Positions 1-32,588 of a DNA stretch of 32,588 nucleotides are shown here, piece after piece. The notes beneath the pieces are model-generated. The model did not search any database, was not told where the DNA came from, and worked only from the letters and a program-made list of their open reading frames with translations. Source of the stretch: a virus; the IMG/VR virus record IMGVR_UViG_3300028364_000095, positions 1-32,588 of that record. One strand, written 5' to 3'. Made by a program: the position numbers and the translations under genes. The number at the start of each line of letters is the position of its first letter. Positions within the stretch are counted from its first letter, which is position 1.

Positions 1-1
1 T

Positions 2-853
2 GGTCGTAATATGGCAATCTATAAAGTTTTTGGTGGTAATAATGATTATTATCTAGGAAATTCAGAATCTGGGGCTTGGAATTGGAGAAAAATATGGACA
101 GACGGTAACGACGGAGCAGGTAGTGGGTTAAATGCAGGTTTATATCACGGTTTTGATATAACAGTTTCTGGTAATAGATGGGGTGTAATAAGCCCTGTTG
201 AAACAAGTGGTGTTATTGAAATAGGTAGATACATTGATTTTCATAATACAGATGGAAGTACTGCCGATAGGACTTTCAGAATAGATAATAGTTCTACTGG
301 ATTCTTAAACCTTCAAGGAAATATTAACGTAGAGGATGATTTAACGGTAGGTGGTACTATAACGGCTTCACAAACCATAAGTACATCTGGTAATTTTGAA
401 ACTGACTCTTCTTTTCGATTAATGACATCTAACTCATTTATATATAACGATGGTCAGGGAGGTAATAATGTGGAGGCAGGAATCAGGTTAAACGGTGCTT
501 CCGAAAGAGTAGGTATTTGGACTGGCAGTCAAGAAAGATTCTGGGTGCAGGGTAATCAAGCCAAGATGAATGGAGATATAACGGCAACATCTTTTCCAAC
601 TTCATCTGATAAAAGATTAAAGGCTAAAATAAAAGATTTAGAAATTAAAACTATTCCAGTTAAATGGAAATCTTTTGAGTTTAAAACTGAAAAAGGCCAA
701 TATAGAACTGGTGTAATAGCGCAAGAGCTAGAAAAAACTAATCCAGAATTTGTAAGAACTGATAATGAAGGAATGAAATCTGTCAGTTATACGGATTTAT
801 TAATTGCAAAAATCGCAGAGTTGGAAGAAAGATTAAATAAAGTGGGAATATAA
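2..853 (+). CDS. Tail fibre/spike C-terminal part with S74 autoproteolytic chaperone (partial at left edge)
   Basis: The reading frame is open to the left edge (first Met at 11), so this is probably the end of a longer fibre. The body is beta-rich and Gly/Asn/Thr-rich, with a 'NLTVGGTITA'-like module (DDLTVGGTITAS). The last ~85 residues match the intramolecular chaperone of endosialidase type (peptidase S74): SSDKRLKAKI, then GVIAQELE, then VSYTDLLIAKIAELEERL as a C-terminal coiled coil. In this family the chaperone trimerises the fibre and cleaves itself just before the conserved Ser of the SD(K/R)RLK motif. A TAATG overlap joins it to the next reading frame. The frame is offset by one base from the fibre leaving the right edge, so direct joining of the window ends is not in frame; a missing base or short gap would explain this. 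The S74 call is firm; the link to the right-edge gene is inference. Confidence 0.85.
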   Translation, partial: GRNMAIYKVFGGNNDYYLGNSESGAWNWRKIWTDGNDGAGSGLNAGLYHGFDITVSGNRWGVISPVETSGVIEIGRYIDFHNTDGSTADRTFRIDNSSTGFLNLQGNINVEDDLTVGGTITASQTISTSGNFETDSSFRLMTSNSFIYNDGQGGNNVEAGIRLNGASERVGIWTGSQERFWVQGNQAKMNGDITATSFPTSSDKRLKAKIKDLEIKTIPVKWKSFEFKTEKGQYRTGVIAQELEKTNPEFVRTDNEGMKSVSYTDLLIAKIAELEERLNKVGI

Positions 854-1132
854 TGATAAAACTTGGGAATGATAATATAGTAAATATACATGGGGTTGGT
901 AAAGTTATGTTGGGTAATACTGTTATTTGGCAACGAACCCCATCTACGGTGTCCCCGCCCATTACGGTAACTTCAAGAAATAGTTAATAGAGCTGGTTTC
1001 ACCTCTAGTAGTTCAATAGGGGTAATAATCGAAGCGGTAACAGGCACAGGTACAAATGTAAGAAGGGGAAAAAGTTGGGACAATTCAACAACGGATGCAC
1101 CTCAAATTTCTATAACTTATACTACTACATAA
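853..1132 (+). pseudogene. Small tail-associated protein gene, apparently split by a frameshift
   Basis: The first frame starts at the TAATG at 853, encodes 44 aa (MIKLGNDNIVNIHGVGKVML...) and stops at 987. A second frame, open from 971 to 1132, continues with a protein-like end: RAGFTSSSSIGVIIEAV, then RRGKSWDNSTTDAPQISITY. The 'RGKSWDxSxxDAPQxxITY' end resembles the last strand of beta-sandwich carbohydrate-binding modules at the ends of phage and bacterial surface proteins. The second frame has no start codon. A single +1 (or -2) shift within 971-987 would restore one ~90-aa protein. This could be a real broken gene, a sequencing indel or a programmed shift; no obvious slippery heptamer is visible. 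It sits between the fibre and the lysis region. Confidence 0.5.
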
Positions 1133-1181
1133 AAATAGATATACAGAATAATGACAACAAATCCACTAAAACCCCAGTTAA

Positions 1182-1559
1182 ATGGAACAATATAAAGAAA
1201 TAATACCTTGGGCACTAGGAATAATAACAACTATCCTAGCACTTAAAAAAGATTATATACAATCAAAGTTTACCAATAAAAAGTCAAAACTAGAAGTACT
1301 AGTGGAACAGGAAAACCTTGAAAATACTGGATTGGTAAATGTAGAAAAATCACTGCAGATATTCAAGGATATGCTGGACACTAATTCTTTACACTATAAA
1401 AATAGGATAACTGAACTAGAGCAGGATTTTGAGAACACATTAAAAAAGATGAGTTCACAGGTAGAGGAACTACACTTGTTAGTAAGTGAGCAAAAACAAT
1501 TTATTATAAAACAATCAAAATCATTGGATTATTACGAATCCAAGTATGGTAAACGATAA
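1182..1559 (+). CDS. Small membrane-anchored coiled-coil protein, holin-like or spanin-like candidate
   Basis: A 125-aa protein with one N-terminal hydrophobic segment (about residues 8-21, IIPWALGIITTILAL) followed by a basic stretch and a long charged helix with heptad-like Leu/Ile spacing (about 35-120). This build is common among small phage membrane proteins next to lysis genes. The endolysin lies two genes downstream. There is no lipobox and no second transmembrane helix, so a classical holin cannot be proved. The start ATG overlaps the stop of a 14-codon reading frame that begins at 1151 and is probably not a gene. Function is inferred from topology and context only. Confidence 0.55.
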   Translation: MEQYKEIIPWALGIITTILALKKDYIQSKFTNKKSKLEVLVEQENLENTGLVNVEKSLQIFKDMLDTNSLHYKNRITELEQDFENTLKKMSSQVEELHLLVSEQKQFIIKQSKSLDYYESKYGKR

Positions 1560-1586
1560 TGAACAACGAAAAAATAAAATAAGGAT

Positions 1587-2414
1587 ATGGCTATCATAAT
1601 CAATTCAGTGGATTCCGAAAGGTTCTCACTTAACGGAACTACATATAACAAGATATACCAACCCATGAAATCGGGTACTACCAATGTGTCCATATACAAC
1701 ACGTATGATACTAGGTTTAAACTATTATCATCTACACATTTTGGGGAATTTACGATCAATGGGAGTACATATGGAAACCAAGCGGATGTTATTGAATCGT
1801 TGCTGGAAGTAGTCTATAAATCAATTGTAAACATTAATACCGATTCTACCGGTAGTGGAGGAGGCACTTGGGGAACAATTGCAGGTACTTTATCATCCCA
1901 AACAGATTTACAAGGTGCATTGGATGGTAAATCGAATACATCACACACACATACATTTGTATCCATAACAAACAAACCGACTACATTATCAGGATATGGT
2001 ATCACTGATTCGTTTAATGGTACGTGGGCATCATTAAGTGGCAAGCCATCAACATTTGCTCCATCAGCTCATACCCATACTACCAGTCAAATAACTAATT
2101 TAAGTAGTTATACGGGATTCGATTCAAGATATTTTACCGAAACCCAAAGTGATGCAAGATTTTTAGCCATTGGTGGTACTGCGGTTAACTCACAGTTATT
2201 GGATAATGTTAATTCAACACAGTTCCTTAGAAGTGACCAGAACGACTCAACGACCGGGAATCTAACCGCTGCATCATTTATTACAGGGAACTGGACTATT
2301 GACCAGAGCGGTAGCTCATTGGTGTTTAAGTACAACGGAGCAACTAGGTTCTCATTGAGTTTAACAGGCGCATTATCAACAGAAGGAAACATAACAGCAA
2401 ACGCATCATTATAA
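1587..2414 (+). CDS. Tail fibre/appendage protein with His-Thr-His metal-binding-type motifs
   Basis: A 275-aa protein. Residues 93-165 have the GTWGTIAGTLSSQTDLQGAL and 'SxTHTHxxxxITNKPTTLSGYGITD' style found in receptor-binding fibres. HTH triplets at about 120-122 and 162-164 resemble the HxH iron-binding motifs of T4 gp37-like fibres. Near the C-terminus, LLDNVNSTQFLRSDQND is nearly repeated in the large fibre at the right edge (about 32100-32160), so the two share a module. No S74 chaperone is present. It lies between the membrane protein and the BACON protein, with 1-base spacing to the next gene. It is probably part of the host-recognition apparatus; which particle structure it belongs to cannot be told. 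Confidence 0.7.
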   Translation: MAIIINSVDSERFSLNGTTYNKIYQPMKSGTTNVSIYNTYDTRFKLLSSTHFGEFTINGSTYGNQADVIESLLEVVYKSIVNINTDSTGSGGGTWGTIAGTLSSQTDLQGALDGKSNTSHTHTFVSITNKPTTLSGYGITDSFNGTWASLSGKPSTFAPSAHTHTTSQITNLSSYTGFDSRYFTETQSDARFLAIGGTAVNSQLLDNVNSTQFLRSDQNDSTTGNLTAASFITGNWTIDQSGSSLVFKYNGATRFSLSLTGALSTEGNITANASL

Positions 2415-2415
2415 T

Positions 2416-3315
2416 ATGGCAAATTTAATTATACCTACATCAGGGATATTGACATTTAGTTTTGTAGCTGATAAATTTAATTCTGCACAAGATCTTGATG
2501 CAATGTTCAATGCAAGTAGACCTGCAAGTATTCCTGCTGGTACTAAAGCAGTATTTCCTGATGATTTTTATGGGGTTGCATACCTTGGATTCTCTTCTTT
2601 AAGCGAATCAGTTGGTAATGGATCAGGATTCATAGACTATATCATGGTGGTTAATAGGGCATGGACTGTGACAAGTAATGCAGCTTGGTTGACCTTGAAC
2701 AAAGCATCAGGAGCAGGTGGTAATACAACTCTTAGGGCAACTTATACAGGCAATATAGGAGCAGTCAGAACAGCTACAATAACATTAACAGCAGGTGGTG
2801 AATCTGTCACAACCACAGTATCACAAGCAGCAGTTACTGCTGCACCATTTATCATACTTAGTGAGAACGGAGTTGGTTTTAATGATGCTGCAAGAAGTTT
2901 CAATGTGGGAGTAGATTCCAATACAAGCTGGACTGTATCAGATAATGCCAGTTGGATAAGTGTTAGTCCTACCAGTGGTACTAATGATGGCACTATTACA
3001 GTGACATTACAGGCCAATACAACTACTTCTGAAAGAGGTGGTACGGTAACTGTTAGTGGTGCAGGACAAAGTGATTCGTTCAGTGTAGCTCAATCAGGTG
3101 GAACTGCGCCTATGGTCACTTATTACAGATTAAACCAATGTGGTAGCGGTGGAACATTCTACACAACGGTTACGGGTACTGCCAGTGGAAGAGCAATCAG
3201 TCCAGATACTGGAACTTATTATACATACACAGGTACTAGTATAACACAGAGTACGCCACCAACTGGTAATCTTAATAACATACAGGTAATATTCGGACAA
3301 TTCGGATGTCCTTAA
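2416..3315 (+). CDS. Virion-associated adhesin with two BACON-type Ig-like domains
   Basis: A 299-aa protein. The N-terminal ~55 residues (LIIPTSGILTFSFVADKF...) form a short attachment-like region. Residues ~56-137 and ~146-227 are two similar beta-sandwich repeats. Each carries the BACON signature of a 'W(T/L)VxSxxxW(I/L)' core (W83/W91 and W162/W170), a 'SGxGxxTxxxT' stretch, and a terminal strand ending VTTTVSQAA or SFSVAQSGG. BACON domains are characteristic of Bacteroidota proteins and their phages (for example crAss-like phages), where mucin or glycan binding has been proposed. The Cys-containing C-terminus (QCGSGGTFYTTV...) is a third small unit. The stop overlaps the region upstream of the endolysin start. 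Likely role: attachment to surface glycans. Confidence 0.75.
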   Translation: MANLIIPTSGILTFSFVADKFNSAQDLDAMFNASRPASIPAGTKAVFPDDFYGVAYLGFSSLSESVGNGSGFIDYIMVVNRAWTVTSNAAWLTLNKASGAGGNTTLRATYTGNIGAVRTATITLTAGGESVTTTVSQAAVTAAPFIILSENGVGFNDAARSFNVGVDSNTSWTVSDNASWISVSPTSGTNDGTITVTLQANTTTSERGGTVTVSGAGQSDSFSVAQSGGTAPMVTYYRLNQCGSGGTFYTTVTGTASGRAISPDTGTYYTYTGTSITQSTPPTGNLNNIQVIFGQFGCP

Positions 3316-3326
3316 CTAGAATAAAT

Positions 3327-3776
3327 ATGAAAGTAAGTAAAAAAGGACTTGACCTAATCAAGAAACACGAAGGATTTAGAAACCATCCTTATTTATGTCC
3401 TGCCGGTGTACCTACAATAGGATACGGTAACACATACTATGCAGATGGTAGAAAGGTCAGGATGACTGATAGACCCATAACTTCATCGGAAGCAACAGAG
3501 TTGTTATGTGATATACTTGATATATTCGAGAAAGGTGTTACAAGAGTGGTCACAAAACCGATTACACAGAACCAGTTCGATGCTCTCATATCCTTCACTT
3601 ATAATTTAGGATTAGGAGCATTGAAAAGTTCGACACTATTAAAAAAGGTAAACAAAGACCCAAATGATCCATATATAGATTTCGAGTTCCAGAAATGGGT
3701 ACTTGTCAACGGAATGGAATCAAAGGGATTACGTAAACGAAGAAACCAAGAATCATGGTTATACTTCACTAAATAA
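3327..3776 (+). CDS. Endolysin, GH24 (T4-type) lysozyme/muramidase
   Basis: The gene cleaves the glycan strands of peptidoglycan at lysis. The protein (149 aa from Met at 3327) has the GH24 signature KKHEGF, then PAGVPTIGYGNT, and later FDALISFTYNLG. Counting from 3327, the catalytic triad follows the E-8aa-D/C-5aa-T pattern with E15, C24 and T30, so the middle residue is Cys rather than the Asp of T4 lysozyme. An upstream ATG at 3306 is in frame but lies inside the preceding gene; the Met at 3327 follows an AT-rich spacer and places E15 where T4-type enzymes have it. There is no signal peptide or SAR helix, so export would need a holin. Confidence 0.9.
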   Translation: MKVSKKGLDLIKKHEGFRNHPYLCPAGVPTIGYGNTYYADGRKVRMTDRPITSSEATELLCDILDIFEKGVTRVVTKPITQNQFDALISFTYNLGLGALKSSTLLKKVNKDPNDPYIDFEFQKWVLVNGMESKGLRKRRNQESWLYFTK

Positions 3777-3784
3777 TAATTGAT

Positions 3785-4285
3785 ATGAGTAAATTTCCTA
3801 AATTCTTTAAAGCATTGAAGCAGGTAGCGGAAGGTGAGGCAAGTATATTGTACACCGATGAAGATCTACGTGTGCTGACGAACCATGCACTTCCCAAAAA
3901 GGATAGGGTAGCATTATCGACATGGGAGTTTTGGAAATCACCTACCATCAGTGCTCAATCATTGGAATCACAAAAAAATATAGATCAAGAGGAAGTTGAG
4001 GAATTCCGTGAGTTCATGGACTCATTGAGGTCTGTACAAAAAAGGAATATAGGTGAAAAACTTCTATCAGCTGATGCTGAGAAATCAAGTAAGTACTATA
4101 TGTGGCAGATAATGCAGTTGAAGTTCAAGGATCTTACGCCAACACCACAAGTACAACTTAACCATAGCCCGACTATTATGATACAGGCGGGGGATAAGGA
4201 ATCACAATCATTAATAGATAAAATAGTAAACAGTACTATCGATATAGATCACGAGGAAGTAGTAGATACCAAGAAATTAAAGTAA
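3785..4285 (+). CDS. Putative terminase small subunit
   Basis: A 166-aa, charged, mainly helical protein ending in an acidic/basic tail (DIDHEEVVDTKKLK). It lies directly upstream of the large terminase, overlapping it by one base (TAATG). Its middle part (WEFWKSPTISAQSL...EEFREFMDSLRSVQKRNIGEKL...KYYMWQIMQLKF) fits a DNA-binding/oligomerising small subunit, and position is the main evidence. By family knowledge it would recognise the packaging site and load the motor. No clear helix-turn-helix signature can be pointed to with certainty, so the sequence support alone is moderate. Confidence 0.65.
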   Translation: MSKFPKFFKALKQVAEGEASILYTDEDLRVLTNHALPKKDRVALSTWEFWKSPTISAQSLESQKNIDQEEVEEFREFMDSLRSVQKRNIGEKLLSADAEKSSKYYMWQIMQLKFKDLTPTPQVQLNHSPTIMIQAGDKESQSLIDKIVNSTIDIDHEEVVDTKKLK

Positions 4286-5499
4286 TGGGAAAGTATAAAT
4301 CAGCTAGAGCGTTTAAGAAGATTGCCAAATTGGACAAGCCCATACGGGTAGTCCAAGGAGGCAAAGGGAGTTCCAAGACAATTTCCATCCTACAGCTGTT
4401 TATATACTATATGATAAGTAACCGTACTAATTTAGTAATGTCCGTAGTGGCTGAATCATTACCCAATCTAAAATCAGGTGTAATACGGGATGTGGAGTCA
4501 ATTTTAAAGGATATGGATCTGTACGATAAGTTCGATATAAACAAGACGGACAAGACGTACGCGTACGGTAGCAATGTATTGGAGTTCTTTTCGGTAGATG
4601 GGGAGAGTTCAAGACTTGGTTCAAGACGTACACACCTATACATAAACGAAGCAGATAATATAAAGTTCGATACGTTCATTGAATTACAGGGTAGGACTTC
4701 TGGTTTTACCATTTTGGATTTTAACCCACGTAGACCATTTTGGGCACACGAGGAACTAAAGGGTCAACCTAACGTTGATTTTATAATCGTGAATTATAAG
4801 GATAACCAATATATACCTAAACAGGAACTTGAATCCATCATGTTCTACAAACGTAAGTGGCAAGAAACTGGTTCACCGTTCTGGCAGAACAAGTGGAGGG
4901 TACTCGGATTAGGGGAACTTGGTGTAGTGGAAGGTGTAATATTCGAGGAATCTACAGATTGGAATATCATAGATACAGTACCATTACATGCTAGATACCT
5001 TGGAGCTGGACTGGATTTTGGTTTTACCCACGTTACCGCGATAGTTAAACTATATGAGTACATGGACAAGTTCGGTGACAAGGAGATAGTATTACATCAG
5101 AGTTTGTTCAAGAGTGGAATGACGACACCAAGAATAGTACAACATATAAAAAGTGACGTGGAACTAATGGGTTCTGTAATAACGTGTGATAGTGCAAGAC
5201 CTGAAATGATATCGGAAGCGAGAGCATATGGTTGTCCAGTCACATCACACAAAAAACGGGATGTAATGAGTGGAATCGACCTGATGCACACGTATAAGAA
5301 ATCGATAACACGTAGCTCGAAAGAAATGATAGATGAGTTCAGAAGTTATTCGTACGCTAAGGATAGGACAGGTAAGAGTCTCGGTGTACCCAATAAATCA
5401 GCGGATGTTGATAATAGTATAGATGCTACAAGGTATGCGTTCGAGTACTTCCTGTCACAGACAATGAACCGTACCAATAGTTTAAAATTCGTAAGTTAA
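4285..5499 (+). CDS. terL: Terminase large subunit (packaging ATPase and nuclease)
   Basis: A 404-aa protein of PBSX/SPP1-like size. Walker A is QGGKGSSKT (residues 24-32). Walker B is HLYINEAD with catalytic Glu at 122. The coupling region is LDFNPRRPFW. The C-terminal RNase H-like nuclease has LGAGLDFGFTH (Asp 244), VITCDSARPE (Asp 302) and DNSIDATRYA (Asp 380), the usual three metal-binding acidic residues. It drives ATP-dependent DNA packaging into the prohead through the portal, and cuts the concatemer. Its neighbour upstream is the presumed small subunit; the portal and capsid genes lie far to the right (25618-28730), which fits a circularly permuted map with one late operon crossing the window ends. 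Confidence 0.93.
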   Translation: MGKYKSARAFKKIAKLDKPIRVVQGGKGSSKTISILQLFIYYMISNRTNLVMSVVAESLPNLKSGVIRDVESILKDMDLYDKFDINKTDKTYAYGSNVLEFFSVDGESSRLGSRRTHLYINEADNIKFDTFIELQGRTSGFTILDFNPRRPFWAHEELKGQPNVDFIIVNYKDNQYIPKQELESIMFYKRKWQETGSPFWQNKWRVLGLGELGVVEGVIFEESTDWNIIDTVPLHARYLGAGLDFGFTHVTAIVKLYEYMDKFGDKEIVLHQSLFKSGMTTPRIVQHIKSDVELMGSVITCDSARPEMISEARAYGCPVTSHKKRDVMSGIDLMHTYKKSITRSSKEMIDEFRSYSYAKDRTGKSLGVPNKSADVDNSIDATRYAFEYFLSQTMNRTNSLKFVS

Positions 5500-5500
5500 G

Positions 5501-6034
5501 ATGGAAGTACTGATTAATTATAAATTTAGGGATTTTCTAAAACAGGATCCGGAACTTATACATGAATACATAACGTACCTAGAGTTCATTAAACCGATTG
5601 ACACGTTCCAAGATGTATTCTATATGAAACTTAAACACGTGGATTTTATAAAGGATAACCTAATGGAATCCGACGTTGGGATAATAGTTAAAATAATATC
5701 CATGGTACAGAAAATATCCACCAAGGAAGTATATAATATGGAGATAATAACATTGTACGGATTACTGAACTCGATACGTAATCAAATCGATACGATCGTA
5801 CAAGCGGAGCTAAACTCATTGTGTTCCAATCATGCTAATTTTAAATGGGAATCTGTAAACGGTAGTGAAAAATTACATAAGTTCGGTATATATAATACAT
5901 TGGAATCGGTATCCAACGGGGATATCACAAAGTGGAAATCCATAATGAACATACCGTATTCGGATATATTTACCAAGATGTACATGGATAGGGTCAAAGC
6001 AGATCTACAAATGGAAATGGAACAAATTAAATAA
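5501..6034 (+). CDS. Unknown late protein, possible neck protein
   Basis: A 177-aa protein rich in Ile, Lys and Asp, without transmembrane segments or recognisable motifs. The N-terminal half (NYKFRDFLKQDPELIHEYITYLEF) is predicted helical; the middle contains KIISMVQKISTKEVYNMEII, also helical. It starts one base after the terL stop and ends 7 bases before the next gene, so it is co-transcribed with packaging and tail genes. In this position phages often encode a head-completion or chaperone-type protein, but I do not recognise the family and assign no function. Confidence 0.6.
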   Translation: MEVLINYKFRDFLKQDPELIHEYITYLEFIKPIDTFQDVFYMKLKHVDFIKDNLMESDVGIIVKIISMVQKISTKEVYNMEIITLYGLLNSIRNQIDTIVQAELNSLCSNHANFKWESVNGSEKLHKFGIYNTLESVSNGDITKWKSIMNIPYSDIFTKMYMDRVKADLQMEMEQIK

Positions 6035-6041
6035 AAAGAAA

Positions 6042-6458
6042 ATGTACACAATACTAAAATCGATTTCAGAAACTAATAACTTTGAGTTTTTATACGCAAG
6101 GAGTGATTACCAAAATTTATATAATGAGGTAGAAAAAAAGGACAGGATACACTTGTTCCTCGACCCCGTTGTCACAGAACATACGTTCAATGATTATGGT
6201 TCGGTCATAGAACAGACATATAGTGGTGCGTTCATGATGTTAATGAGTTCTGATATTACCAAGGATGCTACGTATGATTATAAGTACGAAACTTATATAC
6301 GACCATTGATGTTAGGTGCACTCTCAACATTACAGTCCACAATAAAGTGTACAGGTAATTACACGTTCAACTCATGGAGGGTAGTAGAGGTAATCAACCT
6401 GAACGATTACGGACTGGACGGGATAATAGTAACCTATAATATATCAGAGGATGTATAA
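6042..6458 (+). CDS. Unknown late protein, possible tail-terminator/neck protein
   Basis: A 138-aa soluble protein with a mixed alpha/beta pattern. It contains FLDPVVTEHTFNDYG, FMMLMSSDI and a C-terminal strand set SWRVVEVINLNDYGLDGIIVTYNI. A small protein ending in 'V.D..LdGi.v.y.i' just before a tail-completion-like gene resembles tail terminator/neck proteins of siphoviruses in size and order. The overlap with the next gene is 8 bases, suggesting translational coupling. Assignment rests mostly on size and gene order. Confidence 0.5.
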   Translation: MYTILKSISETNNFEFLYARSDYQNLYNEVEKKDRIHLFLDPVVTEHTFNDYGSVIEQTYSGAFMMLMSSDITKDATYDYKYETYIRPLMLGALSTLQSTIKCTGNYTFNSWRVVEVINLNDYGLDGIIVTYNISEDV

Positions 6459-6903
6459 AAGCAACGAAGAGTTATTGCAGTTCGAGATGCAATCGATAGT
6501 AGATGATTTAAGGGTTGCTTACCAACAAAGTGGTAAAATGGTATCCGGCGAATGGGAACGTGGATTAACGATAACCTCACAACCCAACAAAGTATCGTTG
6601 GAGGGATATACGTATCTTGCTGGAAGATCAGCCGGTAAACAACCACCGGTACAGAACATATTGGATTGGGTCAAACAAAAAGGTATCCAGCCGAACGAAG
6701 GAACACAGACAGGGTTAGCATGGGCGATAGCTAAAAAGATAGCAAAAGAAGGTACTGACAGACAAAGTTCATTGAAGATATACGAGGAAGTTATCACACC
6801 TCAAAGAATAGATGATATAATAAAAAAAGTAACACAGTTCAACATAGGTCTTTTCGTGGATACGATTACCGCGGAACTAACAATCCTAGAAAACAACATA
6901 TAA
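6451..6903 (+). CDS. Putative head-tail/tail completion protein
   Basis: A 150-aa protein. Residues ~50-95 read YTYLAGRSAGKQPPVQNILD then WVKQKGIQ and later GLAWAIAKKIAKEGT. This is the kind of 'LxxGRxPG..PP...I..W...KG' motif with a following 'AWAIARKI...GT' helix seen in HK97-gp10-like and related tail-completion proteins of Bacteroidota phages. The N-terminus overlaps the preceding stop by 8 bases. Expected role: joining tail to head or finishing the tail tube. The family resemblance is by eye, so moderately confident. Confidence 0.55.
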   Translation: MYKSNEELLQFEMQSIVDDLRVAYQQSGKMVSGEWERGLTITSQPNKVSLEGYTYLAGRSAGKQPPVQNILDWVKQKGIQPNEGTQTGLAWAIAKKIAKEGTDRQSSLKIYEEVITPQRIDDIIKKVTQFNIGLFVDTITAELTILENNI

Positions 6904-6904
6904 C

Positions 6905-8047
6905 ATGGCAAATACATTTTCAAAAACAGTATCGGGTAGTATATATCCAGCGTATAATGATAGTTACGTAGAGTTTTCCGTATCATCGAGTACCGCACCT
7001 GTAAGTGCGGAGATAATAATATTACCTGAAAGTATATTTCCTAATAGTTTTTTCATATTCCCTGATAAGGACGGTAAATATCTATTCAACTACAAGGATG
7101 CTGCAAAAGCAATATTCGAGCAGTTCCCGTTCAAGGACGAGAACGGTGCAGTGATCACTACGGAGTGGGGTCAAAGTATAACCGGTTCGTTCACGACATT
7201 ATCGACCACCATACTTACGACGAACGCACCACCTACCGGTTCTACTATACCACAAGCTTTTAGTACGGCGTACGAATTCGAGTTTTACCGAAGTGTCAAA
7301 CAAGTAGGGGAACAGATATATACCAACAATGCACAGATAAACAACTATTCCACCAATGGGACGGATTACAACCTAACATACTTCGAGGGATATCCATTCT
7401 CGTTCGAGTTACATAAACTGACACATTCGACATCCAAGAATATAAAGGTAAAGAATCTAAATAGTGGTGGAACATCCGCGGCCATATCTACACAGTTCAC
7501 GGGAGCTTTCAGGATAATAGTGGACAAGGTGGGAACAAATTGGACTACATCTACCTTCCTTCCGTTATCCGATACTATAAATAGATTGGAAATATTGGAG
7601 GATGATGTTTTCAAGACTAACCTAAGATTAAAGAAAGTACCATCTACATCAGGGGTATACCTAAAGTGGTTCAATAATGATGGTGGATACTCGTTCCACT
7701 TGTTCGACAAGTTCTATCGTTATAATCTAACCGCAAGATCGATCGGTAATGTAAGTAGTAATACCTATCCGAACGTGGGTTCATATGGTGTAGGTGAAAA
7801 ATCCATCGGAAAATCAGGTGGAGTAAGTTATAGATTAAACGCTACGATAGATGATAATGAATCGGAAGTACTTAAATCACTTTTCACATCACCAATGGTA
7901 CAGATGTATTCATCACATAGACCATTCGTATCCGGTGAGTGGTTGGATGTGACACTCAACTCGAATTATTCACTTAATACCAAGAACGAAAAAAACGAAA
8001 TAAGTGTAACCATAGATCTTCCAGATCTTATAACACCGACTCTATAA
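6905..8047 (+). CDS. Tail structural protein (unknown family)
   Basis: A 380-aa beta-rich protein starting one base after the previous stop and overlapping the next start by one base (TAATG). It begins ANTFSKTVSGSIYPAYNDSY and contains many Ser/Thr/Tyr/Asn strands, with TITGSFTTLST-like stretches, no membrane segment and no catalytic motif. The pair formed with the 637-aa protein that follows, directly upstream of the tape measure gene, suggests a baseplate hub, distal tail or tube component. I do not recognise a specific family. Confidence 0.55.
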   Translation: MANTFSKTVSGSIYPAYNDSYVEFSVSSSTAPVSAEIIILPESIFPNSFFIFPDKDGKYLFNYKDAAKAIFEQFPFKDENGAVITTEWGQSITGSFTTLSTTILTTNAPPTGSTIPQAFSTAYEFEFYRSVKQVGEQIYTNNAQINNYSTNGTDYNLTYFEGYPFSFELHKLTHSTSKNIKVKNLNSGGTSAAISTQFTGAFRIIVDKVGTNWTTSTFLPLSDTINRLEILEDDVFKTNLRLKKVPSTSGVYLKWFNNDGGYSFHLFDKFYRYNLTARSIGNVSSNTYPNVGSYGVGEKSIGKSGGVSYRLNATIDDNESEVLKSLFTSPMVQMYSSHRPFVSGEWLDVTLNSNYSLNTKNEKNEISVTIDLPDLITPTL

Positions 8048-9960
8048 TGTATAGAATAACAATAGGTAACGAGGAACTAGACTTATACCAGACTGATGAT
8101 ATTAACTTTAATATACAGCTTAATACCATTGGTAACGTATCTAACAGGAACAGTTCATATAGTAATACCATCGAGATACCAAAGACATCCAAGAACCAAA
8201 GAATCCTAGGTTTCGCTGGATCTATGGGTAATATGTCCCGTGTACCGTATGAACAAAAAAGGTGTACGTTGAGCTTTAATACGATTACAATAGTAAGTAG
8301 TGGATTCCTACGATTGTTGGGTGTAGGTCCGGAGAGTTATTCGATATTCATAAATGATGGTATAGTGGATCTGGAAGTTCTACTTTCGGACAGTACAATA
8401 TCAGAACTTGGATATTCGGAATATGATCATCTACTAGGTACACCGACAGATGTAATAAATACGTTCGATAATACCTATGAGGATGGATACATCTATGCGG
8501 TAGCGGAGTTCGGTAAACTTATAGGTTCGACTATAACAGTCGAAAAGTTGGCACCATCGGTATTCGCAAAGACAATATTACTTCGGATATTCGAATCGAG
8601 GGGATTACGATTGGAGGGGGATTTTATCGACAACAATACAGATTTCGAGCAATTAGTAATACCACCTACAAGGGGAATAGATATAGAGGATGTCGCTCTC
8701 ACTTCGACCAATGCTGGTTCGGGTAGTGGTGCGGTACTTGATGTCGACCAACCACAGGACGATTTCGAGCCAATACCATTTGTTACAACATATCCAATTA
8801 CAACGAATAACTATAATACCGATATAGATATCATTAGTGGTGGAAGATTGGAGTTCAACCGTGCTGGATTAGTGGAACTCAACCTTGATATTGATTACGG
8901 TATAACGGACGGGCGAGTCCAAATAATGGTCAGTGTAGGCAATTCTACAATATTGATTCGGGAATTGAGTGGATCATCACTACAGGAAAGTATATTATTT
9001 ACTACGGAGGTAGGTGATGTATTACAGATACTTGTAATAGCTTATAGTTCTTTCTGGGGTGCGAGTGGACGACCACGTTCCGGTTATTTCGATAGGGATT
9101 TTACTATAAACAGTTTAAGTGTACAGATTAATAACTTATCAGGTGGTACGGTTATCAAAGTGAACGATTACATGAGTTCCGATCTATCACAGAAGGAGTT
9201 CGTAAAGGATATATTACAGAGATATGGTCTAATATTATCAAGGAACAGAATAGATCCTTCAATATATGAATTGATATCAATGGAAACCCTACTAGATGAT
9301 ACGGAAAACGCAGTAGATTGGTCATCCAAACTTATTTCGATAGATAACGAAAGCTACGATAGTGGATACGCACAACAGAACAGAGCGGATTATAACTATA
9401 CCAAGGACACCGTACCGTTCATGCAGGGATTTTTAAATATTACCAATGTGAATCTGGAGACAGAAAGAACTATCATAAATGGAATATATCAAATACCGGA
9501 TAGCTATGTACGACCGGGTGCATTGGTATTACCAGGCACCACTACACCAATACCGGTATATAGTTTTCCTATATGGGAAATTATTTCCGATCCGAACGGG
9601 GATACGATAGAAAATACGGAAGCCAAGATAAGTATAATGAGGATACGTTCCAATTCACAGAGTACATCATATACCAGATTCGATTCGAATCCACAATCGA
9701 GTACGAACAACAAGTACTTATCACTTCAAAATATGAGTTATCAATATTTTTTCGATACGTATTATTCTAATTTTAAAAAATTATTGAACAGTTACAAAGA
9801 AGTAGATGTATCCTTGAAACTAAATTTAGTGGATTTTAGGAACATCGATATGAGTAAGTTGGTATATCTAAGACAGACTGGTAGATATTACTATATAGAT
9901 ACAGTCAAGTTGGGTAGGAACTCATCAGCAAAATTAATAGAAACAAGAAACTTTAGATAA
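8047..9960 (+). CDS. Large tail protein upstream of the tape measure, probable distal tail/baseplate component
   Basis: A 637-aa protein. The N-terminus (ITIGNEELDLYQTDDINFNI) and the following SYSNTIEIPKTSKNQRILGF segment look like a tail-end protein: small beta domains linked by loops, with 'ELDLYxxxxIxFxxQxNxIG' and 'S..TI.IP.T..N...L' patterns that I associate with Bacteroidota phage tail proteins encoded next to tape measure genes. The middle (about 210-370) is a separate beta-sandwich domain (LEFNRAGLVELNLDIDYGIT). The C-terminal third has VNDYMSSDLSQKEFVKDILQ followed by YGLILSRNRIDPSIYELI. No enzyme motifs were seen. Tail location is inferred from context. Confidence 0.6.
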   Translation: MYRITIGNEELDLYQTDDINFNIQLNTIGNVSNRNSSYSNTIEIPKTSKNQRILGFAGSMGNMSRVPYEQKRCTLSFNTITIVSSGFLRLLGVGPESYSIFINDGIVDLEVLLSDSTISELGYSEYDHLLGTPTDVINTFDNTYEDGYIYAVAEFGKLIGSTITVEKLAPSVFAKTILLRIFESRGLRLEGDFIDNNTDFEQLVIPPTRGIDIEDVALTSTNAGSGSGAVLDVDQPQDDFEPIPFVTTYPITTNNYNTDIDIISGGRLEFNRAGLVELNLDIDYGITDGRVQIMVSVGNSTILIRELSGSSLQESILFTTEVGDVLQILVIAYSSFWGASGRPRSGYFDRDFTINSLSVQINNLSGGTVIKVNDYMSSDLSQKEFVKDILQRYGLILSRNRIDPSIYELISMETLLDDTENAVDWSSKLISIDNESYDSGYAQQNRADYNYTKDTVPFMQGFLNITNVNLETERTIINGIYQIPDSYVRPGALVLPGTTTPIPVYSFPIWEIISDPNGDTIENTEAKISIMRIRSNSQSTSYTRFDSNPQSSTNNKYLSLQNMSYQYFFDTYYSNFKKLLNSYKEVDVSLKLNLVDFRNIDMSKLVYLRQTGRYYYIDTVKLGRNSSAKLIETRNFR

Positions 9961-9968
9961 ATTCGACC

Positions 9969-12263
9969 ATGGCAGAAAAAATATTAGTAGCATCACTATC
10001 GATAGATGATAAACAATTACTGAAATCAATAAGTGATACAAAGAAAGCTATAGACTCATTGAGTGATACCCAAAAGGATTTAAAGAAATCCGGGGATTCT
10101 AATTCAAAAACATTCGTACAGAACGAGGCAAATCTTAAATCATTGAAGTCGGAATACGGTAGTCAAATAAAGGTACTACAGGCTACAAAGACTTCACAGA
10201 GTAAGTTGGATGCTGCAATGAGTAAGAACAACAAATCCATTGATGAAGCCACAAAGAACTCCAAGGAACTTAAAGCGGTAAGGAATCAAATTAATACAAG
10301 TACCGAGGAAGGTGCACAAGCGGTAACGGATATCAATAAAAAGATAGACGAGAATACTAAGTTCATAAAGACCAATATATCCTCACAGGAAAAACAGACA
10401 GCCAATGTAGGTAATTATACAAAGGGTATCGGTAAAGCAAGAATGGGTGCTATAGCGTTCGGTTCAGCACTCAAAGCAGCTGGTATCGGACTGGCGGTAG
10501 CAGCGGTAGCGAAGTTAACATCCGTGTTCAGTGAGAACCAAAAGGTAATGGATGTAGTGAACATGGTATCGAACGCGTTCAGTATAGTGATGAAGGATAT
10601 AGTAAATTTCGTAGTAAACAATACAGGGAACATTGTGAAATTCTTCAAAGCTATCGCGGTGGATCCACTTGCGAGTATAAAGAATTTTGGTACACTTATT
10701 AAAGAGAATCTAACAGAAAGGTTTGAATCCGCTATAAAATTAATGGGTCTATTGGCAAGTGCTGCTAAGAAATTCTTAAGCAAGGATTTCGCTGGAGCAT
10801 GGGATGATGTTAAATCAGCAGGTAGGGAAGCAGTGGATGTATATACCGGTGTAAATGATTCACTTAATAAAGCTGGTGATGCTATTTCAGGTATATCTAA
10901 AAGTATCAATGAATACGGTAAAGCCGTTCTTACTGCTGCTGAAAACCAAGTTAAACTTGAACAGAATAGTTTGGTTGCGGAAGCACAGAACAAAAGATTG
11001 ATCGAACAATATGATAGACAAGCTGAACAGTTAAGACAAGTTAGGGATGATGAAAGTAAAACCTTCGAGGAAAGGATATCAGCGAACGAAAAACTTGGGA
11101 ACGTACTGAACGAACAAGAGCGGTTAATGATCAAGAACGCGGAACTAACGGTAGCGAACGCAGCGAACCAGAACGATCTCAACGGTACTACCGAAAGTTA
11201 TGTCGCACTTATAGAAGCACAAGCGGCGAAGGAAGGTATACTAGCACAGATAGAGGGACAACGTTCGGAACAATTAACGAACCGTATAGGATTGTTAAAG
11301 GAGTCGGGGAAAGCGGATGATGAAGCTAAACAGAAAGAAATAGATCGTGAGATATCAACACAGGAGAAACTTAGAACACTTAGGGAGGAGTTCCTATTAT
11401 CGGAACAGGAAGTGGAGATAGCCAAATTGGAAGCTGAACAGGAGAAACATCTATTGGAACTTGAAACCTTGGGATTAAGGGAAACCGAAAAGGAAGAACT
11501 TAAACAAGCAATATTAAGTGATGGTGCTGAACAACTTTCAGCTATCAATGATAAATACAACAAAGATGAGATAGAGGGTGATGCTAAAGTAATCATGGAA
11601 AAAATGAGGATGAGAGAGGAATCCTTGGATGGAATACTATCATTGACTGAAGCTGAAACAGGTATAGGTAAAGCAGCACTGTTAGCTAAACAAGCGTTGG
11701 CATTAGAGGAATGGGCGATAACCCAAGGACTTCTAAAGGCTAAGGGTAAATCAGCTATAAAAGAAGCTGGGGTGGACCAAAAATCAGGTCTGTCAAAGGC
11801 AATTGCATCCGCACCATTCCCTGCTAACATACCATTGGTACTTGGTCAACTAGCACAATCCGTACCCGCTCTACTCGCAGTAGGTACAGCTGTAGCTGGG
11901 ATATCCGGTGTAAGTAGACCTAAGTTCCAAAGAGGTGGAATATTATATGGAGCATCACATGCGAACGGCGGAATCCGAACACCGTACGGGGAACTTGAAG
12001 GAGGTGAAGCTGTAATCAATAAAAGAAGTACAAGAATGTTCGCACCATTGTTATCCAACCTGAACCAAATGGGTGGTGGAAAGAAGTTCGCTGATGGTGG
12101 TATTACAGGTGGGGTACGAGCACCTAGTTCAATTATAGATTACGATAGATTACAACAGGCTTTCGTAGCAGGAGCATCCTCGGTGACGAACACGGTAAGT
12201 GTAGAAGAAATAAGAACAGTGACCAATAGGGTAAACGTAATAGAGAACAACTCATCTTTTTAA
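9969..12263 (+). CDS. Tape measure protein
   Basis: A 764-aa protein. Long charged coiled coils occupy about 1-140 and 340-560 (KLEAEQEKHLLELETLGLRE etc.), with a hydrophobic segment at about 160-181 (GAIAFGSALKAAGIGLAVAA) and a second Ala/Gly/Leu-rich one at about 617-647 (PALLAVGTAVAGISG). The C-terminus has the 'FQRGGILYGASHANGGI' and 'GELEGGEAVINKRST' motif common to tape measure proteins. The protein occupies the tail lumen, sets tail length and is ejected into the cell envelope. By the usual ~0.15 nm per residue the tail would be near 115 nm, an inference. It is the last gene of the late operon and is followed by a hairpin at 12286-12323. Confidence 0.85.
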   Translation: MAEKILVASLSIDDKQLLKSISDTKKAIDSLSDTQKDLKKSGDSNSKTFVQNEANLKSLKSEYGSQIKVLQATKTSQSKLDAAMSKNNKSIDEATKNSKELKAVRNQINTSTEEGAQAVTDINKKIDENTKFIKTNISSQEKQTANVGNYTKGIGKARMGAIAFGSALKAAGIGLAVAAVAKLTSVFSENQKVMDVVNMVSNAFSIVMKDIVNFVVNNTGNIVKFFKAIAVDPLASIKNFGTLIKENLTERFESAIKLMGLLASAAKKFLSKDFAGAWDDVKSAGREAVDVYTGVNDSLNKAGDAISGISKSINEYGKAVLTAAENQVKLEQNSLVAEAQNKRLIEQYDRQAEQLRQVRDDESKTFEERISANEKLGNVLNEQERLMIKNAELTVANAANQNDLNGTTESYVALIEAQAAKEGILAQIEGQRSEQLTNRIGLLKESGKADDEAKQKEIDREISTQEKLRTLREEFLLSEQEVEIAKLEAEQEKHLLELETLGLRETEKEELKQAILSDGAEQLSAINDKYNKDEIEGDAKVIMEKMRMREESLDGILSLTEAETGIGKAALLAKQALALEEWAITQGLLKAKGKSAIKEAGVDQKSGLSKAIASAPFPANIPLVLGQLAQSVPALLAVGTAVAGISGVSRPKFQRGGILYGASHANGGIRTPYGELEGGEAVINKRSTRMFAPLLSNLNQMGGGKKFADGGITGGVRAPSSIIDYDRLQQAFVAGASSVTNTVSVEEIRTVTNRVNVIENNSSF

Positions 12264-12285
12264 ATTAAAATAGTCATAAGTAATC

Positions 12286-12323
12286 GATATAACCCCTGAC
12301 AATTAAGTTTGTTGGGGGTTATA
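12286..12323 (+). terminator. Strong hairpin closing the late operon
   Basis: ATAACCCCTGACAA pairs with TTGTTGGGGGTTAT (two G-T wobbles) around a 6-base loop. The hairpin lies 25 bases after the tape measure stop. There is no run of T after it, so it may act as an mRNA-stabilising or factor-assisted terminator rather than a classical intrinsic one. Confidence 0.6.
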
Positions 12324-12363
12324 AGTTAATAGTGCCACCGAATTTAGTTATAGGGTTAATTTT

Positions 12364-12411
12364 AAGGAGTCTTTATGTAAAAGTGGTATCTTACTATTAC
12401 TTTTAAAAGAT
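12364..12411. repeat. Repeated intergenic element, copy A
   Basis: Begins AAGGAGTCTTTAT and ends with TATCTTACTATTACTTTTA plus AAAGAT. It is closely matched by 14520-14568 (copy B), and its second half by 19487-19511 (copy C). All copies lie outside genes, next to the ends or starts of operons. The second part can fold weakly (ATCTT with AAGAT). Role unknown; an operator, an RNA processing site or a replication-related site are possible. Confidence 0.65.
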
Positions 12412-12458
12412 AGTTCGTTAGGAGTTAGATATGGACGAGAAATATTGAGGAAAAACAA

Positions 12459-12596
12459 ATGGACAACGGTACTAATAAAAATAATAGCTCACATTATAAA
12501 GAACAATATAAAGAATCAAACATATATAATAAGAATCAAAATATAATAATAAAAGACAATATACTACTACTAGATAACATAAAAGAACTCATATAA
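12459..12596 (+). CDS. Doubtful 45-aa reading frame
   Basis: ATG at 12459 after an A-rich leader (GGAAAAACAAATGG) opens 45 codons: MDNGTNKNNSSHYKEQYKES followed by an Asn/Ile-rich tail (DNILLLDNIKELI). Composition is close to that of the surrounding AT-rich noncoding DNA and no neighbour supports it. The A-rich leader is the only positive sign. More likely chance than gene. Confidence 0.2.
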   Translation: MDNGTNKNNSSHYKEQYKESNIYNKNQNIIIKDNILLLDNIKELI

Positions 12597-12666
12597 CATA
12601 ATAGAAGAACAACTAAAGGTATCCTATACAAATACCCTCAGCCTAAATATATAGGGTTATATCTTT

Positions 12667-12750
12667 AAATACTTACGAATCAACACAATAATCACTGAAA
12701 TACTTACGAATCGAAGGTAAAATTGATATAATACAGTTAAATCGTAAGTA
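12667..12750. repeat. Iteron-like short repeats
   Basis: AAATACTTACGAATC occurs twice in direct orientation (12667-12681 and 12698-12712, start-to-start 31 bp). The core TACTTACGA recurs inverted as TCGTAAGTA at 12742-12750. Short spaced repeats beside a tandem array in a gene-free zone resemble replication-initiator or regulator binding sites. Confidence 0.5.
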
Positions 12751-12794
12751 AAATCAATAAATAACGACAAGGACAATGAATCTCATGTCCACAC

Positions 12795-13121
12795 AGACAG
12801 ATAAATAAACCCCACAGCCATATAAAAGAACAGCAAAAAAAGATAAAATTGCCCACAGACAGATAAATAACCAGCAAAAAGGATAAATAAACAGCAAAAA
12901 GGATAAAATTGCCCCACCAGACATATAAAATTGACCAAAGACAGATAAATAAACAGCAAAAAGGATAAAATTGCCCCACCAGACATATAAAATTGACCAA
13001 AGACAGATAAATAAACAGCAAAAAGGATAAAATTGCCCCACCAGACATATAAAATTGACCAAAGACAGATAAATAAACAGCAAAAAGGATAAAATTGCCC
13101 CACCAGACATATAAAATTGCT
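12795..13121. repeat. 62-bp tandem repeat array with degenerate upstream copies
   Basis: Perfect 62-bp units begin at 12891, 12953, 13015 and 13077 (the last cut off after 45 bases at 13121). Each unit starts ACAGCAAAAAGGATAAAATT, continues with GCCCCACCAGACATATAAAA and ends AGACAGATAAATAA. Shorter imperfect copies (CAGATAAATAACCAGCAAAA etc.) fill 12795-12890. The identity of the units points to recent expansion by slippage or unequal recombination. The units contain A-tracts and no spacers, so it is not a CRISPR array. Confidence 0.9.
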
Positions 13122-13199
13122 GAAAAGTAATAATTTCCACACATTATATCGCCACCCAGACCCCCGCCCGACCACCACACAGACCCCACCAATAAAACA

Positions 13200-13300
13200 C
13201 AAACGTTAAACAAAATATCCAAAAAAGTACTTTTTACGCCAAAACGTCACAGTCATGATCAAACTTTTCATCTATTTTCTTCCATTTTGTTTAACGTTTG
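13200..13300. repeat. Perfect 17-bp inverted repeat with 67-bp spacer
   Basis: CAAACGTTAAACAAAAT at 13200-13216 is the exact reverse complement of ATTTTGTTTAACGTTTG at 13284-13300. It is immediately right of the tandem repeat array and left of the leftward terminator. It could form a cruciform or be bound by a dimeric protein. A 17/17 match at this distance is unlikely by chance even in AT-rich DNA. Confidence 0.8.
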
Positions 13301-13363
13301 GCATTTTTACCAATAAATTTTAATAATAGATCCATGATATTATTTCGATATATTCAGCGGACA

Positions 13364-13393
13364 TAAAAAAAGCCACTATTTTAAAGTGGCTTT
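13364..13393 (-). terminator. Intrinsic terminator of the leftward small-gene operon
   Basis: AAAGCCACT (13369-13377) pairs with AGTGGCTTT (13385-13393) around a 7-base loop. Read leftward, the stem is followed by seven T residues (A run at 13364-13370 on the plus strand). It lies about 30 bases past the last leftward gene. The plus-strand side lacks a T run, so it serves the leftward transcript. Confidence 0.85.
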
Positions 13394-13423
13394 AAGTAAA
13401 AGTTATCTATTTTAATCTACTGC

Positions 13424-13567
13424 TTATAAAGGATTCCAGTTCCTCGATACCCTTTGAACCAATCTGTCCTGTTGGGAACTCGTTATCAACTTTGTGTTCG
13501 CCACTTTGGATTCTTCCAGCATATATTGCAATCCGGATATTATTTCCATTCTTCTTTCTTCTGTCAT
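13424..13567 (-). CDS. 47-aa small protein, last gene of the leftward small-gene operon; possible frameshift
   Basis: The frame starts with ATGA overlapping the stop of the preceding gene and encodes MTEERRMEIISGLQYMLEES then KVANTKLITSSQQDR and a short end. The first ~21 residues look like a charged helix. A second frame, open without its own start, reads on to 13407 as GEHKVDNEFPTGQIGSKGIE then ELESFISSRLK, which also looks protein-like. A one-base shift would fuse them into a ~55-aa protein. The opening MTEERRME is duplicated in the 17-codon frame at 13860-13913. Function unknown. Confidence 0.45.
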   Translation of the reverse strand: MTEERRMEIISGLQYMLEESKVANTKLITSSQQDRLVQRVSRNWNPL

Positions 13568-13863
13568 GACATATTCGATATTCTTCTGAACCGACGATGT
13601 ACGTCCATTACATGAGTAGCACCGAACTTCGAATAGAACGCCGATAATGCATTAAGGAAATCCCTTTCATGGGGCATGTAATATCCCCTGTTGATCACTA
13701 CCTTTATATATTCAATGATTTCCACCGCGTGTGTCCATACATCAGGGAAGTGAGTATATTGGTACATATTCGAGTTGAATCTGTTCGAGTTGATATAACT
13801 GTCGAGCATGCAGATATTGAATTCGAGATAATCAGTCATTTGAAGATTCATTGCTAACCTCAT
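13564..13863 (-). CDS. 99-aa hypothetical protein
   Basis: A soluble, helical protein (MTDYLEFNICMLDSYINSNR, then VWTHAVEIIEYIKVVINRGY and HERDFLNALSAFYSKFGATH). I do not recognise it. It starts with MRLA, like the 74-aa gene upstream, and its ATG overlaps a preceding stop (AAATGAGG), so translation is probably coupled along the operon. The stop overlaps the next ATG by four bases. It is transcribed from the leftward promoter near 14470-14500. Small host-takeover or accessory proteins are typical in such operons. Confidence 0.6.
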   Translation of the reverse strand: MRLAMNLQMTDYLEFNICMLDSYINSNRFNSNMYQYTHFPDVWTHAVEIIEYIKVVINRGYYMPHERDFLNALSAFYSKFGATHVMDVHRRFRRISNMS

Positions 13864-13913
13864 TTCCTTCTTAATCTAATTAGTTCCTTTTCCATTCTTC
13901 TTTCTTCTGTCAT
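13860..13913 (-). pseudogene. 17-codon chimeric micro-frame (recombination scar)
   Basis: MTEERRMEKELIRLRRK. The first half is identical to the start of the 47-aa gene (13567 leftward) and the second half to the end of the 52-aa gene (14301 leftward). It is flanked by the same AAATGAGGTTAGCAA junction as the 52-aa/74-aa boundary. It therefore looks like a leftover from insertion or duplication of a gene cassette. It may still aid translational coupling to the 99-aa gene. Confidence 0.5.
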
Positions 13914-13921
13914 AAGTAATG

Positions 13922-14146
13922 CTATACTTTCTTACCATTAACAGATAAAATTATGCTATCTTCTAAATCAGAATGTATTAATCCACCTTGTGCAATAGCA
14001 TAAGTTCCTGTTTGTCTTAAAACATCGGAGTAGCCTATTTTTACCGTCCAACCAAAGTAGTAACCGCTTATTTCAAGGACATCACCTTCTTTTAACTCAC
14101 TACTTACAACACCAGTGCATTGCTTTTCATTTTTTGCTAACCTCAT
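13922..14146 (-). CDS. 74-aa hypothetical protein
   Basis: A beta-rich small protein: SSELKEGDVLEISGYYFGWT, then VKIGYSDVLRQTG and IHSDLEDSIILSVNGKKV. The pattern 'ELKEGDVLEI' suggests a small barrel-type fold, but no family is recognised. The ATG overlaps the stop of the 52-aa gene (AAATGAGG). It shares MRLA at the start with the 99-aa gene, and the bases before the two starts are identical for about 40 bp, a sign of cassette duplication. Confidence 0.55.
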   Translation of the reverse strand: MRLAKNEKQCTGVVSSELKEGDVLEISGYYFGWTVKIGYSDVLRQTGTYAIAQGGLIHSDLEDSIILSVNGKKV

Positions 14147-14301
14147 TTCCTTCTTAATCTAATTAGTTCCTTTTCCATTATGATCAACGACCATAACTTA
14201 TCAGCAAGTACTTCACGTGATGCTTTTTCCAAGTGTACGTTGTCCATTCGTCTTGTTACCCTTTTAATCTTTGCTCTTGTGTTCCTTAGTTCTTTTTCCA
14301 T
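14143..14301 (-). CDS. 52-aa basic helical small protein
   Basis: MEKELRNTRAKIKRVTRRMD, then NVHLEKASREVLADKLWS and LIIMEKELIRLRRK. It is strongly basic and helical, compatible with binding nucleic acid or a host protein. The internal repetition of MEKEL at both ends suggests that an in-frame piece was duplicated. Start overlaps the stop of the membrane protein gene (TAATG) and the stop overlaps the next start (ATGA). Function unknown. Confidence 0.5.
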   Translation of the reverse strand: MEKELRNTRAKIKRVTRRMDNVHLEKASREVLADKLWSLIIMEKELIRLRRK

Positions 14302-14420
14302 TATGTGAACAGTTTAAAGTAGAACGCCATTGATGACCATACGAACAATGTGAATACTATATACACGAATATTCCACCGAATAATTTACCTAAATATGTT
14401 GCTAATCTGTCTTTTTTCAT
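14301..14420 (-). CDS. 39-aa single-span membrane protein
   Basis: MKKDRLATYLGKLFGGIFVY then IVFTLFVWSSMAFYFKLFT: a short basic N-terminus and one long hydrophobic helix (about residues 12-36). First gene of the leftward small-gene operon, after an A-rich leader (AACAAACAAACAAAAAAAC) downstream of the repeated promoter. Such early small membrane proteins often modify the host envelope or exclude other phages; here that is only a possibility. Confidence 0.55.
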   Translation of the reverse strand: MKKDRLATYLGKLFGGIFVYIVFTLFVWSSMAFYFKLFT

Positions 14421-14447
14421 TTTGTTTTTTTGTTTGTTTGTTACGAC

Positions 14448-14509
14448 TATAAATATAAAATAGAAATTTCAAACATTGATTTTCACGGCATTATTTTCAA
14501 TTATTTTTT
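14448..14509 (-). promoter_or_regulatory. Leftward Bacteroidota-type promoter, copy 1 (small-gene operon)
   Basis: Read leftward, TTG (14500-14498) is followed after exactly 20 bases by AATGTTTG (14477-14470), one base off the TAnnTTTG -7 consensus of Bacteroidota promoters (TTG - about 20 - TAnnTTTG). The whole ~61-bp segment, including downstream AAATTTCTATTTTATATTTA, is repeated at 19374-19434 with only one length difference in a T run. Conservation outside the two boxes suggests further bound factors or a recent duplication. Confidence 0.65.
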
Positions 14510-14519
14510 AAGGACTTCT

Positions 14520-14568
14520 AAGGAGTCTTTATATGGTGTATGGTGTCTTAGTATTACTTTTAAAAGAT
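14520..14568. repeat. Repeated intergenic element, copy B
   Basis: AAGGAGTCTTTAT followed by TGTCTTAGTATTACTTTTA and AAAGAT, matching copy A (12364-12411) except for an 11- rather than 10-base linker and a few substitutions. Lies between the stop of the methyltransferase operon and the promoter of the small-gene operon. AAGGACT (14510-14516) and AGTCTTT (14524-14530) can also form a short hairpin here. Confidence 0.6.
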
Positions 14569-14574
14569 TGTACA

Positions 14575-15060
14575 TCAGCCATCATGTGAATAAGAAAAGA
14601 ACTCATTTAATTTAAGTTCCTGATTAGTACTGTATGGTGGACTTCCATCGAACCTGTAATGATATCGTAAGGAATCAGCACATACTATGTTATTGTCCAA
14701 TATTGCCAATATTTCCTTTGTTGGGTTCGGCCCTGCTAATCTTTCTTTACAAAGTTTTACGTTATCTTCCATTAATTCTACACCGTATGTAGTTGAAAGG
14801 GCTTGTTCCAATGTACAACCACTTAATTCCATTTTTCTAATTACCACTTCTGAAAGGAACTGCCCGTCACCAGAAGATGGGTCTAGGAACTTCTTGGATA
14901 TATCCTTGAATAGTTCATGACCTAGTTCGTCCAGCATTTGTTGTACAAGTTCCGTTGGCGTGAAAACTTCGGATGTTTGTTTAACACGAAGCTTGTCACG
15001 CTCAATACCGCTCATGTATTCACGGTTTCTAGTATGTTCTATGTATTTAGATAATTTCAT
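14575..15060 (-). CDS. SAM-binding half of a split adenine-specific DNA methyltransferase
   Basis: A 161-aa protein holding only the N-terminal motifs of a gamma-type N6-adenine methyltransferase: motif X EVFTPTELVQQML (31-43), motif I FLDPSSGDGQFL (58-69), motif II GVELMEDN (93-100) and motif III NIVCADSL (114-121). It ends soon after, where intact enzymes reach NPPY. An SPPY at 130-133 could be a decayed motif IV, but lacks the usual hydrophobic strand before it. It would bind S-adenosylmethionine and need a partner for base binding and recognition. The five genes transcribed ahead of it supply that missing half. Its start lies inside the end of the preceding gene (14-base overlap), so it is translated last and coupled. 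Part of its 5' end is duplicated at 15856-15942. Split arrangement is seen; the complex is inferred. Confidence 0.8.
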   Translation of the reverse strand: MKLSKYIEHTRNREYMSGIERDKLRVKQTSEVFTPTELVQQMLDELGHELFKDISKKFLDPSSGDGQFLSEVVIRKMELSGCTLEQALSTTYGVELMEDNVKLCKERLAGPNPTKEILAILDNNIVCADSLRYHYRFDGSPPYSTNQELKLNEFFSYSHDG

Positions 15061-15856
15061 CTGGTATAATTATTTTAGAAAAAAGTGATTTGGAATTCGT
15101 ACATGATACACGTAGTTCATTGAGTTCAGTTAGTATATCGAATTCCAGCATCCATTTTTTTAATTTTATGGCGGATTCTAATGAATCGGTGGCTAAACCA
15201 ACAATACTACGGGTTATTGAATATTCCGGACCTGCTATTTTTATAGCTCGGCCCCCACCCTTATATGGAACTAAGACTTTCCATTTACCGATTAATGTCG
15301 ATTCGGATTCATCATATTGCCAATTAAATTCATCGGTTTTATAACTTCCTAATGATTCTATGGTTTTATATTTTCCAGTATTATTTAATCCACCCATCAA
15401 CCTAGTACCATTGTACCATATATCACCCAAAGTTTTAGTGTTTGGATCCATTAAAAAGGATTTCTCAATATTCTTGGATATAACAAGATTTTTTTGTTTA
15501 AGTAATCTGATACTCTGTGGTTCTGTATTTGATTTATATTCAAATGAGTCAGACTTCTTTGTTGAATCGCCTACCACGTGACACGTACGTATTTGATTAC
15601 TTATATCAAATATTGGTTTATCATGATAGACCATTTTTATGAAGTTATCATTTAAAATTATATTATTTTTAAATGCATTTGTTTCAAAGTTCGCCCTTAA
15701 TATATAAGTAAACTTACCATTCTTGGTTAAGTTTGATATTAATTTAATGAAATCATCACCTATATTCTTACTTCTTCCTCTATTTTTATAGCTTGTATCA
15801 TCATTTATAGTAAACGGTATGTTTCCCACTACGATAAAATCGTCATTATTTTCCAT
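15047..15856 (-). CDS. Catalytic/target-recognition half of split methyltransferase, module 5 (GNIPF type)
   Basis: A 269-aa protein that starts MENNDDFIVVGNIPFTIN, so motif IV (NIPF in place of NPPY) is at about residues 12-15. Motif VI-like FTYILRANF and motif VIII-like FDISNQIRTCHVV follow, then a target-recognition-like half with GKWKVLVPYKGGGRAIKIAG. It lacks motifs X, I, II and III entirely. It is clearly paralogous to the 15929-16738 protein, strongest in KWKVLVP(Y/R)KGGGRA(I/V)KIAG. NIPF/NIPY/NLPY forms are known from rRNA adenine dimethylases, so activity is still plausible. Its start shares TAATG with the stop of a 28-codon remnant of the SAM-half gene. Its end IIPDEII overlaps the start of the SAM-half gene. 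Confidence 0.75.
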   Translation of the reverse strand: MENNDDFIVVGNIPFTINDDTSYKNRGRSKNIGDDFIKLISNLTKNGKFTYILRANFETNAFKNNIILNDNFIKMVYHDKPIFDISNQIRTCHVVGDSTKKSDSFEYKSNTEPQSIRLLKQKNLVISKNIEKSFLMDPNTKTLGDIWYNGTRLMGGLNNTGKYKTIESLGSYKTDEFNWQYDESESTLIGKWKVLVPYKGGGRAIKIAGPEYSITRSIVGLATDSLESAIKLKKWMLEFDILTELNELRVSCTNSKSLFSKIIIPDEII

Positions 15857-15942
15857 TAGATATTTTTTACATTTTTTATTATTATAATACCACTCATGTA
15901 TTCACGGTTTCTACTATGTTCTATATATTTAGATAATTCCAT
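15856..15942 (-). pseudogene. 28-codon remnant of the SAM-half methyltransferase gene
   Basis: Starting at 15942, MELSKYIEHSRNREYMSGI repeats the first 19 residues of the 161-aa SAM-half (MKLSKYIEHTRNREYMSGI), with the DNA also nearly identical, then diverges into IIIKNVKNI and a stop. It begins inside the end of the 15929-16738 gene, exactly as the intact SAM-half begins inside the end of the 15047-15856 gene. This shows that the SAM-half once followed module 4 directly and that module 5 was later inserted or duplicated with this junction. The stop overlaps the next ATG (TAATG), so it could still pass ribosomes on. Confidence 0.85.
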
Positions 15943-16738
15943 CGGGTAGTGGTATATATGAAAATAATGTTTTAGTATTAGTCCCTGATGTTCTGATTTT
16001 GTTTAAGTAATCACATATATTTTCAGTTACAAACCAATCATGGAATTTTATTGCACTCGATTCCTTATCGAATTCAAATGCAATTATACTAAAGCATATA
16101 GAAAATTCAGGCCCAGCAATTTTAACTGCCCTACCCCCCCCTTTTCGTGGGACAAGTACTTTCCATTTACCAATTGAAGTATTTTCTTTACTATCGTAAG
16201 ACCATTGAAATTCACTCGTTTTATAACTGCCCAATGATGTAATTACTTTGTATTTACCATTATTTGATATTTGATTCAAATATCTAAATCCGTTATTCCA
16301 TATATCAGCTAGTGTTGGTTTATCAACATCAAGGGTAATGGTAGATTCAATATCCTTCGATAATACAAATTTTGCATTACGATTTAATAAAACTAATTCT
16401 TTTGAGTTATTTACGTTATACTCAAATGTGTCAGTTATGTTGTTAGAATCCAACACAACATGACATGTGCGTATAAATGATGATATATCGAATATAGGCT
16501 TGGTGTGATGTACTATCTTTTTCAAATATGGGTTCAATATCAATTCTCGCTTGAAAACGGTACGAGTATATTGTGCAGGTAAAATATAACAAGCCTGTCC
16601 TTTTTTTGATAATTTATTAATTAACGTAATGAACGAATCACCAATTCGAGTTGATCCACCACTACCAATGTCTAAATTATTTCCTTCGTTTTTATTTATA
16701 GTAAACGGTATGTTTCCTACTACTACATCAAATTTCAT
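15929..16738 (-). CDS. Catalytic/target-recognition half of split methyltransferase, module 4 (GNIPF type)
   Basis: A 269-aa protein beginning MKFDVVVGNIPFTINKNEGN: motif IV at residues 9-12 directly after the start codon and one beta strand. ACYILPAQYTRTVFK (motif VI region) and FDISSFIRTCHVVLD (motif VIII region) follow, then a recognition domain with WKVLVPRKGGGRAVKIAG. It has no SAM-binding motifs of its own. Closest relative is module 5; the two differ most around residues 20-35 and in the central third. It ends IPLPDGII, with the stop overlapping the remnant of the SAM-half gene. A 12-base gap separates it from module 3 upstream. Confidence 0.78.
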   Translation of the reverse strand: MKFDVVVGNIPFTINKNEGNNLDIGSGGSTRIGDSFITLINKLSKKGQACYILPAQYTRTVFKRELILNPYLKKIVHHTKPIFDISSFIRTCHVVLDSNNITDTFEYNVNNSKELVLLNRNAKFVLSKDIESTITLDVDKPTLADIWNNGFRYLNQISNNGKYKVITSLGSYKTSEFQWSYDSKENTSIGKWKVLVPRKGGGRAVKIAGPEFSICFSIIAFEFDKESSAIKFHDWFVTENICDYLNKIRTSGTNTKTLFSYIPLPDGII

Positions 16739-16750
16739 ATTTTTATTTAT

Positions 16751-17566
16751 TTAACATATGAATTCTTTCCAAAAGTCTTTTTTGAAACCCAACATCACTT
16801 TATATTCAAATGAAAAACCCGCCCATTTACAATTAGATACAAATTGTCTAAATTTATCAGTATTAACTGCCTTGATGATATTATCACCTTCCAATTCAGT
16901 AGTTACTTCTATAGCAAAACAATTATTAGTGACACCATATTTACCCTCTCTATCAAATATTGCATTTTCAGGTGAGGCCTTACCGAAAATTATTTTTTTA
17001 ATCCCAAAGTGGCCGTTGTTTTTCGATGAATATAATAACTTTGGTATACCATTAGCAGGTGTACTATGGATACATGGTAACATATGAGTATCATCTGAAA
17101 CCATAGACATCCAATTTTTATCATTACCATACATACTACGAGAATGTAATATTTTTATAGTATTAGCAGATTTAGTAGTAATATTTTTCAGAAAATCCAT
17201 ATGAGTATTAAATACGTACTCAGCTGATTTTAAGTCGATAAATTCAGTATGACCTAGTTCATCTACTACTTCGGTTTTTATATCACTAATTGAATTTCGA
17301 ACGGTATACCAGTCGTATCTAGTACTAACACCGAATATAGATTTCCCATCAATTGCATTATGAATTTCCAGATACACCATATCAAATCCCTTTAATAGTT
17401 CTAATATATTGTGATTGGGTTTTCTCCATGCACTGGGATGTACTAATGACATATATCCATTTGGTTTTAATATACCCAATGTTATTTTTACAAATTGTTG
17501 CCAAAGTGGATTATTTTTATTATCACTTTGATATGGCGGGTTTCCCACTACTACATCAAATTTCAT
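16751..17566 (-). CDS. Catalytic/target-recognition half of split methyltransferase, module 3 (GNPPY)
   Basis: A 271-aa protein that begins MKFDVVVGNPPYQSDNKNN. Motif IV NPPY is at 9-12, which in gamma adenine methyltransferases binds the flipped adenine. GYMSLVHPSAWRKP is motif VI and IFGVSTRYDWYTVRN motif VIII. The C-terminal part (KWAGFSFEYKVMLGFKKDFW) resembles recognition-domain ends of Eco57I-type enzymes. Length is about half of a complete enzyme and motifs X and I-III are missing. The first 26 bases of the gene are identical to those of module 1. Likely works with the 161-aa SAM-half to methylate a specific DNA site. Confidence 0.8.
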   Translation of the reverse strand: MKFDVVVGNPPYQSDNKNNPLWQQFVKITLGILKPNGYMSLVHPSAWRKPNHNILELLKGFDMVYLEIHNAIDGKSIFGVSTRYDWYTVRNSISDIKTEVVDELGHTEFIDLKSAEYVFNTHMDFLKNITTKSANTIKILHSRSMYGNDKNWMSMVSDDTHMLPCIHSTPANGIPKLLYSSKNNGHFGIKKIIFGKASPENAIFDREGKYGVTNNCFAIEVTTELEGDNIIKAVNTDKFRQFVSNCKWAGFSFEYKVMLGFKKDFWKEFIC

Positions 17567-17574
17567 ATTTTTAA

Positions 17575-18462
17575 TTATTTAACATTATCTTCAATATACT
17601 GTATTTCTTCTTCTGTTAGATTGAAATAATTATAAAGCTTCATTTCGGAATCACATAACATTAATTCTTTTGAAAATTTAGGTAACCTAGAAAAGGGGCC
17701 GGTATTAAAACCTCCTGTTTTGTTTGAAGTAACGACAAATCTATATAATTTAGATTTCAATATAAATTCGATCATACTCGCTTCTTCTTTACTATTTGTA
17801 TAGATTCCTACTACATTACGGCCGGGAATAGAACTCAATGTTTTATATATATAATCTTTCTTTGGTGAAAAGTATGTACCTGACATATTTACAATCACCT
17901 TCCATCCATTATAATTAGATACAGACTCTGGCTTATAGTAGAGTAATTGGCTACCTGTATGTACAACTTCGGTAGTGTATATATTATCTCTCATTAAACT
18001 ACATTTTCCCACTTCAATATCTTTACTCTTATATGATAAGAAATTTTTAGTTTCTATTTTTTCACTAAAACCATATACTTTTTTACTTATAGTTGACTGT
18101 AAATCAGTATTAGTATAAGTTCGTATATTTATTGTTGTATGATCCAACTCATCTTGTATAGTAGTGCTTCCCTTATAATTATTTTTTGATAATAAAAACC
18201 AACCTATATTCTCACCCACCGAACTAAAATACTTATTTACATTTTTATTTATATAAATCAAATTTTGATTCAGTAACAATTCATTTGCACGTGCTAGATC
18301 GGGGCCCATTCCTCGCAACCATGATATTGGTGTCACCAATCCCAAATAACCATTTTCACTAAGTAATGATATTGATTTTTCTATAAAAGAGGGCCATAAT
18401 TTATTGGATTTATTGTTATTGGATTGGTATGGTGGATTACCCAATACTACATCAAATTTCAT
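17575..18462 (-). CDS. Catalytic/target-recognition half of split methyltransferase, module 2 (GNPPY)
   Basis: A 295-aa protein starting MKFDVVLGNPPYQSNNNKSN (motif IV at 9-12), with GYLGLVTPISWLRG (motif VI) and FSSVGENIGWFLLSK (motif VIII). The C-terminus has the usual recognition-domain end of Eco57I-like methylases: FILKSKLYRFVV, then FSRLPKF and LYNYFNLTEEEIQYIEDNV. SAM-binding motifs are absent. It is 8 bases from module 3 and 14 from module 1. The central region differs from the other modules, as expected if each recognises a different sequence. Confidence 0.8.
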   Translation of the reverse strand: MKFDVVLGNPPYQSNNNKSNKLWPSFIEKSISLLSENGYLGLVTPISWLRGMGPDLARANELLLNQNLIYINKNVNKYFSSVGENIGWFLLSKNNYKGSTTIQDELDHTTINIRTYTNTDLQSTISKKVYGFSEKIETKNFLSYKSKDIEVGKCSLMRDNIYTTEVVHTGSQLLYYKPESVSNYNGWKVIVNMSGTYFSPKKDYIYKTLSSIPGRNVVGIYTNSKEEASMIEFILKSKLYRFVVTSNKTGGFNTGPFSRLPKFSKELMLCDSEMKLYNYFNLTEEEIQYIEDNVK

Positions 18463-18476
18463 AGTTTTTATTATTA

Positions 18477-19349
18477 TTATATCCTTTTAAAATCATGTTC
18501 ATACAAATCCCCTATGTATTGATTTATAAAATTCTGTTCCGTTTCATTAATATCAAAGTGCTTGAATAACTTTTTATCATCCCAATTTTCGGAAAAATCC
18601 ATATATGGTACTGATTTTAATTCACCTCGATGTACTGTTTGGTTTATTTTATATATCGAGAGACAGAATCTTGCAAATTTAGTTTTGACAAAGTTGAATA
18701 GATTGTATGATTCGTTTACAGTATTTACACCGATGTAATTATACCCATTCTCGAAATCTGAAAAAATGATATTATCGATACAATGTTGATCTTGACAATA
18801 TATCAATTGAAAGAAGTCAGGATTTACTTTACTAAGAATCGGTATATGACCGGAAATACTTACTAACTTTACATAAATTTTAGATTTCTTGTCGTTCTTC
18901 TTTCGGTAGTTCATATCCTCGAACGATATATTCATTCTACTAAAAATTTTATCCCTAATACTTAGTACAATATCATTACCGTGCATGAATACGTCGTCAA
19001 GTGTAGTATATTGTTTTACTTCATTGTCATTAACGTGTGAATATATTACATCTATAGTTTTATCTTTTATTTTGGTTACTGTCGTTATACTAAGTGGTAT
19101 AAAAAAACCAGCATTAAAAAGTTTATTTCCATCTACAAATTTCAACATTGATCTATATTCCGAAATAATATTCTTTATTCTTTTGGTCTTAACATTATCT
19201 TTAGTTGGTTTTCTATTAATGAATGGTGTACTTGGGTGAATATGAATCATAATACCACCATCAGTAAGATACTCGAACGCGTTGTTAATAATATCGATGT
19301 GCAATCCTTGTTTATACGGTGGGTTTCCCACTACTACATCAAATTTCAT
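18477..19349 (-). CDS. Catalytic/target-recognition half of split methyltransferase, module 1 (GNPPY), first gene of the operon
   Basis: A 290-aa protein starting MKFDVVVGNPPYKQGLHIDI (motif IV at 9-12). GIMIHIHPSTPFIN corresponds to motif VI and AGFFIPLSITTVTK to motif VIII. The recognition part ends with VKTKFARFCLSIYKINQTVH, a GELKSVPYMDFS segment and LFKHFDINETEQNFINQYI, the pattern that closes many Eco57I-type proteins. Motifs X and I-III are missing. It is the most upstream gene of the leftward methyltransferase operon and follows the promoter copy at 19374-19434. Confidence 0.8.
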   Translation of the reverse strand: MKFDVVVGNPPYKQGLHIDIINNAFEYLTDGGIMIHIHPSTPFINRKPTKDNVKTKRIKNIISEYRSMLKFVDGNKLFNAGFFIPLSITTVTKIKDKTIDVIYSHVNDNEVKQYTTLDDVFMHGNDIVLSIRDKIFSRMNISFEDMNYRKKNDKKSKIYVKLVSISGHIPILSKVNPDFFQLIYCQDQHCIDNIIFSDFENGYNYIGVNTVNESYNLFNFVKTKFARFCLSIYKINQTVHRGELKSVPYMDFSENWDDKKLFKHFDINETEQNFINQYIGDLYEHDFKRI

Positions 19350-19373
19350 ATTTTTTAATTCGAGTGTTACAAG

Positions 19374-19434
19374 TATAAATATAAAATAGAAATTTCAAAC
19401 ATTGATTTTCACGGCATTATTTTCAATTATTTTT
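19374..19434 (-). promoter_or_regulatory. Leftward Bacteroidota-type promoter, copy 2 (methyltransferase operon)
   Basis: Read leftward, TTG (19426-19424), 20 bases, then AATGTTTG (19403-19396). The segment is the twin of 14448-14509. It lies 47 bases upstream of the first methyltransferase start codon. Identity with copy 1 implies that the methyltransferase and small-gene operons are expressed together, probably early. Confidence 0.65.
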
Positions 19435-19486
19435 AAGGAATAGATGTACAGGGAACGTTTCTAATACATTATCTTTAGTTTATCCA

Positions 19487-19511
19487 TATCTTACTATTAC
19501 TTTTAATATAT
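19487..19511. repeat. Repeated intergenic element, copy C (partial)
   Basis: TATCTTACTATTACTTTTA followed by ATATAT; matches the second half of copies A and B (12387 and 14544 onward). The AAGGAGTCTTTAT part is not at the same distance here; only TTTTAAGGAA at 19431-19440 recalls it. Confidence 0.6.
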
Positions 19512-19834
19512 CATCCCTTAAAATCGTTCCTAGTACTATAGGATTCAATCCTGTACTTAATTATTATAGTAAGTCATGTTACTCATGTATCTATATTATT
19601 GTTTTTATTAAAATAAAAACTGGTATAAGTCCTATCTATACTAAATCAATAAGCTATAATAAAATAATATACCAGGTATTCTTTACGTTTACTGCAACTA
19701 TCTGATATGTATGTGTGTACTGCGGTACAATGTGAGTTAGAGACACATCAAAAAATATATTAATAATCCTGATTGGCTTAAGAGCTCTAACCTCTTTTGA
19801 CAATTGGGATTTTTTTATACAAAAATTTTAAATT

Positions 19835-20104
19835 ATGACTTACCTAAGTAAAGAAGATTTCCACTCAAAGTTGGAAGAAGATTATAATAATCTGGATATG
19901 GAAACTGATATGATACCAATAATAGATGAATGTTATGATATGGCTGAAAAAAACAAAGGACATAATATACCTTATACCAATGTTGTAATTAAAATCATTG
20001 AAGGAATAAAGAATCGTGGATCTAGAAAATGTACGTTCAACCAATGGAAATGTATTTCAAAATATCAGAAAGTAAATAATAAGTTCAAAAAAATAAAATT
20101 ATGA
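19835..20104 (+). CDS. 89-aa hypothetical early protein
   Basis: A soluble helical protein (MTYLSKEDFHSKLEEDYNNL, then MIPIIDECYDMAEKNKGH and a Lys-rich end CTFNQWKCISKYQKVNNKF). No motif is recognised. It is the first gene of the rightward early operon, has an AAATT-rich leader and overlaps the next start by four bases (ATGA). The basic tail might contact DNA. Confidence 0.6.
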   Translation: MTYLSKEDFHSKLEEDYNNLDMETDMIPIIDECYDMAEKNKGHNIPYTNVVIKIIEGIKNRGSRKCTFNQWKCISKYQKVNNKFKKIKL

Positions 20105-20313
20105 GTAAAGAAGTAAATGCATTCGAGAAGTATCATGATGATAGACGTGAATTTTTAAATTATTTATTATGTTGGTTTGAGTTACATAGAACTGATATGT
20201 TAGAAGATGAATCCAACTTAGTTGGCGATTATATAGTATTATATCCATGGAACACGGATAATGATAAGAAAAAAGTTAATCGTGTTATCAATAAAGTAGA
20301 AAAGAGATCGTAA
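20101..20313 (+). CDS. 70-aa hypothetical early protein
   Basis: A small acidic N-terminal/basic C-terminal protein: MSKEVNAFEKYHDDRREFLN, then YLLCWFELHRTDML and a DNDKKKVNRVINKVEKRS end. Starts in the ATGA overlap with the previous stop and ends with the TAATG overlap of the polymerase-like gene, so the three are translationally coupled. No family recognised; it may be an accessory of the downstream protein. Confidence 0.6.
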   Translation: MSKEVNAFEKYHDDRREFLNYLLCWFELHRTDMLEDESNLVGDYIVLYPWNTDNDKKKVNRVINKVEKRS

Positions 20314-21569
20314 TGGATAAGTTCGCTATTACACATAAAGATGCTGCATTGATATATAATCATATTCAATCTAAGAAACGATCACCAAAAAATCAATTCC
20401 TTAAACGTATCAAGGTTATGGACTGGATCAATAAAAAAGTTAGTAAGACTGATAGTGGTATAATAGCTATCCATCAGCATAACTTAGCTAAGAAACTGGG
20501 TATAGGAGTTGCTCAAATTAATAGTATAATAAATGAATTAGCATTTAATCTACATATTATACAAAAAGAACACGTACATATCGCTGGTATAACTTCTTGT
20601 GGTTATTCTACTATAAACAAATGGGATACTGGTGAATATATTCACGTGCACTGTCCTGTCAATGCTTTAGATAATATTTCTACATTTCTGCAGAATGATA
20701 ATGATAATGAATTTGTTAATCAATATCTTTCTAATATGGATAAGATATACATTCCTTATTTTATAAAATCCTCTAATGATTTCTATACTGCAATATTACT
20801 TGATAATTCTACTGGATTGCCAGTTGCAAATTATATATCTTATATACCTTATGATTCCGATAAGGAATTAGACATAGTAAACGAACCAGTAGAACTGTAT
20901 AATATACCAGTAAAAGAACAAAGAAAATGGATAAACAATTTAGGTATAATAACCCAGCCAAATAAAGATAATCGAGTGTACCAGATATTGACACAGACAA
21001 GTTCAGTATATAGAAGAAACTTCAAATGGAAGCATGACAATGAATTACTTGACTTATTACAAACCGATATGAAGTCTGCACAAGTAGTCCTATCATATCA
21101 TAAATTCAGAATGGAAACAAAACAAGAAGAACCATTCATAAAAGAACATATAGACAATGGTACGGTATATAAAGTTATGATGGAAATATTGGAGAAGACT
21201 GATAGGGATGAATTCAAAAAGGAATTATTCAAAGACTTTCTATTCGCTGGACATTGGTGGATGAGTAGAAAAAAGAATATGATATCACAAATGATTAAAG
21301 ATATGTATCCAAACTATTGGAAATGGGTATATCAAACAAAGAAAAAAACAAGTAGTAGTGAGTTTTCACATATGATTACAAGATTGGAGTGGAAGTTCAT
21401 ACGTAACACGCTCAAGGAATTGTATGGGGAAGGTGTACCGTGTGTTTCACTACACGATAGTATAATATACCCTGAAAGTATAGACCCCCTTTATATCGAA
21501 GAAAAACTAAACGTGGTAGCCAGAAGAACATTCGGCTCAATCATACCTATAAAATCATCAAACCTATAA
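20313..21569 (+). CDS. Palm-domain (family A polymerase-like) protein with N-terminal winged-helix-like region; putative replication protein
   Basis: 418 aa. Residues ~48-80 (DSGIIAIHQHNLAKKLGIGV...) look like a helix-turn-helix. Three spaced motifs recall the palm of family A DNA/T7-type RNA polymerases: motif A LLQTDMKSAQVVLSYH (Asp 252), motif B RDEFKKELFKDFLFAG (Arg 298, Lys 302, Gly 313; R-x3-K followed by aromatic-x-G) and motif C VSLHDSI (His 381, Asp 382). An YRRNFKWKHDNEL stretch precedes motif A, like the 'RxxxxxTxLxxELR..L' lead-in of uncharacterised Bacteroidota phage/plasmid proteins. There is no exonuclease, helicase or full thumb domain; at 418 aa it is much shorter than Pol I-type enzymes. 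No other replication gene is seen in the window, which makes it the best candidate. The function is inference. Confidence 0.5.
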   Translation: MDKFAITHKDAALIYNHIQSKKRSPKNQFLKRIKVMDWINKKVSKTDSGIIAIHQHNLAKKLGIGVAQINSIINELAFNLHIIQKEHVHIAGITSCGYSTINKWDTGEYIHVHCPVNALDNISTFLQNDNDNEFVNQYLSNMDKIYIPYFIKSSNDFYTAILLDNSTGLPVANYISYIPYDSDKELDIVNEPVELYNIPVKEQRKWINNLGIITQPNKDNRVYQILTQTSSVYRRNFKWKHDNELLDLLQTDMKSAQVVLSYHKFRMETKQEEPFIKEHIDNGTVYKVMMEILEKTDRDEFKKELFKDFLFAGHWWMSRKKNMISQMIKDMYPNYWKWVYQTKKKTSSSEFSHMITRLEWKFIRNTLKELYGEGVPCVSLHDSIIYPESIDPLYIEEKLNVVARRTFGSIIPIKSSNL

Positions 21570-21581
21570 ATTATAAACAAA

Positions 21582-21758
21582 ATGGATATTAAAAAAGTAT
21601 TAAAAAAGCTAAAAGAATTTGATAATAATTCATCAATTGGAAAAAAGAAATCAGCAGCTGCTTTTAAAAAGATGAACCAGAAGATTTACAATAATAATTT
21701 AAGAACCGAGACTTTCAGAGATTTATTCAAAAAGGTACAAGGACAAGAAAATGATTAA
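21582..21758 (+). CDS. 58-aa basic small protein
   Basis: ATG at 21582, 12 bases after the polymerase-like gene, preceded by TTATAAACAAA. Sequence MDIKKVLKKLKEFDNNSSIG, then KKKSAAAFKKMNQKIYNN and RTETFRDLFKKVQGQEND: Lys-rich, helical. It is too short for many gene finders but has coding-like composition and operon position. It could bind nucleic acid or assist the preceding protein; unknown. Confidence 0.55.
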   Translation: MDIKKVLKKLKEFDNNSSIGKKKSAAAFKKMNQKIYNNNLRTETFRDLFKKVQGQEND

Positions 21759-21842
21759 AAAATAATTGCTTCAAAATCGGTCTTTCCGCTATCCAGCTCA
21801 TATTTAAGATCGTACATGAGTACAAATTAAAAGTGAACAGTT

Positions 21843-22730
21843 ATGATTAACAAAGAAACGTACGTATGCAAAAATTGTAATATTGAGAAGCCAATCGATG
21901 AATATCATAAAAACAAAGGTCGAAAAGAAGGTAGACTTACCCAGTGCAAGGTCTGTATACTTTCAAAAATGAAATCAAGATATGTACCTGTTCCAAAGAA
22001 ACCTAGAAAAGTAAAAACAGTAGTTGCGCATACAGATTCCAAAAAATGTAAAAAGTGTGGTGAAGTAAAAACTCTTGATAATTTCTATGTCAATACATAT
22101 ATCAAAAGTGGCCGGATAGCTAACTGTAAGGAGTGTTCACGATCATCTAAAGTAAAAGTTGCACGTTTAAATTCAGGCCTAAAATTTACCATAGAGGAAG
22201 AATATACGCCATTGGAACAGATAAAATATAAATGTGACAATAATATCGATTTCCAGCGTGATTTTATAGATAACCGCACATCAAGTCACTCTTACATTGC
22301 CTATCATAACTTTATAAAATCAAAAATGGCGACTGAATTCAATGAAAGAAACTTTGAACCTAATTCAATAGCTCATAAACTTATTGGAATAGGGTATTCA
22401 GAACTCATATCACAACTGGACGCTAACGACTGGGGATTTTCCGTAGGTATGTATCAAATTTCACTAGACCACGTTATATCACTCGAAACAGCTGTAATAG
22501 GTGGCAAGTTAGATGCTCCGAAGTACGAATCATTGTGGCACCATTCTAATTTAGTGTTGACACCCACTATTTTCAGGGATTTTGTAAGATTCGGTAAACC
22601 TATACAGGAAATAGAGCTTTTATTGTGGCTGGAAGGTACAGACTGGTGGAGCGGAATACGTCCCCCGTATATTCCAAAGTATATCCATGATTTAAAATTT
22701 GATATACAAACCTACGTAGATACAGATTAA
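21843..22730 (+). CDS. HNH-type endonuclease with two CxxC zinc-finger repeats
   Basis: 295 aa. Two N-terminal repeats have CxxC...CxxC pairs: C9/C12 with C35/C38, and C69/C72 with C95/C98, each in a 'C..C...K....F/Y' context typical of Cys-rich repeats in phage HNH proteins. The C-terminal part has an HNH-like core, YQISLDHVISL (Asp 209, His 210), then YESLWHHSNLVLTPTIFRDF (His 223-224, Asn 226). The enzyme would nick or cut DNA, as a free-standing homing endonuclease or a packaging/recombination nuclease. It is separated from neighbours by ~85 and ~125 bases, consistent with an acquired gene. HNH assignment is by motif. Confidence 0.7.
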   Translation: MINKETYVCKNCNIEKPIDEYHKNKGRKEGRLTQCKVCILSKMKSRYVPVPKKPRKVKTVVAHTDSKKCKKCGEVKTLDNFYVNTYIKSGRIANCKECSRSSKVKVARLNSGLKFTIEEEYTPLEQIKYKCDNNIDFQRDFIDNRTSSHSYIAYHNFIKSKMATEFNERNFEPNSIAHKLIGIGYSELISQLDANDWGFSVGMYQISLDHVISLETAVIGGKLDAPKYESLWHHSNLVLTPTIFRDFVRFGKPIQEIELLLWLEGTDWWSGIRPPYIPKYIHDLKFDIQTYVDTD

Positions 22731-22856
22731 AAACCACTTTTTTGATGAAATTTACGTTTTTTTATAAAAAATAGTTGAAATTTTAACGTTTTATTTTGTT
22801 TTTAAATATTTATAGTAGTAGAAACACTACGAATAACAACCAAAAACAAAATTAAA

Positions 22857-23405
22857 ATGACAAAAATTAAAGAAGTATGGAAAGATGTTCCACAGTACAA
22901 AGAAGCATATCAAGTATCCAGTCTTGGAAACGTAAGATCTTTGGATAGAATAGTATATACTAAAAAGGGTTCAAGAAAATTAATAGGGAAAAATCTAAGT
23001 ACATCAAAGTTGCCGAACGGATATATGCAAGTAGGAATATCCTATGATGGTGTAACAAAAAACTACTATACACATCAATTGGTAATGATGGCTTTCAAGG
23101 GATTCGAACCTAATGGTAAATTTTTAATTGTAGATCATATAGATTCGGACAAGACTAACAATAACATTGAGAACCTACAACTAATTACCCACCGCGAGAA
23201 CCTATCCAAGGACAAACGTAATTCAGGAAGATACAGTAGTGAATATGTAGGTGTAAGTTGGAACAAGAAAATAAAGAAGTGGGTATCGTATATCCAGCTG
23301 GATGGTAAGATAAACTACTTGGGTTCTTTCCTTGATGAGCTTGAAGCACATTTAACTTACCAGTTCGAATTATATCACTACAAATCAATGAACAATAAAT
23401 TTTAA
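22857..23405 (+). CDS. Free-standing homing endonuclease (NUMOD4-HNH with AP2-like end)
   Basis: 182 aa. NUMOD4-type N-terminus EVWKDVPQYKEAYQVSSLGN then VRSLDR (6-30). HNH core: HQLVMMAF (His 73), IVDHIDSDKTNNNIENLQLI and THREN (Asp 93-His 94, Asn 106, Asn 115). AP2-like strand set at the C-terminus: SEYVGVSWNKKIKKWVSYIQ followed by YLGSF. This order is standard for phage HNH homing endonucleases that cut intronless alleles and spread their own gene. It has its own AT-rich upstream region and A-rich leader (22731-22856), as such mobile genes usually do. No interrupted host gene or intron is apparent. Confidence 0.88.
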   Translation: MTKIKEVWKDVPQYKEAYQVSSLGNVRSLDRIVYTKKGSRKLIGKNLSTSKLPNGYMQVGISYDGVTKNYYTHQLVMMAFKGFEPNGKFLIVDHIDSDKTNNNIENLQLITHRENLSKDKRNSGRYSSEYVGVSWNKKIKKWVSYIQLDGKINYLGSFLDELEAHLTYQFELYHYKSMNNKF

Positions 23406-23415
23406 ATTAAAAGTT

Positions 23416-23574
23416 ATGGAAGCAGAATTGAACATATTAATATCAGCAATCGAAAAAGCACAACAACGTGGGGTATATACCCTGACGGAAGTGTCGACTA
23501 TTCTTAAATCGATAGGAACGTTAAATAAAATTATGTCGGATATGTCACTTACAAAAACAGAAGCAGAATGGTAA
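23416..23574 (+). CDS. 52-aa hypothetical protein
   Basis: MEAELNILISAIEKAQQRGV then YTLTEVSTILKSIGTLNKIM and SDMSLTKTEAEW. This pattern (a helix, then 'GVYTLxEVSxIxxAI') is common in small, widespread but uncharacterised proteins of Bacteroidota phages. The start follows TTAAATTAAAAGTT. The stop is directly followed by a stem-loop (23576-23623), closing the early/middle operon. Confidence 0.6.
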   Translation: MEAELNILISAIEKAQQRGVYTLTEVSTILKSIGTLNKIMSDMSLTKTEAEW

Positions 23575-23575
23575 C

Positions 23576-23623
23576 GGACGGGCGGTTTTTTATTTTTTGT
23601 CATTTAAAATTTTACGCCCGTCC
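23576..23623 (+). terminator. GC-rich stem with long loop after the 52-aa gene
   Basis: GGACGGGCG (23576-23584) pairs exactly with CGCCCGTCC (23615-23623). The 30-base loop is T-rich (GTTTTTTATTTTTTGTC). The T run sits in the loop rather than after the stem, which is unlike a standard intrinsic terminator; it may terminate by another route or protect the 3' end. Confidence 0.55.
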
Positions 23624-23642
23624 CAATACCAAAAATTAATAA

Positions 23643-24110
23643 ATGACCGAATATTTACCACTTATATATAAAATCAGTAATAAATTTCCTAAAAAGTATC
23701 GTAATGATCTGGTACAGGAAATGTTTATAAAAATGCATGATATAAAAAATGGTTATGATATTGAAAAAGGAACGTTCGTAACGTACCTCTACAAGAACTT
23801 ATATTATCATTCCTTACATTATGTACAGAATAACAAAATAATCCATCAGTCGTTGGATGAGTGGGTTACAGATGATTGTAATGATGAAAGAAGGAAGTCG
23901 GATTTACTTGAAAGCACTGTAAACGAGGAACTACGATTCGAACACCGCGATTATTTGGAACAGAACGATAAAAGATTTACAATAGAAGAACTGTTCATAC
24001 GTGAAAAATATTACGAGTTGGATTTATCGGTACGAATGATAATAGATCTATATTCACCATATCACGGATTTACATCACCTACTACAATATACAAAATATT
24101 AAATAAATGA
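23643..24110 (+). CDS. Sigma-70 region 2-like transcription factor
   Basis: 155 aa. Residues ~20-62 match sigma region 2: RNDLVQEMFIKMHDI, then YDIEKGTFVTYLYKNLYYHS, the equivalent of 'DLxQExFxxxxxxxxxxxFdxekGxFxTyLyxixxN'. The rest is acidic and ends in a helix-turn-helix-like stretch (LDLSVRMIIDLYSPYHGFTS PTTIYKILN, in two parts) that could be a degenerate region 4. It is encoded just upstream of the late operon and overlaps by four bases (ATGA) with a second HTH protein. Likely role: directing host RNA polymerase to late promoters. Region 2 similarity is good; target promoters are unknown. Confidence 0.65.
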   Translation: MTEYLPLIYKISNKFPKKYRNDLVQEMFIKMHDIKNGYDIEKGTFVTYLYKNLYYHSLHYVQNNKIIHQSLDEWVTDDCNDERRKSDLLESTVNEELRFEHRDYLEQNDKRFTIEELFIREKYYELDLSVRMIIDLYSPYHGFTSPTTIYKILNK

Positions 24111-24340
24111 CATTATACAAATACCTTACTTCATCCACGGTAAACCCAATATTAATAGAGTTGGTACGAAACCGCATCACGAGTTCCACGAACGTAATCA
24201 AGGAACTAAAAATATTCGAGGATTACCTAGAACTTACCGGAAGGGAAATGGATAAGTGGAAATCATTATCCATCAGACATAATTTATCGGAGTCTACGGT
24301 CAAAAGAATATTGAAGAAAATGAAATCACGTATAAAGTAG
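24107..24340 (+). CDS. Small HTH protein, sigma region 4-like partner
   Basis: 77 aa. The C-terminal half (EMDKWKSLSIRHNLSESTVK then RILKKMKSRIK) is a helix-turn-helix typical of sigma region 4 or small regulators. The N-terminal half is helical (VNPILIELVRNRITS). The ATG overlaps the stop of the region 2-like gene, so both are made in equal amounts, and together they would contain the two core DNA-contacting parts of a sigma factor. It could also be an independent regulator. Followed by a clear terminator. Confidence 0.6.
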   Translation: MTLYKYLTSSTVNPILIELVRNRITSSTNVIKELKIFEDYLELTGREMDKWKSLSIRHNLSESTVKRILKKMKSRIK

Positions 24341-24360
24341 ATTATAAATAACTTGGAAGT

Positions 24361-24392
24361 AAACCCTGTATCATTACGATATGGGGTTTTTT
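24361..24392 (+). terminator. Intrinsic terminator after the sigma-like pair
   Basis: AAACCCTGTATC pairs with GATATGGGGTTT (two G-T wobbles) around the loop ATTAC, followed by a T run. Separates the regulator genes from the late operon, which must therefore start from its own promoter. Confidence 0.85.
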
Positions 24393-24455
24393 TCATTGAA
24401 AAATATATACATATATATTAAAAGTTCAACCAAATGGACTGTTTTGGTAAATTAT

Positions 24456-24484
24456 CCTATAAAACTTACATATAAGCTTATAGG
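24456..24484 (+). promoter_or_regulatory. Candidate late-operon control element upstream of the head genes
   Basis: CCTATAA (24456-24462) and TTATAGG (24478-24484) form a perfect 7-bp inverted repeat with a 15-base spacer, 21 bases before the protease start. The region between the terminator and 24506 must hold the late promoter, but no convincing TTG/TAnnTTTG pair was found. It may use a different recognition sequence, for example that of the sigma-like pair. Confidence 0.4.
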
Positions 24485-24505
24485 GAGCAACCCAAAATAG
24501 AATAT

Positions 24506-25585
24506 ATGAACACAATCTATATAACAGGAGTAATTGGAAACGATGTCACATTAAAAAGTGTAATTTCTCAATATAACTCACTTTCAAATCCCCAAGAGGT
24601 TGAAGTAGTAATCGATTCCCCAGGTGGTGGTGTCGATGAAGGTCGTGCAATATACAGTTATCTTAAAAACTTACCCGTACCAGTAACTACGGTAGCCAAA
24701 ATGGCGTTTTCAATCGCATCCATTATTTTTATGGCTGGTTCAAAACGTGTAGTACTTTCAGGTAATGATCGTGTTATGATACACATGCCATGGGTACGGA
24801 ATGCTACAGGTGGTAGACTCCAACTTGAAAAACTTACCACGGAACTACAAATATTGGAAGATGAGTTCGTAGAACTATACGGTTCAATTATAAAAGCTGA
24901 TGAATCATCGATCAGAACTTTACTTACGAACGAGACATATATAAGTTCAGATGATGCGATTTCCCTTGGTTTCGCAACAGAAATTAGAGAACCGTTAAGA
25001 GCTGTAGCATTCCTATCCGATGCAGAAGAAAAACCAAAATCAAAATTAAATATAATGAAGAACGCAAATATTTTAGTACAAGCTTTAAAAGCTTTTATAA
25101 ACCAATCAACAGTAGCTCTTGTACTTCAAGATGCTAATGGAGTTGAAATTACATTTCCGGAAGTAGAAGAAGGAGAACCTGCGATAGGTGATTCCGCAAC
25201 AGTGGATGGTTTACCTGCAAATGGTGAATATATTTCCCCAACAGGAGAAACTTGGGTATTCGTGGACGGTTCTTTAACAGAGGTCAAATCAGTTGAACAA
25301 GAAGATGAAATCGATGATATCGACGATATCGAATCGACCGATACTGAAATGCAGGATCTTTTAGAAAAACTGTTTTCAGCAGCAAAACTTGAAACTACTA
25401 AAGAAGTAGAGGTATTGATCGAATCACTTAAAAATGATAACCAAATTCTTAAAGATGAATTGGTAGCTGTCAAGAAATTGATAGGATCGGACGATTTCAA
25501 AGTGGATGTAGATGAATCACAACCTATTGCAAAAACAAAAGGTGAAAGAGCAGTACAAATACTTAACTCACGAAGAACCAAATAA
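24506..25585 (+). CDS. Prohead protease (ClpP/S14-like) fused to a scaffold-like C-terminus
   Basis: 359 aa. The N-terminal ~170 residues are a ClpP-type serine protease: VVIDSPGGGVDEGRAIY, the nucleophile region KMAFSIASIIFMAG (Ser 72) and VMIHMPW (His 93). Then a small beta domain, GVEITFPEVEEGEPAIGD, followed by ANGEYISPTGETWVFVDG. The last ~100 residues are acidic and coiled (DEIDDIDDIESTDTEMQDLL, then SLKNDNQILKDELVAVKK), as in scaffolding proteins. By family knowledge it directs capsid assembly, then degrades the scaffold and frees itself. The combination in one polypeptide, directly upstream of the capsid gene, fits Bacteroidota phages without a separate scaffold gene. Confidence 0.85.
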   Translation: MNTIYITGVIGNDVTLKSVISQYNSLSNPQEVEVVIDSPGGGVDEGRAIYSYLKNLPVPVTTVAKMAFSIASIIFMAGSKRVVLSGNDRVMIHMPWVRNATGGRLQLEKLTTELQILEDEFVELYGSIIKADESSIRTLLTNETYISSDDAISLGFATEIREPLRAVAFLSDAEEKPKSKLNIMKNANILVQALKAFINQSTVALVLQDANGVEITFPEVEEGEPAIGDSATVDGLPANGEYISPTGETWVFVDGSLTEVKSVEQEDEIDDIDDIESTDTEMQDLLEKLFSAAKLETTKEVEVLIESLKNDNQILKDELVAVKKLIGSDDFKVDVDESQPIAKTKGERAVQILNSRRTK

Positions 25586-25617
25586 TAATTAATAACTAGA
25601 ACTAAAATAACAATAAC

Positions 25618-26544
25618 ATGGCATTAGACTTACAGGCACTAACCGCATATACGAACGAAAACAGAGATTCGATAATCGCAGGAGCAGTTGCAGGAGCAAA
25701 ATCAGCTCAAACATTAAACCTTCAAGTTGGATATAAATCCGCTGGAGCAATCAACATTATGGATACTTCGGTTACCTTCCAAGCAGATGTTTCTGGTAGA
25801 ACACCGAACGATACTACTACTTTCTCACAACGTATCCTTACAGTAGGAGCTATTAAGATAGAAGAAAATATCGATGTAAAAGCATTAAACGCTTACTGGA
25901 CACAACACGCTCTTAAAGCAGGTTCGGCCGATGATGTATTTCCATTTGAACAAGAATGGACAGATCGTAAAGTAGCCAAGATTTCTGAAACATTGGAAAA
26001 AGCTATCTGGCAAGGTGACACCGTCAATACAGGTTCTGCGAACCTTAGACATTTTGATGGTCTTTTAAAACATATCGATGCAGACTCAAATGTAATCGAT
26101 GGTAACACTGCTAGTGTAACTACCGCTATCACTAAAGCAAACGTAATAGGTATTATGGATGATGTGTACGAGGCAGTTCCTTTACCTGTATTGGAATCCG
26201 GAGAAGTAAAAATCTTTTGTGGATTCGATGTTTTCAGAACATACACACAGGCGTTGAAAGACTCTAACCTTTACCACTACTCAGCTAATAACTCAAACTT
26301 TGAGATAGAAGTACCGGGAACAGATGTAAAGATAGTAGCACTTCAAGGATTATCTGGAACTTCTAGAATAATCGCTGGTAAGACTGATAACTTCGTACTA
26401 GGTACAGACCTTGAAAATGAAGAAGAAGAGTTCGATGTATGGTACTCTAAAGAAGATAAAGTTGTTAAGTTCGATGCTCAATTCAAGTATGGTACTCAAA
26501 TAGCTTTTCCAGAACAAATAGTAGAATTTACTCTAGGAGCATAA
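25618..26544 (+). CDS. Major capsid protein
   Basis: 308 aa, directly after the protease. Begins LQALTAYTNENRDSIIAGAV; contains INIMDTSVTFQADVSGRTPN, EKAIWQGD and LKDSNLYHYSANNSNFEIEV, followed by a typical C-terminal domain with VPGTDVKIVALQGL and LENEEEEFDVWYSKEDKVVK. This fits an HK97-fold capsid protein of a Bacteroidota siphovirus: an N-terminal helix-rich arm, no membrane segment and a length in the usual range. The strong terminator hairpin after it suggests high or separately adjusted expression. No delta domain for cleavage is obvious. Confidence 0.82.
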   Translation: MALDLQALTAYTNENRDSIIAGAVAGAKSAQTLNLQVGYKSAGAINIMDTSVTFQADVSGRTPNDTTTFSQRILTVGAIKIEENIDVKALNAYWTQHALKAGSADDVFPFEQEWTDRKVAKISETLEKAIWQGDTVNTGSANLRHFDGLLKHIDADSNVIDGNTASVTTAITKANVIGIMDDVYEAVPLPVLESGEVKIFCGFDVFRTYTQALKDSNLYHYSANNSNFEIEVPGTDVKIVALQGLSGTSRIIAGKTDNFVLGTDLENEEEEFDVWYSKEDKVVKFDAQFKYGTQIAFPEQIVEFTLGA

Positions 26545-26562
26545 TCTACGACACAATTATAT

Positions 26563-26585
26563 AAGGGGGTTCTATACCCCCTTTT
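26563..26585 (+). terminator. Hairpin/terminator after the capsid gene
   Basis: AAGGGGG (26563-26569) pairs with CCCCCTT (26577-26583) around TTCTATA, followed by TT. Probably partial termination, lowering expression of the genes downstream relative to capsid. Confidence 0.75.
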
Positions 26586-26608
26586 AACCCATAAAAACTA
26601 ATATACAA

Positions 26609-27181
26609 ATGGCTTGTAATAAAAAAGTAACCGCGAATCTTCTTTTTGATTGTGCAGATGCACCAAAAAAAGGTTTATCCGGGAACAAAGCAGTAATAAT
26701 TAATTACTCGGATATTGACTTTACCGAAACAACACAGAGTGGGGCTACGATTACGGCCCTTGCAACTGTAAGTGGTTCAGCCGGGTTTGAGATACAATGG
26801 TATAAAGAACTTGCATCAGTTGCGACTTCCTTTACACCGGATGCTGAAAACGTTGATGGATACGCACATAGCTTCCTTGGTAGATTATCTACCACAACCG
26901 CTGAAAGTGCTGAAAGAGCGAACGAACTTAAAAATGGTAGATTCGTGGTAGTTGTAGAAACAGAATATAAAGGTGTAGACCAAGCGGATGCATTCAAAGT
27001 ATTCGGTATCGATTCAGGATTGGAACTATCCGAAATGGCGGGTGACTCGAACGCAAACGGTGGTTCACTTCTATTTACACTTTCCACAAGGGAAGGTACG
27101 GTAGAAAAGTACCCTTACTCAATATTCTTGGATGCCACCTATGCTAGTTCTTCTTTAGCATACTCATCTAGTTTCGCATAA
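26609..27181 (+). CDS. Structural protein, possible major tail tube or head decoration protein
   Basis: 190 aa beginning MACNKKVTANLLFDCADAPK with the pattern '..NKAVIINYSDIDFTETTQ', then SGSAGFEIQWYKEL, GYAHSFLGRLSTTTAESAER and a strand-rich end. 'FxVVVETEYKG' and 'GSLLFTLST' are typical beta-sandwich strands. High abundance is suggested by its position between two strong hairpins directly after the capsid gene. Both a tail tube subunit and a capsid decoration protein fit; I favour the tail tube because no other tube candidate stands out. Confidence 0.55.
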   Translation: MACNKKVTANLLFDCADAPKKGLSGNKAVIINYSDIDFTETTQSGATITALATVSGSAGFEIQWYKELASVATSFTPDAENVDGYAHSFLGRLSTTTAESAERANELKNGRFVVVVETEYKGVDQADAFKVFGIDSGLELSEMAGDSNANGGSLLFTLSTREGTVEKYPYSIFLDATYASSSLAYSSSFA

Positions 27182-27187
27182 CTATAA

Positions 27188-27260
27188 ATAGGTAATACTA
27201 CCTATATACATAAACACGAGAATTAAGGTAGCTAGGTTAATCCCAATGCTACCTATTCTT
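27188..27260 (+). terminator. Double hairpin after the 190-aa structural gene
   Basis: First hairpin ATAGGTA/TACCTAT (27188-27205, loop ATAC). Second hairpin AGGTAGC (27226-27232) / GCTACCT (27248-27254) followed by ATTCTTTATT. Both share AGGTA/TACCT arms, so alternative pairing is possible. Likely an attenuating terminator between abundant structural proteins and the portal genes. Confidence 0.6.
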
Positions 27261-27286
27261 TATTATAATAACCAAAATACCAAGAT

Positions 27287-27619
27287 ATGTCACAATTTAG
27301 ATTAACTCAACCCGATATAATGTATAAAATACAAAAGGGTAAACCAGGGATAATTTCCAATGCTAACATAACTGATGAACTGGCTATTGAATTTCTTACA
27401 TATGATCCGAAAAGGATAAGTGTGTTCTCAACATACCCAAAAAATTATCTAGAACTAATATCAGATGTTCCTGTGGATATAACACCAAAGACAGATGTTG
27501 TAGATCTTAACTCATATAATGTAAAGGAACTAAAGGAATTATATCCTGATGTGAAATACGGATTCGGTATGAGTAAAATAAAGTTCATAGAAAGTATTAA
27601 TAACTCAAACCCATTATAA
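27287..27619 (+). CDS. 110-aa hypothetical head-region protein
   Basis: MSQFRLTQPDIMYKIQKGKP... with a middle TYDPKRISVFSTYPKNYLEL and a C-terminal helix-extended-helix-like part VDLNSYNVKELKELYPDVKY followed by GMSKIKFIESI. The end recalls small HeH/SAP-type folds but is not diagnostic. It lies one base from the portal gene. Function unknown; an assembly accessory is possible. Confidence 0.55.
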   Translation: MSQFRLTQPDIMYKIQKGKPGIISNANITDELAIEFLTYDPKRISVFSTYPKNYLELISDVPVDITPKTDVVDLNSYNVKELKELYPDVKYGFGMSKIKFIESINNSNPL

Positions 27620-27620
27620 A

Positions 27621-28730
27621 ATGAAAATATTTTTTGCTGACATCAAGGATACAATATTAGATGTTAAAATGGACAGAAGGAGTGAAGTATGGTCATGGGG
27701 AAATGACAACGCATTTCCAAGTTTAATAGAAACACTTATAGAAAAATCGGTGACATCAAAATCATGTGTGGATAAAGTAAGTTCCGCAATTTACGGTAAA
27801 TCGTTCGGTATCACTGGAAACGTAGTAGTTAATTCAGACGGTCAAAAACTTAATGAACTACTAAGATTGGCAGCGAGGGAGTTTACAAAACACAATAATC
27901 TTTTCATTTGGGTCGGGTATGATGGAAACTTTGATATAAACTCGATTAAAGTTGTACCTACAAAGTATGTACGCCGTGGTAAATCGGATGATAAGGGATA
28001 CAACGGTAAATACATAGTATATTCCAATTGGGATAAAAGTGAAAAACAAAGAATAGAAAGTAAACACTTCAAGACAATCGATAGATATAATCCTAACAAG
28101 ACAATTATCGCTACCCAAATAGAAAAGGCAGGTTCAATTAGAAAATATAGGGGACAGATTATCCATGTACAACAGGACACGAACGAAAGGTATTCCAAAT
28201 CGGACCTATATCCAGTCCTAAGTGAAGCGTTGTTAGAAAGTAACTCACAAATATTCAGAAGTATAGGTGCTAGTACAGGTTTCCTAAACACTAAACTTAT
28301 GGTGGTAAAACCTTTCTCGAACCAAGAGGATAGGGAAGAGTTCCATGATCACTTAAAAGATTTACAAGGTGCTAGTAATAGTGGTAGGGTACTTCTATTG
28401 GAATCACAGACACCAACGGATGATATATCCAAGGAAATCAGCCTTGATGATCTATCAAGTAAGTATAACGATAAACTGTTCGAGTACTCGGACTCACAAG
28501 CTAGGAAGAATATATCCTTAGCGTTCGGTGTTCCTGCATCGTTAATGGATATATCCGATAACTCACTTTTCGGTAACTCCGGAGAGTTGATACGTGAAAT
28601 GAAATTAATGTTATGGGAATCACGTGAAGAAGATCGTGATATGATAGAATCAATATTTTCAGAAATAGCGGGAAAGATGTCAGAACCAATTCAGGAACTA
28701 AAAATTATTAACCCATATATACAAGAATAA
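27621..28730 (+). CDS. Portal protein
   Basis: 369 aa. Contains EVWSWGNDNAFPSLIETLIE near the start, NLFIWVGYDGNFDINSIKVV, then the region KRIESKHFKTIDRYN..., a wing-like middle and the portal-type end LAFGVPASLMDISDNSLFGN followed by SGELIREMKLMLW. 'FGVPxxLxxxxDNSxFGNxGExxxE' is a recognisable portal signature in Bacteroidota phages. The protein forms the dodecameric DNA entry/exit ring of the head and docks the terminase. It is short for a portal but within the small end of the range. The stop overlaps the next start by one base (TAATG). Confidence 0.8.
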   Translation: MKIFFADIKDTILDVKMDRRSEVWSWGNDNAFPSLIETLIEKSVTSKSCVDKVSSAIYGKSFGITGNVVVNSDGQKLNELLRLAAREFTKHNNLFIWVGYDGNFDINSIKVVPTKYVRRGKSDDKGYNGKYIVYSNWDKSEKQRIESKHFKTIDRYNPNKTIIATQIEKAGSIRKYRGQIIHVQQDTNERYSKSDLYPVLSEALLESNSQIFRSIGASTGFLNTKLMVVKPFSNQEDREEFHDHLKDLQGASNSGRVLLLESQTPTDDISKEISLDDLSSKYNDKLFEYSDSQARKNISLAFGVPASLMDISDNSLFGNSGELIREMKLMLWESREEDRDMIESIFSEIAGKMSEPIQELKIINPYIQE

Positions 28731-29308
28731 TGGAAAAGTTTATTACATATATAGATATTAGAGACTCAAAAAGTATAGGTGGTAAGATCCGTGAAGAATT
28801 ACTGAACGAATGTATCGATCTGGCACAATCGATAGAACTATATGATTTTTTAGGTGACCTATATTTTGATGTACTTGAAAACTATAAAAGTACCACATAC
28901 CACGATTTAATGGAAGGTAGTACATTTACTATCAATGGTGATAAATTTATCCAAACGGGATTAAAATCTATGTTGATCGATCTAGCGTACGCAAGATATA
29001 TACAATCGGTAAGTACAAATGTGACACCGTTCGGGATAACCACAAAGACATCACAGGATTCAACACCGGTAGATAGGAATATGATAAAGGATATGGTATC
29101 ACAGATCCGTAGGGATGCTGATATTAAGTTCATTATGATCAAGAAGTATTTAACCCTAAGTAACGATAAAGACCTGTTTAAGAGGTTTTACAGAGGACAG
29201 GATCAAATCAATAATACATCACAGAACTTTAGTGTGGTAAAGGGAAAATCAGGTAGTAGAATCGGATATAGTCGTAAAGGTTATAATAACGATTATTACA
29301 GATATTAA
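28730..29308 (+). CDS. Head-tail adaptor/connector protein
   Basis: 192 aa. Features of the adaptor proteins seen after portals in Bacteroidota phages: AQSIELYDFLGDLYFDVLEN, then GLKSMLIDLAYARYIQSVST followed by NVTPFGITTKTSQDSTPVDR and a C-terminal helix. The order 'LGxxLYxxL ... GLKxxLxxLAYARYI ... TPFGxxxKxxxxSxPxD' matches the group I know as DUF6712-like, by eye. The C-terminal ~30 residues are basic, Gly/Tyr/Asn-rich and disordered-looking. It would sit under the portal and join it to the neck. Confidence 0.7.
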   Translation: MEKFITYIDIRDSKSIGGKIREELLNECIDLAQSIELYDFLGDLYFDVLENYKSTTYHDLMEGSTFTINGDKFIQTGLKSMLIDLAYARYIQSVSTNVTPFGITTKTSQDSTPVDRNMIKDMVSQIRRDADIKFIMIKKYLTLSNDKDLFKRFYRGQDQINNTSQNFSVVKGKSGSRIGYSRKGYNNDYYRY

Positions 29309-29333
29309 CCACAGTACAATTAAACTTTTTACA

Positions 29334-29642
29334 ATGAGTATAGCAAAATTAGATTTAACACAGGATAGTGAACTAACCATCCATATAGAACGTGGAGTCG
29401 TGTATGCTCCAAGTATTAGTGGTTTTACTACACTTGATACAGGATATACCCTGGTATTGAATAACATCACGTATACGGTAGGTAATGGGCTATCCTTAGT
29501 GGACACACAAACATTAAAGTCAATAGTATGGGCATTGGATGGTGGTGATTACCAAGTAGGTATTTACAGAGGAAATATAATATCCGACTCCAGAACTGCT
29601 GGTACTTATCTTAATATACAAATCGTGTTAATCGTAGAATAA
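29334..29642 (+). CDS. 102-aa beta-rich protein preceding the large tail fibre
   Basis: MSIAKLDLTQDSELTIHIER, then YAPSISGFTTLDTGYTLVL and WALDGGDYQVGIYRGNIISD. It looks like a small beta-sandwich, and 'GDYxVGIYRGxxxSDSRTAG' suggests a structural role. It is joined to the fibre gene by TAATG, so it may form the fibre's attachment unit or a capsid/fibre adaptor. No family recognised. Confidence 0.55.
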   Translation: MSIAKLDLTQDSELTIHIERGVVYAPSISGFTTLDTGYTLVLNNITYTVGNGLSLVDTQTLKSIVWALDGGDYQVGIYRGNIISDSRTAGTYLNIQIVLIVE

Positions 29643-32588
29643 TGATAACAGTAAAATCTAACATTCCGGAACAAACATTGACCGTAAACGGCGGTGGTGC
29701 AAAATCAGTACAACTAAACGTCAAGGATAACTTGAACGATTTACAGATTTTACAGTATCCTAATGTAGATATTACCGTAGGAGTAGGTGACACCACCGAA
29801 CTAAACAATTTTACCTCATCCATTCAATTGGAAGTGGACTCATTGACTAGTGTGACGGGTTCATACCTGACAACTTTACCAAGTGGAACAGTATCGGGTT
29901 CAGTTCAAATAACCAACGGAAGTACTTTACTTAGTGGTAGTAAAACAGATATTAGTTCATTAAACACATTCACAAGTAGTATACAGACAGAAGTAGATGG
30001 TATAAGTTCAGCTACAAGTTCATATCTAACAACTTTACCAAATGGAACAGTTAGTGGAAGTACTCAAATAACCAATGCTTCAACCATATTATCAGGTTCA
30101 AAAACTAACATTACATCACTTAATAACTTTACAAGTAGTATACAAACAGAAGTAAATGGATTGAGTAGTGTGACTGGTTCATATTTAACTACTTTACCAA
30201 ATAACTTAGTTAGTGGAAGTTCACAACTTACGGGTTCATATGATGTAAGATACCAATTAAGTGGTAGTGCTGGAGGAGCGGATTGGAATGTCAATCTTGA
30301 TAATATCCCTGTCGGAATAATTAGTGGTAGTACACAAATAACCAACGGCTCAACTATTTTAAGTGGTAGTAAAACTAATATTACTTCGTTAAATAATTTC
30401 ACTTCATCTATACAGAACGAGGTGGATTCATTGACTAGTGTGACTGGTTCATATTTAACTACTTTACCTAGTAATTTAATAAGTGGTTCATCCCAACTCA
30501 CCGGATCATATGATGTAAGATACCAATTAAGTGGTAGTGCTGGTGCAGGAGGAGCGGATTGGAATGTCAACCTTGATAATATTCCATCAGGAATAATTAG
30601 TGGAAGTTCACAAATAACCAATGGTTCAACTATATTATCAGGTTCAAAAACTAACATTACATCACTTAATAATTTCACAAGTTCAATTCAATCAGAAGTA
30701 GATGGTATAAGTAGTGTGACTGGTTCATATCTAACTACTTTACCAAGTGGAACGGTTAGTGGTAGTACTCAAATAACCAATGGCTCAACTATTTTAAGTG
30801 GAAGTAAAACTAACATTACTTCGTTAAATAACTTCACAAGTTCAATTCAAACAGAAGTAAATGGATTGAGTAGTGTGACTGGTTCATATCTAACCACTTT
30901 ACCAAGTGGAACAGTTAGTGGCAGTACTCAAATAACCAACGGTTCAACAATATTATCAGGTTCAAAAACTAATATCACACATCTAAACACATTCACTTCA
31001 TCTATACAGACAGAAGTAGATGGTATAAGTTCAGTTACTTCATCATATTTAACTACTTTACCAAATAACTTAGTTAGTGGTAGTACTCAAATAACCAACG
31101 GCTCAACTATTTTAAGTGGAAGTAAAACTAATATTACTTCGTTAAATAATTTCACAAGTTCAATTCAATCAGAAGTAGATGGTATAAGTAGTGTGACGGG
31201 TTCATACCTGACAACTTTACCAAGTGGAACAGTATCGGGTTCAGTTCAAATAACCAACGGTTCAACAATATTATCAGGTTCAAAAACTAATATTACTTCG
31301 TTAAATAATTTTACAAGTAGTATTCAAACAGAAGTGAATGGATTGAGTTCTGTAACTTCATCATATATAACTACTTTACCAAGTGGAACAGTTAGTGGTA
31401 GTACTCAAATAACTAATGGTTCAACCATATTATCGGGTTCAAAAACTAACATTACATCACTTAATAACTTTACAAGTTCAATTCAATCAGAAGTTGATGG
31501 ATTGAGTGCGGCTACTTCATCTTACCTGACAACTTTACCAAGTGGAACAGTTAGTGGAAGTACTCAAATAACCAATGGAAGTACTTTACTTAGTGGAAGT
31601 AAAACTAATATCACATCACTTAATAACTTTACAAGTAGTATTCAATCAGAAGTTGATGGTATAACTAGTGTGACGGGTTCATACCTGACAACTTTACCTA
31701 CGGGTACAGTTAGTGGTAGTACACAAATAACTAATGGCTCAACTATTTTAAGTGGTAGTAAAACAGATATTACATCACTTAATAATTTTACAAGTAGTAT
31801 TCAAACAGAAGTGAATGGATTGAGTGCGGCTACTTCCTCGTATGTGACTACCGACACCGATACAACGTACACAGCAGGTACCGGTTTAGAATTGACAGGT
31901 ACTGTATTTTCACAGACACCACGTACCATCAACGGAACAACTTATAACGGTTCATCGAACATTACTACTGCTAACTGGGGTACATCAAGAAATATATCTA
32001 TTGGTGGAACTTCCAAATCTGTCAACGGTTCAGGTAATGTTACTTGGACAGCCGCTGAAATTGGAATTACAAAGTCGGCAATCGATGCATTGAACATTGA
32101 TGCCGATACATTGGATAGTTTAAATTCAACACAGTTCCTACGTAGTGATCAAAGTGATACTATAAACGGTAATCTTACCGTTACTGGTACGATAACCGCA
32201 GGAGGTATGATAACTGGTACAGGTACAATACCGTTCAATTCACTAGGTACAGGTTTAAGTTCAAATAATACGGCACGGAATTTCATGATTGCAAGAGATA
32301 GTGCAAATACACTTCTTTGGTACATAGGAATGACATCTACTAGCAACAACGATGTAATCATAAACAACTATGACGGAGGTGCTTTCCTAAAAATAAGGGA
32401 TGGTGGTCAAGAAAATGGACTGGAATATTACAACGGTTCATCTACCAGAACTGTATGGCACTCTGGTAATGATGGTAGTTTATTAAACACTAGTAGTACA
32501 TCCCAAAGTAAATTGGGAGCATTAGGGGTAAAATCCCTTCAATCAGATTGGGTACTAACGGGAGGTAATCAAAGCAATGCAAACACAG
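29642..32588 (+). CDS. Large repeat-rich tail fibre, N-terminal part (runs off the right edge)
   Basis: 982 codons are open from the TAATG at 29642 to the edge with no stop. N-terminus MITVKSNIPEQTLTVNGGGA (about 60 residues) is the probable particle-binding part. About twelve repeats of roughly 53 residues follow (see the repeat entry), each with an IQ(T/S)EVDG helix and a VSGSTQITNGSTILSGSKTN strand part. After residue ~735 come different modules: TYTAGTGLELTG, then INGTTYNGSSNITT, ADTLDSLNSTQFLRSDQSD and LWYIGMTSTSNNDVIINNYD. The last visible residues, ending QSNANT, sit in the same type of sequence that opens the window (GRNMAIYKVFGG). The S74 chaperone at the left edge is what such a fibre needs. 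Therefore I infer one gene of about 1260 codons. Confidence 0.85.
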   Translation, partial: MITVKSNIPEQTLTVNGGGAKSVQLNVKDNLNDLQILQYPNVDITVGVGDTTELNNFTSSIQLEVDSLTSVTGSYLTTLPSGTVSGSVQITNGSTLLSGSKTDISSLNTFTSSIQTEVDGISSATSSYLTTLPNGTVSGSTQITNASTILSGSKTNITSLNNFTSSIQTEVNGLSSVTGSYLTTLPNNLVSGSSQLTGSYDVRYQLSGSAGGADWNVNLDNIPVGIISGSTQITNGSTILSGSKTNITSLNNFTSSIQNEVDSLTSVTGSYLTTLPSNLISGSSQLTGSYDVRYQLSGSAGAGGADWNVNLDNIPSGIISGSSQITNGSTILSGSKTNITSLNNFTSSIQSEVDGISSVTGSYLTTLPSGTVSGSTQITNGSTILSGSKTNITSLNNFTSSIQTEVNGLSSVTGSYLTTLPSGTVSGSTQITNGSTILSGSKTNITHLNTFTSSIQTEVDGISSVTSSYLTTLPNNLVSGSTQITNGSTILSGSKTNITSLNNFTSSIQSEVDGISSVTGSYLTTLPSGTVSGSVQITNGSTILSGSKTNITSLNNFTSSIQTEVNGLSSVTSSYITTLPSGTVSGSTQITNGSTILSGSKTNITSLNNFTSSIQSEVDGLSAATSSYLTTLPSGTVSGSTQITNGSTLLSGSKTNITSLNNFTSSIQSEVDGITSVTGSYLTTLPTGTVSGSTQITNGSTILSGSKTDITSLNNFTSSIQTEVNGLSAATSSYVTTDTDTTYTAGTGLELTGTVFSQTPRTINGTTYNGSSNITTANWGTSRNISIGGTSKSVNGSGNVTWTAAEIGITKSAIDALNIDADTLDSLNSTQFLRSDQSDTINGNLTVTGTITAGGMITGTGTIPFNSLGTGLSSNNTARNFMIARDSANTLLWYIGMTSTSNNDVIINNYDGGAFLKIRDGGQENGLEYYNGSSTRTVWHSGNDGSLLNTSSTSQSKLGALGVKSLQSDWVLTGGNQSNANT
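29813..31830 (+). repeat. About twelve internal repeats in the large tail fibre gene
   Basis: Units are usually 153-162 bp and start with an ACAAGTAGTAT or ACTTCATCTAT variant (Thr-Ser-Ser-Ile-Gln), at about 29813, 29970, 30133, 30400, 30677, 30838, 30993, 31153, 31311, 31473, 31631 and 31791. Two units (near 30133 and 30400) are longer through an insert with LTGSYDVRYQLSGSA and GGADWNVNLDNIP. DNA identity is high, with many synonymous swaps between AGT and TCA serine codons. Such arrays set fibre length and change by recombination. Confidence 0.85.

Follow-up and report, generated by a model that had tools for sequence, protein, structure and literature searches.

The 32,588-base virus record IMGVR_UViG_3300028364_000095 of IMG/VR (positions 1 to 32,588, the whole of which is called the window below) carries on its minus strand a tight array of six genes, which we propose to encode a split gamma-type N6-adenine methylase. 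In the proposed enzyme, which we regard as the probable explanation of the array, one short chain, SS, is predicted to give its cofactor site to exchangeable partners, the modules W1-W5. Based on our model, SS would make up the N-terminal half of the fold, holding the SAM site (motifs X and I-III), and each module would be the other half, composed of the strands from motif IV onward and a target-recognition domain. SS would dock on any module and complete the fold, so that one cofactor subunit would serve several specificity subunits, with the pairing presumably occurring in trans, SS supplying SAM and the five modules giving five distinct specificities. The modules are considered to derive from a longer chain, LS, by the loss of the cofactor-like domain at its N-terminus, the Met of the MKFD-motif IV becoming the start of translation, and to be gathered and exchanged among phages like cassettes. 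The resulting methylation patterns would shield the phage DNA from host restriction, a purpose that is probable from general knowledge of phage methylases.

The array and its two kinds of chains

The window is a fragment of a tailed phage, with genes for endolysin, terminase, head maturation protease, and head and portal proteins. The array consists of six intact ORFs, W1-W5 and then SS, in DNA of 30% GC (Table 1), with intergenic gaps of 14 nt between W1 and W2, 8 nt between W2 and W3, 12 nt between W3 and W4, and 72 nt between W4 and W5. The order of module and then SS gives IV-VIII-TRD-X-I-III, which differs from the usual gamma order; that is, the gene order is circularly permuted and of the beta-class type (IV-TRD-X-I).

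Table 1. Positions in the window of the array genes and of the sequences associated with them
Feature	Positions	Strand	Remarks
SS, cofactor (SAM-binding) half, 161 aa	14575..15060	-	Motifs X (EVFTP), I (DPSSGDGQF), II and III; motif IV absent
W5, module 5, NIPF type, 269 aa	15047..15856	-	Overlaps SS start by 14 nt
W4, module 4 (MKFDVVVGNIPF), 269 aa	15929..16738	-	
W3, module 3 (MKFDVVVGNPPY), 271 aa	16751..17566	-	
W2, module 2 (MKFDVVLGNPPY), 295 aa	17575..18462	-	Model: catalytic half and recognition domain, like CamA 157-577
W1, module 1 (MKFDVVVGNPPY), 290 aa	18477..19349	-	Matches N-terminal part of fused PHROG 11371
SS remnant, first 20 codons	15883..15942	-	85% identity to SS; overlaps W4 end and fills most of the W4-W5 gap
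Repeat upstream of W1	19351..19434	-	57-nt perfect core, 19374-19430
Second repeat copy, just downstream of SS	14425..14508	-	

All five modules begin at motif IV and are without motif I. W1-W4 start with MKFDVV(V/L)GN(P/I)P(Y/F) and W5 with MENNDDFIVVGNIPF, each having its own ATG after an A-rich leader. The Pfam model Eco57I matches W1-W4 from residue 1 (profile position 73 onward), with W2, W3 and W4 passing the curated cut-off and W1 lying below it; W5 is matched by no methylase model of Pfam but shares 52% identity with W4. The modules thus have the motif IV, the motif VIII region and the C-terminal recognition domain of a gamma-class enzyme, W5 by homology to W4 alone, and the motifs X and I, with which such a chain should begin, are missing, motif I sitting in the downstream SS. 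Motif IV is of the amino-methylase kind, with no C5 model among the Pfam matches listed, and it is in one chain with the recognition domain, which is not the make-up of a Type I S chain.

In the SS chain the N-terminal part of the Pfam model N6_Mtase is matched below the cut-off, and a sequence profile aligns SS with CamA 16-159 (E 1.5e-7). The closest sequence matches are the gamma-class enzymes CamA and BseCI, the beta class appearing by fold only. At least 565 IMG/VR sequences are related to SS, which also has matches in 97 phage records, and motif I is conserved across its relatives. The tetrapeptide SPPY near the SS end was considered as a remnant of motif IV and rejected, as the relatives read FDGTHPV, FDGTPST or YSFGEP there.

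The first-pass annotation of this DNA had described one 161-aa cofactor subunit with five partners of 269-295 aa, a split at motif IV, modules without motif I and a leftward array, all of which agree with the six ORFs and the profile matches given above; the circular permutation had escaped it. It had also placed a remnant in the gap before module 5. Since this 72-nt gap carries most of a second copy of SS codons 1-20, the remnant is read as a truncated SS start, and therefore a unit of module and SS was probably duplicated once, with one SS lost. No second SS-like frame was found in the window record. The repeat upstream of W1 is probably the promoter or leader of the array, and the copy downstream of SS is probably the promoter of the next leftward operon, the 57-nt repeat copies likely being a shared promoter for the two operons.

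W1-W3 have mutual identities of only ~31-36%, over part of their length, and each is closest to a different LS lineage; that the modules are tandem duplicates of one gene was rejected except for W4/W5. W1 aligns along 289 aa with the C-terminal end of an LS of 1247 aa (60% identity), W2 and W3 align over their full length to LS C-termini, and the three alignments all start at the same residue. A relative of W4 over its full length (25% identity) is encoded in the cyanophage S-CAM7, directly upstream of an SS. The searches of IMG/VR with single modules returned few relatives, and none for W4, because exact 8-residue patterns were used and the recognition domains diverge. W4 and W5 are of the NIPF type, and almost no relatives of this type were found.

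Proposed completion of the fold by SS

That SS completes the modules, as had been put forward in the first-pass annotation, is supported by a family of natural fusions, by structure models, by a division of Lys and Gly between LS and SS, and by arrays of one SS with several partners in other phages. In the complete chains of PHROG 11371 from Aeromonas phages a module and an SS follow each other, in this order, in a single chain. The profile of this family matches W1 with its residues 2-264 (E 3.8e-51) and SS with its residues 274-382 (E 3.7e-19).

As a joined module-plus-SS chain would be no natural product of this DNA, a homolog already fused in nature was chosen for modelling. In the model (pLDDT 69, pTM 0.67, the parts beyond the two catalytic halves having only moderate confidence), the chain is predicted to form a single methylase fold in the beta-class order. 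Its residues 1-380 match beta-class methylases with Z ~9-10 (e.g. M1.HpyAVI, 153 residues, rmsd 3.4), and each of its two halves resembles a different, opposite part of the gamma-class enzymes, the SS half matching CamA 10-152. The model of W2 (pLDDT 84) matches CamA 157-577 with Z 14.1 over 272 residues (rmsd 5.5). Together, SS and W2 tile CamA, with 10-152 for the former and 157-577 for the latter.

Relatives in phages and chromosomes, and alternative readings

The longer LS has a variable N-terminal cofactor-like domain, the motif MKFDVxxGNPPY and a recognition domain. In most of the examined loci with enough upstream sequence SS comes directly after LS, the ends of the two genes as a rule overlapping slightly, and this two-gene form is common among phages as well as in R-M-like operons of chromosomes. 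In the latter a helicase gene accompanies SS and LS (of the T5orf172/ResIII type in the operon that was scanned with Pfam), and PADLOC files the chromosomal LS plus helicase as Type IIG. The window likewise has an SS without motif IV beside Eco57I-type chains; its modules are without the N-terminal domain that has Lys in motif I, and no ORF of the size of the T5orf172/ResIII helicase flanks the array in this fragment. One-plus-one split forms starting at motif IV are present in several IMG/VR contigs and in the cyanophage P-SSM2. There are two other arrangements: a split pair in the gamma order, SS and then module (L045), and a different split point, with one catalytic core and three recognition-domain ORFs of 59-62% mutual identity (L217-L219).

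The first-pass annotation had known of no other one-to-many architecture. This does not hold, because three other phage contigs carry arrays of five LS and one SS, 4+1 and 2+1; the cyanophage ACG-2014f has unlinked modules with one SS. It had further named an assembly error as a danger. The complete five-module array was seen in one record only. An independent contig (L041) agrees fully with the window over 18636-27349, a stretch that covers W1 up to residue 238, and stand-alone modules starting at motif IV are present again in contigs without relation to the window and in phage genomes that are complete; for these reasons an assembly artefact is unlikely, and we reject it.

Related contigs point to movement of the modules. 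One of them (L042) encodes, after a 748-aa helicase-like gene, an LS N-terminal domain with the degenerate cofactor loop FLFPIGKAGTF, and this domain continues into the start of a module that shares 90% identity with the N-terminus of W2 over the 107 aa available before the contig stops. Two others (L006, L007) share ~125 identical nt with the window at the 3' end of W2, which there leads directly into an SS of 90% identity to that of the window, W3-W5 being absent; in related phages, that is, different modules adjoin SS. From these alignments, the simplest reading is that the stand-alone modules are LS genes minus the N-terminal domain, moving between phages. The module start position has Met in 44 of the 52 phage LS. 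An internal LS start codon kept by selection was considered and rejected: most bacterial LS carry Met at the same position too, and because of this the residue may be structural.

The main alternative is that the array is a recombination reservoir, in which W5, located beside SS, is the sole working partner and W1-W4 are donors by way of the shared MKFDVVVGNPPY, as in phase-variable hsdS loci. This reading, which we consider unlikely but which could hold together with the preferred one, is consistent with the near-identical start sequence of the modules, which would ease exchange, and with the variation among related phages in the module that adjoins SS. It is also consistent with the other arrays, where the N-terminal part including motif IV has 65-94% DNA identity (at least 90% in two of the three) and the identity falls sharply, to 44-56%, right after NPPY. 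Against it speak the intact ORFs of the modules, every one with its own ATG and A-rich leader, and the two stand-alone modules of ACG-2014f, which lie ~100 kb from the sole SS.

The preferred explanation, with SS as the donor of the cofactor site, is to be compared with the motif I loops. All 28 bacterial LS from the R-M-like operons have a lysine in place of the first motif I glycine, and all 27 readable SS of these operons have glycine there. Among the phage SS, 67 of 68 have the plain motif I pattern, the remaining one having one extra residue. Among the phage LS, the cofactor loop is lost or degenerate in 25 and plausible in 26, and seven are without the N-terminal domain. Since a plausible loop is thus kept in 26 of the 51 phage LS that have the domain, SS may do something else beside these LS. 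This would fit a second alternative, in which SS is a regulatory or DNA-binding partner and no SAM donor, the modules using another cofactor protein or acting without methylation, as roughly half of the phage LS have an SS besides a plausible loop of their own. We consider it rather improbable, however, as motif I is kept in all SS, the fusion proteins exist, Lys and Gly are divided between LS and SS, and the window record offers no other SS-like frame.

Finally, that the genes are decaying and mostly non-functional fragments of former LS and SS genes, as the truncated SS copy between W4 and W5 and the shortening of W2 relative to a longer LS found elsewhere might suggest, is very improbable in view of the six intact ORFs in DNA of low GC content, the recurrence of stand-alone modules in unrelated phages and the dN/dS values, 0.16 for SS versus its nearest relative and ~0.27 for W4 versus W5 (the synonymous sites being near-saturated), by which the genes look maintained.

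Comparison with known systems and implications

To the gamma-class enzymes (CamA, M.BseCI and M.TaqI; Pfam Eco57I/N6_Mtase) both halves of the proposed enzyme are homologous or alike in fold, SS corresponding to CamA 10-159 and W2 to 157-577; the differences are the two chains, the reversed gene order and the one cofactor half for several catalytic and recognition halves. PHROG 11371, whose function is listed as unknown, has a module and a cofactor half in the same order, homologous to W1 and SS, but in one chain and with one module. The chromosomal operons of SS, LS and T5orf172/ResIII helicase likewise have SS as a chain of its own next to an LS that holds motif IV and a recognition domain, and differ in having the LS N-terminal domain with Lys in motif I, the nuclease or helicase, and usually one LS per SS. 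The beta-class amino-methylases (RsrI, M1.HpyAVI and CcrM) share the order IV-TRD-X-I and the overall fold of the fused homolog, whereas they are single chains and the window sequences appear to be gamma-type.

Several specificities from a shared catalytic resource are also known from the multispecific C5 methylases of Bacillus phages, which have several recognition domains inside one chain; they differ in this single chain and in being cytosine-C5 enzymes. In Type I systems with alternative HsdS, one shared subunit likewise serves several specificities, as in H. pylori, where one HsdM serves two HsdS (PMC3936762). There, however, the shared chain is a whole methylase, whereas here it would be the cofactor half only, the catalytic motif travelling with the recognition domain. 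Natural two-chain methylases exist in the split C5 enzymes M.AquI and M.EcoHK31I (PMC3404938), which act at cytosine-C5, are split between other motifs and pair one-to-one, and 'split DNA methyltransferases' have been mentioned in general terms (PMC4335053). Our search of the open-licence literature brought up neither a gamma-type adenine methylase that is split and shares one cofactor subunit among its partners nor the partition of Lys and Gly between LS and SS.

From sequence comparison, the array appears to be a member of a wider, apparently undescribed family, in which the layout of one SS with many modules is not unique to the window. For the family as a whole we lean, by a modest degree, towards the view that two-chain adenine methylases occur in phages and in chromosomal R-M systems, with SS donating the SAM site to an LS whose pocket is lost or Lys-substituted, and that phages have cut LS down to exchangeable cassettes, one SS driving up to five specificities at once.

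If this is true, the phage could mark its DNA with several specificities while encoding just one cofactor domain besides the five exchangeable halves, and an explanation would be at hand for many phage ORFs whose present annotation is 'hypothetical' or a lone methylase fragment (PHROGs 4376, 11371, 21201 and 3689). A methylase with a shared cofactor subunit and swappable specificity could moreover serve as a platform for methylation tools. In the apparently undescribed R-M-like family of bacteria, too, cofactor binding and catalysis may sit in different chains.

Recognition domains on separate chains in other phages

In the phage contig L217, the methylase core is a gamma-order protein of 292 aa with motifs X to VIII, and recognition domains are encoded beside it in three ORFs of their own (112, 123 and 120 aa). 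These share 59-62% mutual identity, and the recognition domain of W1, one of the window's stand-alone modules, is related to them. In L217-L219 one core is accompanied by three specificity subunits, and the split point differs from that between SS, the cofactor half, and the modules in the window. In cyanophage ACG-2014f, an amino-methylase in which TSPPY comes first shares one stretch with a pair of stand-alone modules; a putative HNH protein lies there as well, as does a second DNA adenine methylase.

Features in the window and in related loci
Feature	Location	Details
Gamma-order methylase core and three recognition-domain ORFs	L217:4845-6745	also in L218, L219
Methylase-related cluster	L221:3235-7055	cyanophage ACG-2014f
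SS-LS-helicase operons, chromosomal	L132, L136, L138-L141, L144 and ~20 further genome_contigs loci	
84-nt repeat, two copies	window 14425-14508 and 19351-19434	92%, 57-nt perfect core
Tandem repeat	window 13000-13119	58-nt unit in two copies, identical to each other; 62-nt spacing
Short repeats, TTAGTTCC/TTTTCCATT blocks	window 13543-14305	20-51 nt
Endonuclease VII-like protein, 295 aa	window 21843-22730	

Repeats and a further gene in the window

Each copy of the 84-nt repeat lies upstream of a leftward operon, two operons in all, and the repeat is likely a duplicated promoter. No clear gene is present where the tandem repeat lies. Downstream of the array, the short repeats flank small ORFs and suggest duplication of a small gene. 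The 295-aa protein matches endonuclease VII families, with its N-terminal part matching a Lar-like restriction-alleviation PHROGs family with zinc-ribbon type repeats.

Large subunits and helicase parts

In streptococci, enterococci, lactobacilli and relatives (L145, L151, L158, L161; also L143, L152), SS adjoins a single chain of 1190-1518 aa with the motif IV of LS, the large subunit, near its C-terminus; this chain is probably LS fused to a helicase part. The phage LS in L015, L018, L022, L123 and L129 have ~1150-1250 aa, the methylase part being preceded by an N-terminal extension of ~750-850 aa, whereas other loci have in its place a separate helicase-like gene (740-770 aa) directly upstream of LS.

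The chromosomal operons, distributed over many bacterial phyla, have the order SS (~215-240 aa), LS (~500 aa) and a large helicase gene (~840 aa), which in L144 has T5orf172 plus ResIII; all 28 of the 28 chromosomal LS have Lys in motif I. These operons look like a restriction-modification family with the cofactor and catalytic functions on different chains.

Follow-up and report, generated by a model that had tools for sequence, protein, structure and literature searches.

Gene layout at the P0001 locus

The window, i.e. the whole 32,588-nt stretch of viral DNA analysed here, contains a rightward run of genes in which the plus-strand ORF at 20313–21569 encodes a 418-aa protein, P0001. The initial annotation had read a palm-domain protein from this ORF, naming D252, R298, K302, G313, H381 and D382 as its motif residues, and the ORF and all six residues were found at these positions. 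The features of the locus are as follows, with residue conservation counted in a 125-sequence alignment of P0001 and 124 relatives.

19835–20104, plus strand: small ORF (89 aa) upstream of P0001 in the same gene run; no Pfam hit
20101–20313, plus strand: small ORF (70 aa); no Pfam hit; its stop codon overlaps the P0001 start codon (TAATG)
20313–21569, plus strand: P0001 (418 aa), divergent TV-Pol-type (Transposon-Virus polymerase) family-A polymerase, from profile and fold matches
20445–20642, plus strand: HTH-like N-terminal segment (residues ~45–110), from profile alignment and a weak CtsR HTH match; putative role in DNA binding
20973–20975, plus strand: R221, beta-hairpin arginine ahead of motif A (the family 'GR' motif), a feature described in PMC2579912; 124/124 relatives
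21066–21083, plus strand: motif A, D252-MKSA-Q257, family consensus DIKNSQ; D252 in 123/124 and Q257 in 121/124 relatives
21204–21218, plus strand: fingers motif B, R298xxxK302; K302 in 124/124 relatives, R or K at position 298 in 122/124
21453–21461, plus strand: motif C, H381-D382-S383; D382 in 124/124 and H381 in 118/124 relatives

The neighbouring ORFs (89, 70 and 58 aa) are helical-looking and gave no Pfam hit where scanned, and no OB-fold candidate was found adjoining P0001. As first described, the protein is compact and has no exonuclease, no such domain being found in its 418 aa with Pfam, PHROG or NCBIfam profiles.

Membership of the TV-Pol family

In direct searches, the best PHROG match of P0001 had an E-value of 0.74, Pfam returned only a sub-threshold match to the CtsR HTH (residues 35–74, E = 0.059) and NCBIfam no family. 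Searching phage (50,697 records) and plasmid sequences with tblastn gave no relative, and PDB sequences one meaningless match. A single identical copy of P0001 was present in the viral collection, on a 13.6-kb contig (L002).

The motif string read in P0001 was R..T......R...., D.k..Q, G..Y, RxxxK and HDSI. The family was reached via a hand-written consensus of related proteins, which served as a query only, all later results being based on real sequences. This consensus matched five huge-phage ORFs encoding 387–424 aa, as well as three proteins annotated as hypothetical in Aeromonas, Klebsiella and Vibrio phages. Using the five huge-phage proteins as queries yielded 80 viral loci, and a further 38 family loci were detected in bacterial genomes, predominantly of Bacteroidota, with a minority from Planctomycetota, Verrucomicrobiota and Ignavibacteria. 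The family was present in 16 genomes out of 395 sampled from the phylum to which Flavobacterium salilacus belongs. Thirteen matches occurred on three contigs of Rufibacter latericius (G003; C6, C11 and C14), several of them partial or with stops, perhaps the remnants of a mobile element that is degenerating in many copies.

Profiles built from family members found P0001 at E-values far below those of 1000 composition-matched shuffles per profile: 8.2e-13 for viral relatives (best shuffle 0.077), 1.8e-21 for viral and cellular relatives (best shuffle 0.007) and 1.3e-28 for Bacteroidota proteins only, gathered in a subsequent search of genomes (best shuffle 0.041). With the Bacteroidota profile, P0001 was the sole scoring protein among all window ORFs, and the cellular profile aligned residues 24–389. 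Pairwise, tblastn linked P0001 to viral relatives at 3e-8 (among candidate stretches), and blastp against a relative gave 31% identity over 167 aa. The tree branch of P0001 was very long and grouped with that of L159; this was flagged by the tree program as a long-branch join, hence no conclusion is drawn from the tree. Profile–profile comparison with the T7, SP6 and N4 polymerases, for which the templates were shallow, was not significant, with the aligned motifs in register, and a search of PDB sequences with the family profile found no polymerase.

The TV-Pols were described by Iyer, Abhiman and Aravind in 2008 as proteins of 400–600 aa with a hairpin arginine that is conserved without exception, a pair of aspartates in the palm, an RxxxK motif within an HTH-like module of the fingers and no nuclease, whose palm and fingers are related to superfamily A and T7-like RNA polymerases (PMC2579912). 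They occur in Bacteroidetes, planctomycetes and verrucomicrobia, and also in phages and mobile elements; some subsets are associated with D5 helicases and others with resolvases, integrases and transposases, and one form has an extra N-terminal domain without a helicase (PMC2579912). The family set assembled here corresponds to theirs in its motifs, architecture and host groups. P0001 belongs to the TV-Pols as a very divergent member. It shares their size range and nuclease-free architecture, with the hairpin arginine (R221), the aspartates of the RRM-fold palm (D252 and D382) and R298xxxK302 all present and no fused nuclease, whereas the hallmarks of a classical Pol I or T7 DNA polymerase were not detected (no 3'–5' exonuclease, no PF00476 match). 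The initial suggestion of an uncharacterised family is therefore unsupported, the family having been described in silico since 2008 (PMC2579912). Unlike typical TV-Pols, P0001 is far more divergent and is the only recognisable replication enzyme of a small tailed phage.

Conserved and altered residues

Five positions, R221, Y286, K302, E359 and D382, are invariant in the 124 relatives. Conservation of D252, R298, K302, H381 and D382 across the 125-sequence alignment places these motif residues, as initially picked out, above chance. This does not extend to G313, which had been taken as the motif-B glycine: the glycine column of the family falls on A312 of P0001, and G313 lies one residue further on. 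P0001 also deviates from its family at N255 (S in P0001), S256 (A), P258 (V) and Q356 (T); its motif A reads DMKSAQV vs. DIKNSQP in the family.

By register, we take Q257, five residues past D252, to be the steric-gate position, which is occupied by E710 in Pol I and G542 in T7 RNA polymerase. As Q257 is bulky, this register argument suggests that the use of dNTPs is favoured.

Predicted fold

An AlphaFold model of P0001, built with 63 aligned sequences, had a pLDDT near 80 over residues ~270–410 and <50 for most of the N-terminal half, including the region ahead of the hairpin where the two-helix thumb module would be expected. For the whole model, family-A DNA polymerases and mitochondrial RNA polymerases were the top structural matches (Foldseek probability 0.98; VIA Z 11.5). 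A palm-only model (pLDDT 70) matched Pol I and T7 DNA polymerase with a Foldseek probability of 1.00 (VIA Z 10.7), and 50 of 50 among the VIA matches listed were of the same superfamily.

As the top structural matches are all to family-A DNA polymerases or mitochondrial RNA polymerases, the models indicate that P0001 contains a palm of the A type. The comparison of predicted folds proposed with the initial annotation thus bears out its family-A palm, which is present in the model and is also indicated by profile E-values from 8e-13 to 1e-28. On these models, structural resemblance does not separate a DNA from an RNA polymerase. The HTH-like N-terminus from the same annotation is plausible, given that the cellular profile aligns from residue 24 and that the sub-threshold CtsR match lies here, although this part of the model is of low confidence.

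Genome completeness and replication genes

Two other IMG/VR contigs (L101 and L102) run through both ends of the window and leave 115 bp between them. The window ends (32588/1) fall in one tail-fibre gene region and show no end repeats. The phage genome is ~32.7 kb and almost complete, with the whole non-structural region inside the window; the missing 115 bp lie inside the tail-fibre gene, hence the window is essentially the whole phage. A separate replicase encoded in a missing part of the genome, raised at the outset as an outcome that would count against P0001, cannot be hidden in a gap of this size. The tail-fibre-like protein (29642–32588) has many near-identical repeats (SGSTQITNGSTILSGSKTNITSLNNFTSSIQ...), which likely caused the assembly to break.

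Profile scans of the named window ORFs detected TerL, capsid, portal, Clp protease and lysozyme, together with HNH, endonuclease-VII-like and methyltransferase-like genes and a weak sigma-factor-like gene. Pfam, PHROG and NCBIfam profiles gave no hit among these ORFs to a helicase, a primase, an SSB, a clamp or a further polymerase. Walker A motifs were confined to TerL and, by chance, a single site within a structural gene. The earlier reading that the window has no helicase, primase or standard polymerase holds for these profiles and the Walker A scans. Pfam, PHROG and Walker A searches of the window likewise gave no COG3378/DUF927 helicase, and Pfam no recombinase.

Several other genes were observed in the window. 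The sigma-factor-like protein (23643–24110, plus strand; Pfam Sigma70_r2, E = 4e-4, below the cut-off) is followed by a small HTH-like ORF (24107–24340, plus strand), the pair looking like the two parts of a divided sigma factor, vs. an intact sigma factor in the prophage relative described below. A NUMOD4-HNH homing-type endonuclease is encoded at 22857–23405 (plus strand), with a similar gene near the TV-Pol of Flavobacterium salilacus, and a BACON-domain protein (2416–3315, plus strand) lies between the tail and lysis genes.

On the minus strand, the region 14575–19349 resembles a split N6-adenine methyltransferase array. A 161-aa ORF (14575–15060) possesses the SAM-binding motif FLDPSSGDGQ and no NPPY, and five genes of 269–295 aa start with FDVVVGNPPY or VVGNIPF and have no SAM-binding motif. 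From these motifs, it is possible that one SAM-binding half serves several interchangeable catalytic/recognition halves. The array is flanked by an 84-nt direct repeat (92% identical; 14425–14508 and 19351–19434), possibly a common regulatory sequence or a scar of cassette movement.

Intergenic 62-bp tandem repeats (4.8 copies, 93% matches) are present at 12822–13119, ~7 kb from P0001, and could be candidate iterons or an origin. The initial annotation had P0001 possibly acting at this repeat zone; we found no evidence for this, and nothing ties these repeats to P0001. GC skew follows gene orientation, hence is uninformative on the origin, and a promoter scan gave results not above shuffles.

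Related phages, prophage and bacterial loci

A prophage of Flavobacterium sedimenticola has structural genes collinear with those of the window (TerL 42%, portal 42%, Clp protease 37% and several others 30–44%) and encodes a TV-Pol in its non-structural region, adjoining the Clp protease. The TV-Pol gene lies at 7654–9063 of L258, in G399:C20. No helicase or DnaG/AEP primase was detected among the prophage proteins scanned, and Walker A was found only in TerL, plus a chance site in a recombinase. The prophage also encodes a Y-family (UmuC-like) polymerase, and Pfam-confirmed serine recombinases lie near its TV-Pol. A TV-Pol also lies beside TerL on a viral contig of 30.5 kb whose capsid gene is related. 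Cellulophaga phage phi46:1 shares the structural module of the window (TerL 52%, portal 35%, Clp 37%); no TV-Pol was found in this phage, which encodes a VapE primase-helicase and a helicase. The VapE-type enzyme is unrelated to P0001 and has its own helicase, and it sits in the equivalent non-structural module of a phage that shares these structural genes.

This pattern of gene content suggests that the phage group of P0001 has a TV-Pol in place of the VapE-type module. No BLAST link was found between P0001 and the TV-Pols of the prophage and related phages, which are too divergent, hence inheritance of the locus by common descent is not distinguished from replacement with another TV-Pol. In two bacterial genomes, the TV-Pol adjoins a tyrosine-integrase-like or serine-recombinase-like gene, as judged from sequence.

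Comparison with other small polymerases

The A-family polymerase CcPol of SCCmec, the closest precedent from experiment, is a proven DNA primase once bound to the SSB-like protein MP (PMC7581432), and PolA-SSB primases are paired with a helicase (PMC10061031). As with P0001, these are small A-family polymerases encoded by mobile elements with no active exonuclease (PMC7581432, PMC10061031). CcPol differs in that it requires its OB-fold partner MP and pairs with a COG3378 helicase, neither of which was found for P0001, and in that its Pol domain closely resembles bacterial Pol I, which that of P0001 does not. The divPolA2 proteins of barbaviruses, for which an RNA polymerase function has been suggested, are analogous minimal polymerases of tailed phages: like P0001, they lack an exonuclease and join their palm domain to a new type of N-terminal domain. 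Their phages, unlike that of P0001, additionally encode a regular PolB (PMC11348598). The divPolA2 example AUR84708 was not matched by the TV-Pol profile.

P0001 is also similar in size and motif order to gp16 of phage N4, and no significant profile match was obtained to the single gp16 sequence. The N4 enzyme, RNA polymerase II, is a two-subunit RNA polymerase formed by gp15 and gp16, the latter of 404 aa.

Proposed role in replication

P0001 is the only recognisable DNA-copying enzyme in the genome and probably the replication enzyme of the phage. The initial annotation as "replicative polymerase or primase" stands as regards a compact protein with a family-A palm that is a probable replication enzyme; sequence alone does not tell primase, DNA polymerase and RNA polymerase activities apart. 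In our preferred reading, which we put at a probability of roughly 0.6, P0001 as a TV-Pol would initiate phage DNA synthesis as a primase-polymerase and rely on the replisome of its host. Such an activity was already predicted for TV-Pols when they were first described (PMC2579912). The N-terminal HTH-like region may hold or position a single-stranded or melted origin, at which the palm would make a short DNA strand de novo by two-metal chemistry at D252/D382. The host helicase and DNA polymerase III would then take over synthesis, which we propose because the phage has no recognisable helicase, clamp or SSB. P0001 would thereby fill the role held by the VapE-type primase-helicase in phi46:1. 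Against a primase-polymerase are the changes in P0001 at the family residues N255, S256, P258 and Q356. The analogy with known enzymes also argues against priming by P0001 alone, as CcPol needs its MP partner and PolA-SSB primases are helicase-paired, with the helicase absent here. It seems unlikely that this one 418-aa protein recognises the origin through an N-terminal HTH, primes de novo and makes the first strand for a whole tailed phage with no helicase or SSB of its own, as a helicase-free TV-Pol initiator common to a group of small Bacteroidota phages.

P0001 might instead be a small single-subunit RNA polymerase, acting in the transcription of phage genes or supplying the origin with an RNA primer. 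Its model resembles mitochondrial RNA polymerase no less than Pol I, motif C has the HDS of T7 RNA polymerase in place of HDE, and gp16 of the N4 enzyme is of comparable size. Two relatives have weak matches to PF00940 (RNA_pol) and one a weak match to the RNA polymerase family phrog_2051, and divPolA2 has been suggested to be an RNA polymerase (PMC11348598). The steric gate argues otherwise, this position by register being Q in 121 of 124 relatives, where T7 RNA polymerase has a small glycine. Furthermore, the sigma-factor-like protein (23643–24110) suggests the phage uses host RNA polymerase, and a phage whose P0001 made RNA would keep no replication enzyme; we regard an RNA polymerase as rather unlikely.

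Alternatively, the gene may be cargo, the passenger of a mobile element not needed for replication, with host enzymes doing all the copying. Iyer et al. call TV-Pols mobile elements, one of them inside a cyanophage (PMC2579912), bacterial TV-Pols adjoin integrase- or recombinase-like genes as described above, and endonuclease VII/HNH-type genes lie 0.3–1.8 kb downstream of P0001. Such an origin sits poorly with a gene whose start codon overlaps the stop of the ORF before it within a rightward gene run, with the retention of a TV-Pol in the non-structural region of related small phages and with a window in which Pfam finds no recombinase; we consider cargo quite improbable. A catalytically dead palm protein acting only as an origin-binding initiator would account for the loss of near-invariant residues near motif A (N255, S256, P258) and for the very long tree branch. 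With the metal-binding aspartates, the hairpin arginine and RxxxK all kept, we give this reading very little credence.

Significance for phage replication

TV-Pols have been predicted primase-polymerases since 2008, and the only published assays found are for the loosely related CcPol-MP. New here is a very divergent TV-Pol in an unusually informative place, the family itself being known. As P0001 appears to be the sole DNA-copying enzyme of an almost complete genome, its phage is a good system for asking if a minimal enzyme starts phage DNA replication alone. The small phage and a sequenced Flavobacterium prophage with a common structural module make the prediction of a primase-polymerase open to both genetics and biochemistry. 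Testing it would show the minimum that a tailed phage encodes to start its own DNA replication, and would help to tie many "hypothetical protein" genes of jumbo phages and Bacteroidota genomes to a function.
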